NCBI GenBank assembly: GCA_921293015.1
Contig: OV121093.1
Location: 25,120,622 to 25,184,621, forward strand
Length of the DNA: 64,000 bases
Direction of reading: 5' to 3'
Source of the DNA: Phorcus lineatus
Lineage: Eukaryota > Mollusca > Gastropoda > Trochida > Trochidae
Part shown: in pieces, positions 1-64,000 of the stretch
How positions within the stretch are numbered: position 1 is the first letter of the stretch
Layout of the letters: each line of letters begins with the position of its first letter
Translations under genes and position numbers: made by a program
Notes under the pieces: model-generated
Seen by the model: only the letters and a program-made list of their open reading frames with translations
Databases searched by the model: none
Told to the model about the DNA's origin: nothing

Positions 1-1640
1 TCATACAATAGGGACCATGGGAACCACGATACTGAAATATAATAGATCCAAGTTCCTAAAGGTTGAAAGATGCTAAGAGACGAATTTAAACATTAAAGCA
101 GTTGCATTTTTATAAACATATAGTTGTATATGAAGAATCCTGGCCTGTATGTCGCTGCTTCTCAGAGACATTGGAACTCGTTTTGATTCTTGGATAAAAA
201 GAAGGCAATTGTTTTAAACTTAACACCGTTACATTTCGGCGGAAAATCTTTCGAAAGTGTATCAATAATGTAGGCTGGTGAGCGCCAATAACTCAAGCAT
301 TAGTTAGGAGACTTGTTAAAGAACACAGAAGAAATATGTCGGTTGATAGTGTTTATAAGTCTCTGTGACCAGTATTGAAGTATACGGGACGGGTTATCGA
401 GGATGCTGCCTATATGTTGTCCACTGAAAACCCGCGCTTATGGTCAATGTGAATGAAGAACACCAAGGGACAAATCGCGCGTGTCTTCCTCACTCCCTTT
501 TGTAAACCTTGCTGCATTGAAACAAGCTCATAGGCAATCTCGAGCAGCATACTTTCTGTGGCACATCTAGTTCAGTCGCAATGCGCTATAGAAATTGGAA
601 CAATGAAGTGTTCGAAATGCATCAAGGCTTCAATTAGCCTGTGATTGGCATGAATAATGGTTTGCGGAGGAAGCTGAAATACTACTCTTTGCCCTTTCAG
701 GCGAGAATTGAAGTCTTTCTCGCTCAGATGGCAGCACATTATGTCATCGAAACTGATAGACCGACCCGTCAAAATTTCATTCGCAATCAAAGGGTCAGTT
801 CAAAAGTTTCGTTTCAAAATCAAAGGTTTTTATGAAAGAGATTTTTTTCTTATTAAGAACAGGCATTGTATATTCATTCAGCTTCCTTCTTGAAAGTTGT
901 ATTCATTGCCGCCACTAAAATCGAAAGCGGTTAAAACCGGTTTTATTCGTTTCTGCATTTCTCTTTTAAACGATCTTTAGTGAAAGTTAGGTGTTTTCAT
1001 AATGAACACAGTGGCGCTTGATTGATGATGGTAATTTCTCTTTATCGAGTAAATAGACTGTTTTATGAGAATGTGGGTGTTTATCAAATAATTATCCAAT
1101 TTTAGACGCAACGAATGATTTCCACATTAGGTAACGTTTTGAAAGAATACCTGTCATTCCCAACATATTGCACTTCATTGATTTGAAAGCAAATATCGAT
1201 TTGTAAATTACAGCTTAAAAGCCAGTTATTTCAAAATATTTATGTTTATTAATATTATACTCAACTACGCCCTTGCAATTATTTATCTTGCTTCTTTACA
1301 ACCAATGATTATTGTTCTAAACAGTCGTCAATGTCGTGTGAAATTTTACATCAGATATTCTAGCACGACATAAATATTACATCCAAACGTCACTGCTGTC
1401 GTTGGTTAACAGCTATAGCACAAAAAGATCAATTTTAATTGTTTCGTATGGCTAAGAAGCGATTGAAGATGTTTTCGGTAAAAATATCATTCAGAATACA
1501 TGAAAAGCAAAATTCAAACAAGATTAGGTTCCTGTAGGCATAGGAGGAAAACGTTGTTCGAATTTTGTTATTCATTTTTGCATGGAAAAAGGTTATCATT
1601 ATGCCACAAATGAGAGACAAAAATTAAAACGTCGCCATAT
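1..1640. other. Non-coding stretch, no gene recognised
   Basis: AT-rich sequence with only short open frames that lack protein-like composition, splice-site support or recognisable motifs. The part around 300-560 has slightly higher GC and could be decayed mobile DNA, but I cannot name it. Confidence 0.5.
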
Positions 1641-1900
1641 AGGTCATTTGAAATTGTTTGAGTCGCAATCTGCAGTTGCCCGACATTTGAACGTCCATCA
1701 GTGCACCTTATAAACCCCAATACAACACCAATTGAATAAACTCGTCGTGAACGTCATCGTCACAGCATAATATTACTTCAGAAAGGTTGCCAAGCAAACA
1801 TTGCTCGAATGGTACAAAGTATCTAGAACTGACTTTGACGCCACCTTGTGGACAGATGAAAAAGATATACAACAACAAAGTGATGTCAGCTAACTCTTTG
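1640..1900 (+). pseudogene. Possible decayed Tc1/mariner-like transposase fragment
   Basis: Around 1667-1701 the plus strand reads QSAVARHLNVHQ, which resembles the helix-turn-helix region of Tc1-like transposases (typically an 'evARhf.Vs.sTi' pattern). Stops and frame changes follow at once. A later stretch (about 1845) reads LWTDEK, faintly like a DDE-transposase segment. If real, this is an inactive relic. The match is short and from memory of the family pattern only, so chance is a serious alternative. Confidence 0.2.
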
Positions 1901-2112
1901 CCTATAAACATATGCATTCTCACTTTATAACCATTGAATTTCTATGATAGTTGTGCTCTAAGCATGGGGGAAATGGTTTTGCGTTTCTTTTCTGAGAGTG
2001 TATTTATATATATACTTCCAACGTGTCTAAGAAGCCTTAAAACTTAACTTAACTTAAAACTTAGAAGAATGTTAACTAAATGATTACCTATTGTGAATGG
2101 TTTTGTTTGGGT

Positions 2113-2129
<17 letters not shown>

Positions 2130-2143
<14 letters not shown>

Positions 2144-2345
2144 GGGGGCTGTTTCATCCTTGAGGTTTGCCACGATTTAACATAATCTTAAAGGCGAAGA
2201 GGGGGAGGGGGGGGGGCTGTTTCATCCTTGAGGTTTGCCACGATTTAACATAATCTTAAAGGCGAAGAGGGGGAGGGGGCTGTTTCATCCTTGAGGTTTG
2301 CCACGATTTAACATAATCTTAAAGGCGAAGAGGGGGAGGGGGGTT
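2130..2345. repeat. Poly-G tract plus 63-68-bp tandem repeat, three copies
   Basis: A run of about 20 G is followed by three copies of a unit starting CTGTTTCATCCTTGAGG at 2149, 2217 and 2280. Each copy ends in a G-rich block (GAGGGGGAGGGG), and the copies differ mainly in the length of that block. No coding potential is seen. Confidence 0.9.
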
Positions 2346-2530
2346 ACCCATACCGTTTCGTGACAAATAAATAAAGACAGAACATCTGAATATACTTGGT
2401 GTAATGTAGCTGCAGAACTGTAAGTTTGCATATTCATGGGGTTTTTTTCAACGATTTTATGCAATTTGACCATATTTAGCATTTCTCCTGTACTGTATTT
2501 CCGTTAAATTTCACGACTTTTATCATTTAA

Positions 2531-2568
2531 CGAGAAGAGACGAGACGAGACGAGACGAGACGAGACGA
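2531..2568. repeat. (GACGA)n microsatellite
   Basis: Five-base GAGAC/GACGA units are repeated about seven times. Confidence 0.9.
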
Positions 2569-2611
2569 AAAGCTGACATTTATATTTTTCTCCTTTAGAA
2601 ATATTGATTCA

Positions 2612-3704
2612 GTCCCATAAGACAGAATTCCCAAAAGACAGAATTCCCAAAAGACAGAATCAATATATTCAATATAATCAAAATAATTAACTGAGGAATG
2701 CTGACCACCCCTCATTAATCGATGAACTGACCCAACCCGCCTTATGTTCTAGTATCGACACAATCTGAATTAGGCTAGAATTTAGTCTATGAAATATTTT
2801 AATAATTTACTGTACCTTCATCCATCATATTTTTTTCGGGCTCCTAAATTGTGTATGCAGTCAAATCTAGACTTGCTGAATTAAGGCACAGCCTGTATTA
2901 AAGGCTTCCTATTATACAGTCATGAAGCAAAACTAGATTTGAATGAATGACTCCTAAAAGATATCAAGTGAAACACCATCCACTTCTACCATTTCTAGGC
3001 AACAAACTTCCTTGTTTTGAGAAAAAAATAAGATTAGTTTTATACAATATACATTGGTAACAGTTTGGACAATTAAGATTGACAAATTAAATACATTCTT
3101 ACTTGCTGGTGTCTTATTTCTACAACATTTGCTGAATCTCTTTATTTCATATCCTATCACTATTACAGGACATGCTACAAAATGTAGAGGATGTTTTTTT
3201 AAGTTAATGAAAAATTAACCGCACTGTTGACATAAATGATCTCTAAGTATAAGCATTATTTGATTATATATTTTCTATGACCGTCACCTCTGGACAGTGT
3301 AAATCTATCCAAATTTTGACCCCAAAGGCGATTTTATCAAAACTTTCAAGAATAATTGTTTTCTTCCTCAAATAACCCTTTATAACAAGTTATTTCAAAA
3401 AATCTTGATTGGGCAGAAAATGCTACCAATTTTGAAAATAACCCATATATGTGTTAACAGAGACCCTATGTGAATTGAATAAAATGGTGCTTCACGTTAT
3501 AAAGTTTGTCTTTATATTATTATCATTCATCGAGTGACAAAAAACAACTGTTGTATCTTAATGGGTCTTTTTGGAATTCTGTCTTTATCTATCTGGGCCG
3601 TTCCAATATTTCCAAAGGGTAGAGCCCATGTTACACATGATTAGTCAACCATGAAAAGTGTTGTTTTAAGCTTTCTGTCTTTTGGGAATTCTGTCTTTTG
3701 GGAC
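2612..3704. mobile_element. Non-autonomous element with 32-bp inverted ends
   Basis: Bases 2612-2643 (starting GTCCCATAAGACAG) are the reverse complement of 3673-3704 (ending TCTTTTGGGAC) with one mismatch over 32 bp. The ends are themselves built of a 16-bp direct repeat, CCCAAAAGACAGAATT, present about three times on the left and twice on the right, with a further partial copy near 3570. The interior is AT-rich and non-coding. This looks like a MITE or a fold-back-type element. No clear target-site duplication was identified. Confidence 0.55.
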
Positions 3705-4650
3705 GATACCGAAATATTCTTAAATAACTACGAGAGAAGGGTTAATATTTCAATTTTTAGATTAACACTCCAAAATCGTACAAAATAAAACCATTTAAGT
3801 ACATCGCGATCACATATATATGCACTTTAAGAATGGAAATATATATATGTTTTAATATGTAAGAGAACTGAGAACACGCGTTTCTTGTGTAGATTACATA
3901 TATAACCAAAACATTAAAATCTGATTTTTCTAAACGTTATTAGTATCGTTTTTGTAGCTTACATATATGTACAGTTTATTAAAAAAATTAACTTTACTGA
4001 AACCATTAATTCTTAGCATAGGCCTACGATCTAGCTGCTTAATATGTTTAAAATCGAAAGTTATTATTTCCATCATTTAAATCAAAATTCATTATATGTA
4101 GTATTATTATAGTGTATAACATCTCTATATTTGTTACTATTTATATGTAACGCATGTATTATTATGGTTGAGATTACCCCTGTAATTGATAATGAATTAA
4201 ACAACACCAGCCATGTGTCTGTAGGGCCTACTCATAATCAGTTTATATAATAGTCTATACATGTAATATTCGCAACCAATTAAAAATAGAAACAACAAAA
4301 TTAAATCCATTAAATACGTGTATGCTAGCCAAGCAAATTATGCGAATTTGTAACAGATTTAAATTATTCATCGAGGCGGGTGTTTGTCTAAGCAACACAG
4401 ATCATTTTCAACAACAATACTCATGTTTTGAAAAGTTTATTCGGAATAAGCAAGAACCATAAATATGGCAGTCGTAAATCTCCTATTGACAAATGAAGCA
4501 TTGAAAGAGGATGTGAAATAAGCCTTTTCCTGAGGCATATTTAGATTTTTACGATTTTATTGTTTGCGGCAGTTAACAAATAGACCAAAGAGGCTATTAA
4601 CTGTCAGTTCTTTGATAAGGTTAATGACAGATCGACAGAGCTTAATTAAT
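3705..4650. other. AT-rich non-coding flank upstream of LMAN1
   Basis: I see no open frame with coding character. The distal part is simply AT-rich; the last 150 bases before the LMAN1 start form the likely promoter and 5' UTR. Confidence 0.5.
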
Positions 4651-4658
4651 CACGTGAC
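4651..4658. promoter_or_regulatory. CACGTGAC E-box/CLEAR-like site upstream of LMAN1
   Basis: A palindromic CACGTG core followed by AC lies about 140 bases upstream of the LMAN1 start codon. Such sites are bound by bHLH-zip factors (USF, TFE families). Position and motif fit a promoter element, but one short motif proves nothing about use. Confidence 0.25.
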
Positions 4659-4799
4659 ATGATACATTACATAACACATGTAAGAAGCTATATGGTACAA
4701 AACTGCTAACTTTACAACACAACATACATTGCCTAAACAAGGGTTATCTTCTCATAAAATTAAAAGCTCCGCGAGAGGGCGCATTTGCAATCTGTCAAA

Positions 4800-4962
4800 A
4801 TGGCTGTCGACGGTAGAGTTTGTTGTGTTGTGCTCCTGTTTTGTGGAGTTTTCTTTACTTTTGCATCGGTACCAAAGAGGAAATTTGAATACAAGCTCAG
4901 TTTCAAAGGCCCCCATCTAGTCCAGCAGGATCAGAACGTGCCTTTTTGGGAACATGGCGGAT
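4800..4962 (+). CDS. LMAN1: LMAN1 exon 1: signal peptide and start of lectin domain
   Basis: Encodes residues 1-54. A hydrophobic core (VCCVVLLFCGVFFTF) fits a cleaved signal peptide ending near residue 23. It is followed by FEYKLSFKGPHL and VPFWEHGG, hallmarks of the ERGIC-53 lectin N-terminus. The donor is a strong GTAAGT at 4963; the exon ends in phase 1. Confidence 0.95.
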
Positions 4963-7900
4963 GTAAGTATTTAAAGTTGCTAGCATATGCGGCAGGTTTT
5001 GGTTGGACGGTTTGTACACGTGTATCTCTGAGAGGTGCCATATGGTTTGTTTACACCAAAGTTTTTGTGACTTTTTCAATTAAGATTTGTAATTAAAGTG
5101 TGCAATGACCACAAATTTGAAGATCGCAGTGTTGATTTGCACATTAAACTGTCGTTGAAATTAACCACCTGTAGAAAATAACATCAATTTCTTTTTAGAA
5201 TAATGTCCCCTCTGCTGCATGGGAGATAGTCGCTGTCACTAAATAAACAACAGCATAATTGAACTTTCACTTTGATTTTTCGTGTGATCGTTATTCAGTG
5301 AATGATGTTATTTACCAAAAGATAACTCGGTTTTCAAAAGCAAAACTTTTTACAATTACAATTGACACCAATTGTTTGTCTGATTATGATAAAAATTAGA
5401 ACTTTTTTGCTATATTACTGTTCGTCATTATCAAAATTTTTTCTCCTCTATAGTGTTTTAATTGAAGAAATTTCAGATTTAAAAAATCAGATTATAAAAT
5501 GAATCCACTGATCAAATGCTTCAGTCACACTTTTATCTTTATCATTAAGATAGATAAACATTGTTGATCTGCTGATGAAGGACAATGTTAGTAGTGAAGC
5601 TATTCGTCTGCAAAAACTTACAATTGTTAAGTTTGGGGATGGCAATGCATTGGTATATCTATGGAATTTTTTGTCTGTTGTCAAGAACAGTCAAATGGGG
5701 GGATTTTTTTGTGGAAACAAAATTCAAGGTGACATTCCAGTATGTTATTAGTACATGATTATAACATAACCAAGTTGAAAACATTACTGAAAGTAGCATT
5801 TTTTGTTGATTTAGATTTGACAACTATATGCTTTTTTGTATAATGTTGTTAAATTAGTAAAAGTTCTGTGTCATTTCTCCTAAAACAATTAGGTCCAATA
5901 GGTCAGTCTATTTCAATGCTCATCCACTCAACACATACATTTTTTAAAATGGGACAGGTTAACTTAATGCATCTAAATGAGATCAATGCTTGAATGGCTT
6001 CACAGTACTGAGTTTTGTGATTGATCAAATACATCATTTCTTGCTTGTGTTGTTCTGGTATGTTAGAGATGTTTGCAGGGTATATGCACAGCTGTGTCGA
6101 TCTAGGTGTAAACTAAGCTTTTATATATTGATTGACACTTGATTAGAAGAATTAATATATATTCCTGGTTCCTGATTGCATTAGTGATTGTACATGAGAA
6201 TGTTAAAATCTGTTGATTAATTCAGTAAGTTTTACACATGTCACATCAGAAGCATCTTACGGTATGTATAATGAAATGCCAAGGGAGATAATTGACACTC
6301 CGTGAACCTGCTGAATCAGCAAGTGAATCATTTGAAGTGCCCAGTTTTAAGGAATCAAAACTTCCAAAAAAGGAAACAAACAGACGGTCAAGCAAAAAGG
6401 ATGAGCAAATTTCCCGAGGATTCCCTTTAAGAACAACCCTTGATGTATTGATGCATAAATGCTCATGATTGTGATTGTATGTTATAATAAAACACGACTG
6501 TAGAGCATTATGAGCAACGCTATTTATAGACTCCGTTTCCTCAGCCAGAAGTCGATATTCAGAACTGGTGTTACTCAGTCTGTTGATAAAAGCCACTGTT
6601 ACGACATTCTTCACTTGTGACATCAAAGTGGTTCACAGTGGTAACAGCATGCAGATTTTGTCTCTTGATCTCTTCTGCAGCCTTCTTTGTAAGGCAGTTA
6701 ATTGAGGACCTTGACCTTCTGCAAATGATAATGTCCTAAAAATGGTGTTATCCTTGTAACAATTTATTTAGGAAGTGTTTCATAATAAATAAAAGCAATA
6801 AGAAATGATGAAAACGGCATTATCATATGCCGATGAAAACTGTGGAAAATGTTATAGTAGACCATTTAGAAAATAATATATTAATTTGGCTTATCTCCCT
6901 TGCATTACATAGGCATGTCTGGCTTCTAAATCAGCATTTAAAAGCACCTTTGTTTGGAGAGCCTGTAAAACTATAAAATCAATTGTGAATGTTTCAGCTG
7001 CCCTGGCTTCTGATGAAATGATCAGGTTAACACCATCACTGAGAAGCAAGAAAGGTAAACATTGTGAATTCGAAGGGCAATGCATTTTGACTTAGTGAAG
7101 AACCTGATTTGCTGACGTTGAAAAGATGATTAACACTGTTACTTCCTGTGGTCAACAAGTGAGCAGAGCCAATATCTAAGGTTACCAGTGATTGTTGAAT
7201 GAGATTATAAAGCTTTTGACTTAACCATAACATATGAATGAATATTGAACTTGAATATCAAGTTACATTTGAAATGAGTTATTTGTTTGTCATCACCTTC
7301 ATGAAAATGTAAATGATTCTACTACCAGGATACGTGTGGTCTAAGAACCCAACTGAGTACGAGAACTGGGAGATCGAGGTGGCGGTGAGGGTATCCGGCA
7401 GAGGGCGTATTGGTGCTGACGGTATGGTGAGTAGTCACGTTAGCCCTCACAGTATGCACTCCAAAACAGTTGGCTTATGTAAAACATTTTATAAGGTACA
7501 TATGAATTATTCATTTTACAGCAGCTGAGATTTGATGGCAAATCAAAAGAATTGTGATGGATTATGGTTGTGTTTTGTTCAACAGACAAGGAGAAACCAG
7601 GATCATAGTTGGTAGATATATATTGAGGCCTGAAAGCAAAGAATTTTGAAATATTGAGGGTTGTATTGTTCTGTATTGTATTGAATGTTCTGTAATATGT
7701 GTGTCTCTGTCAGGCCATCTGGTACACAAAGGACAAGGGAGTGGAGGGCGATGTGTTCGGCAGCAATGACAAGTGGGATGGTCTCGGTGTCTTCCTCGAC
7801 TCTTTCGATAACGATGGACAGGTGAACTGAGCCTTCTATGTCTCTCTAAACTTTATAACTCAGACAGCGCTCTGCCCTGCCATGCCAAGTGTATTGCTTC

Positions 7901-10900
7901 AGGAATTATCACAGAGACAATACTTTCACCAATGCACGTACAAGTTGTTTATGTTGATGCAGCTACAGTTCAGAATATATTATCAATTTACATTATTATT
8001 TTGACCATAGATGTAATACACAGTGTAATACTTGATAAACCACAGAGTCAATGGCTCTATATTGATATTCTGTTGAGGGAGGAAGTTTATTTCAACCCCA
8101 ACTTTGACTCTGTATTCATCGTACTGAAGCAGAAAAGTAATCCAGGACTGTCGATAGGCATGGATAAACATTCAATGCTTTGCTTAGCTGATTTGGTATA
8201 AGAACAAATGTTAACATGTAAGTCATCGTTGTGACCTTCATGAGATTTGTTAGCAAATGGAATGTTTTTATTTTGGTTCCTGTCATCATTTAAAGCTTGT
8301 TTCTCCTTGCAGCAAAACAACCCCTATATAATGGCTGTGACCAACGATGGAACCCTCAACTACAACCATCAGAAGTATGTATCAGAATGTGAACAAACAT
8401 CTTGTAATCTAGAGGATAATCACTTGCCTCCTGTTATTGGAATGGATTTTTCACTACTTATTTGTAGCTGAGTGCAGTACTGTCCAGTTATAATTCCACT
8501 CCCTTCATCTCAAAGAAGTGGCATTCTCCCTGCTAGGATACTGCTTGCTCTAATGCTTAAATATCCTGAAAAGGGACCGTCAAGCAAGTCCAGCTGTTCC
8601 AGGAGTATTTCTATGTGAAGTTAGCACATTAACATCAATAGAATTATGAACTGTAGACAAACTTTTAACTGCTGTTTTTTGCAGTGACGGACAGAACCAG
8701 ATGCTCGGTGGATGTTTGCGAGACTTCAGAAACAAGCCCTTTCCCGTCCGCCTCAAGATAGAGTACTACAACAAGGCTATCACAGTAAGTCTCTGAACAG
8801 TGAATACTAATTACAATGGTGTACATCCCTCAACCTCAGGTAGAAGGTGGAGGACGGAAACTATCTACAGAAAAATGTACTCTTCCTCAGACCAGATTAT
8901 TTCTCGCTACTTTTTAGCTCATCAGGTCTGAAAGACCCGATGGGCTTATGGCATGGCAAGGCGTCCGGCGTCCGTCCATCCGTCCGTCCGTCCGTAAACT
9001 TTTCACTTTTTCGACTTCTTCTCCAGAACCAATGACTCTAGAGAGCTGAAATTTTATGTGCATACTCCTTGGCAAATGGGGATTCTAAATTGTAGATTTC
9101 GTGACCCCATGACCCCAAATGGGGTCACAAGGGTCAAAACATGAAAAACCTATTTTCATCTTCTTCTCCAGTTCCAAAAGTTCCAGAGAGCTGAATAGTT
9201 GTGTGTAGACTCCTTGGGCACTGGAGATTCTAAATTGTAGATTTTGTGACCCCATGACCTCAAATGAGGTCACAGGGGTCAAAACATGAAAAACCTATTT
9301 TCATCTTCTTCTCCAGTTCCAAAAGGTCCAGAGAGCTGAATAGTTGTGTGTAGACTCCTTGGGCACTGGAGATTCTAAATTGTAGGTTTGGTGACCCCAT
9401 GACCCCAAATGGGGTCACAGAGGTCAAAACCTGAAAAACCTAATTTCATCTTCTTCTCCAGTTCCAAAAGGTCTAGAGAGCTGAAAAGGTGTGTGTAGAC
9501 TCCTTGGCCAACGGGGATTCTAAATTGTAGGTTTGGTGACCCCATGACCCCAAATGGGGTCACAGGGGTCAAAACCTAAAAAACCTAATTTAATCTTTTT
9601 CCCTAGTTCCAAAAGGTCTAGAGAGCTGAAAAGGTGTGTGTAGACTCCTTGGCCAACAGGGATTCTAAATTGTAGGTTTGGTGACCCAATGACCCCAAAT
9701 GGGGTCACAGGGGTCAAAACCTAAAAAAACTAATTTCATCTTTTTCCCTAGTTCCAAAAAGTCCAGAGAGTTGAAAAGTTGTGTGTAGACTCCTTGGGCA
9801 CTGGAGATTCTAAATTGTAGATTTTGTGACCCCATGACCCCAAATGAGGTCACAGGGGTCAAAACATGAAAAACCTATTTTCATCTTCTTCTCCAGTTCC
9901 AAAAGGTCCAGAGAGCTGAATAGTTGTGTGTAGACTCCTTGGGCACTGGAGATTCTAAATTGTAGGTTTGGTGACCCCATGACCCCAAATGGGGTCACAG
10001 GGATCAAAACCTGAAAAACCTAATTTAATCTTTTTCCCTAGTTCCAAAAGGTCTAGAGAGCTGAAATTGTGTGAAGACTCCTTGGACACTGGGGATTCTA
10101 AATTGTAGGTTTGGTGACCACTTGACCCCAAATGGGGTTACAGGGGTCAAAACCTTAAAATCCTACTTTCATCTTCTTCTCCAGTTCCAAAAGGTCTTGA
10201 TAGCTTAATAGTTGTGTGTAGACTCCTTGGACAATGGGGATTCTGAATTGTAGGTTCGGTGACCCCTTGACCCCAAATGGGCAATGGGCCTTTTTTATTT
10301 GATTGTGAATAACTCGGACGTTGGGACAGGCTATCTTTCCTACACTGCACATGACCTCATGGTCTAAACCACAACACCTATTTCTATCAAAAGTCTGATG
10401 AGCTACAGAGCCCATGGCTCTATTTTTGACTTAATGTCTCCGTGTCTTATCTGAGATAAATCTTTCAGAGTTTCTGTGCTCTTCAGCCTGAAGGTTTTCA
10501 TTGTGATGTGATTGAATCAAAGTGAGAAGTCTTACAATCTATTGTTTTTATCTTGAAATCTAGACTGATAGTTAAAGGAAAGAGATGAGCATTTTCCGAG
10601 AACCTATCAGGGGCACAGATTAAATCATTACTCCTTCAAAATGATGCTTTTGTGATTTGAGGTTTGATAGTTTTCAAAATGAATTGATTTGCTGCTCCGC
10701 CTAGTTTCACTCTGATGTGTGTCGTTATTTCAGATCCACATCAACAATGGACTGAGACAGGACACTTCTGATTATGAGATGTGTATGAGAGTTGAAAACA
10801 TTAACCTGCCCCGCGCTGGATACTTTGGAGTCTCCGCAGCCACAGGCGGTCTTGCTGGTAAGGGCAGATAATCCACTATTTGTTGAACACTCATCTCCCC

Positions 10901-13900
10901 AAGATAGTAACTAAACTGTTATGTCAAGTTTTTGTCACAATATAAGGTTTGTAACATCAACCATCATCAGGTGCTTGTCTGTTGACAGAGGTAATTAATT
11001 TGATTGGAAATTTGTATATATGAATCTTGTTTTTCAAAATTACGCTCCAATGAGCTCCAACATTCCCATATTGAAAATTGTTACATTGTATGATATGTTG
11101 TATGTATAATGCTGTCACCTATTAGAATACAGAATCAGTTTATCTACATGTTCCTCCATCACGTATCCCCTGTGTATCTATATTGTATCTATATGTGATA
11201 ATATTTTGTTCTCAGATGACCATGACGTGCTAAGCTTCCTCACACACTCACTCCTCCCGCCCGTGGATCAGGCCGGCGCTACAGTGAGTCCGGTTTACTC
11301 TAACTGACCTATAAAGTTCTTACTTGTGTGTCAACCTTTCATACACACTTTACTAAGCCTGTGTACATTCAGCTATTATTTGCAAATATCCTTCGGCCCC
11401 AATGACACATGTTAATGTCATAACTTTTTCAGTTTCGTACAACCCATAGACTTTGCTATGCTCTGTTTCCTTAACTTTTCATTTTAATATACAGATATAA
11501 GTATATGAAAAATATATTTTCCCAGGCATGTATTACGTCTGTACAAGTATATCAATGCCTCCTGTCATTTGTTGTTGTAAAACTAACAGGTTCCTGGATA
11601 CTTGGTTCAAGAGCCTTAATGAAACCTGTTTAGAATTCTGTTACAATACTGTTTATACATGTGCTCTATCCTTTCAAGAAAAAAGTATTTTTGCAACAAG
11701 CAAATAAAATTTGTTTGTAAGTGATTGTAACATGGGGAATACAAATAATGATGCAGTTACTGTTATTAAATTGTACAGCAGCAATAAATATCTGGTTAAA
11801 TAATAAAGTGATGTTTTATAAAGTAGTGTAGAGGTAACGAGGGAGTGTTTCTGTGTTCAGGGCCAGGTGTCGGAGGAGGAGCGCCAGAAGTTTGAGCGGG
11901 AGTTCGAGGAGTACTACAAGGAGCTGGAGAAGGCCAAGGAGGAGTAAGCTCATTCTCTCGTCTCTCTCAGCTAGACGACTTGTTCTCTAGACCTACACTA
12001 GTGCCAGTGCTCATAAATGTTCTTCTTCTTCACTTGTGGCGTTTATTCAAGTATTTGCCCAGTTGAATACTTGTGTTGATCAATAAAATATAAATTGATG
12101 AAAAGAGCTAGTTTTTGCAATATTGATATGATTGACCAGTCTCTTAGATGATTTGTTCTTCAGTTTCCAGAAACAGCACCCGGACAAAGCTAAGCAGGAT
12201 CCTTATGATATTGAAGGAGAAAACTGGGTAAATTTGATGATTAAACTTTTGACGAATCGAGTTTGTGATCATGCTTGATTGACTTATGATCGCTATCCAA
12301 TTTTACTAATTGTTTACATTTATTTTAATCTAAAGACACGTTTTCCCTTTTACCTTTCAAAAACATGCTATTCAAATTTATATTGAAATGATTTTTAACT
12401 TAAAGTTTTCACATTATGAAACCCTAAGAATTATTCAAAATGCTAGAAAGCTATGTTCTATTTGTGAATATATTCGTGTTTTCTCTCTACAGTTTGAGAG
12501 TCAAAACGAGCGAGAAATGAAGCAGATATTTGATGGTCAGACCAACATCCACATAACCCTGAAGGACTTGAACCGCAAACTTGACGAACTGATTGGGAGA
12601 CAGGAGCTGGTCCTGTCCAAGCTGAGCATGGCTCCCCAGGGTTCAGTCGGCCAGCAGGTGCCCCCTGCCCAAGGTTCCCCTCAGGTACATCCAGGTTCAA
12701 TTGGGGTCTTTAAGTAAATTGATACTTTGATAGTCACATAGACGTCATCCACCTCTCTATGTTTAGCAGTGCTCTACACTGTCAGCTGCTACTGTTTGAT
12801 GTTTAATCAAGTTCATTTGCTTTAATGAATGTAACCATATGGGGATGCACTTATTCATCCACTTCAAGACCTAGGCTTAATTGAGATTGATGTCCTCATT
12901 TTGAATGTAGGTTTATAGTAGTTCTTGCTAATATAATAACACCTTTACTTATTTTTTTAGATTTCCTTACCTTTTATGTATATTGGGTTTATGTTACATT
13001 ATATTTCTTTTACAGGGTCAAATATACATTGACACAATGAAAAGACATGAAGTTGATAGAGTTTTTAACAATCAAAACGACCTGATAGCTCAAATGAGAG
13101 ATTTAAGGTGAGTTAATGCTTCATTTCAGTGATATTTGAAAATGTTGTCCTTATTTCACCATGGTTTACAAAATCCACTTACAAGTTTCATTGCAACAGC
13201 TTTGGTGTGCATTCTTTCTCCTTGGGAACATACAATTAAAACAGTTCAAGTTGTAACACTCATCTATCTTCTTCTCTAATTCTAATCGTCTTTCAGAGTT
13301 AGGATTGAGTGTCCTTTTCTGACACAATGTTCTAGCAACTCTGGAATTTGTGATTTCTGATGGATGAAGCGTAGCATGAGAATAAAGTTAGTGTGTGGTT
13401 GAAGTGTAGCATGAGAAGAAGTTAGTGTGTGGTTGAAGCGTAGCTTGAGAAGAAAGTTAGTGTGTGGTTTAAGCGTAGCATGAGAAGAAGTTAGTGTGTG
13501 GTTGAAACGTAGCATGAGAAGAAGTTAGTGTATGTGGCAGACGTCAATGAGCATGTTGGTGTTGCAGGGCGGTGGTGAATGATGTCCAGCAGAGGGCTCA
13601 GACCATCCAGTCGGCCGGCGGTCAGCAGCAGGGAGGGGGCATGGCAGACCAGCTGGTGCTTCACGAACTCCGGGATAACCTCAACAATGCTAGGAACGAT
13701 ATAGCCAAGTTGCTAACACGGCCACAGGTCAGACCCTTACAAATGTTATTCAGTATATATATGTTTTATGCTGATTATTTCATGGCATTTTCAGTCAAGC
13801 GATTCTAAACACTCTTAAAAATCCATTATTGTCCTAAATTTGTCAGTTAGTGTTTTATTTACATTTTAATGATGATCAGAAATGGTCAGCTTCTCTTCTT

Positions 13901-14635
13901 GTATAGTGGTAAAACAATATATCATCCAAATGCTGTTCCAAAGGACAGTGTTTTGACAGATTTTGAACCGTGCCCTACCATCTGCAATACATGGTATCAA
14001 CTGTTTTACATCATGTAATGACATCCCAATGCTGTGAGTTCATAAGATTGATTATTTCACAATACATTACATCATGGCATTGGGAGTTTAAGCCCAGTGC
14101 AGTTTTCCTAGATGCAAATCTTTCCTGGATTTGGATGATAAATAGAATCTCACCCTAATGTCTTTTGATATCAATATATCAACACTGGTTGATAAAAGTA
14201 AATGTCGACACTTGTTGATAAAAGTAAAGGTATGCCCAACAAACCTTTAATATTCGCAATTTTAATCAACTCAATAAGACTTATTAGATATCAGACGATA
14301 TTTTGGTGAGATTCTCTAGATACAAACTTTTAGCGTAAGATTTTAATAGGATTGTTTCTCTCTTATTTATTAGTTTGTACAATATTAGAAAAATTGTCCT
14401 GATTTAACTTGCCGTGTTTTCTAATGTCTTCTTGTTGATAAAACTCGGGATGTGAGATAAAGAAGTCCTGCCAGGGAGTTATATAAAGCACCTGCTGCTT
14501 GTGTGTTGACTGTAGGCTGCAGCCGGCTGTCCACCAGTAGCGTCATCGAGCTGCCTCACTCCTCTAGTCTTCTTCTTAGCCATAGCAGCACAGTTTGTTT
14601 TAATGGGAGGATATATGGTTTATAAGTGAGTATAC

Positions 14636-14666
<31 letters not shown>

Positions 14667-15005
14667 CAAATTTGTAATGAATCATTCATATTCTCAGAAG
14701 ATGTTTTTGTTAAGCAAGATAACTAGTTAATGTGGCATTGTTTTCTCTCTTGTTTTATTGCCTATTTCATATTACTTCTCAATAATGAATTATCTCATGA
14801 GATTTATATGATCCATACAAAATGCTTTGTCCATAGTGTTATGTTAACAATAACTAAATATTGCTGATTGATCCACGGACAAGACATCATGGTTCATCTG
14901 ATTTTTTCTTAACCAGTGAATTTTCTGATATCTTAAATTAAAAAAATGTTTTAATGTTTTTTTTTCAGACAAAATAAAGAAGCGCAAGCAAAGAAGTTTT
15001 ATTGA
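4800..15005 (+). CDS. LMAN1: LMAN1 / ERGIC-53, mannose-binding cargo receptor, complete 15-exon gene
   Basis: Type I membrane lectin that cycles between ER and ERGIC and carries high-mannose glycoproteins into COPII vesicles. Coding exons: 4800-4962, 6998-7054, 7329-7426, 7714-7821, 8313-8374, 8685-8784, 10734-10857, 11216-11283, 11861-11943, 12164-12227, 12493-12684, 13016-13107, 13568-13727, 14516-14625, 14969-15005. All introns are GT..AG and every phase agrees, giving 1,518 nt and 505 residues (human about 510). Order: signal peptide (1-23), L-type lectin domain (about 28-248), coiled-coil stalk with linkers (about 260-457), luminal Cys pair (462, 470), membrane span (about 474-490), cytosolic tail ending KKFY. 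The start at 4800 has a good context (AAAATGG); an in-frame ATG at 4785 would only add five residues. Alternatives such as LMAN1L or LMAN2 are less likely because of length, stalk and tail. Confidence 0.96.
6998..11283 (+). CDS. LMAN1: LMAN1 exons 2-8: L-type lectin (carbohydrate recognition) domain
   Basis: Exon 2 (6998-7054, only 57 nt) encodes ASDEMIRLTPSLRSKK. Exon 3 carries GRGRIGADG, with Asp104 equivalent to the sugar-binding Asp of human ERGIC-53. Exon 4 carries LDSFDNDG, with Asp135, Phe137 and Asn139 as the expected calcium ligands. Exons 5/6 carry NHQNDG, with His161 and Asp164. Cys173 and Cys213 are 40 residues apart, as in the human intradomain disulphide. Exon 7 ends in the conserved FGVSAATGGLA and exon 8 in DDHDVLSFLT. 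Every binding residue I know for the family is present, so the lectin should be functional. Confidence 0.95.
8913..10430. mobile_element. Pearl/HINE-like element with about nine 145-bp core repeats in LMAN1 intron 6
   Basis: The left end begins near TTTTAGCTCATCAGG and continues into CCGTCCGTCCGTCC. The right end is TGATGAGCTACAGAGCCC (about 10396), so the ends are inverted around AGCTCATCAG. Between them lie about nine tandem copies of a 145-bp unit (9080-10290), each holding the dyad TGACCCCAAATGGGGTCA. This left end / satellite core / right end layout matches the 'pearl' elements of bivalves and Helentron-associated elements. Minus-strand open frames spaced 145 or 290 bp apart are artefacts of the repeat. 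Confidence 0.65.
11861..13727 (+). CDS. LMAN1: LMAN1 exons 9-13: luminal coiled-coil stalk
   Basis: Exon 9 is very rich in Glu/Lys (EEERQKFEREFEEYYKELEK), a typical coiled coil that supports oligomerisation. Exons 11-13 contain further heptad-like helices (IHITLKDLNRKLDELI; VLHELRDNLNNARNDIAKLL) separated by flexible Gln/Gly/Pro-rich linkers. In the family this stalk holds the lectin heads away from the membrane and mediates hexamer formation. The linkers have diverged from vertebrate sequences, as expected. Confidence 0.93.
13361..13535. repeat. 34-35-bp tandem repeat in LMAN1 intron 12
   Basis: About five copies of a unit reading AAGCGTAGCATGAGAAGAAG followed by TTAGTGTGTGGTTG. The array ends only about 30 bases before exon 13. 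Confidence 0.9.
14516..15005 (+). CDS. LMAN1: LMAN1 exons 14-15: luminal cysteines, membrane span, KKFY tail
   Basis: Exon 14 encodes GCPPVASSSC, whose two Cys (462, 470) match the inter-subunit disulphide cysteines of human ERGIC-53. It continues with the membrane span LVFFLAIAAQFVLMGGYMVY. Exon 15 encodes the short tail KQNKEAQAKKFY and the stop TGA (15003-15005). KKxx is the COPI retrieval signal, and a terminal aromatic pair aids COPII export. The vertebrate end is KKFF, so Phe to Tyr at the last position is a conservative variant. Confidence 0.95.
14640..14666. repeat. (TA)n microsatellite in LMAN1 intron 14
   Basis: About 13 TA units directly downstream of the exon 14 donor. Confidence 0.95.
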
Positions 15006-15119
15006 GAAGAGTCCTCAATAGGTTTTAATCTATATCATCCTGGCCACATTGTTTGTCATCCCAATCATTCACAGCTGAGAAGTCAGCAACCCATCCTTCA
15101 AGTGAAGGAACCTCCATCA

Positions 15120-15500
15120 TGGACATCCATCTGGAGTGTCTGCAGCTACTGTTACCACTTGACCATCGGACATACATCTGGAGTGTCTGCTGCTACTGTT
15201 ATCACTTGACCATCGGACATCCATCTGGAGTGTCTGCTGCTACTGTTATCACTGGACCATCGGACACCCATCTGGAGTGTCTGCTGCTACTGTTATCACT
15301 GGACCATCGGACACCCATCTGGAGTGTCTGCTGCTACTGTTATCACTTGACCATCGGACATCCATCTGGAGTGTCTGCTGCTACTGTTATCACTGGACCA
15401 TTGGACATCCATCTGGTGTGTCGGCTGCTAATGTTATCACTCGACCATCGGACACCCATCTGGAGTGTCTGCAGCTACTGCAGCTATCACTGGACCATCA
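15120..15500. repeat. 48-bp minisatellite in the LMAN1 3' UTR region, about eight copies
   Basis: The unit reads GACCATCGGACATCCATCTG then GAGTGTCTGCTGCTACTGTT then ATCACTTG. Copies differ at few positions (CACC/CATC, ACTGG/ACTTG). 48 is divisible by three, which explains the long plus-strand open frames here; they are not supported as genes. Confidence 0.9.
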
Positions 15501-15685
15501 GCTCCATCACCTCACCAGTCTTCCTCTTTATCATCACATCAACTCTCATGCATCAGTCTTCTCTGCTGTCAGAATTATTACACAGAAGCTAAACTATATC
15601 TTGTCTCTCGAAAAGTACATATTGATAAATACACACAGAAGTCAGTATTCTTTGCTGTTTGATTTAATAACTTTGAAATTTAAAA

Positions 15686-15691
15686 AATAAA
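15686..15691 (+). other. Candidate polyadenylation signal for LMAN1
   Basis: AATAAA about 680 bases after the LMAN1 stop codon. A second candidate lies at 16901-16906. Which is used cannot be told from sequence. Confidence 0.35.
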
Positions 15692-16287
15692 AAGAAGAAT
15701 TTCATTAGTAAAGAGCATGAATTTAAGAAAGGGTTGTCTCAAGCATCTTTCCATGAAGTTCAGCTCAAAACATGCACATGTGTGTTCCTCTGAATATAAA
15801 GCAATTTCGGAAAAAAGGGATTTTGAAAATTTTAATGCAAAATTAAATGAAATATGCAGAATAATTCTGAAAGATTTTCCACTTAATCCAGGCAAGACTG
15901 ATGCCAGTGAAGTAACTACGGACTGAACTCATCAGTGTGTAACAAGAAGTCTTACCTCCACCTTGACGTCTTCATACCAATATCATACAGTTCATTTGCA
16001 ATATGAGAATCTTCTTGTCGGTCACTCTATCTTACATGCATGTTTACCAATGTGAATTGTAACTGGAAGCTGAAAGGGCTGACTAATCAGTAATTGTTAT
16101 TTTAACTCCATTTGCAAACTGAATTTATGTGATCATACTACAGGTTTTATATAACAAGTGGTTAAAAGAGGTAACAAGCCCCACTCCCACAAGTTAATGT
16201 GAAGTTTTTCCATTTGGCTAACAGAACATCTACAGGTCCATGGGTTGTTTTGGTGAAGTGGTAACAATAAGTTTAACAGTGCAATCA

Positions 16288-16410
16288 GGGCCTCCTTTCA
16301 CAAAGATTTAATTGTTAGGTGATCGTAAGTGACAAAGTTAACCTTAGCGTTAGTAAAAGAATGGGAGATAAGGTTGGCCTTGGTAAAGGTTGCTTTGTGA
16401 AATGAGGCCC
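16288..16410. mobile_element. 123-bp MITE with 18-bp terminal inverted repeats
   Basis: GGGCCTCCTTTCACAAAG at 16288-16305 is inverted as CTTTGTGAAATGAGGCCC at 16393-16410, with one mismatch. The interior is short and non-coding. Size and structure fit a miniature inverted-repeat transposable element; the superfamily is unknown. Confidence 0.7.
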
Positions 16411-19400
16411 TAGGCCCACTTAAAATGAGCTCATTGAGCCCAAGGTGACCCTAGCTCAGGTTAACAACTGGGCTCAAGATTCCTTACCACTGAAAGAGCT
16501 TGGCACACATAGGCCAGACCTCTATGATGGTGTTAATTTGTGAAGAAAGAAAAAATATCAAAATGATTTTGGAATGTTTTTTTACTTGTTTTATGAAGTA
16601 CATAAAAGTGTCAAATTTCCTAAGGGGGTGTCGCAGTAAAATATATATAGGGAAGACAAGATTTCATTATGCCGAACTCTTGATGTCCTTCATACTAATT
16701 TACAAGATGTTTGTAATTCTATTATTTGATGATAAGAATGTTTTATTAAAACTATTATTGGTATTTTCATAAGCATGTTTGATGCAGATTATGTGTGGTA
16801 AAAATGAAATTGCAATATTTTGTATTTATCTTTGAATCTCCTCTCCCTGGATGGAGCAAGAGAAATACACTTGTTTTAGCTTCATTTGAATATATTTCTA
16901 AATAAATACTTTGAAAATTGGAGACTCTTTTTCTCCCTATTGCTTTATCTTGATCACATTATTTTTTTAAAAAGATACTGATGGTTTATGAGAGATGAGA
17001 AATTGTGTATTTAGTATTAATTGACTTGGGTGCTGAAATTTGACTTGTACAACTTACTCACAATTCTTTATCACAGTTGTAAATTCAAATTGAACTAAAG
17101 GGTTTGAATTCACTTTATGGTAAACATATGGTTTCATTTTGTTGAAGATTTTCACAATTCTATGATATATCTTATTGGCCTATTGGTGCCTTAATCAAAC
17201 ATGTAGCCAGGTAGATATTCCATCTTGTAAGAGTGAAGAACAATTAAGATACTCTCTCCAGTAAGTGATGTGCACTGAAACTGTTCTAGGAAGTAATCTG
17301 TGCTCTACCAGCAGAGTAGTTGTTTTCTTCCACAAAGCCAAATGTCAAAACTATTCCTTGTAGATAATCAAATATGTCATGTTCCAATTGAACCAGCACA
17401 CCAATTATTGTCCTATTAGAGCTACTTGCTTCCAGCTTCCATGCTCTCTTATCAGGAACAGTACTGGTTTTAAGGAGATGAGGAGCTCATCTGTGACCAT
17501 TTGTGAAGTAAATCGGAGGTAGGTCTAATCTGATGAGCTACATAGACAATGGATCTATTTTAGAACTTGATTGTTGCATGCAAATACAGTGTTCTTTATC
17601 CTTTAGATTATTTAGAAAATGAATCAACCATTTATTTTTATAAATGAAGTGGGAAATGTTGTATATTTCTACTCAGAGCCCAGCAATTGACTTCCCTGTG
17701 TCAGGCATTCTTCCAGTAACTTCTGTAACCACCCCAACCTCCTCTTTTCTATTGCTTTTGCCTGAAAATGTTCAGTTTACCACATATGTTCCTGAGCTAG
17801 AATTTTTCAAGAAGACATGCTTCCCTGTTAGCTGTTAGTGATTGTGTATTTCTTGGTTGAAATACAGCCCACAGAAGATTTGGTAGGCCCTGAACCACCA
17901 ATCATTGAATGATCATTAGTTAGTTATCTGTGTTGGGCTTGTGTAACATTTATGAAACTAATATCTGGGTTTGAAAGGGACCATTGAATATGTTTTGTAT
18001 GTGCTCAAAGTGTTTGGTTTAAATCTGTTACAGAGACATATTTCTATGATACAATGGACACTGCATGTGAAATATTTGGAATTGCAATGTCTGCGAGAAG
18101 AAATGTTGGTTCTATGTACTTGGTTTGAAACCACAAGCTCACTAACCTTGTCTCAGAACTTCTCACAACAAATAAATTGTATGCAGTATTCATTTTCCAA
18201 AGTATGGATATGTTTCTCTGTTATCTGTTCAATTTTAAGAAAAGAGTTTGTATAATGACTAAGTTTCAGCAGTACATACCATGTTTGTTTTTAGGAAGAA
18301 TTTCCTGCAGAAGTTTGTTTGGCTGTGTTTAACATTGTCATACTAGTCACATTCATTCATTATAAGTTGTATGTTCATTATGATAGTGTATTTCTTGTAT
18401 GCTTCTTATGCTAATTTATCTATATGAACGTAAAAATTAACTTTATTATTGTATATTTGGAAGATATATATATAAAGGTGCAAATATCTATGATACGAAT
18501 ATGTAGCTTGATTTCTGCATGAATTGTTATGAATTGTCATTGATGAAATATCATCATCATGATGAAGAAGAGAAACTATGGATGTTGTTGGTGAACATCT
18601 AAATAATGCTTTGATGATGGCATGTACTCTATTTTGTAACTGGATATATTGCATTTAGCAGTGTTGTAGAATTTAGGATAAGAATATCAAGACATATTTG
18701 ACTATCATCCTGAAAAAATTTATTATTGAATATGTAAGACATCCTTTTAAATTTTGATTGGATGCTAAGATGACCCTTGGGTGCATATGTCCCTTATCAT
18801 TCCAGTTGCTATATCCTTGACGTAGGCCCTCATTCTCAATATGAAGGATTGCAGTGAAGATCTAAGACTTCTCCCACATTATGTGTTACATCTACATAAC
18901 TGTTCACCATGTGAGGGCCTAGTGTGCTTGTATGAGAGAGACTGGTTTGAAATTTGGACTGTAAGAATGATGTCATTATTATGAATGTAGCAACTGTATG
19001 GCAATATAACACTCTAGATTTGGTGGAGGTTGAGGGGATCCTGCACTTAACCATTTCACTAGCTCAACAAGCACCTTGCATACTGTGACATTATGCTGAG
19101 GTTAGCCCAGCGCCAGTATAGGCTATGTGAGATTTTTTGAAGTTCTGTTAAGAAATCATCTTCATCATTCTTGTCAAGTTGTTCTGAAATGTTTTAGTTA
19201 ACGTTAGATACAACAGGGTAGATGTTGTCTTTGTGTAAGCAAAGCCATTTATCATTTGATGAAAGTAATTGGCCCCTTTTTACACATCCATTTGATGATT
19301 ATTATTCTTCTCACTGAATTAAATTTAATCACTTATAGTTGGACCTGCTGTGCAAGGTGTGGAATATTGAAATTATCATACAAGATGTACAAGATTATAC

Positions 19401-20200
19401 AAGTTTTCTTCTCCACTGACAATGCTTCCACTCCTAACCATGAGATTTGAATAGATTGACAATTTATTGATGACTTAATCAAAATACCGAGTTTTGATAT
19501 TCCTTTTTGTTGTCCACAATGTGAGTATTCAGCAGACATTTGGATATTTAATTTTCAGTAAAACATCATTTGATATCAAAAACATTTTACACTAGTTATA
19601 GTTTGGTATTTGCACTGCACTTAGTTTCTTAGATCAAGTTCTAGAGTGCCAAACCAGTTCTGTTAGGGGTTGAGTCTGAGGGAACCAGAGCAAAATATCA
19701 AGGACAGTATTTTAAAACACATCTTGTGTTAAGACAGTTGCCCCGTGGTACACTTGCTTGTGAAAGCTTATTACTAACCTGTTGAAGCTACCCCAGTTTA
19801 ATATGTCTACAATGTTATAACACAGTGTGTGGCTGATGTCATGAAGTCACAACGGATGACGTTGCAATGCTTGCAATGCTAGCGGCACAGCTGCAATAGT
19901 AGTCAAAGTCATCTTCATGCTATTTCTTTGATAATTCAGCTAGTAGTAAAAGCAATAATAAACCCAGCCCCATTTTATTACATTTTTGTGAAACTCATGA
20001 ATGGTATCAATTTATGATTTTGTTTCATAAAAAAATTATTAAAAAGGATATCTTTTAAGTATTTTTTGTTAAGCCCAAAATCCTATATAAAGTCAAACGA
20101 AATAACTTTGACTTGAGAATGCTTCCTTTAATGTTGGTTATTGCAGCAAAATAAACAAGTAGATCTATACATTACTTTGTTTACCTGTATCTTTATACAT
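16411..20200. other. AT-rich intergenic stretch, no gene recognised
   Basis: I see only short, AT-driven open frames. At 17527-17560 there is a solitary copy of the TGATGAGCTACA end motif shared with the pearl/HINE-like elements, probably a lone remnant. Confidence 0.45.
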
Positions 20201-20232
20201 TGAGTATTTCACCCTTGTCCCTCCATCTCTCT

Positions 20233-20521
20233 ATGAAGCCACACTACTGCCATCAGAACTGTTTTGCTGGATTGATGACCCGCCTGAATGTGACCAGCTG
20301 CTATAGGTTGGTGATGGAACTCATGTGATCTGTCCCCTGTAACTCACAGACTGGTTCACAAGTGGAACAGCTCAGCCAGTGCTCAGCTGACACCACACCT
20401 TTGCTTTCACTGCCAACAGTCTGGTCTAGCTGTACGTGATGTATTCAACCAGGAGTTGGTGGTAAATGGCTTCCTCTATGTCAATCGTTTGACCAGGTCT
20501 CAGATCTGTCGTTGTATGTGA
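20233..20521 (+). other. GC-richer island with two overlapping protein-like frames
   Basis: In otherwise AT-rich DNA, one frame opens at ATG 20233 and stops at 20328. A second frame overlaps it and runs from 20315 to 20521, containing AVRDVFNQELVVNGFLYVNR. Composition looks protein-like in both, as in a frameshifted gene relic or retro-copy. No family is recognised, and chance remains possible. Confidence 0.2.
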
Positions 20522-20765
20522 AATAAGGCGTGTAACAGGGTGCAAGGATTTAGTTCATGTGTATGATTGCTTTACCTATTGAAATTTTGCATTGGAATAA
20601 TCAGGTATAAGAATAAATTTGTCATGAGGTGTTATGTATATGTGTATGAATGGTATTTTGAAGTAAAATAATTTTAATGTATTACCTGTTTCAATTTTAT
20701 TTGAATCAAAATAAATTATCATTGCTTTCAATGAAATTTGTTTACTTCATCATTTTAGAAATAGT

Positions 20766-21490
20766 TTTGCTCATCAGGCATATAAGGCCAAATTGGCTTT
20801 TTGCATGGACAATTGTCTTTGTACCCTCCGGAATTACTAAAACACTTTTTGGTAGACACCTTGCACCTTAGGGATCAAAGTGGTACATAGATTTATTGAT
20901 GTGTAGATGAGAAAGAAGTAGAACAGCTCGATAGATGTCACAGCCCCTGTGCTCCACCAACAATAGTGCAGCCTCACTCCTGTCATCGCAAATAAAAAGT
21001 AGTTCAGAGAAAATATTACCCAATTAATTAATATGTGGTTCTAATTAGTTTTATTATCAAACTTTAAAACTAACTATGACTATTATGTATCATCTGAGCG
21101 CTTTACCAAATAAGAATAAGAGAAATAAAACTGTAATACCTTAGTGTTAACTACGCACCGCTACACTGATGAGGTAGTGACAATTATTTTATATATTCCT
21201 CGAAGTCTGGGGGTTATGATATCCCTATCAACATGTTTAGTAGAATGTATACAGGTCAAATGACCTTGTTTGATCCCATCAGAAGAGCGCATATTGCTTA
21301 CATTTCAAGCACCTGATTTATTTGATCATGAACCCCTCAAACATGGACATTGAAGACGTTAACCTTCAAAAGCTTTAGTAGACATCTAAAATATAGTGGG
21401 CATAAGAAGCAAGAATTTCAAAATAACATCTTTGTCACAAGCAGACAGACAATTCTTGCAGTACCTGACGAGCTACAGAGCTTAAATCTT
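20766..21490. mobile_element. Possible decayed relative of the pearl/HINE-like family
   Basis: The left side reads GCTCATCAGGCATATAAGG (about 20768) and the right side GACGAGCTACAGAGC (about 21470), both similar to the ends of the 8913-10430 element and in the same inverted arrangement. The interior has no tandem core. This is the weakest member of the group. Confidence 0.3.
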
Positions 21491-21814
21491 AATCTTAAAA
21501 GACATGTCTATGGAATTATTTCAGTTACAAAGATTGAAATTTATATAAAGGCTTATATAGCTTACCGAGGATATTTTTACTTTTATCAAAGAGTGTTGAT
21601 ATATTTGATATCAGATGACACGAGGATGAGATACTATTTATCATCCAAAATCATTTTTCATTTCGATTCCGTGAAATAGGCAAATTTCTGAACACTGCAC
21701 AACTCCAAGACTCTCAGTGCAGTGATGTCATAGCATTGTGACGTCATAGCATTGTGACGATTAAAGAATAATTGTGATTTCATGAACTTCACTGTAAACG
21801 GGCATTGTTCTCCT

Positions 21815-21850
21815 AAGATATATCGCTTGTGGAAGCACAAGCGATATCTT
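21815..21850. repeat. Short perfect hairpin
   Basis: ATATCGCTTGTG and CACAAGCGATAT form a 12-bp stem around a four-base loop (GAAG). Role unknown. Confidence 0.6.
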
Positions 21851-21861
21851 CTGTGGAACAC

Positions 21862-22844
21862 AGTTTTTGGATGATAAATTAAGTTAAGATGTGTAAGAAT
21901 TTGTCCCCTTATTTCTCCTCATATGTTGAATATCCCAAGTCAAATACTAGTACCATTGTGTCTTCATCTGTTTATTCAAATATGTAAACATATTTCGTGA
22001 ATTATACATTCAGTTTTAGTATAATGTCATTTGTTGTTTTTTTGTATATGTAAGTTAATGACAGCAGTTATTTGTAAGAAGCATTGAGTCACTGCCCCCC
22101 AATAAATTATTTCAAATTCTTCAAGTTTATGTAAAACTTTTGTAAGCATATTTCACATAAGTGTAACTTGCACTGTTAATAAGGATCTTGTCAACTGAAG
22201 TGCAATGTGAGTGATACATGTATGTTAATATTTTGACAATGATTAGAATTGTTAGCAGAACTTCTGCTGGAGAGTTCAGCCTCTTTCTTGACATTCAGTT
22301 CACTTGAGTTCCATTCATTTCAGAGTTGGAGAAAAACACTTAATGACATATATGACATTGAACAAACATAATTGTGTTCACTTTACTGATAACCTCCCAA
22401 TTATTCTATTCATAGTCCCATTGCGCAAAACAAGTTTAACATGATGGCCTTAGATTGACTATTTAAAGATTCTTTGGTGCAAGAAGACCAAAGTAAATCC
22501 TTTCTTCAAGTAAAGAGATAATTTTCTAGAACTAGATTATTAGAACTGCATGCCAGTCTTCTGGTAAATTCTCAAGAACCCCTCGAAAAGGGTTTAATAA
22601 GATGATTCCAATTGCTAAAGAATATTTATAGGTTTATAAAGCATTACAAGCAGCTGATTGTGCCAAGCTGGAAGAAATCACATTGATTTAGCCTTCCCTA
22701 ATCTAAGAAATGTTTTCGTATGTTAACTTTAGACTTACATCAACAGTGAAACAGTCAACTAATCTATTAATACTATTCATATGGGGTGTGTGTGTATGAA
22801 AAGTCACTGTTACAACATGTCGATTAGCTTCTCCTTTTCTTGAG
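21862..22844. other. AT-rich stretch, nothing recognised
   Basis: No open frame or repeat worth calling between the hairpin and the 57-bp satellite. Confidence 0.45.
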
Positions 22845-25395
22845 GGCAACCCGAGGAGGACTCAACTCTGATGGTAGCCTACGTGTTTCTCCTATTCTTA
22901 GGGCAACCCGAGGAGAACTCCACTCTGATGGTAGCCTACGTGTTTCTCCTATTCTTAGGGCAACCCGAGGAGAACTCCACTCTGATGGTAGCCTACGTGT
23001 TTCTCCTATTCTTAGGGCAACCCGAGGAGAACTCAACTCTGATGGTAGCCTACGTGTTTCTCCTATTCTTAGGGCAACCCGAGGAGAACTCAACTCTGAT
23101 GGTAGCCTACGTGTTTCTCCTATTCTTAGGGCAACCCGAGGAGGACTCAACTCTGATGGTAGCCTACGTGTTTCTCCTATTCTTAGTGCAACCCGAGGAG
23201 GACTCAACTCTGATGGTAGCCTACGTGTTTCTCCTATTCTTAGGGCAACCCGAGGAGAACTCCACTCTGATGGTAGCCTACGTGTTTCTCCTATTCTTAG
23301 GGCAACCCGAGGAAAACTCCACTCTGATGGTAGCCTACGTGTTTCTCCTATTCTTAGGGCAACCCGAGGAGAACTCCACTCTGATGGTAGCCTACGTGTT
23401 TCTCCTATTCTTAGGGCAACCCGAGGAGAACTCAACTCTGATGGTAGCCTACGTGTTTCTCCTATTCTTAGGGCAACCCGAGAACTCAACTCTGATGGTA
23501 GCCTACGTGTTTCTCCTATTCTTGAGGGCAACCCGAGGAGAACTCCACTCTGATGGTAGCCTACGTGTTTCTCCTATTCTTGAGGGCAACCCGAGGAGAA
23601 CTCCACTCTGATGGTAGCCTACGTGTTTCTCCTATTCTTAGGGCAACCCGAGAACTCAACTCTGATGGTAGCCTACGTGTTTCTCCTATTCTTGAGGGCA
23701 ACCCGAGGAGAACTCCACTCTGATGGTAGCCTACGTGTTTCTCCTATTCTTAGGGCAACCCGAGGAGAACTCCACTCTGATGGTAGCCTACGTGTTTCTC
23801 CTATTCTTAGGGCAACCCGAGGAGAACTCAACTCTGATGGTAGCCTACGTGTTTCTCCTATTCTTGAGGGCAACCCGAGGAGAACTCCACTCTGATGGTA
23901 GCCTACGTGTTTCTCCTATTCTTAGGGCAACCCGAGAACTCAACTCTGATGGTAGCCTACGTGTTTCTCCTATTCTTGAGGGCAACCCGAGGAGAACTCC
24001 ACTCTGATGGTAGCCTACGTGTTTCTCCTATTCTTAGGGCAACCCGAGGAGAACTCCACTCTGATGGTAGCCTACGTGTTTCTCCTATTCTTGAGGGCAA
24101 CCCGAGGAGAACTCCACTCTGATGGTAGCCTACGTGTTTCTCCTATTCTTAGGGCAACCCGAGGAGAACTCAACTCTGATGGTAGCCTACGTGTTTCTCC
24201 TATTCTTAGGGCAACCCGAGAACTCAACTCTGATGGTAGCCTACGTGTTTCTCCTATTCTTAGGGCAACCCGAGGAGAACTCCACTCTGATGGTAGCCCA
24301 CGTGTTTCTCCTATTCTTAGGGCAACCCGAGGAGAACTCCACTCTGATGGTAGCCTACGTGTTTCTCCTATTCTTAGGGCAACCCGAGGAGAACTCCACT
24401 CTGATGGTAGCCTACGTGTTTCTCCTATTCTTAGGGCAACCCAAGGAGAACTCCACTCTGATGGTAGCCTACGTGTTTCTCCTATTCTTAGGGCAACCCG
24501 AGGAGAACTCAACTCTGATGGTAGCCTACGTGTTTCTCCTATTCTTAGGGCAACCCGAGGAAAACTCAACTCTGATGGTAGCCTACGTGTTTCTCCTATT
24601 CTTAGGGCAACCCGAGGAGAACTCAACTCTGATGGTAGCCTACGTGTTTCTCCTATTCTTAGGGCAACCCGAGGAGAACTCCACTCTGATGGTAGCCTAC
24701 GTGTTTCTCCTATTCTTAGGGCAACCCGAGGAGAACTCAACTCTGATGGTAGCCTACGTGTTTCTCCTATTCTTAGAGCAACCCGAGGAGAACTCAACTC
24801 TGATGGTAGCCTACGTGTTTCTCCTATTCTTAGGGCAACCCGAGGAGAACTCAACTCTGATGGTAGCCTACGTGTTTCTCCTATTCTTGAGGGCAACCCG
24901 AGGAGAACTCAACTCTGATGGTAGCCTACGTGTTTCTCCTATTCTTAGGGCAACCCGAGGAGAACTCCACTCTGATGGTAGCCTACGTGTTTCTCCTATT
25001 CTTGAGGGCAACCCGAGGAGAACTCCACTCTGATGGTAGCCTACGTGTTTCTCCTATTCTTGAGGGCAACCCGAGGAGAACTCCACTCTGATGGTAGCCT
25101 ACGTGTTTCTCCTATTCTTGAGGGCAACCCGAGGAGAACTCAACTCTGATGGTAGCCTACGTGTTTCTCCTATTCTTAGGGCAACCCGAGGAGAACTCAA
25201 CTCTGATGGTAGCCTACGTGTTTCTCCTATTCTTAGGGCAACCCGAGGAAAACTCCACTCTGATGGTAGCCTACGTGTTTCTCCTATTCTTAGGGCAACC
25301 CGAGGAGAACTCAACTCTGATGGTAGCCTACGTGTTTCTCCTATTTTTGAGGGCAACCCGAGGAGAACTCAACTCTGATGGTAGTCTATGTGTTA
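22845..25395. repeat. 57-bp satellite array, about 45 copies
   Basis: The unit begins GGGCAACCCGAGGAGAACTC and ends TGTTTCTCCTATTCTTA. Variants include CTCCACTC/CTCAACTC, a 59-bp form with CTTGAGGGC, and a 54-bp form lacking three bases (CCCGAGAACTC). The last copy (about 25380) is diverged. 57 is divisible by three, so both strands carry long open frames, but the 59-bp variants shift frame and no start, splice or domain evidence supports coding. Each unit holds an imperfect inverted pair (AGGAGAA / TTCTCCT). Confidence 0.95.
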
Positions 25396-25646
25396 GGGAA
25401 TGTTTCGAATGTTGGAGAGTTAGTTAACTCCGTGAAGGAATGAAAGATGTCTGCCTTGCAAAATGACTTTATTCTCACTTTTCCCCACATATAGTTAACT
25501 GAATGAATTCTTTCACCAATTTGTAGTAGGTGTTTTCAGTATAATAGAAACATATAAAACCTTCGTGACGCTTTTGGAAAATTTAGCATAAATTATGTTT
25601 TATTTTTATCAATTCTTTCAAATCTTCAAAAATGTGCATTTAAGCT

Positions 25647-26965
25647 CATCAGGCCATAAGGTCCAGGTCAGCTGTCACGCATCCGTCATAAGTAAACGTT
25701 TCACATTTTCAACCTTACCAGAATTGCTGTAGTCCTAAAGCTGAAACGTTGTGAGGATTTTCATCGTACAAAGCGGATCTGAATTTGTAGCTCTGCGACT
25801 GACATACCCTGGCATTTTCCCTGAAATCTTTTGAAATATTTGTCTCCAAAACAAATTTGCATAGGAGGCCAAGAGTACCATCTTTGTAACATGGATTTTC
25901 AAAGTGGTAAATTTGGTATTAATCCCCCCTTCATATATATGCCTGGCAGGGTCACCATCCTCTAATCTTCTTTTGTCTTCATTCTAGAAATTATTGATGC
26001 TGTTATCTCAAATTTTAAAGTATCATCTTTATAGGAGGGAAATTTTCCTACCCCAAATAATATAGGCATAGGAGGTAGGGTTGATTATTCAAAACCAAAA
26101 CGAGTCGGTACAGGAATCCCAAATTTTCAGAATAACAACTTTGTTTGGTGGCAACCCAAGTTTACATGTAGACTTGGTCTTGGCCCCCCATTCAAATATG
26201 GGCGTACCAGGCTGTCCCCCCTCAACTTTTATTTTGATCTTCAATAAGCGTTAAAGATAAGGAGGTATTTCGATTATCATTCAGGTAAGATGAGTGTTTT
26301 AAACCGAATCTGCATCACCACATATATGATAGTTGCAACAGCCCGACTGAACTGAATGCAAGCATGTTGATGACGCTGAGTGATTATCACAGGTGAGTGG
26401 GGAGGGGATAAATATCTTATTTTCAATGTTGCATTCGTTGTACAGTATTGATTGAGATGACCTCAGAGGTAATATTTTGAGTAATGATAAAACGTTTAAC
26501 ATAATCTTATTGGTCTGGAATTCAGTTTCCCTTTGGGCCAAACATCACGTTTATAACAAAATAAGAAAGCAAAAAATAACTACCAATTCTCTTGGTATGT
26601 TAGTATAGGGTGTTTGTAAATAATGATATTTTGCTGATTTCCAGCATCTGTTTAATTGTTTTTACATGCATTTATTGCTAACAGAAATATGTTTTAAGAT
26701 AAAAGACCAGGGAGTAAATATTTAAGAGTGATTGGAAAGAAGCCAAAATGTAGTTACTCCCTAACATATTGAGTTTTTCCTAGAAATTGTTTTTCAATCT
26801 GCATCATGGATTAAGGAATATGAAATTGTTTCATTGACTTTCTTCAATTTTTTTGCACTGACACAGGGCTGTTTTGCTGATGTATTTCACTTAGAGAACT
26901 AACGGGTGTATATCTCCGTCTTCAAAGCAAACAACACAAAGGCTGATGATCTACAGAGCCTATGG
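25647..26965. mobile_element. Second pearl/HINE-like element, without tandem core
   Basis: Begins AAGCTCATCAGGCCATAAGG and ends CTGATGATCTACAGAGCC (about 26943), the same inverted end signature as the intron 6 element of LMAN1. The left part keeps CATCCGTCATAAGTAAACG, related to the GTCCGTCC..AAAC segment of the other copy. The interior contains degenerate repeats (CATAGGAGG motifs) but no reading frame. Confidence 0.45.
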
Positions 26966-28412
26966 TTAAATTTTCGGGAGAATTATTTGATTAAAATGTA
27001 ATGTTACTCATTTATGTCATGTAATCAGAGGATTGGCATGTCATGTCATTTTATAAATAACCGTTGTTACTTAATGTACTACTTATATTGTTTATTCAAA
27101 TAAAGAGAGGCTAGTTTCTTGACCATACATTGTGTTGTCAGTCTTCAAAGACATATCCTATCTCGCGTCATTGTCTGAGCTTTGGAAATACAACAAGCTC
27201 TCTAAAGTGTGTACACGTTCTTTAAGGTGTAGACAGGGATAGAAGCACCAAGACAAGACATTTGAGCTGTTAGATTATTTCTATAACAACCAGAAATAAG
27301 CTATGGACAGGCAGCCGTCTCTACCACTGTTTGTTGAAGACAGCTCTGTAAAAGCACCAAGTTTAGGTGCTATGGTCAATGGTTTGCTGGTTCAAGCCAA
27401 AACTTTTGCCACTGCAGACACAATGGTATTCATCCACTGTCACCAAGGGCCTAATGTACGGACAGTATAAGCCTTTCTAAGATGCCTAGCGGTGAGAACA
27501 ATCGAAAAAAAAGTACTTTATCAGACAATAAAGGTATAGTTTTTTCATGACGTAACAATTGAATGACGTTATATCCGCTCTTCCCCGCTACCCCCTCGTG
27601 ATCAAGCGTCCATGGTAACCTTTCATCTCGGTTCTTTCGATCAACAGGGCTTATCCCTATCAATGTCTATCGTATTGGCGATTTGCCGATAATATTTATT
27701 TTAATGGAGACTAGTTTCGAATCATATAGTTCTATATACCGGAAAGAAAAATGGAAAGCAAATGCTTGTCGACTGTCGAGTCACCGCGTTGTTTCACGTC
27801 AGGTCACGGCGCCCCGTGGGACTGTGACGTTGGTTCACGTCAACCGTCTTTACCAGGTTCAATGTAATAAAGTCAACCTAATAATTAAGTAATTCTAGGT
27901 GTACAGCCCCAACAGTCTGCTTATATACGAGACTAAAGCATCACCTTCAACGTTTATGACAGCAGCAAAAAAATAGATGTCCGGATTCAGTCCGCCATCA
28001 CGCTTCCAAAACAAAAAATACCCATAATTCCTTGTGGAATGTTAACCACGTGATAAGCCTTAGATGGGCAATGTGGCCCGCACTGCATAATCGCACGACA
28101 TGAGTTTGTAAAAGTAAAGGTTTTTTTTAACAAGAGGTGTTAATTTGTTTGTTTAAGTTTTTAAAGAAAAAAATAAGAAGAACATATAATTCAAAATTGA
28201 ATAAATGAAAAAGTTAGGGTGCAAAACTTCAGTAATCAAAGCTTTAACCAACTAAATGTCGTTTTAAACTAGGGGTTGAGTTCCATACTTGGAATAGCCA
28301 ACAGTTAGCCCTGTTCATGGATTATTAATGTGAGCAGTGTAAACACTATACTTTATTTCGAGATTATTAAAATCAGAGTGGTCCCCGTATAGATTATTTT
28401 AGCATCTTAGAA
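26966..28412. other. Intergenic, one CpG-richer patch, no gene recognised
   Basis: Mostly unremarkable sequence apart from the CpG-richer patch at 27540-27850, listed separately. Open frames here are short and lack support. Confidence 0.4.
27540..27850. promoter_or_regulatory. CpG-richer patch with three TGACGT (CRE half-site) motifs
   Basis: TGACGT occurs at 27548-27553, 27564-27569 and 27825-27830. CG dinucleotides are clearly more common than in the flanks (for example CACGGCGCCCCGTGG). It could be a promoter, but no transcript can be assigned to it. Confidence 0.2.
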
Positions 28413-28586
28413 AAGAAATAAAGTTCGCTCTACCCCAATGTGTTTTGTAATAAAGTATAGTTTTGCCCTGAACTATCATAACGTTAAAGCACTCGGACTA
28501 CCGTCCTCGTGCTTTAACTATAATAGTTCAGGGCAAAACTATACTTTATTACAAAACACATTGGGGTAGAGCGAACTTTATTTCTT
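28413..28586. repeat. 174-bp fold-back palindrome
   Basis: 28413-28492 and 28509-28586 are near-perfect reverse complements (outer arms begin AAGAAATAAAGTTCGCTC and end GAGCGAACTTTATTTCTT). The central loop of about 16 bases is TCGGACTACCGTCCTC. A few mismatches occur near CATAACG/TATAG. This fits a young fold-back MITE or a recent inverted duplication. Confidence 0.85.
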
Positions 28587-29335
28587 AAATAGCAGAACTA
28601 AAACTAAACTGCTTCTTTGTGATTTAAAACAATATCGTTTTCAATTGTATTTATTCACCACGTGTGCATTAGATTAATGACAAGGTTGTTAAATTCGAGG
28701 TACTTCAACATCATTATCATCTTGTTAAAATTCAATTTAAAAATATTTTTTGTGATTTGCTGTTGAAAGATTTTCGTAAATCCGCTTCAGAATATTTACA
28801 AAAGACAAGTAACGTTTTGCTTTGTCGAAATCTAACTAAGTCATGTAATGCACACGCCGATCATGTGGCCTACGTTTTTTTTTACTTGAAGGTAGATCCG
28901 TATGATAGACTGCAAAATAATCTTTTCACGTGTGTGCAATATAACTGTAATTCATGATTCTTTTTAATTTCAAGGATGTACGAACGCGTCTTTTTCATAA
29001 CACAAAACTGTTGTTGAAGTTTGACATATTACATGCCGTGGCCTCAAATTTAATAAAGTTTGACAATAAACACTTTGCAACGATTCCCTTTCAAAACGGA
29101 TACATTTCTATGAAAAACATATCTACACAATTGTTATAAACTTTCATCAAAATCTACAGTAAATATCGATGGACCACACACTTGATGGATCTATCATAAG
29201 AAAGTACAAAGTGTATGCTTGGAATCACACTTGCAAAGATATATTTTTAAAAATTGTCTTCATTAAGTAGGTGGTGACCAATCGCTGCAAACGCGGGGGA
29301 CACTGTCGCTATCTTTGTCTTTGACATCGGAATTT

Positions 29336-29338
<3 letters not shown>
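28587..29338. other. AT-rich stretch, nothing recognised
   Basis: Open frames up to 66 codons are AT-driven and without motifs. Confidence 0.4.

Positions 29339-29426
<88 letters not shown>
29339..29426. repeat. (TA)n microsatellite, about 44 units
   Basis: Uninterrupted TA dinucleotides; a likely cruciform-forming and length-variable site. Confidence 0.98.
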
Positions 29427-29428
<2 letters not shown>

Positions 29429-29799
29429 AATCAAAATACAACAAAGAATAATACTCTATTCAATGCAAAATATATTCACAAAATGGTATAAAAGTTTATA
29501 AAATATATTATTTAATCTAATGGCATTAAGGCCCACATTAGGTTCATATCTGTGCTGGTAAATATGTGTTTTGTTTGTTTAAAATTGTATTATAACTTGA
29601 ATTCGTCTTCCATCATTATTTGGTATATGATGATCCGTAAAACAAACAAAACTCATTCATGTCTGAAGTATCACAATTATATGTCCTAACCAATTGTCTT
29701 GCACCTTAAGAAAGTTGAAGGTTGCCTTGCACCAACCTTTCAACAGTTGAGATGAAGATTACACAATTTTGTTTATATGAAATTAGATTGTAAAATCAC

Positions 29800-30565
29800 G
29801 GCGGGTCGGTTGATATCAAGACACATGAAGGTCTGTTGATATGTACTTGAAATTACATGAAGGTGGGTTGAAATCAAGTTGATGACACATGAAGGCGAGT
29901 TGATAACAAGTTGATAACACGTGAAGGTCGGTTGATATATAGTTGATCTTACACGAAGGCGGTGGATATCAAGTTGATATCACATGAAGGTGGATTGACA
30001 TCAACTTGGTATCACATTAAGGTGGTTTGTTATGAAGTTGTTGTCACATAAATGTGGTGTGTTATAAAGTTGGGGGCAAATTCAGGTGGTTTGTTATGAA
30101 GTTGGTGTCACATTAAGGTGGTTTGTTATGAAGTTGTTGTCACATAAAGGTGGTGTGTTATAAAGTTGGGGGCACATTCAGGTGGTTTGTTATGAAGTTG
30201 GTGTCACATTAAGGTGGTTTGATAGTAGTATAACTTTGGTTGATAATTGAACACAAGTCAATTGTCTCATGCCGGTGGGTCAGTTGATATCAAGAAAAAT
30301 TTAGAATCAAGGTTGACAAGAAAGAGTTGAAGGTCACATGGCGGGTTGTACGATTAAAAACAAGGTTTCCATTAAGGTAAGGTTGGTAAATGTCGATTCG
30401 ATGCGGTTGATTTCAAGTTGAGTTGGTTGATATCGATTCGGAGAGTTTGATTTCAAGTTGAGTTTGTTGATATCGATTCAAAGCGGTTGATTTCAAGTTG
30501 AGTTGGTTGATATCGATTCGAAGCGGTTGATCTCAAGTTGAAGGTCACATCAAGGTGAGTTGGTT
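29800..30565. repeat. Decayed tandem repeats built on TTGATATCAAGTTGA-like words
   Basis: Three blocks: degenerate copies of TTGATATCAAGTTGATATCA with CACATGAAGG (29800-30010); about six copies of a 32-bp unit containing TTGTTATGAAGTTGGTGTCA (30020-30225); and four copies of a 40-bp unit containing GGTTGATATCGATTCGAAGC (30380-30545). No coding potential. Confidence 0.8.
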
Positions 30566-30818
30566 GAAATGAAGCTGCATGTAGCATGACAACATGAAGA
30601 CCAGATCTTGTGATTTAATCACTTTCAAATACAGCGCACATGGTCTTCTCAGGTGTCAAATACTCTGAAAAGTAAGTGAAACAACCCCTTTCAGCAGATA
30701 TGTCTTTTAAATGATTTTAAGTTAATAGAATGTACACATTTTATGTATAACTTGGTTTATCTATCACTTGTGATGCAACATTTTACTGTACACCCGCTCT
30801 GTTAAGAAATAGATACAG

Positions 30819-30928
30819 AATTTAAGTTTCCAATCATTGAGCCAAAACTTCAACTTCAGAGTGCATCGCATTCAGTGGTGGTTATCAACGACCTCAAGGA
30901 AATTTCTGATTTGGCACAGAAAATGTGA
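30819..30928 (+). CDS. Possible terminal coding exon of an unrecognised gene
   Basis: After an acceptor-like ATACAG, the plus strand reads FKFPIIEPKLQLQ, then VVVINDLKEISDLAQKM and a TGA stop, with protein-like composition in AT-rich surroundings. A possible preceding exon ends at a GTAAGT donor at 30672, in a compatible phase (frame reading WSSQVSNTLK). No domain is recognised and no further exons were found. It may be a gene-fragment relic. Confidence 0.22.
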
Positions 30929-32504
30929 CTGAATGCATCAAGACTTATATTAACCAGTGATTGATCCCCAGTGAGTTATAAAAGGGGAACATTTGATAAA
31001 GTTATTGAGATGGGGTCAAATTATTCTATTCTTTATTCTTGATGGGTGACATCCTCTGATGTTGTTGTCGACAAGCAGTTCATGATAAGCTATTGCCATG
31101 TTATATATCATACAAGTACTTACCATATTTGTAGACATGATCAACATCATCTCCTCTTGTGCTTCAATGTCCCTGCTTATTGGATAATCCTTCTGTCAAT
31201 AAAAATTCTCCAGTTAGGAGTTATGAATATCCCCTATTAGGGTAGTTGCGGTAACTATCAAAATCAAACATGCAACTACCCTAATAAAACTTAAACATTG
31301 ACATTTTTAATCAACCAATGTCGGAGGCTCTATTATTTTTTGTAACACAAGTAGAGTTTGATCTTAATAGATTTCAGAACGTTCTGTTTATCTTTGATTG
31401 GTGCAAAAACTGCTTATGTTATGAGAAAATTCAAGTTATCTAGCCGAGCCTAAATATTCATCCCGTAGAGTCAAATCTATATCAAAAGTTTTCAATGCCA
31501 GCCAAACAACATTCTTATAAAGCAGCAGAAGTTTGAATGTTTCACCACATCCGTATGTATTTTATCTACATGACCTTATTAACACAATTAATCTATATCT
31601 TTCTTTCTGTGCATTAATAGAGTCAAAAATCAGCGAGCATACGCAACAGTACATTGTTCTTTTAATAAAAAAAATAATAATTTAAACATTTTAATTTGTA
31701 ACTATCTTAAATCAGTTACAATAAAATGGTAATTTCCAGTAACAATTAGTACTTTTTGATGAATTACGTCGGACGTACTCAAATACTCTTTATCAAAGTT
31801 AACATATGTATCTCTCATACAGTTATTAAAAAGTAAAAGGACGAGATGAAGGTTAATTTGATGTTGCAGTTGCTATTCAAAGAAACGGAGGCATATTCCT
31901 CGATCTCATGTTGTAGGGTCAGCGAACATGAAGCCACTGTCAATAGGGGATATAAGTTTACCCTAGTGTTAGCTTTGTTTTTGCCAGGGGAGCCGGGTAG
32001 ATGGTGTCTGCGGAGCAGCCTCTAATTTCCGTTTGGCAGACACATTGGTGCCGTCTGGTTGCCATTTGGTTGCGGATGATTGCAATTGCCATCTGGTAGC
32101 CGTCGTGTTGACATCTACTTGCTGCTAGTTGCAATCTTGGTTGTAATTTGGTTGATGCTGATTTCCGCCTGGTAAATGTTGCTTCTGGTTGCCGTTTGGT
32201 TACTGTCCATGCTACATTCTGTGAACATTCTGAACATATATAGACAACACATTGTATAAAACCCTCTTTTTGTTTCATATGGTTTACCACAACAGTCTTG
32301 GTGGCATTTTGAAATGCCTATGGATCCATCTTCACTACTTACTTTATCTTCTATGACGCCTCACAGCATCTCAAAAGAATATTATAGTAGGTCCAGAAGT
32401 CACGGATAACCAGCTGTCCATCTTCACTACTTACCTTCCTTTATCTGCTTAAGGCATATAATGAATACATTCAAATTCATGATGAAAACTTCAAAGAACT
32501 CTCC
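30929..32504. other. Intergenic stretch downstream of the mucin gene
   Basis: AT-rich. A small hairpin at about 31234-31288 pairs TTAGGGTAGTTGC with GCAACTACCCTAA. The sequence at 31970-32240 is richer in GGTTGCCGTTTGGTT-like words, a short degenerate repeat. No gene recognised. Confidence 0.4.
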
Positions 32505-32543
32505 TTAAGACGTTTCAACCGGTGGTTTCAGCTTGTTAAACAT
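32505..32543 (-). CDS. Candidate terminal exon ending NKLKPPVETS-stop
   Basis: Acceptor CTATTATTTCAG, phase 0, encodes MFNKLKPPVETS followed by TAA at 32507-32505. In frame with the preceding candidate exon. Confidence 0.35.
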   Translation of the reverse strand: MFNKLKPPVETS

Positions 32544-35500
32544 CTGAAATAATAGTAAAAGCCAAAACACTACAATTAACACTTCAACCATAGACATGTT
32601 CAATGTAAACTGTTTTCAAACCACACCCTGTCATCAATCGAGGACCAGACACAGAATGAACTGGCTGTGTTCTTCGGAGAAACTCCACCTAATTCTTGTT
32701 TTCAATAAACAGAGCATTTCACAACTTACCATCTCAACTTCTTTCTTCAGCGTGAAGAAGACTGGATGCATCTGCTGGGCCCCTCTAAAAGCTGTATCCA
32801 ATGCTGTCACCCAGCTGTTGTAGCACCTGCAACATACATCCTTACCTTTATGGTTAATTGGTTATACTCCACTCCAGCCATGTGTCCTCATATAACGTCA
32901 CTCCGCACTGCAATCAGTCACGCTGCCGTTGTTTCAATCAAATTCGAGATGCCATCACCGTCATTGATCTCTGCTGATGGTGGTATGTAGAATATGCAGT
33001 CAGTGTCTCTGATGTTAACGAAGATGCTGCTCCCTCAGGCGGCTCACCTCCAGACACCATGTGGGTGTATGCTACTACTTACTATACTTACTCTCTCTCC
33101 TTCCTAGACCAAGTTTGTATCTGTCTAAGTAGCGTAAAACAGTTTAGTTTGGTTTTAAAAAACAACATTTACTTCATGTTTATCTTGACAGAAAATATGA
33201 TTTTTCATTTTGCTTGAACTTAGGTTCAAATCTATAAACTTGTAGCTATATCTTTTCATCTCATGTTGAAAGATAACCCGAAATCAGCCATGTAAATGTT
33301 AAAAAGTAGAAATTCGGCGTCTTATTTACATATACGTTTGTAAAATGACCTACTAAACACATCCACCCAATTTTTGTCTTTGTGTTTGCTGTCCGGTTTT
33401 TGTTAATTGTCACTACACTTAACTGATCAACAAAGTATGCTGATTTTTTTGGAACAATCACTATTTCTCGATAAAATAACGCCATTATAAATAAAACTAG
33501 CATATTGAACTTATAAAACCTCTTGAATTTAACAGAATATTTTAGGTGCATTTTAAAAAGTATTCATTACCAATTGAGAAATACTGAATGTTTGATTTAA
33601 TAAATACAGTAAAAGATTATATAAAATGTCACACATACCGTAATTTGATGCAGCGATTACCAGAAGATTGGAGATAGAAATTGCGAAGGAAAATTGTATC
33701 TGTTGAGGTGAACCATCTTAAAATGATAATTCTTCTTGCTTGGAAATTTACGAAGAACGCAATCACGTATTGGTAAAAGTAATCAAAATATAGTCCGGTT
33801 CTTCAGGTGACGATCCATCAGAAACACAGTCGGATTTTCTTATCCTTCTCGAACCGAAATTCACGCGAAATAGCGAAACATCACGAAATTGTGTCCTTAA
33901 CAGGAATGGCTTAATTCAAAACGGTTTTTCATATTTTCCTTCTTAATTGTCCGACAGTTTCTTGGAGATCCTCGGAGCACTCTTAAAATTCCTAAACAGC
34001 TATCAAAGACAAGAACACAACAATAACAGATAATAAATTGGTTGATAAATAGATATACCTCCGAAAAAAAAACCTATCAACATAAATTAAAACAAAAAAA
34101 CTTAATACTCAATCCTCATTATACCTGACGTTGACGTTGTAGTAGTTGTGGGAGATGTTGTTTCACTTGTTGTAACACTGGTAGTAGTTGTAGGAGATGT
34201 TGTCTCACTTGTTGTGCCACTGGTAGTAGTTGTGGGAGATGTTGTCTCACTTGTTGTGCCACTGGTAGTAGTTGTGGGAGATGTTGTCTCGCTTGTTGTG
34301 CCACTGGTAGTAGTAGTAGTGGGAGATGTTGTCTCACTTGTTGTGCCACTGGTAGTAGTAGTGGGAGATATTGTCTCACTTGTTGTGCCACTGGTAGTAG
34401 TTGTGGGAGATGTTGTCTCGCTTGTTGTGCTACTAGGAGTGGTTGTCGTAGTCGTAGGAGATGTTGTCTCACTTGTTGTGCCACTGGTAGTAGTTGTGGG
34501 AGATGTTGTTTCACTTGTTGTGCTACTAGGAATGGTTGTCGTAGTAGTGGGAGATGTTGTCTCACTTGTTGTGCCACTGGTAGTAGTTGTTGAAGATGTT
34601 GTTTCACTTGTTGTGCTACTAGGAATGGTTGTCGTAGTAGTGGGAGATGTTGTCTCACTTGTTGTGCCACTGGTAGTAGTTGTGGGAGATGTTGTTTCAC
34701 TTGTTGTGCTACTAGGAATGGTTGTCGTAGTAGTGGGAGATGTTGTCTCACTTGTTGTGCCACTGGTAGTAGTTGTAGGAGATGTTGTTTCACTTGTTGT
34801 CCTACTAGGAATGGTTGTCGTAGTAGTGGGAGATGTTGTCTCACTTGTTGTGCCACTGTTAGTAGTTGTGGGAGATGTTGTCTCGCTTGTTGTGCCACTG
34901 GTAGTGGTTGTGGGAGATGCTGTTTCACTTGTGCTACTAGGAGTGGTTGTCGTAGTCGTAGGTGATGTTGTCTCGCTTGTTGTGCCACTGGTAGTAGTTG
35001 TGGGAGATGTTGTCTCACTTGTTGTGCCACTGGTAGTAGTAGTGGGAGATGTTGTCTCGCTTGTTGTGCCACTGGTAGTAGTTGTGGGAGATGTTGTCTC
35101 GCTTGTTGTGCTACTAGGAGTGGTTGTCGTAGTTGTGGGAGATGTTGTCTCACTTGTTGTGCCACTGGTAGTAGTTGTGGGAGATGTTGTTTCACTTGTT
35201 GTGCTACTAGGAATGGTTGTCGTAGTAGTGGGAGATGTTGTCTCACTTGTTGTGCCACTGGTAGTAGTTGTGGGAGATGTTGTTTCACTTGTGCTACTAG
35301 GAATGGTTGTCGTAGTAGTGGGAGATGTTGTCTCACTTGTTGTGCCACTGGTAGTGGTTGTGGGAGATGTTGTTTCACTTGTTGTGCTACTAGGAATGGT
35401 TGTCGTAGTAGTGGGAGATGTTGTCTCACTTGTTGTGCCACTGGTAGTAGTTGTGGGAGATGTTGTTTCACTTATTGTGCTACTAGGAGTGGTTGTCGTA

Positions 35501-38500
35501 GTCGTAGGTGATGTTGTCTCGCTTGTTGTGCCACTGGTAGTGGTTGTGGGAGATGTTGTTTCACTTGTTGTGCTACTAGGAGTGGTTGTCGTAGTTGTGG
35601 GAGATGTTGTCTCGCTTGTTGTGCTACTTGGAATGGTTGTCGTAGTCGTGGGTGAAGTTGTCTCACTTGTTGTGCCACTGGTAGTAGTAGTGGGAGATGT
35701 TGTCTCACTTGTTGTGCCACTGGTAGTAGTTGTGGGAGATGTTGTCTCGCTTGTTGTGCCACTGGTAGTAGTTGTGGGAGATGTTGTCTCACTTGTTGTG
35801 CCACTGGTAGTAGTAGTGGGAGATGTTGTCTCGCTTGTTGTGCCACTGGTAGTAGTTGTGGGAGATGTTGTCTCGCTTGTTGTGCTACTAGGAGTGGTTG
35901 TCGTAGTTGTGGGAGATGTTGTCTCACTTGTTGTGCCACTGGTAGTAGTTGTGGGAGATGTTGTTTCACTTGTTGTGCTACTAGGAATGGTTGTCGTAGT
36001 AGTGGGAGATGTTGTCTCACTTGTTGTGCCACTGGTAGTAGTTGTGGGAGATGTTGTTTCACTTGTGCTACTAGGAATGGTTGTCGTAGTAGTGGGAGAT
36101 GTTGTCTCACTTGTTGTGCCACTGGTAGTGGTTGTGGGAGATGTTGTTTCACTTGTTGTGCTACTAGGAATGGTTGTCGTAGTAGTGGGAGATGTTGTCT
36201 CACTTGTTGTGCCACTGGTAGTAGTTGTGGGAGATGTTGTTTCACTTATTGTGCTACTAGGAGTGGTTGTCGTAGTCGTAGGTGATGTTGTCTCGCTTGT
36301 TGTGCCACTGGTAGTGGTTGTGGGAGATGTTGTTTCACTTGTTGTGCTACTAGGAGTGGTTGTCGTAGTTGTGGGAGATGTTGTCTCGCTTGTTGTGCTA
36401 CTTGGAATGGTTGTCGTAGTCGTGGGTGAAGTTGTCTCACTTGTTGTGCCACTGGTAGTAGTAGTGGGAGATGTTGTCTCACTTGTTGTGCCACTGGTAG
36501 TAGTTGTGGGAGATGTTGTCTCACTTGTTGTGCCACTGGTAGTAGTTGTGGGAGATGTTGTTTCACTTGTTGTGCTACTAGGAATGGTTGTCGTAGTAGT
36601 GGGAGATGTTGTCTCACTTGTTGTGCCACTGGTAGTAGTTGTGGGAGATGTTGTTTCACTTGTGCTACTAGGAATGGTTGTCGTAGTAGTGGGAGATGTT
36701 GTCTCACTTGTTGTGCCACTGGTAGTGGTTGTGGGAGATGTTGTTTCACTTGTTGTGCTACTAGGAATGGTTGTCGTAGTAGTGGGAGATGTTGTCTCAC
36801 TTGTTGTGCCACTGGTAGTAGTTGTGGGAGATGTTGTTTCACTTATTGTGCTACTAGGAGTGGTTGTCGTAGTCGTAGGTGATGTTGTCTCGCTTGTTGT
36901 GCCACTGGTAGTGGTTGTGGGAGATGTTGTTTCACTTGTTGTGCTACTAGGAGTGGTTGTTGTAGTTGTGGGAGATGTTGTCTCGCTTGTTGTGCTACTT
37001 GGAATGGTTGTCGTAGTCGTGGGTGAAGTTGTCTCACTTGTTGTGCCACTGGTAGTAGTAGTGGGAGATGTTGTCTCACTTGTTGTGCCACTGGTAGTAG
37101 TTGTGGGAGATGTTGTCTCACTTGTTGTGCCACTGGTAGTAGTTGTGGGAGATGTTGTCTCACTTGTTGTGCCACTGGTAGTAGTTGTGGGAGATGTTGT
37201 TTCACTTGTGCTACTAGGAATGGTTGTCGTAGTAGTGGGAGATGTTGTCTCACTTGTTGTGCCACTGGTAGTGGTTGTGGGAGATGTTGTTTCACTTGTT
37301 GTGCTACTAGGAATGGTTGTCGTAGTAGTGGGAGATGTTGTCTCACTTGTTGTGCCACTGGTAGTAGTTGTGGGAGATGTTGTTTCACTTATTGTGCTAC
37401 TAGGAGTGGTTGTCGTAGTCGTAGGTGATGTTGTCTCGCTTGTTGTGCCACTGGTAGTGGTTGTGGGAGATGTTGTTTCACTTGTTGTGCTACTAGGAGT
37501 GGTTGTCGTAGTTGTGGGAGATGTTGTCTCGCTTGTTGTGCTACTTGGAATGGTTGTCGTAGTCGTGGGTGAAGTTGTCTCACTTGTTGTGCCACTGGTA
37601 GTAGTAGTGGGAGATGTTGTCTCACTTGTTGTGCCACTGGTAGTAGTTGTGGGAGATGTTGTCTCGCTTGTTGTGCCACTGGTAGTAGTTGTGGGAGATG
37701 TTGTCTCGCTTGTTGTGCTACTAGGAGTGGTTGTCGTAGTTGTGGGAGATGTTGTCTCACTTGTTGTGCCACTGGTAGTAGTTGTGGGAGATGTTGTTTC
37801 ACTTGTTGTGCTACTAGGAATGGTTGTCGTAGTAGTGGGAGATGTTGTCTCACTTGTTGTGCCACTGGTAGTAGTTGTGGGAGATGTTGTTTCACTTGTG
37901 CTACTAGGAATGGTTGTCGTAGTAGTGGGAGATGTTGTCTCACTTGTTGTGCCACTGGTAGTGGTTGTGGGAGATGTTGTTTCACTTGTTGTGCTACTAG
38001 GAATGGTTGTCGTAGTAGTGGGAGATGTTGTCTCACTTGTTGTGCCACTGGTAGTAGTTGTGGGAGATGTTGTTTCACTTATTGTGCTACTAGGAGTGGT
38101 TGTCGTAGTCGTAGGTGATGTTGTCTCGCTTGTTGTGCCACTGGTAGTGGTTGTGGGAGATGTTGTTTCACTTGTTGTGCTACTAGGAGTGGTTGTCGTA
38201 GTTGTGGGAGATGTTGTCTCGCTTGTTGTGCTACTTGGAATGGTTGTCGTAGTCGTGGGTGAAGTTGTCTCACTTGTTGTGCCACTGGTAGTAGTAGTGG
38301 GAGATGTTGTCTCACTTGTTGTGCCACTGGTAGTAGTTGTGGGAGATGTTGTCTCGCTTGTTGTGCCACTGGTAGTAGTTGTGGGAGATGTTGTCTCGCT
38401 TGTTGTGCTACTAGGAGTGGTTGTCGTAGTTGTGGGAGATGTTGTCTCACTTGTTGTGCCACTGGTAGTAGTTGTGGGAGATGTTGTTTCACTTGTTGTG

Positions 38501-41500
38501 CTACTAGGAATGGTTGTCGTAGTAGTGGGAGATGTTGTCTCACTTGTTGTGCCACTGGTAGTAGTTGTGGGAGATGTTGTTTCACTTGTGCTACTAGGAA
38601 TGGTTGTCGTAGTAGTGGGAGATGTTGTCTCACTTGTTGTGCCACTGGTAGTGGTTGTGGGAGATGTTGTTTCACTTGTTGTGCTACTAGGAATGGTTGT
38701 CGTAGTAGTGGGAGATGTTGTCTCACTTGTTGTGCCACTGGTAGTAGTAGTGGGAGATGTTGTCTCACTTGTTGTGCCACTGGTAGTAGTTGTGGGAGAT
38801 GTTGTCTCACTTGTTGTGCCACTGGTAGTAGTTGTGGGAGATGTTGTCTCAATTGTTGTGCCACTGGTAGTAGTTGTGGGAGATGTTGTCATGCTTGTTG
38901 TGCTACTTGGAATGGTTGTCGTAGTCGTGGGTGAAGTTGTCTCGCTTGTTGTGCCACTGGTAGTAGTTGTGGGAGATGTTGTCTCGCTTGTTGTGCCACT
39001 GGTAGTGGTTGTGGGAGATGTTGTTTCACTTGTTGTGCTACTAGGAGTGGTTGTCGTAGTTGTGGGAGATGTTGTCTCGCTTGTTGTGCTACTTGGAATG
39101 GTTGTCGTAGTCGTGGGTGAAGTTGTCTCACTTGTTGTGCCACTGGTAGTAGTAGTGGGAGATGTTGTCTCACTTGTTGTGCCACTGGTAGTAGTTGTGG
39201 GAGATGTTGTCTCACTTGTTGTGCCACTGGTAGTAGTTGTGGGAGATGTTGTCTCAATTGTTGTGCCACTGGTAGTAGTTGTGGGAGATGTTGTCATGCT
39301 TGTTGTGCTACTTGGAATGGTTGTCGTAGTCGTGGGTGAAGTTGTCTCGCTTGTTGTGCCACTGGTAGTAGTTGTGGGAGATGTTGTCTCGCTTGTTGTG
39401 CCACTGGTAGTAGTTGTGGGAGATGTTGTCTCTCTTGTAGTGCTACTAGGAGTGGTTGTCGTAGTCGTGGGAGATGTTGTCTCACTTGTTGTGCCACTGG
39501 TAGTAGTAGTGGGAGATGTTGTCTCACTTGTTGTGCTACTAGGAGTGGTTGTCGTAGTCGTAGGTGATGTTGTCTCGCTTGTTGTGCCACTGGTAGTGGT
39601 TGTGGGAGATGTTGTTTCACTTGTTGTGCTACTAGGAATGGTTGTCGTAGTAGTGGGAGATGTTGTCTCACTTGTTGTGCCACTGGTAGTGGTTGTGGGA
39701 GATGTTGTTTCACTTGTTGTGCTACTAGGAATGGTTGTCGTAGTAGTGGGAGATGTTGTCTCACTTGTTGTGCCACTGGTAGTAGTTGTGGGAGATGTTG
39801 TTTCACTTGTTGTGCTACTAGGAATGGTTGTCGTAGTAGTGGGAGATGTTGTCTCACTTGTTGTGCCACTGGTAGTAGTTGTGGGAGATGTTGTTTCACT
39901 TATTGTGCTACTAGGAGTGGTTGTCGTAGTCGTAGGTGATGTTGTCTCGCTTGTTGTGCCACTGGTAGTGGTTGTGGGAGATGTTGTTTCACTTGTTGTG
40001 CTACTAGGAGTGGTTGTCGTAGTTGTGGGAGATGTTGTCTCGCTTGTTGTGCTACTTGGAATGGTTGTCGTAGTCGTGGGTGAAGTTGTCTCACTTGTTG
40101 TGCCACTGGTAGTAGTAGTGGGAGATGTTGTCTCACTTGTTGTGCCACTGGTAGTAGTTGTGGGAGATGTTGTCTCGCTTGTTGTGCCACTGGTAGTAGT
40201 TGTGGGAGATGTTGTCTCGCTTGTTGTGCTACTAGGAGTGGTTGTCGTAGTTGTGGGAGATGTTGTCTCACTTGTTGTGCCACTGGTAGTAGTTGTGGGA
40301 GATGTTGTTTCACTTGTTGTGCTACTAGGAATGGTTGTCGTAGTAGTGGGAGATGTTGTCTCACTTGTTGTGCCACTGGTAGTAGTTGTGGGAGATGTTG
40401 TCTCAATTGTTGTGCCACTGGTAGTAGTTGTGGGAGATGTTGTCATGCTTGTTGTGCTACTTGGAATGGTTGTCGTAGTCGTGGGTGAAGTTGTCTCGCT
40501 TGTTGTGCCACTGGTAGTAGTTGTGGGAGATGTTGTCTCGCTTGTTGTGCCACTGGTAGTAGTTGTGGGAGATGTTGTCTCGCTTGTAGTGCTACTAGGA
40601 GTGACTGTCGTAGTCGTGGGAGATGTTGTCTCACTTGTTGTGCCACTGGTAGTAGTAGTGGGAGATGTTGTCTCACTTGTTGTGCTACTAGGAGTGGTTG
40701 TCGTAGTCGTAGGTGATGTTGTCTCGCTTGTTGTGCCACTGGTAGTGGTTGTGGGAGATGTTGTTTCACTTGTTGTGCTACTAGGAATGGTTGTCGTAGT
40801 AGTGGGAGATGTTGTCTCACTTGTTGTGCCACTGGTAGTAGTTGTGGGAGATGTTGTTTCACTTATTGTGCTACTAGGAGTGGTTGTCGTAGTCGTAGGT
40901 GATGTTGTCTCGCTTGTTGTGCCACTGGTAGTGGTTGTGGGAGATGTTGTTTCACTTGTTGTGCTACTAGGAGTGGTTGTCGTAGTTGTGGGAGATGTTG
41001 TCTCGCTTGTTGTGCTACTTGGAATGGTTGTCGTAGTCGTGGGTGAAGTTGTCTCACTTGTTGTGCCACTGGTAGTAGTAGTGGGAGATGTTGTCTCACT
41101 TGTTGTGCCACTGGTAGTAGTTGTGGGAGATGTTGTCTCGCTTGTTGTGCCACTGGTAGTAGTTGTGGGAGATGTTGTTTCACTTGTTGTGCTACTAGGA
41201 ATGGTTGTCGTAGTAGTGGGAGATGTTGTCTCACTTGTTGTGCCACTGGTAGTGGTTGTGGGAGATGTTGTTTCACTTGTTGTGCTACTAGGAATGGTTG
41301 TCGTAGTAGTGGGAGATGTTGTCTCACTTGTTGTGCCACTGGTAGTAGTTGTGGGAGATGTTGTTTCACTTGTTGTGCTACTAGAAATGGTTGTCGTAGT
41401 AGTCGGAGATGTTGTCTCGCTTGTTGTGCCACTGGTAGTGGTTGTGGGAGATGTTGTTTCACTTGTTGTGCTACTAGGAATGGTTGTCGTAGTAGTGGGA

Positions 41501-44500
41501 GATGTTGTCTCACTTGTTGTGCCACTGGTAGTAGTTGTGGGAGATGTTGTTTCACTTGTTGTGCTACTAGGAATGGTTGTCGTAGTAGTGGGAGATGTTG
41601 TCTCACTTGTTGTGCCACTGGTAGTAGTTGTGGGAGATGTTGTTTCGCTTGTTGTGCCACTGGTAGTGGTTGTGGGAGATGCTGTTTCACTTGTGCTACT
41701 AGGAGTGGTTGTCGTAGTCGTGGGTGATGTTGTCTCACTTGTTGTGCCACTGGTAGTAGTTGTGGGAGATGTTGTTTCACTTGTTGTGCCACTGGTAGTA
41801 GTAGTAGGAGATGTTGTCTCACTTGTTGTGCCACTGGTAGTAGTTGTGGGAGATGTTGTCTCGCTTGTTGTGCTACTAGGAGTGGTTGTCGTAGTAGTGG
41901 GAGATGTTGTCTCACTTGTTGTGCCACTTGTAGTAGTTGTGGGAGATGTTGTTTCACTTGTTGTGCTACTAGGAATGGTTGTCGTAGTAGTGGGAGATGT
42001 TGTCTCACTTGTTGTGCCACTGGTAGTAGTTGTGGGAGATGTTGTTTCACTTGTTGTGCTACTAGGAATGGTTGTCGTAGTAGTGGGAGATGTTGTCTCA
42101 CTTGTTGTGCCACTGGTAGTGGTTGTGGGAGATGTTGTCTCGCTTGTTGTGCTACTAGGAATGGTTGTCGTAGTAGTGGGAGATGTTGTCTCACTTGTTG
42201 TGCCACTGGTAGTAGTTGTGGGAGATGTTGTTTCACTTGTTGTGCTACTAGGAATGGTTGTCGTAGTAGTGGGAGATGTTGTCTCACTTGTTGTGCCACT
42301 GGAAGTAGTTGTGGGAGATGTTGTTTCGCTTGTTGTGCCACTGGTAGTGGTTGTGGGAGATGCTGTTTCACTTGTGCTACTAGGAGTGGTTGTCGTAGTC
42401 GTGGGTGATGTTGTCTCGCTTGTTGTGCCACTGGTAGTAGTTGTGGGAGATGTTGTCTCACTTGTTGTGCCACTGGTAGTAGTAGTGGGAGATGTTGTCT
42501 CGCTTGTTGTGCCACTGGTAGTAGTTGTGGGAGATGTTGTCTCGCTTGTTGTGCTACTAGGAGTGGTTGTCGTAGTTGTGGGAGATGTTGTCTCGCTTGT
42601 TGTGCTACTTGGAATGGTTGTCGTAGTCGTGGGTGAAGTTGTCTCACTTGTTGTGCCACTGGTAGTAGTAGTGGGAGATGTTGTCTCACTTGTTGTGCCA
42701 CTGGTAGTAGTTGTGGGAGATGTTGTCTCACTTGTTGTGCCACTGGTAGTAGTTGTGGGAGATGTTGTCTCGCTTGTTGTGCTACTTGGAATGGTTGTCG
42801 TAGTCGTGGGTGAAGTTGTCTCGCTTGTTGTGCCACTGGTAGTAGTTGTGGGAGATGTTGTCTCGCTTGTTGTGGTACTAGGAGTGGTTGTCGTAGTCGT
42901 GGGTGATGTTGTCTCACTTGTTGTGCCACTGGTAGTAGTTGTGGGAGATGTTGTCTCGCTTGTTGTGCCACTGGTAGTAGTTGTGGGAGATGTTGTTTCG
43001 CTTGTTGTGCCACTGGTAGTGGTTGTGGGAGATGCTGTTTCACTTGTGCTACTAGGAGTGGTTGTCGTAGTCGTGGGTGATGTTGTCTCGCTTGTTGTGC
43101 CACTGGTAGTAGTTGTGGGAGATGTTGTTTCGCTTGTTGTGCCACTGGTAGTGGTTGTGGGAGATGCTGTTTCACTTGTGCTATTAGGAGTGGTTGTCGT
43201 AGTCGTGGGTGATGTTGTCTCGCTTGTTGTGCCACTGGTAGTAGTTGTGGGAGATGTTGTCTCGCTTGTTGTGCTACTAGGAGTTGTTGTCGTAGTCGTG
43301 GGTGATGTTGTCTCGCTTGTTGTGCCACTGGTAGTAGTTGTGGGAGATGTTGTCTCGCTTGTTGTGCTACTAGGAGTGGTTGTCGTAGTCGTGGGTGATG
43401 TTGTCTCGCTTGTTGTGCCACTGGTAGTAGTTGTGGGAGATGTTGTCTCGCTTGTTGTGCTACTAGGAATGGTTGTCGTAGTTGTGGGAGATGTTGTCCC
43501 ACTTGTTGTGCCACTGGTAGTAGTTGTGGAAGATGTTGTCTCACTTGTTGTGCTACTAGGAATGGTTGTCGTAGTAGTGGGAGATGTTGTCTCGCTTCTT
43601 GTGCTACTAGGAATTGTTGTCGTAGTAGTGAGTGATGTTGTCTCACTTGTTGTACCACTTGTTTTTTCTTCTACAAAAAAAAGAATTGTCTCGTTTTTAG
43701 TATTTTGTTAAAGTTCTTTTGTAGGTAATACTGTACTTATGGTACGCCCCTTATACTAATGACAGAATGACAAAAGCACTGCTTAAAGTAAACATGATGT
43801 TAGTTGTTAGTTGATGTTTTGAGTTTGTCTTGGAAACATGGAATTTATTAACTAAGGGTAACAACCTTTCCTTCTTCCTTATTTGTTTTTATTGATCATA
43901 TATTGTTATCCATTTGACTTTGAAACTTCATATATGGTATGACTATTTCAAATATGGTAGTGATTACATTTCTTCTGGGTAACATTTCCAGAAGGGCTAA
44001 CATGTTAAGATTGTGACAGGAGTAACTTGATATGTTAGAGCTGTTTTAGGACTTTAACAATGTATATATTGAAATAGAAACTATGGTATGGATGTTTCAT
44101 AAGTAGTGGTGTTGCGCCTTTTGGGTTACAACTGATAAATGCCTAAACATTAGTAAATATGGACTGAAAACGGCACATTTTTATGTGAAGGTGTGTGAAC
44201 CACCGGCAGGTTTTTTTTTACCTTTGTACGAGTATTTTATCTTGCAATAGGGCAAACTGACCGAGGTTCGGACAACACCTGAGGTCGCCCGAACTTCGGA
44301 CACTTTTACTTGGAGCTGACGCAATAATACGTGCGACTATTGCGATCTGTTTATTGTAAAAAAATTCTTCTTAGTGTGTTATTTCATTTCCTTCCTTTGA
44401 TAAACATTTAATTCTCGGTAATAATTCTTATCGAAGTTTTGCCTGGAGGTACAATTAACGGATTCAAGAAAGAAAATGGCGAAATATTTGTTTCAATTTA

Positions 44501-47500
44501 AAGGTTGACTCTTCGGTCAGGAGATGTCGGGAGCGGCAAAATATCTTAAACTGTATTCATAAACAAAGTAAAACCAAAGAGTCCAATTATTCTTAACATC
44601 GGTACATATGAAGTGAAAACATAAGTAAAAATTGAGATTTTGATAACATGTAACTGATAACTTGGTACGGACAGATTTGATCAAGGTTCGGACACTTCTT
44701 AAGTTTTCTATTTAAGGACTCGTAATGTTTATGTAATGAAAACTTACTGTTAAGCGCTTCCGGCGTCTTTAGTGTCGAGTGCTTACAACTGGGATTGTGA
44801 CGTCACTATGCTGTAACGGCGCATGTACCTTGCAGTTTTCAAAAATTCAACATCGGAAAACATGCTCCGTACCAGTGACAAATTACTTTAACCTCCCCCA
44901 AAACTATAATATTATTGTACATAGCCTATTCACTACGTGAGTGAGGATGTCTGAAAATCATTTTGATGAGTATTTAAAGCTAGGGATGCATTTGAGATGA
45001 TTAGGTGCAACTGTCCGAAGTTAGGGCAGAAGTGTCCGAACCTCGGGCGCGTTGATACATGCGAATAAAACCATTATTTTCGGCTAAAACTGACATAAAT
45101 ATGGCTATAAGGAAAGAAATCAAATTAAATATTAATTTTTTTATACTTTGGTTTGAAAATAATTATTTTCTTCAGATAGTTATAGATTATATAGTCATTC
45201 AAAATAGTTGAATCGATAGACTGTCGGTCAGTTTGCTCTATACGACTTACATCATCTTAATAGAATAGCCTGAAAGTGAACTTTTTAAAAACAACTTCCA
45301 GGGTACTCAATTGTTCTGTAACTCATTAAGTTATGTCATATGTTAATTATATAGATTGTTAATACAAAACAGCCTCATTATACTTAGTATATTAAAAACA
45401 CTGTGTTCTACTTTTAATGAAGTTTGAACGGACTGTTTTATAACACAAGATAAGTTACGAGAAATAGCAAGACAGGTACTATCGGATAAAGCTATGCACG
45501 TAGCAGGTAAAGGAACACTTACTAAACAACCTATCACCATATGAAGAGCCAACGATGTGATGAAAGATCTGCTGTTACTATGCTTTATGTAGAAATTAAA
45601 GAAAAAATTGCTTCTATGAGTGTACTTTTGGCCTGATCTGTTGCCGTTATTGTAGCATTGTTCAAGCTGTTTGGTCGTGACAGATGGCACTAGTAGTCTT
45701 CACATATTTATCATCGATAAAGGTAGTCCCATAAGTGATCTATAGGACTCATGTCTAGCAAACGCACTGGCCACAACAACACAACGACTGCGTTTTACAA
45801 AGGGCCGTCTTTAGAGATGTCTGTCTGTCTCTGTCTGTCTCAATAACAGACAAACATGGTGTCCTTCTTATGTTTGTTTACTGCTGTGCGGCTAAGATGT
45901 TGTATTAGCTCTTGTAAACAGTCAAATTGCAAATTGCAAATGAACTTCCTGTTACATCAGAAAAGGTGATTTTCTGAACTTATGGTAAGCTTTTTAGATT
46001 AACTTGTTTCGATATTTGTTTGGAGAAAGGATTGGTCTTTAGTTGTGTAACAAGGCTCGGTATGGTTTGTTACTTTTTAAAATTTTATGAAATTCTTGGA
46101 TGAGTATACTTTCCACTAATTTAGTTTGGTTTCCTATCCAAATCTTTATGGAAATACGTAGGTTTGAACCACTAAACGAGTGTTCCCATAGGTCGACAAG
46201 TTTAAGGTAAAGAGACGCCAAACACTAATCTAGTAATTCATATATATTTTAAAACTCTATTTGGAAGGGATACTCAATGTTGGTTATTCCGATAAGATGG
46301 TTATCGTTGACTTAACATGGTAAAACGCAAAAGTTTTGTTACATATCTTAATTTATTACCCATATGGTTAATCGTAAGTTGTGATATATTTTCAATATGA
46401 TAACATGTGCTTCGATTACTTTTGCCTATCAACGATTGTTTCAGTTCGAGTTAAGGTATTTCGTCGTCTTCGATGTCATACAACCAATGTTCGAGTCGTC
46501 AATGTAGCGGGCCATCGCAAGGGAAGCAGGACTGCATATCTGAATATTGCCATGCGTTTTAGATTGAAGCGAATCGGTAATAACGTAACTATTACCCTCG
46601 GATGTGAGTCATGTGACTTTAACGAAACGAGTGTGAATTTATGTAATAACCTCGCTTTCGCTCGGGTACTAAAAATATTCACGCTCGTTTCGTAACAGTC
46701 ATATGACACACTCCTTATCGTCATTCTAGAAAGGTTTTTTACTTTCACAACACCCAAAGGAATGGTAAATGACATGTTTATACAACTTTACTACAACGAT
46801 ATGTGCTTCATTGCTAGTCTTTATCATTCCCACGTCTGTGCATATTGTGTAGAGTTACATGTTAATCAAATTCAGGAAATCTCATCCACAAACGCCCGTG
46901 GAGCTCTTTATCATAAAAAGATTCAGTAAATACCTACCTTCAACACAAGCAGTGATGACAATTTGAGACAAGTCAAAACCAACAGGGGCAATTGCAAAAA
47001 TGACTTTTGGACCATAAGCACTTTGCTGAAAAACAAATGATCTTTATTAAAAAGAAGGTAGAGATGGTCTTTCAATTTAAACTTACGATTGTAAATATTC
47101 ACTAGAAATGAAGAGTTTGTTTGTATTGACTGACCAGGATAGTTGGACTGTTTGTGGAGACTCGCCAGAATAGTTGGACTGTTTGAAGAGACTCACCAGG
47201 TTGAGTAGACTATGTTTAGACTCACCAGGATGGGTACACTATGTTTAGACTCACCAGGATGGATACACTATGTTTAGACTCACCAGGATGGGTACACTAT
47301 GTCTAAACTAACCTTTTTAGAACACTATGTTTAAATTCACCAGGATGGATACACTATGTTTAGACTCACCAGGATGGGTACACTATGTTTGAACTCACCA
47401 AGATGGGTACACTATGTTTAGACTCACCAAGTTAGTACACAATTTTTAGACTCACATGGATGGGTACACTATGTTTACACTCACCAGGATGGGTACACTA

Positions 47501-50500
47501 TGTCTAAACTCACCAGGTAAGTAAACTATGTTTAGATTCACCAGGATGGATACACTATGCCTAAACTCACCAGGTTAGTACACTATGTTTCGACTCACCA
47601 GGATGGGTACACTATGTCTAAACTCACCAGGCTAGTACACTATGTTTAGACTTACCAGGATGGGTACACTATGTTGAGACTCACCAGGATGGGTACACTA
47701 TGTTGAGACTCACCAGGTTAGTACACTATGTTAAGACTCACCAGGATGGATACACTATGTCTAAACTCACCAGGGTAGTACACTATGTTTAGACTCACCA
47801 ATATTGGTAGATTATATCTTAAATCACCAGGTTAGTACACTATGTTTAGACTCACCAGGATGGATACACTATGTCTAAACTCACCCGGTTAGAACACTAT
47901 GATTAGACTCACCAGGTTAGTACACTATGTTTAAACTCACCAGGTTAGTACACTAGCTATGTTTAGACATATCAGGATGGGTACACTATGTTTAGACTCA
48001 CAAATATGGGTAGACTTCGTCTTAAATCACCAGGTTAGTGCACTATGTTTTGACTTACCAGGTTAGTACACTATGCTAAGACTCACCAGGATGGGTAGAC
48101 TTGAGGGCACTGTGAGCTCCTCGAGCTCGAAGTAGCTGGCGCCAGGGGCAGTGGTGTTAAGAACCACGGGATTCAGGCCCGTTGGCTGAACGATCTGAGT
48201 AACGCCTCCATAAGTTGTTATTGTTGCTTCGCCTGGAAATAGTGAAGTTTTATCACATTTGGTCACTACATGTTGTTAGCCAATTGTTTGCGACTGTGAG
48301 TCCAACAACTCGCCACTAACACTGTTTTTCTGTCGACTTGTTCTCAAATATATAGGATGGTTTCTATATTTGACCACATTTTCATAAAACGTTTAGAGCT
48401 GTCAAAAACGAGTTTGATTCGTGAAACATTGTTATGCTTTTATTGTCCACATTAAACCAAACGGATGCAAAAATTTAGTCAACAAGATAACAAGTCTATC
48501 ACGTGGGAACAGGCGGGTCTCACTAACGTCATAAGTTAGCCAACATGTGTTGTGAAGATTTTTTTACCGCCTCATAAGGATCAAACGTTTTCTCATACAT
48601 GTTGTCAAACTAGATTAACAGTGATACGGAATATAAACTGTCTATAATACATGTTGCTCCTTGTCGAGCGGATGGACTGTTTCTTCTGGCAAAAAGGTGT
48701 ACATTATTGAACGCAAGTCAATGAATATGTGCTGCTACATATATGATTGAGTTCCCCTGAACTTTATAGAGATAAGAATTGTGATTTTTTAAAGTTTGGA
48801 ACTGACTATCTCCAAGGACACATTCTATGGATACTTATGCACTCCCTAGCCGGTCATCAATCGCTACCAATAGCCTATGTAGGAACCTAATCTACATTCA
48901 GTTCCCTTTTGATAAATCTAAAGAAGGTTTATGTTTGTATACAACCTCACTGTTCAGTGAACTTACCTTGTACTACTATTTCATTGCTTCCATTCAAGAT
49001 AAGTACGGTAGAATGGAATTCAGCCCCTTCTATCAGTTCCTGAAACATTAAATGTGTTGCGATCATACCGAAATCAAATCTCTGTGACGGTATATTGATC
49101 TCAGTATTAGTTAAATACTTGTATCAATGAGTAGTCAGTATCCAATAGTCACTAGTATTAGTTAGATTCTTGTATCAATGAGTAGTCAATATGCAATAGT
49201 CACTAGTCTTAGTTAGATTCTTGTATCAATGAGTAGTCAATATGCAATAGTCATTAGTATTAGTTAGATTCTTGTATCAATGAGTAGTCAATATGCAATA
49301 GTCACTAGTATTAGTTAGATGCTAGTATCAATGAGTAGTCAGTATCCAATAGTCACTAGTATTAGTTAGATTCTTGTATCAATGAGTAGTCAGTATCCAA
49401 TAGTCACTAGTATTAGTTAGATTCTTGTATCAATGAGTAGTCAATATGCAATAGTCACTAGTATTAGTTAGATGCTAGTATCAATGAGTAGTCAGTATCC
49501 AACAGTCACTAGTATTAGTTAGATTCTTGTATCAATGAGTAGTCAAAATGCAATAGTCACTAGTATTAGTTAGATTCTTGTATCAATGAGTAGTCAATAT
49601 GCAATAGTCACTAGTATTAGTTAGATTCTTGTATCAATGAGTAGTCAATATGCAATAGTCACTAGTATTAGTTAGATTCTTGTATCAATGAGTAGTCAAT
49701 ATGCAATAGTCACTAGTATTAGTTAGATTCTTGTATCAATGAGTAGTCAATATGCAATAGTCACTAGTATTAGTTAGATGCTAGTATCAATGAGTAGTCA
49801 GTATCCAATAGTCACTAGTATTAGTTAGATGCTTGTATCAATAAGTAGTCAATATGCAATAGTCACTAGTCTTAGGTAGATGCTAGTATCAATGAGTAGT
49901 CAATATGCAATAGTCACTAGTCTAAGGTAGATGCTAGTATCAATGAGTAGTCAATATGCAATAGTCACTAGTCTTAGATATATAGATGCATGTTCAAAGA
50001 AAATGTATTGATGTTCCGCAACCACTGCAGTCAGATGAATCCCCGGATTGAGAAGTAGTTTTTTTCAGCAACAGGTTCTCCCCTGATTGAGAAGGAATTC
50101 TCTTAAGCAACCAGTGCTTAATCCCCGGATGGAGAAGTATTTATGTTCAGCAACATGTGCAGTCAGTGCTTAATCCCCTGATTGTTAAGTAAACTTGGAT
50201 GATAATTGACGAGTGACGGCGAATGACAGGTTATCTTTCCTGAGTTATATCAATTTCGTTATTCTCGAGCCTTTTACAGAATTAACACAACGAGGGAAAG
50301 ATAATTTGCATTACACGTTCCTCCAAGTTATTGTTTACCCAAACGTTCGTCAAAGATATAAACTGAAATATTTTAGGAATAAAAGTTTCTTTTTAAAGGA
50401 TTAAAATAAACTTTATATGTCGTAACAAAATTAAGAGGAGTTTTCCATAAACATCCTTGAGACGTTACCAATCTTGCGTTAATAAAAACATTGTCACATA

Positions 50501-53500
50501 CTTACAACTTTATTTCTTTGGAGTAAAAAGGTCACGTTCTTAATCCCTTGACCAGATATGTCAACCACCTCGCCTTCAACAGCTACAGACACCAACTGAT
50601 CACCAGTAGAAGTTAACAAAGGTTCATTTGACAGATTATACGAGTTTAGCTGGTTGGCATTAGTACAGAAGCTGGGAGATGTTGTCTCGCTTGTTGTGCC
50701 ACTAGTAGTAGTTGTGGGAGATGTTGTCTCGCTTGTTGTGCCACTGGTAGTAGTTGTGGGAGATGTTGTCTCACTTGTTGTGCCACTGGTAGTAGTTGTC
50801 GGAGATGTTGTCTCACTTGTTGTGCTACTAGGAATGGTTGTCGTAGTAGTGGGAGATGCTGTCTCGCTTGTTGTACCACTGGTAGTTGTAGTGGGAGATG
50901 TTGTCTCACTTGTTGTGCTACTAGGAATGGTTGTCGTAGTAGTGGGAGATGTTGTCTCGCTTGTTGTGCTACTAGAAGTGGTTGTCGTAGTAGTGAGAGA
51001 TGCTGTCTCGCTTGTTGTACCACTGGTAGTTGTAGTGGGAGATGTTGTCTCACTTGTTGTGCTACTAGGAATGGTTGTCGTAGTAGTGGGGGATGTTGTC
51101 TCGCTTGTTGTGCCACTGGTAGTGGTTGTGGGAGATGTTGTTTCGCTTGTTGTGCTACTAGGAATGGTTGTCGTAGTAGTGGGAGATGTTGTCTCGCTTG
51201 TTGTGCTACTAGGAGTGGTTGTCGTAGTAGTGGGAGATGCTGTCTCGCTTGTTGTACCACTGGTAGTTGTAGTGGGAGATGTTGTCTCACTTGTTGTGCT
51301 ACTAGGAATGGTTGTCGTAGTAGTGGGAGATGTTGTCTCGCTTGTTGTGCTACTAGAAATGGTTGTCGTAGTAGTGGGAGATGCTGTCTCGCTTGTTGTA
51401 CCACTGGTAGTCGTAGTGGGAGATGTTGTCTCACTTGTTGTGCTACTAGGAATGGTTGTCGTAGTAGTGGGGGATGTTGTCTCGCTTGTTGTACCACTGG
51501 TAGATGTAGTGGGAGATGTTGTCTCACTTGTTGTGCTACTAGGAATGGTTGTCGTAGTAGTGGGAGATGTTGTCTCGCTTGTTGTGCCACTGGTAGTAGT
51601 TGTGGGAGATGTTGTCTCACTTGTTGTGCTACTAGGAATGGTTGTCGTAGTAGTGGGGGATGTTGTCTCGCTTGTTGTACCACTGGTAGATGTAGTGGGA
51701 GATGTTGTCTCACTTGTTGTGCTACTAGGAATGGTTGTCGTAGTAGTGGGAGATGTTGTCTCGCTTGTTGTGCCACTGGTAGTAGTTGTGGGAGATGTTG
51801 TCTCACTTGTTGTGCTACTAGGAATGGTTGTCGTAGTAGTGGGAGATGTTGTCTCGCTTGTTGTGCTACTAGAAGTGGTTGTCATAGTAGTGGGAGATGC
51901 TGTCTCGCTTGTTGTACCACTGGTAGTTGTAGTGGGAGATGTTGTCTCACTTGTTGTGCTACTAGGAATGGTTGTCGTAGTAGTGGGGGATGTTGTCTCG
52001 CTTGTTGTGCCACTGGTAGTAGTTGTGGGAGATGTTGTCTCACTTGTGCTACTAGGAATGGTTGTCGTAGTAGTGGGGGATGTTGTCTCGCTTGTTGTAC
52101 CACTGGTAGTTGTAGTGGGAGATGTTGTCTCACTTGTTGTGCTACTAGGAATGGTTGTCGTAGTAGTGGAAGATGTTGTCTCGCTTGTTGTACCACTGGT
52201 AGTAGTTGTGGGAGATGTTGTTTCGCTTGTTGTGCTACTAGGAATGGTTGTCGTAGTAGTGGGGGATGTTGTCTCGCTTGTTGTACCACTGGCAGTAGTT
52301 GTGGGAGATGTTGTCTCACTTGTTGTGCTACTAGGAATGGTTGTCGTAGTAGTGGGGGATGTTGTCTCGCTTGTTGTGCCACTGGTAGTTGTTGTGGGAG
52401 ATGTTGTCTCGCTTGTTGTGCCACTGGTAGTGGTTGTGGGAGATGTTGTCTCACTTGTTGTGCTACTAGGAATGGTTGTCGTAGTAGTGGGAGATGTTGT
52501 CTCGCTTGTTGTGCTACTAGGAGTGGTTGTCGTAGTAGTGGGAGATGCTGTCTCGCTTATTGTACCACTGGTAGTTGTAGTGGGAGATGTTGTCTCACTT
52601 GTTGTGCTACTAGGAATGGTTGTCGTAGTAGTGGGAGATGTTGTCTCGCTTGTTGTGCTACTAGAAGTGGTTGTCGTAGTAGTGGGAGATGCTGTCTCGC
52701 TTGTTGTACCACTGGTAGTCGTAGTGGGAGATGTTGTCTCACTTGTTGTGCTACTAGGAATGGTTGTCGTAGTAGTGGGGGATGTTGTCTCGCTTGTTGT
52801 ACCACTGGTAGATGTAGTGGGAGATGTTGTCTCACTTGTTGTGCTACTAGGAATGGTTGTCGTAGTAGTGGGAGATGTTGTCTCGCTTGTTGTGCCACTG
52901 GTAGTAGTTGTGGGAGATGTTGTCTCACTTGTTGTGCTACTAGGAATGGTTGTCGTAGTAGTGGGAGATGTTGTCTCGCTTGTTGTGCTACTAGAAGTGG
53001 TTGTCGTAGTAGTGGGAGATGCTGTCTCGCTTGTTGTACCACTGGTAGTTGTAGTGGGAGATGTTGTCTCACTTGTGCTACTAGGAATGGTTGTCGTAGT
53101 AGTGGTGGATGTTGTCTCGCTTGTTGTACCACTGGTAGTTGTAGTGGGAGATGTTGTCTCACTTGTTGTGCTACTAGGAATGGTTGTCGTAGTAGTGGAA
53201 GATGTTGTCTCGCTTGTTGTACCACTGGTAGTAGTTGTGGGAGATGTTGTCTCACTTGTTGTGCTACTAGGAGTGGTTGTCGTAGTAGTTGTGGGAGATG
53301 TTGTCTCGCTTGTTGTGCCACTGGTAGTTGTAGTGGGAGATGTTGTCTCACTTGTTGTGCTACTAGGAATGGTTGTCGTAGTAGTGGGAGATGTTGTCTC
53401 GCTTGTTGTGCCACTGGTAGTAGTTGTGGGAGATGTTGTCTCACTTGTTGTGCTACTAGGAATGGTTGTCGTAGTAGTTGTGGGAGATGTTGTCTCGCTT

Positions 53501-56500
53501 GTTGTACCACTGATAGTAGTTGTGGGAGATGTTGTCTCACTTGTTGTGCCACTGGTAGTAGTTGTGGGAGATGTTGTCTCACTTGTTGTGCTACTAGGAA
53601 TGGTTGTCGTAGTAGTGGGAGATGTTGTCTTGCTTGTTGTGCCACTGGTAGTAGTTGTGGGAGATGTTGTCTCACTTGTTGTGCTACTAGGAATGGTTGT
53701 CGTAGTAGTGGGAGATGTTGTCTCGCTTGTTGTGCCACTGGTAGTAGTTGTGGGAGATGTTGTCTCGCTTGTTGTGCCACTGGTAGTAGTTGTGGGAGAT
53801 GTTGTCTCACTTGTTGTGCTACTAGGAGTGGTTGTCGTAGTAGTTGTGGGAGATGTTGTCTCGCTTGTTGTGCCACTGGTAGTTGTAGTGGGAGATGTTG
53901 TCTCACTTGTTGTGCTACTAGGAATGGTTGTCGTAGTAGTGGGAGATGTTGTCTCGCTTGTTGTACCACTGATAGTAGTTGTGGGAGATGTTGTCTCACT
54001 TGTTGTGCTACTAGGAATGGTTGTCGTAGTAGTGGGAGATGTTGTCTCGCTTGTTGTGCCACTGGTAGTAGTTGTGGGAGATGTTGTCTCGCTTGTTGTG
54101 CCACTGGTAGTAGTTGTGGGAGATGTTGTCTCACTTGTTGTGCTACTAGGAGTGGTTGTCGTAGTAGTTGTGGGAGATGTTGTCTCGCTTGTTGTGCCAC
54201 TGGTAGTTGTAGTGGGAGATGTTGTCTCACTTGTTGTGCTACTAGGAATGGTTGTCGTAGTAGTGGGAGATGTTGTCTCGCTTGTTGTGCCACTGGTAGT
54301 AGTTGTGGGAGATGTTGTCTCACTTGTTGTGCTACTAGGAATGGTTGTCGTAGTAGTTGTGGGAGATGTTGTCTCGCTTGTTGTACCACTGATAGTAGTT
54401 GTGGGAGATGTTGTCTCACTTGTTGTGCCACTGGTAGTAGTTGTGGGAGATGTTGTCTCACTTGTTGTGCTACTAGGAATGGTTGTCGTAGTAGTGGGAG
54501 ATGTTGTCTCGCTTGTTGTGCCACTGGTAGTAGTTGTGGGAGATGTTGTCTCACTTGTTGTGCTACTAGGAATGGTTGTCGTAGTAGTGGGAGATGTTGT
54601 CTCGCTTGTTGTGCCACTGGTAGTAGTTGTGGGAGATGTTGTCTCGCTTGTTGTGCCACTGGTAGTAGTTGTGGGAGATGTTGTCTCACTTGTTGTGCTA
54701 CTAGGAGTGGTTGTCGTAGTAGTTGTGGGAGATGTTGTCTCGCTTGTTGTGCCACTGGTAGTTGTAGTGGGAGATGTTGTCTCACTTGTTGTGCTACTAG
54801 GAATGGTTGTCGTAGTAGTGGGAGATGTTGTCTCGCTTGTTGTACCACTGATAGTAGTTGTGGGAGATGTTGTCTCACTTGTTGTGCTACTAGGAATGGT
54901 TGTCGTAGTAGTGGGAGATGTTGTCTCGCTTGTTGTGCCACTGGTAGTAGTTGTGGGAGATGTTGTCTCGCTTGTTGTGCCACTGGTAGTAGTTGTGGGA
55001 GATGTTGTCTCACTTGTTGTGCTACTAGGAGTGGTTGTCGTAGTAGTTGTGGGAGATGTTGTCTCGCTTGTTGTGCCACTGGTAGTTGTAGTGGGAGATG
55101 TTGTTTCACTTGTTGTGCTACTAGGAATGGTTGTCGTAGTAGTGGGAGATGTTGTCTCGCTTGTTGTGCCACTGGTAGTAGTTGTGGGAGATGTTGTCTC
55201 GCTTGTTGTGCCACTGGTAGTTGTAGTGGGAGATGTTGTCTCGCTTGTTGTGCCACTGGTAGTAGTTGTGGGAGATGTTGTCTCACTTGTTGTGCTACTA
55301 GGAGTGGTTGTCGTAGTAGTTGTGGGAGATGTTGTCTCGCTTGTTGTGCCACTGGTAGTTGTAGTGGGAGATGTTGTCTCACTTGTTGTGCTACTAGGAA
55401 TGGTTGTCGTAGTAGTGGGAGATGTTGTCTCGCTTGTTGTACCACTGATAGTAGTTGTGGGAGATGTTGTCTCACTTGTTGTGCTACTAGGAATGGTTGT
55501 CGTAGTAGTGGGAGATGTTGTCTCACTTGTTGTGCTACTAGAAGTGGTTGTCGTAGTAGTGGGAGATGTTGTCTCGCTTGTTGTACCACTGATAGTAGTT
55601 ATGGGAGATGTTGTCTCACTTGTTGTGCTACTAGGAATGGTTGTCGTAGTAGTGGGAGATGTTGTCTCGCTTGTTGTGCCACTGGTAGTAGTTGTGGGAG
55701 ATGTTGTCTCACTTGTTGTGCTACTAGGAATGGTTGTCGTAGTAGTGGGAGATGTTGTCTCGCTTGTTGTGCCACTGGTAGTAGTTGTGGGAGATGTTGT
55801 CTCGCTTGTTGTGCTACTAGAAGTGGTTGTCGTAGTAGTTGGAGATGTTGTCTCGCTTGTTGTAGCACTGGTAGTTGTAGTAGTGGGAGATGTTGTCTCA
55901 CTTGTTGTGCTACTAGAAGTGGGTGTCGTAGTAGTTGGAGATGTTGTCTCGCTTGTTGTACCACTGATAGTAGTTATGGGAGATGTTGTCTCGCTTGTTG
56001 TGCCACTGGTAGTTGTAGTGGGAGATGTTGTCTCACTTGTTGTGCTACTAGAAGTGGTTGTCGTAGTAGTGGGAGATGTTGTCTCGCTTGTTGTGCCACT
56101 GGTAGTAGTTGTGGGAGATGTTGTCTCGCTTGTTGTACCACTGGTAGTGGTAGTGGGAGATGTTGTCTCGCTTGTTGTGCCACTGGTAGTAGTAGTGGGA
56201 GTTGTTGTCTCACTTGTTGTGCTACTAGGAATGGTTGTCGTAGTAGTTGGAGATGTTGTCTCGCTTGTTGTACCACTGGTAGTTGTAGTTGTTGCAGATG
56301 TTGTCTCGCTTGTTGTGCTAATAGAAGTGGTAGTCGTAGTAGTTGGAGATGATGTCTCGCTTGTTGTACCACTGATAGTAGTTGTGGGAGATGTTGTCTC
56401 ACTTGTTGTGCTACTAGGAATGGTTGTCGTAGTAGTGGGAGATGTTGTCTCGCTTGTTGTGCCACTGGTAGTAGTTGTGGGAGATGTTGTCTCGCTTGTT

Positions 56501-58253
56501 GTACCACTGGTAGTGGTAGTGGGAGATGTTGTCTCACTTGTTGTGCCACTGGTAGTAGTTGTGGGAGATGTTGTCTCGCTTGTTGTGCTACTAGAAGTGG
56601 TTGTCGTAGTAGTTGGAGATGTTGTCTCGCTTGTTGTGCCACTGGTAGTAGTTATGGGCGATGTTGTCTCACTTGTTGTGCTACTAGAAGTGGTTGTCGT
56701 AGTAGTGGGATATGTTGTCTCGCTTGTTGTGCCACTGGTAGTAGTAGTGGGAGATGTTGTCTCGCTGGTTGTGCCACTGGTAGTAGTTGTGGAAGATGTT
56801 GTCTCGCTTGTTGTGCCACTTGTAGTAGTTGTGGGAGATGTTGTTTCGCTTGTTGTGCCACTGGTAGTAGTTGTGGGAGATGTTGTCTCACTTGTTGTAC
56901 CACTGGTAGTAGTTGTGGGAGATGTTGTTTCGCTTGTTGTGCTACTAGGAATGGTTGTCGTAGTAGTGGGAGATGTTGTCTCGCTTGTTGTGCCACTGGT
57001 AGTAGTTGTGGGAGATGTTGTCTCGCTTGTTGTACCACTGGTAGTTGTAGTGGGAGATGTTGTTTCGCTTGTTGTGCTACTAGGAGTGGTTGTCGTAGTA
57101 GTGGGAGATGTTGTCTCGCTTGTTGTGCCACTGGTAGTAGTTGTGGGAGATGTTGTCTCGCTTGTTGTACCACTGGTAGTTGTAGTGGGAGATGTCGTCT
57201 CACTTGTTGTGCTACTAGGAATGGTTGTCGTAGTAGTGGGAGATGTTGTCTCGCTTGTTGTGCCACTGGTAGTAGTTGTGGGAGATGTTGTCTCGCTTGT
57301 TGAACCACTGGTAGTTGTAGTGGGAGATGTTGTCTCGCTTGTTGTGCTACTAGAAGTGGTTGTCATAGTAGTGGGAGATGTTGTCTCGCTTGTTGTATCA
57401 CTGATAGTAGTTGTAGTGGGAGATGTTGTTTCACTTGTACCACTGGTAGTAGTTGTGGGAGATGTTGTCTCACTTGTTGTGCTACTAGGAATGGTTGTCG
57501 TAGTAGTGGGAGATGTTGTCTCGCTTGTGCCACTGGTAGTAGTTGTGGGAGATGTTGTCTCGCTTGTTGTGCCACTGGTTGTAGTTGTGGGAGATGTTGT
57601 CTCGCTTGTTGTGCTACTAGGAATGGTTGTCGTAGTAGTGGGAGATGTTGTTTTGCTTGTTGTGCCACTGGTTGTAGTTGTGGGAGATGTTGTTTCGCTT
57701 GTTGTGCTACTAGGAATGGTTGTCGTAGTAGTGGGAGATGTTGTCTCGCTTGTTGTGCCACTGGTAGTAGTTGTGGGAGATGTTGTCTCGCTTGTTGTGC
57801 CACTGGTAGTAGTTGTGGGAGATGTTGTCTCGCTTGTTGTGCCACTGGTTGTAGTTGTGGGAGATGTTGTCTCGCTTGTTGTGCTACTAGGAATGGTTGT
57901 CGTAGTAGTGGGAGATGTTGTCCCACTTGTTGTGCCACTGGTTGTAGTTGTGGGAGATGTTGTTTCACTTGTTGTGCTACTAGGAATGGTTGTCGTAGTA
58001 GTGGGAGATGTTGTCTCGCTTGTTGTGCCACTGGTAGTAGTTGTGGGAGATGTTGTCTCACTTGTTGTGCTACTGGTAGTGGTTTTCGTAGTAGTGGGAG
58101 ATGTTGTTTCGCTTGTTGTGCCACTGGTAGTAGTTGTGGGAGATGTTGTCTGGCTAGTTGTGCCACTGGTGGTAGTTGTAGTAGATGTGGTAACGCTTGT
58201 CATGCCACTTGTCGCGGTTGTGGGAGATGTTTCTTCTGAACTGCCAGTTGTTC
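32505..58253 (-). CDS. Giant secreted-type mucin gene (5' end not found)
   Basis: Model on the minus strand, 5' to 3': 58253-50506, 49039-48967, 48232-48087, 47025-46938, 43670-34125, then less certain 33716-33639, 32973-32922, 32826-32730, 32543-32505. All junctions are GT..AG and phase-compatible. The two long exons are pure Thr/Ser/Pro/Glu repeats (PTS domains), which in known mucins are heavily O-glycosylated and extended. The three exons between them encode a non-repetitive beta-rich linker. The reading direction follows from these splice sites and from the sensible protein they complete; the plus-strand frames through the same DNA are artefacts. No signal peptide exon was found; it must lie upstream of 58253, possibly beyond the window. 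An extracellular gel or coat function is inferred from composition only. Confidence 0.75.
32730..32826 (-). CDS. Candidate 3' exon encoding CYNSWVTALD
   Basis: Acceptor TATGTTGCAG, donor GTAAGT (strong). Phase 2 to phase 0. Encodes CYNSWVTALDTAFRGAQQMH then PVFFTLKKEVEM, with ordinary protein composition. No family recognised. It may belong to the mucin C-terminus or to a separate small gene. Confidence 0.4.
32922..32973 (-). CDS. Candidate mucin 3' exon (52 bp)
   Basis: Acceptor CACCATCAG, donor GTGACT (weak). Phase 1 to phase 2. Encodes EINDGDGISNLIETTA. The open frame also extends upstream past the chosen acceptor (FYIPPSA), so the start is uncertain. Confidence 0.3.
33639..33716 (-). CDS. 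Candidate mucin 3' exon (78 bp)
   Basis: Acceptor ATCATTTTAAG, donor GTATGT. Phase 1 to phase 1, in frame with the array A donor. Encodes GSPQQIQFSFAISISNLLVI then AASNY, a hydrophobic beta-like pattern reminiscent of VIFAIAPVGFD in the linker. The exon is short and the acceptor has only a modest pyrimidine tract, so a chance frame is possible. Confidence 0.35.
34125..43670 (-). CDS. Mucin exon with PTS array A (9,546 bp single exon)
   Basis: The acceptor TTCTTTTTTTTTGTAG lies just upstream (higher coordinates). The exon opens EKTSGTTSETTSLTTTT and then holds about 3,170 residues of the same 14- and 17-residue modules as array B. The frame is open throughout; I checked much of 40441-43670 codon by codon and found no stop. 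It could end at a GTATAA donor (exon end 34125, phase 1) or read through to TAA at 34104-34102 (ending GIMRIEY). I prefer splicing because compatible exons follow, but the donor is weak. Higher-order repetition is visible between 35.4 and 40.9 kb. Confidence 0.82.
43671..44249. other. Intron sequence, nothing recognised
   Basis: Start of the 3.3-kb intron upstream of array A; AT-rich without repeats until the TIR element. Confidence 0.5.
44250..45238. mobile_element. 989-bp TIR element with TA target duplication
   Basis: GGGCAAACTGACCGA at the left end is inverted at the right end as TCGGTCAGTTTGCTC (one mismatch), and TA flanks both sides. Inner inverted words (GTTCGGACA.. and ..TGTCCGAAC) lie near each end. 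No transposase frame survives. TA duplication suggests a Tc1/mariner-driven MITE. It sits in the mucin intron. Confidence 0.6.
45239..46600. other. Intron sequence, no gene called
   Basis: A 115-codon minus-strand frame (45343-45690) has no recognisable motif. The plus strand across the same region reads short protein-like pieces (DKLREIARQVLSDKAMH) broken by stops, possibly an old transposon ORF. Neither is strong enough to call. Confidence 0.35.
46601..46713. repeat. Imperfect fold-back, about 40-bp arms
   Basis: Left arm GTGAGTCATGTGAC..AACGAAACGAGTGTGAAT pairs with right arm ATTCACGCTCGTTTCG..GTCATATGACACAC around a CTCGCTTTCGCTCG centre. Probably a small MITE relic. Confidence 0.55.
46938..47025 (-). 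CDS. Mucin linker exon (88 bp)
   Basis: Acceptor TTTGTTTTTCAG, donor GTAGGT. Encodes QSAYGPKVIFAIAPVGFD then LSQIVITACVE, phase 0 to phase 1. Its final G joins AA of the next exon to make Glu, giving ACVEEEKTSGTT at the entry to array A. The Cys here is probably the partner of the Cys in SFCTN, 153 residues earlier. Confidence 0.8.
47130..48095. repeat. 29-bp intronic minisatellite carrying the 5' splice-site sequence, about 31 copies
   Basis: Plus-strand unit GACTCACCAGGATGGGTACA then CTATGTTTA; on the coding strand it reads CATCCTG^GTGAGTC followed by TAAACATAGTGTACC. The first copy on the coding side contains the end of exon 48232-48087 and its donor. Roughly two thirds of the copies keep an intact GGTGAG core; others vary (TTCACC, CTTACC, GGTTAG for GGATGG). 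Confidence 0.9.
48087..48232 (-). CDS. Mucin linker exon (146 bp)
   Basis: Acceptor CACTATTTCCAG. Encodes EATITTYGGVTQIVQPTG then LNPVVLNTTAPGASYFELEE and ends VPSSLPIL, phase 1 to phase 0. The donor is GTGAGT at 48086-48081. The last exon bases, CTACCCATCCTG, plus this donor recur dozens of times in the following intron as a 29-bp minisatellite. Confidence 0.8.
48240..48960. other. Intron sequence between mucin linker exons
   Basis: AT-rich, nothing recognised apart from the flanking splice signals. Confidence 0.5.
48967..49039 (-). CDS. Mucin linker exon (73 bp)
   Basis: Acceptor AATGTTTCAG and donor GTAAGT. Encodes ELIEGAEFHSTVLILNG then SNEIVVQ, entering in phase 0 and leaving in phase 1. 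It matches the end of the upstream array exon and the start of the next exon. Contains one N-glycosylation sequon (NGS). Confidence 0.8.
49085..49985. repeat. 51-bp intronic minisatellite, about 17 copies
   Basis: Unit CACTAGTATTAGTTAGATTC then TTGTATCAATGAGTAGTCAA then TATGCAATAGT. Variants: ATGCTAG for ATTCTTG, and AGTATCC for AATATGC. Starts about 45 bases upstream (coding sense) of exon 49039-48967. Confidence 0.93.
50010..50200. repeat. Degenerate repeat around AATCCCCGGATTGAGAAGTA
   Basis: About four partial copies of a unit with CCC(C/T)TGATTGAGAAG and CAGCAACA. The rest up to 50505 is AT-rich intron. Confidence 0.6.
50506..58253 (-). CDS. Mucin exon with PTS array B (7,748 bp single exon)
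   Basis: The acceptor TTATTTTGGCAG lies directly upstream (higher coordinates) and the exon begins in phase 1. About 2,520 residues consist of two modules, SGTTSETTSPTTTT (42 bp) and a 17-residue form with IPSS or TPSS (51 bp), plus Thr-run variants. The last 58 or so residues leave the repeat: SFCTNANQLNSYN through EGEVVDISGQGIKNVTFLLQ. The donor GTAAGT occupies 50505-50500, phase 0. Point variants (SSSTTSE, ISGTTSE, SATTSE) show that the array is diverging but no stop was created. Confidence 0.85.
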
Positions 58254-58539
58254 CTGCCAAAATAACGTAAATGAAGTTTAGTTACTGTTTTTTTCTTTTT
58301 GTTCGTTAAATCCTTAGTTCTTATATTGAATGATTTTATTTTAATTTTCCATTTACACCTTTTGCTTACGTTATTGCTTGCTCTCATTAAAGTTGTTTCA
58401 AATATTGTTGAAAACCTCTGTAATTGAGTAATTTATCTGACATTATAGCATATGAAAGCAAAATCATTACCTCATGTAGTATATGAAAGCAAAATGTAGT
58501 ATATATGAATACTGATTTACAGCTTTTAGAAACAGTTTC

Positions 58540-59020
58540 TTTTCGTAGTATCTGGCTGGACCAATAGCTGCCAATGACCTAACATTTTGTCTTGGTAAGA
58601 ATAGACTGAACCAATAGGTACCTTAAAAAAAGACTGATTCATAGGTCCTTTATGATATCCCTGGATCATGATAAGAAAAGACTGAAAACTAAGTACATGT
58701 GTCCTAATCCTAGGTCCTGATATGAAAAGACTGAATCCTAGGTACATGTGTCCTTATCCTAGGTCCTGATAAGAAAAGACTGAATCCTAGGTACATGTAT
58801 CTTAGTCCTCGGTCGTGATAAGAAAAGACTGAATCCTAGGTACATGTGTCCTAATCCTAGGTCCTGATAAGAAAAGACTGAATCCTAGGTACATGTGTCC
58901 TAATCCTAGGTCCTGATAAGAAAAGACTGAATCCTAGGTACATGTGTCTTAGTCCTCGGTCGTGATAAGAAAAGACTGAACCACAGATACCTGTGTCTTA
59001 ACCCTATATCCCTGTTAGAA
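58540..59020. repeat. 49-bp minisatellite, about eight copies
   Basis: Unit CCTGATAAGAAAAGACTGAA then TCCTAGGTACATGTGTCCTA then ATCCTAGGT. Copies at the left side are more diverged. It lies upstream of the first mucin exon found, probably in an intron or the 5' flank. Confidence 0.88.
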
Positions 59021-60026
59021 TAGTTACACAACGTCTATAAAAGTGGCCATTTTCTTGCAGAGGTTTCACGGTGGTGACTTGAAAATATAGAAAAATATGC
59101 TGAATGATTTTTATTTAAAGTGTATTGACATAAAGGATACTAAAGTGTATAAACTTTTTCCTTCTTAATGATTTTAGTATTTTCATCCCATCAAACATGA
59201 TTTAAATGTGATTTACTGAAGATTTTCAAGATACGTAAAACATAATAATCATTGAATACAAAGCGTAATTGTAACAACTAGAGGTGGATCTCTCACTGAT
59301 ATTTAGAAACATGTATTATTAAACATGAGGTATGCTATGAACACATTCCAGGAAATCGCGTTTAGGTATGTTGAATTCAACAAGGTATTGCAACAATTGA
59401 AAACGAAAGTTCTTTGAGGTCTAGATTGTACAGTATTTGTGTATAATTTTGAAGACTTTTGCTTTTTTAAATGTTATATTAACATGATATATATAGAAAT
59501 CAATGTGTTCATTCTAGGCTGACTCATCACACGGCACGCGCTGCGCCAGTAGAAGTCACGCTTCAACAAATTTTCAAACCGTTCGCATCGCCCCGTTAGG
59601 GTTTAATCTTAAAACGGGGTTTCAACTAGTCGAATAAAAGGCAAATTGAAATATCATATTCTCCTGTCTGTCCAATAGATAATTTACATAGAAACAATAG
59701 TCTGTCATTCTGAAAAAAATACATTACAAATTCCCTTTACAGAACGAGTCTGAAATCAGCAGATAAACAACTTAAATACGGCTTTTTGAAAATAAACGCC
59801 TACTTAGAGCCCACGAACAGAATTGAATAAGTGTTTTGGTATTTTCTTTATATATTGTTATTTATAGAAATAAAGGATAATAAAAGCCAAATCTTAATTT
59901 TGGCAATACTTTATACTTGTTTTTTAAAAATCTGTTTCCCATTACCTTGTCCTATCTTTTTCAAGGCCGTTTTCAATTGAATAGTTTCTAATATACCCAC
60001 TTGATGTCCACTCCTCTGTCCAGGAC
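59021..60026. other. AT-rich stretch, nothing recognised
   Basis: I searched here for a signal-peptide exon ending in phase 1 that could start the mucin gene and found none convincing. Confidence 0.4.
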
Positions 60027-61345
60027 CCTGTACTCATCTAACGTCCTGTCTTAAAACGTCCTGTCATCTAACGTCCTGTCATATAACGTCCTGTCCTCAT
60101 CTAACGTCCTGTCGTATAACGTCCTGTCTTATAACGTCCTGTCCTCATCTAACGTCCTGTCATCTAACGTCCTGTCTTATAACGTCCTGTCCTCATCTAA
60201 CGTCCTGTCTTATAACGTCCTGTCCTCATCTAACGTCCTGTCTTATAACGTCCTGTCTTATAACGTCATGTCATCTAACGTCCTGTCGTATAACGTCCTG
60301 TCCTCATCTAACGTCCTGTCTTATAACGTCCTGTCGTATAACGTCCTGTCTTATAACGTCCTGTCGTATAACGTCCTGTCTTATAACGTCCTGTCTTATA
60401 ACGTCCTGTCATCTAACGTCCTGTCTTATAACGTCCTGTCTTCATCTAACGTCCTGTCGTATAACGTCCTGTCATCTAACGTCCTGTCTTATAACGTCCT
60501 GTCCTCATCTAACGTCCTGTCTTATAACGTCCTGTCCTCATCTAACGTCCTGTCGTATAACGTCCTGTCATCTAACGTCCTGTCCTCATCTAACGTCCTG
60601 TCGTATAACGTCCTGTCGTATAACGTCCTGTCTTATAACGTCCTGTCTTATAACGTCCTGTACTTATCTAACGTCCTGTACTCATCTAACGTCCTGTACT
60701 CATCTAACGTCCTGTCGTATAACGTCCTGTCTAATAACGTCCTGTCTTATAACGTCCTGTACTCATCTAACGTCCTGTACTCATCTAACGTCCTGTACTC
60801 ATCTAACGTCCTGTCGTATAACGTCCTGTCGAATAATGTCCTGTCTTATAACATCCTGTCGTATAACGTCCTGTCTTATAAGGTCCTGTCTTATAACGTC
60901 CTGTCCTCATCTAACGTCCTGTCGTATAACGTCCTGTCATCTAACGTCCTGTCATCTAACGTCCTGTCTTATAACGTCCTGTCCTCATCTACCGTCCTGT
61001 CATATAACGTCCTGTACTCATCTAACGTCCTGTCGTATAACTTCCTGTCTTATAACTTCCTGTCGTATAACGTCCTGTCTTATAACGTCCTGTACTCATC
61101 TAACGTCCTGTCTTATAACGTCCTGTCCTCATCTAACGTCCTGTCGTTTAACGTCCTGTCGTATAACGTCCTGTCTTAAAACGTCCTGTCTTATAACGTC
61201 CTGTCATCTAACGTCCTGTCTTATAACGTCCTGTCCTCATCTAACGTCCTGTCTTATAACGTCCTGTCCTCATCTAACGTCCTGTCGTATAACGTCCTGT
61301 CTTATAACGTCCTGTCCTCATCTAACGTCCTGTCTTATAACGTCC
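60027..61345. repeat. 15/18-bp minisatellite, roughly 80 copies
   Basis: Core CGTCCTGTC followed by TTATAA, GTATAA, ATCTAA or CTCATCTAA. Units are 15 or 18 bp, all multiples of three, which creates a 303-codon open frame (VLSYNVLSS..) without real coding support. Confidence 0.95.
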
Positions 61346-61754
61346 CTGGTTGCGTTTCATCATGAACCACGTTAAGTATGTCAAATACAAACAACCAATT
61401 GAAACATTTGTTGTTCTATTTATGACGAAAAAATTAAAGGACATCGTTTTGAAATATGCTCTAAATCCTGTTCTGTTGCGTAAGTAAATAAGATTTTATT
61501 TTCGAGAAGGATTATTATTACTTCTATGACTGGTATTCTAGAAGTTGAGGTGCTAAAGAATGATGAAGACAAATTTATTGATAACTTATTTGTTCGGCAT
61601 TCTAGATGTTGAGGTGTTACAGAATGATGAAGGCAAATGTACTGATAACTTTAATTGGCATTCTAGAAGTTCAAGTGATACAGAATGATATAGTATGCAT
61701 GTAATGCAACGTGGCATTAAATACTATCTGTCTTTAAGAATCAACTAGTAAATG

Positions 61755-61756
<2 letters not shown>
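61346..61756. other. Short non-coding stretch with a diverged duplication
   Basis: Near-copies of GGCATTCTAGAAGTT with AGTGATACAGAATGAT recur at about 61531, 61597 and 61658. Nothing else is recognised. Confidence 0.45.
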
Positions 61757-61788
<32 letters not shown>

Positions 61789-62740
61789 GTGCATTTATAA
61801 TGCGCTAATCTCCATTAACTTAGTGAATGCTCATAGCGCTGACAAAATGTAAGAATTTACAATATTTGATTGTACATCTCAACAATGTGTAGTTTCCTTG
61901 TAGAAATTCTGGAACAGGTATGTCTTAGAAGTCTTTTTAAAGCTGCTGAGATTTTCAATGTTTTTCATATCAAAATGCAGTTCATTCCACAATGTTGCAG
62001 CATTGAAAGAGAATTATAGCTTGCCAAAAGATTTTTCTGCTTTTGGTACAGAGAGGAGACAAAGATCTGAAGATCGAAGTTGGCGTGCTGGTGTGTAATG
62101 GTCTGTGAGTTCAGACAAATAGGCAGGAGCAGAACAATGATTGCACTGATAAGCTAAAGACAGAATTTTGTACTCAATTCTGGCTTGAACAGGGAGCCAG
62201 TGAAGCTCGATAGGAGTTGGGGTTATGTGAGTTGTTATTTTGGTTCTCATAACAATCCTCGCAGCCGAATTTTGAATTCGTTGCAACCTCTGGAGTTGTT
62301 CGTTTGATATGTTGGCCAGAAGACCATGGCAGAAGTCAATTCGTGATAAAACCAAGGATCGCACAAGAGAATTGGCCGCATTTAAAGGAAGGAGCTGTCT
62401 GATAGTCCCGATGTTTCTCAGGTAGTGGCAGGACCTGATTGTCTGATTGATGGAAGGGTCCAAGGAGAGATCACGGTCAAATATTACTCCAAGATTTTTC
62501 ACTTTGTCTGAAAAAGAATGTCAGACGCTCCCACGCGTATCTGAGATTCCTTTACGTGGCAAGGTCAGTACGTGTTCCCACAAGTAAAGCTTCAGTCTTG
62601 CTGTCATTCACCTTAAGCAAGTTTAAGTTCATCCATTGCTTTATGTTATCAATGCATATCTCCTGAAGATTTGACTACGAATACAGAGAGCGAAACATCC
62701 TCATTAGTTGAGTGTCATCCGCATACTACATTTTTCTTAG
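61757..62740 (-). mobile_element. 5'-truncated L2/CR1-like LINE, inactive
   Basis: On the minus strand, a YADD reverse-transcriptase motif (62725-62714) is followed by WMNLNLLKVNDSKTEALLVG, then NLGVIFDRDLSL, RIQNSAARIV and ELHWLPVQARIEYKILSL, the order typical of the palm/thumb end of L2/CR1-type LINEs. A frame change precedes 62502 and a stop follows SFGKL (about 62014), after which AATLWNELHF continues the same frame. The 3' end has GCGCATTATAAATGCA and an (ATT)n tail, characteristic of these LINEs. It is dead by stop, frameshift and truncation. Confidence 0.85.
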
Positions 62741-63086
62741 ATAACTTACGAGGTAGATTGCAGGAGTGCGAATATTTAGTAATAACAAGGTATACACTAT
62801 CTATGCATTCACCGTGTTTACGAAGTATTGGTGTGCACTAGTGCATTTAATTCTTTGATCAATCCCTAATGATTCTTTTTAGCTGAAATTCGTTATCATC
62901 TTTTCAAATCATTTGAAACAACTACATTCCATCTTTAGCTCAGCATTAGGATTTTTAAAGGCAAGCTTAAGGGAGTAGGCCACTCAGATTTGTTTCCATT
63001 GTTTGTAATCACCCTAAGAAAAACCCATCAGTTTAAGGGCAAACGCATTTATATATATACTATATTATATATATTTTATATCGGAA
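62741..63086. other. Short AT-rich gap, nothing recognised
   Basis: Non-coding sequence between the LINE 5' break and the Thr-rich coding region. Confidence 0.4.
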
Positions 63087-64000
63087 TTAAATTATCAAGA
63101 TTTTCGGAGTGGTCACAACTGATGACGATGTTCCTCCTAGATTTTCACCTTCACCTTTTCCAGTTGTTTGCTCTCCATTACCTAGAGCACCGCCGATTCC
63201 TGTCGTGCTCGTAGGCAAAACAGTTGTCTGTGCATTAGTGCCTGTAACAAACGTCGTTAGAGTGGTCACAATTGATGACGATGTTCCTCCTAGATTTTCA
63301 CTTTCACCTTTTCCAGTTGTTTTCTCTCCATTACCCAGAGCACCGCCGATTCCTGTTGTGCTCGTAGGCAAAACAGTTGTCTCTGCATTAGTGCCTGTAA
63401 CAAACGTCGTTAGAGTGGTCACAATTGATGACGATGTTCCTCCTAGATTTTCACCTTCACCTTTTCCAGTTGTTTTCTCTCCATTACCCAGAGCACCGCC
63501 GATTCCTGTTGTGCTCGTAGGCAAAACAGTTGTCTCTGCATTAGTGCCTGTAACAAACGTCGTTGGAGTGGTCACAATTGATGACGATGTTTCTCCTAGA
63601 TTTTCACCTTCACCTTTTCCAGTTGTTTTCTCTCCATTACCTAGAGCACCGCCGATTCCTGTTGTGCTCGTAGGCAAAACAGTTGTCTCTGCATTAGTGC
63701 CTGTAACAAACGTCGTTAGAGTGGTCACAATTGATGACGATGTTCCTCCTAGATTTTCACCTTCACCTTTTCCAGTTGTTTTCTCTCCATTACCCAGAGC
63801 ACCGCCGATTCCTGTTGTGCTCGTAGGCAAAACAGTTGTCTCTGCATTAGTGCCTGTAACAAACGTAGTTAGAGTGGTCACAACTGATGACGATGTTTCT
63901 CCTAGATTGTCACCTTCACCTTGTCTAGTTGTTTGCTCTCCATTACCTAGAGCACCGCCGATTCCTGTCGTTGTTTCACTGGTGAAACTTCCTGTTGTGC
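63087..64000 (-). CDS. Thr/Gly-rich 51-residue repeat protein, 3' part, open to the window edge
   Basis: Minus-strand frame, open from 64000 to a TAA at about 63087 (ending TTPKILII). It consists of almost six tandem 153-bp units encoding GTNAETTVLPTSTTGIGGAL, GNGEKTTGKGEGENLGG and TSSSIVTTLTTFVT. Unit length is constant, with few substitutions (K/Q, I/V, G/E). The edge-proximal copy differs more (SFTSETTTGIGG; RQGEGDN). No good donor occurs before the stop, so this is probably the C-terminus of a separate mucin-like gene, though an upstream exon of the giant mucin cannot be excluded. It is oriented the same way as the mucin. Confidence 0.65.
   Translation of the reverse strand, partial: TTGSFTSETTTGIGGALGNGEQTTRQGEGDNLGETSSSVVTTLTTFVTGTNAETTVLPTSTTGIGGALGNGEKTTGKGEGENLGGTSSSIVTTLTTFVTGTNAETTVLPTSTTGIGGALGNGEKTTGKGEGENLGETSSSIVTTPTTFVTGTNAETTVLPTSTTGIGGALGNGEKTTGKGEGENLGGTSSSIVTTLTTFVTGTNAETTVLPTSTTGIGGALGNGEKTTGKGESENLGGTSSSIVTTLTTFVTGTNAQTTVLPTSTTGIGGALGNGEQTTGKGEGENLGGTSSSVVTTPKILII

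Follow-up and report, generated by a model that had tools for sequence, protein, structure and literature searches.

A minisatellite lying directly behind predicted exon C of a mucin-like gene, on the minus strand of the window (the whole 64,000-nt stretch of DNA that was analysed), has a unit that matches the exon's own end and the start of its intron. We read it, at a probability of about 0.8, as a splice-donor 'mirage', in which the exon/intron boundary would have been tandemly duplicated, the first donor would be the one spliced and the rest would be passive decoys. Dozens of near-identical donors right behind the real one make this a natural experiment on 5' splice site choice.

Gene model around exon C

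Exon C is predicted from sequence and fits, in phase with its neighbours, into a putative mucin-like gene with these parts:

50506..58281, minus strand: predicted exon A, a T/S/P-rich mucin array with the first part of the linker domain; a 2595-aa stop-to-stop open frame whose end sets the high coordinate; donor GTT/GTAAGT, weak (score 2.2), phase 0
48967..49039, minus strand: predicted exon B (linker), phase 0 to 1, donor AAG/GTAAGT
48087..48232, minus strand: predicted exon C, phase 1 to 0; its terminal 15 nt supply the exon side of the seed unit
46938..47025, minus strand: predicted exon D (linker), phase 0 to 1, donor AAG/GTAGGT
34102..43670, minus strand: predicted exon E, the next mucin array, a 3201-aa open frame with matching phase, starting at 43670; the low coordinate is the end of the stop-to-stop frame

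The junction phases from A to E run 0/1/0/1 with 5,851 codons free of stops, a frame test that rests on the junctions and on B, C and D because A and E are stop-to-stop frames. The preliminary description had an exon at 48232-48087 ending in AGTCTACCCATCCTG and followed by GTGAGTC, and that prediction is borne out, its phases fitting those of the neighbours. GC content is 0.55 in exon C versus 0.37 in the upstream intron. In the genome, no clear paralogue of the linker protein turned up: of five matches, four are exons of the gene itself and the fifth has E = 1.85. Against Pfam the linker finds nothing above the cut-off. The locus occurs as a single copy in the one assembly searched. The same genome holds two clusters of eight haemocyanin units, a molluscan family that marks the host as a probable mollusc. 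The GFP family, tried as a marker of amphioxus, gave no match, but it gave none in the control genomes either, so this negative is weak.

Anatomy of the array

48080..48086, minus strand: 5' splice site GTGAGTC, presumed to be the true one and first in a series of 34 registers
47122..48101, minus strand: boundary-copy minisatellite, in which the exon unit is followed by another 33 copies at a spacing of 28-32 bp, the far-end units being 31 bp long and diverged

TRF reports a 29-bp unit in 31.8 copies at 47189-48101, extending 15 nt inside exon C, and a wrap-around alignment gives 33 registers beyond the exon unit, 28-32 bp apart and reaching 47122. The array had earlier been put at about 31 copies of a 29-bp unit at 47130..48095; the repetition is real, but the array is slightly longer than that and mixes units of 28 bp (TACTAACC) and 29 bp (TACCCATCC). 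The unit consists of the terminal 15 nt of exon C and about 14 nt of intron, and the array abuts the boundary in register, the first register being the donor of exon C itself and the following ones lying at +28, +56 and +85. GT is kept at the donor register in 31 of the 33 downstream copies. The exact 9-mer CTGGTGAGT is present once at exon C and 17 times in the array, which makes 18 copies in the window; 100 shuffles averaged 1.02. The donor-like sites reported behind the true donor are near-identical to it.

Homology reaches across the junction, as the earlier match between exon end and repeat unit implied. On the exon side, the terminal 15 nt of exon C match at least 8 array units at 14/15 positions, and among 125,828 other 15-mers of the window, taken from both strands, none matches any unit at 14/15 and three do so at 13/15. 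On the intron side, the exon C unit and the array consensus are identical at 12 of the first 14 nt. Under the scoring applied to the sister loci below, exon C reaches 43; exons A, B and D stay at 5-8, and none of 32 control GTRAGT sites lying elsewhere in the window, outside arrays, exceeds 9. A search of the 958-Mb genome with the array unit, allowing up to 3 mismatches, gave at least 16 matches, and all 16 lie inside this array. Mean identity to all other units is 0.67-0.74 for the last three units, with some interior units equally low (0.67, 0.70).

The window as a whole is rich in tandem repeats, with 46 TRF rows, some of them overlapping. The 28-bp units contain TACTAAC, which resembles the branch-point consensus; the window holds 12 copies, 7 of them inside the array, versus 14.1 expected, and with a window count no higher than expected we dropped it as a meaningful signal.

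Sister loci and genome-wide frequency

A survey covered 18 other loci with tandem GGTGAGT, drawn from about 95 of the 958 Mb, with exon ends judged from the true edge of the array at 11 of the 18. At 10 of the 18 the array starts at a predicted exon end with the boundary copied, the exon-side match being at least 18 nt in seven of these and 10, 7 and 8 nt at L058, L062 and L064. Support is uneven across the ten, and protein homology runs up to or near the donor in three. One is a PPC decarboxylase exon (L052) ending in GLCDNLL, aligned at 43/43 residues with PDB ID: 1mvl, whose array has a 34-bp unit (terminal 18 exon nt and 16 intron nt) in 27.1 copies at 100%. Another (L050) is a glutamate-cysteine ligase exon ending in FLIPISK, with 23.8 array copies, which matches Pfam GCS (1.6e-13) through its last residue, although against the one PDB relative the alignment ends six residues short of the donor (E = 0.0054). 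The third, L062, has a PDB match at 2.8e-10 and a Pfam match at 0.00027, which is below the cut-off.

For the remaining seven, L054 has a weak PEBP match (0.033) and a later open frame at 0.001, both below the Pfam cut-off, with PDB at 0.98. At L055, L058 and L064 a significant domain (I-set, AA_permease and INTS1, respectively) is found in another open frame upstream, and the array-side exons have no significant match. L056 shows a weak PARP match (0.051) in an upstream frame, among the open frames listed, and no domain match in the exon, and at L047 and L059 the basis is an open frame and unit homology. SLC35F-like and PARP6/8-like are names that we presume for sister loci. Eight of the 18 have no convincing exon end (L048, L051, L063, L049, L053, L057, L060 and L061), the first three being one dispersed 38-bp family. 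The states of the arrays range from 27 perfect copies at PPC decarboxylase to decayed remains at an ETNPPL-like locus.

The exon ends copied in PPC decarboxylase and glutamate-cysteine ligase are old protein sequence, so copying ran from exon to array in these two. The preliminary description already suggested that the exon C array arose when the exon/intron boundary was duplicated in tandem. This origin is well supported by homology across the junction, by a unit confined to the locus, and by sister loci in conserved genes that give the direction. We infer the following course. About 29 bp, running from the last nucleotides of exon C into its intron, would have been tandemly duplicated through replication slippage or unequal exchange, and the array would then have expanded into the intron by some 33 extra copies. 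Selection on the first copy would have retained the coding end and a working donor, leaving the other copies as non-coding decoys that decay. Such arrays could persist because a duplication holding a complete exon end and donor spares the first junction.

Genome-wide, GGTGAGT triplets number 1698 versus 811 for the reversed-motif control, and GGTAAGT triplets show no excess (1049 versus 1203), these counts being of matches, so that long arrays weigh heavily. A simple claim of donor-array enrichment is opposed by the GGTAAGT result and was set aside. Ten arrays in about 95 of 958 Mb extrapolate to perhaps the order of 100 such arrays for GGTGAGT alone. Whether boundary-copy minisatellites form a genome-wide class here, with ordinary conserved genes seeding donor arrays from their exon ends time and again, we rate as an even chance. 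If they do, the spliceosome must routinely settle on the donor nearest the exon although many others nearly equal it, and the genome offers a natural setting in which to study how donors are chosen and introns are born. Many conserved genes with arrays at varied stages of decay would make birth, decay, effect on splicing and the intron-origin idea directly testable.

Donor choice and alternative readings

48063..48065, minus strand: in-frame TAA, which would be read if exon C were lengthened to any of the downstream register donors

Donor scores were taken from a base-frequency table and the U1 5' end. By these frequencies the second donor, CTG/GTAAGT at 48058, scores 6.8 and the first 6.3, a slight advantage that makes sole use of the first donor not self-evident. 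Use of the exon-proximal donor would nevertheless be expected normally, since any later register brings in the TAA and yields a truncated, probably degraded message. The stop lies in the first intronic unit, and all 31 downstream register donors with GT fall past it. This bears on the earlier proposal that splicing at a later donor would lengthen the linker domain by residues coded in the repeat. A precedent in IFI6 (PMC4526556) and the 17 downstream sites identical to the true-donor 9-mer speak for such variation, but with 31 of 31 register donors stopped in frame (weaker GTs before the TAA stand outside this count) it is scarcely credible, and the sequence refutes it for this allele unless the phase predicted for exon C is wrong. 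The same 31 unproductive donors are what a functional role would use, if the decoys recruited U1 or competed with the true donor, NMD removed the unproductive junctions, and copy number set expression. Consistent with that, 20 decoys score above 5 within less than 1 kb, a mark passed by 12 sites over the remaining 63 kb of the strand, and the decoy hexamers are better kept (10/186 changed cells) than the entire +7..+20 stretch (54/434, p = 0.009). Against it, no array site scores above 7, whereas four sites elsewhere on the strand do, and decoy donors are conserved no better than the best-kept spacer, CATAGTGT (17/248, p = 0.55). We consider functional decoys unlikely. The preliminary description also raised a U1-binding cluster and a buffer against donor mutation, both of them possible roles of the array.

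The other two alternatives concern origin. An ordinary intronic minisatellite might sit beside the exon by chance, tandem repeats being so abundant in the window, but an exonic identity of 14/15, the exact donor register and the same anatomy at 10 of 18 sampled loci make chance adjacency highly improbable, the homology disfavouring it. The array might also have come first, with a pre-existing intronic minisatellite supplying the donor and exon C later extended into the first unit, in which case SLPIL would derive from the repeat. The unit shares only about 15 terminal nt with exon C, the genome search with the linker gave no orthologue or paralogue showing SLPIL as old, and the CTA state of exon C recurs in a few units near both ends, which does not fix the direction. 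In the two sister loci, however, the exonic part of the unit codes for long-established protein sequence, and the exon C unit is found nowhere else in the 958-Mb genome, leaving the array-first order distinctly unlikely. Most likely the array is a passive by-product of boundary duplication, with splicing predicted at the first donor.

Comparison with known systems

A name for such structures comes from amphioxus. In the excerpts of PMC3087553 and PMC3902484, mirages are minisatellite-like tandem copies that straddle an exon/intron boundary, on either the donor or the acceptor side, in Adh3 and the globins BflGb6 and BflGb9, with the name extended to troponin C and a likeness drawn to PGBD5. 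The Adh3 unit is 10-72 bp, units at the edge of the BflGb6 cluster escape homogenisation, and regular splicing is reportedly left undisturbed; PMC3087553 also proposes mirages as an intron source. Array descriptions under the name mirage, searched together with amphioxus or splice, were met only for amphioxus in the texts covered, and among the mollusc papers listed (12 of 83) no title or opening part of an abstract describes boundary-copy arrays in a mollusc. Nor are any described in the excerpts of a cone-snail intron paper (PMC3862624) and a C. elegans minisatellite paper (PMC4039745).

Like the amphioxus mirages, the exon C array spans the boundary with homology on both sides and in register with the donor. 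It differs in phylum (a mollusc, by marker family) and in having about 33 extra copies; and whereas the amphioxus cases were described gene by gene, here a survey of a single genome met 10 among 18 sampled loci. Intron gain through tandemly duplicated AG/GT proto-splice sites likewise involves a tandem duplication at a splice junction, but the exon C locus has no predicted new intron or exon. In the human IFI6 (6-16) minisatellite, according to the portion of PMC4526556 that cites Turri et al. 1995, two downstream repeats serve as splice donors and give three mRNA species. Both arrays place units with a donor consensus behind an exon (here 31 of 33 with GT, and 17 identical 9-mers), but downstream donors are used there, and here any such donor is barred from productive use by the TAA within the first intronic unit. 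The exon C array would thus be a further case of the boundary-copy kind already known from amphioxus, with a similarity to IFI6.

Array structure at exon C

A mucin-like gene, predicted from sequence, crosses the window on the minus strand, and the linker between its two large T/S/P-rich open frames is made of three small predicted exons (B, C and D).

50494-58281, minus: large T/S/P-rich open frame, exon A side (open-frame search)
49039-48967, minus: predicted linker exon B (phase fit)
48232-48087, minus: predicted linker exon C (phase fit, GC)
47025-46938, minus: predicted linker exon D (phase fit)
34102-43707, minus: large T/S/P-rich open frame, exon E side (open-frame search)

Junction phases are compatible at 4 of 4 joins of predicted exons A-E, and the joined frame runs for 5,851 codons with zero stops; because exons A and E were selected as open, the informative test lies in the junctions and exons B-D. 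Predicted exon C has a GC content of 0.55 versus 0.37 in the preceding intron. A 303-aa open frame (63090-63998, minus), built from some six T-rich repeats of 51 aa each (unit 153 bp), is possibly a further mucin-type exon of the same gene, upstream. The window also holds two other minisatellites. One, of 51 bp (49103-49977; 17.2 copies, 94%), is intronic and lies shortly before the exon B acceptor, without overlapping it; in the other, of 57 bp (22829-25394; 45 copies, 96%), each strand carries long open frames. A 168-aa frame (62017-62520, minus) resembles a LINE reverse transcriptase in its C-terminal part; a Pfam search of that frame gave zero matches.

The predicted 3′ end of exon C is AGTCTACCCATCCTG, and the intron starts with GTGAGTC. 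TRF reports a 29-bp unit in 31.8 copies at 47189-48101, which puts the array onset 15 nt within exon C. Wrap-around alignment and the register list, a register being the position of the donor-like site in each unit, give 34 registers including exon C's own, at intervals of 28-32 bp. Most units belong to one of two types, 28 bp long with TACTAACC or 29 bp long with TACCCATCC; at its far end the array has diverged units of 31 bp. The preliminary description, which had placed a donor-carrying minisatellite directly behind exon C, is thereby confirmed. It had named an exon end not homologous to the unit as grounds for refutation; the last 15 nt of exon C match at least 8 units at 14/15 identity, and 0 of the 125,828 other 15-mers of the window match any unit that well. 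On the exon side, homology wanes past about 15-17 nt. All 18 window copies of CTGGTGAGT lie at exon C or inside the array (shuffled mean 1.02), and a unit 24-mer, allowing up to 3 mismatches, has no fewer than 16 occurrences across the 958-Mb genome, every match listed falling within this array. The array most likely arose at its own locus.

Predicted consequences of downstream donors

Reading through from exon C gives ...SLPIL VSLSIVY and then a stop, with the TAA at 48065-48063, ahead of the second register. It had been proposed that downstream donors insert repeat sequence into the linker; for the register donors this fails, because the in-frame TAA precedes 31 of the 31 downstream registers that retain GT. 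For the present allele, as predicted from its sequence, that rules out productive isoforms in which a register donor adds a repeat-coded insert. Scored with a base-frequency table, the second donor (48058, CTG/GTAAGT) comes out slightly above the first, so that either its position or signals in the exon must favour the first, or a share of the transcripts is lost. Scores above 5 are reached by 20 decoys, the downstream donor-like copies, versus 12 sites on the same strand in the remaining 63 kb; scores above 7 are reached by 0 sites in the array and 4 elsewhere on the strand. Over 31 intronic units, the donor hexamer is changed in 10/186 cells, the CATAGTGT spacer right after it in 17/248 (p=0.55 against the hexamer), and the complete +7 to +20 stretch in 54/434 (p=0.009). 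The hexamers are not singled out for conservation, a pattern with which weak selection is compatible. Most likely, duplication of the boundary left the array as a passive by-product, and splicing is predicted to use the first donor.

Sister loci and direction of copying

A search of the host genome for linker paralogues found no clear one, which leaves the exon C locus alone mute on the direction of copying; therefore, places with tandem GGTGAGT elsewhere in the genome were inspected. The sample takes every distinct place with three tandem GGTGAGT among the matches listed, which span contig C1 and contig C2 up to 15.4 Mb, and comes to 18 loci, or 16 distinct arrays. Among these, 10/18 have an array starting at a predicted exon end with a copied boundary, with uneven support; the loci were selected by donor motif, so this is no rate for minisatellites at large. 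On the boundary-copy score exon C reaches 43, whereas exons A, B and D lie at 5-8 and none of 32 control sites in the window exceeds 9.

The clearest sister locus is L052 (G000:C1:20069500-20078500), a PPC decarboxylase, whose exon ends GLCDNLL, with 43/43 residues given aligning to the plant enzyme 1mvl. Its array (1648-2570) repeats a 34-bp unit, in which the final 18 nt of the exon are followed by 16 intron nt, in 27.1 copies at 100%, and carries 27 in-register GGTGAGT sites; it is a very young boundary-copy array, and the enzyme's next exon lies beyond it in the sequence read by eye. L050 is a glutamate-cysteine ligase (Pfam GCS, 1.6e-13) in which the Pfam match runs through the last exon residue and the alignment to PDB 3ig5 ends six residues before the exon end; its array has 23.8 copies with 22 exon nt in the unit. 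Since both exon ends are old protein sequence, copying there went from exon to array, and by analogy the same direction would hold at exon C. The two-sided anatomy and this analogy support the earlier suggestion of tandem duplication of the exon/intron boundary. L062, an ethanolamine-phosphate phospho-lyase-like exon, has three clear copies, and extra decayed ones when read by eye.

Other loci among the 10 with boundary-copy arrays
L064: INTS1
L058: amino-acid-permease-type transporter
L054: PEBP-like gene
L055: Ig-domain gene, transmembrane-like exon
L056: PARP-like gene
L047, L059: open frame only

At L064 (G000:C2:15399900-15409000), 29 copies of a 39-bp unit are followed by coding-like LLKACIADS.SRLRA.VEHLQNPQSTR occurring again downstream, a pattern that suggests a duplicate of the very exon end on the far side of the array. 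A dispersed 38-bp GGTGAGTGACAGTCGAGTCACTGACG... array with a near-identical upstream flank occurs at three places (L048, L051, L063) and is perhaps borne by a mobile element.

Genome-wide, GGTGAGT triplets number 1698 versus 811 for the reversed-motif control, and GGTAAGT triplets 1049 versus 1203, below control. By extrapolation, the genome may hold about 100 boundary-copy arrays with the GGTGAGT motif. The haemocyanin beta-sandwich gives 16 matches on one contig, in two clusters of eight, and 0 in 14 control genomes; the family is molluscan, and eight units per gene fits a gastropod-like host.

Relation to known systems

In amphioxus, boundary-spanning minisatellites go by the name of mirages and are described for Adh3, globins and further genes; splicing is reported as regular, and intron gain has been proposed (PMC3087553, PMC3902484). 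In human IFI6, minisatellite repeats act as alternative donors (PMC4526556); that isoform feature is absent from the exon C array. A literature search found, among the papers listed, no report of boundary-copy arrays for molluscs. The exon C array fits the anatomical definition of the amphioxus mirages and is a genuine, well-formed case of a known phenomenon; what gives it interest is the large number of sister loci. To the amphioxus cases it adds a new phylum, a high number of copies and recurrence over genes.
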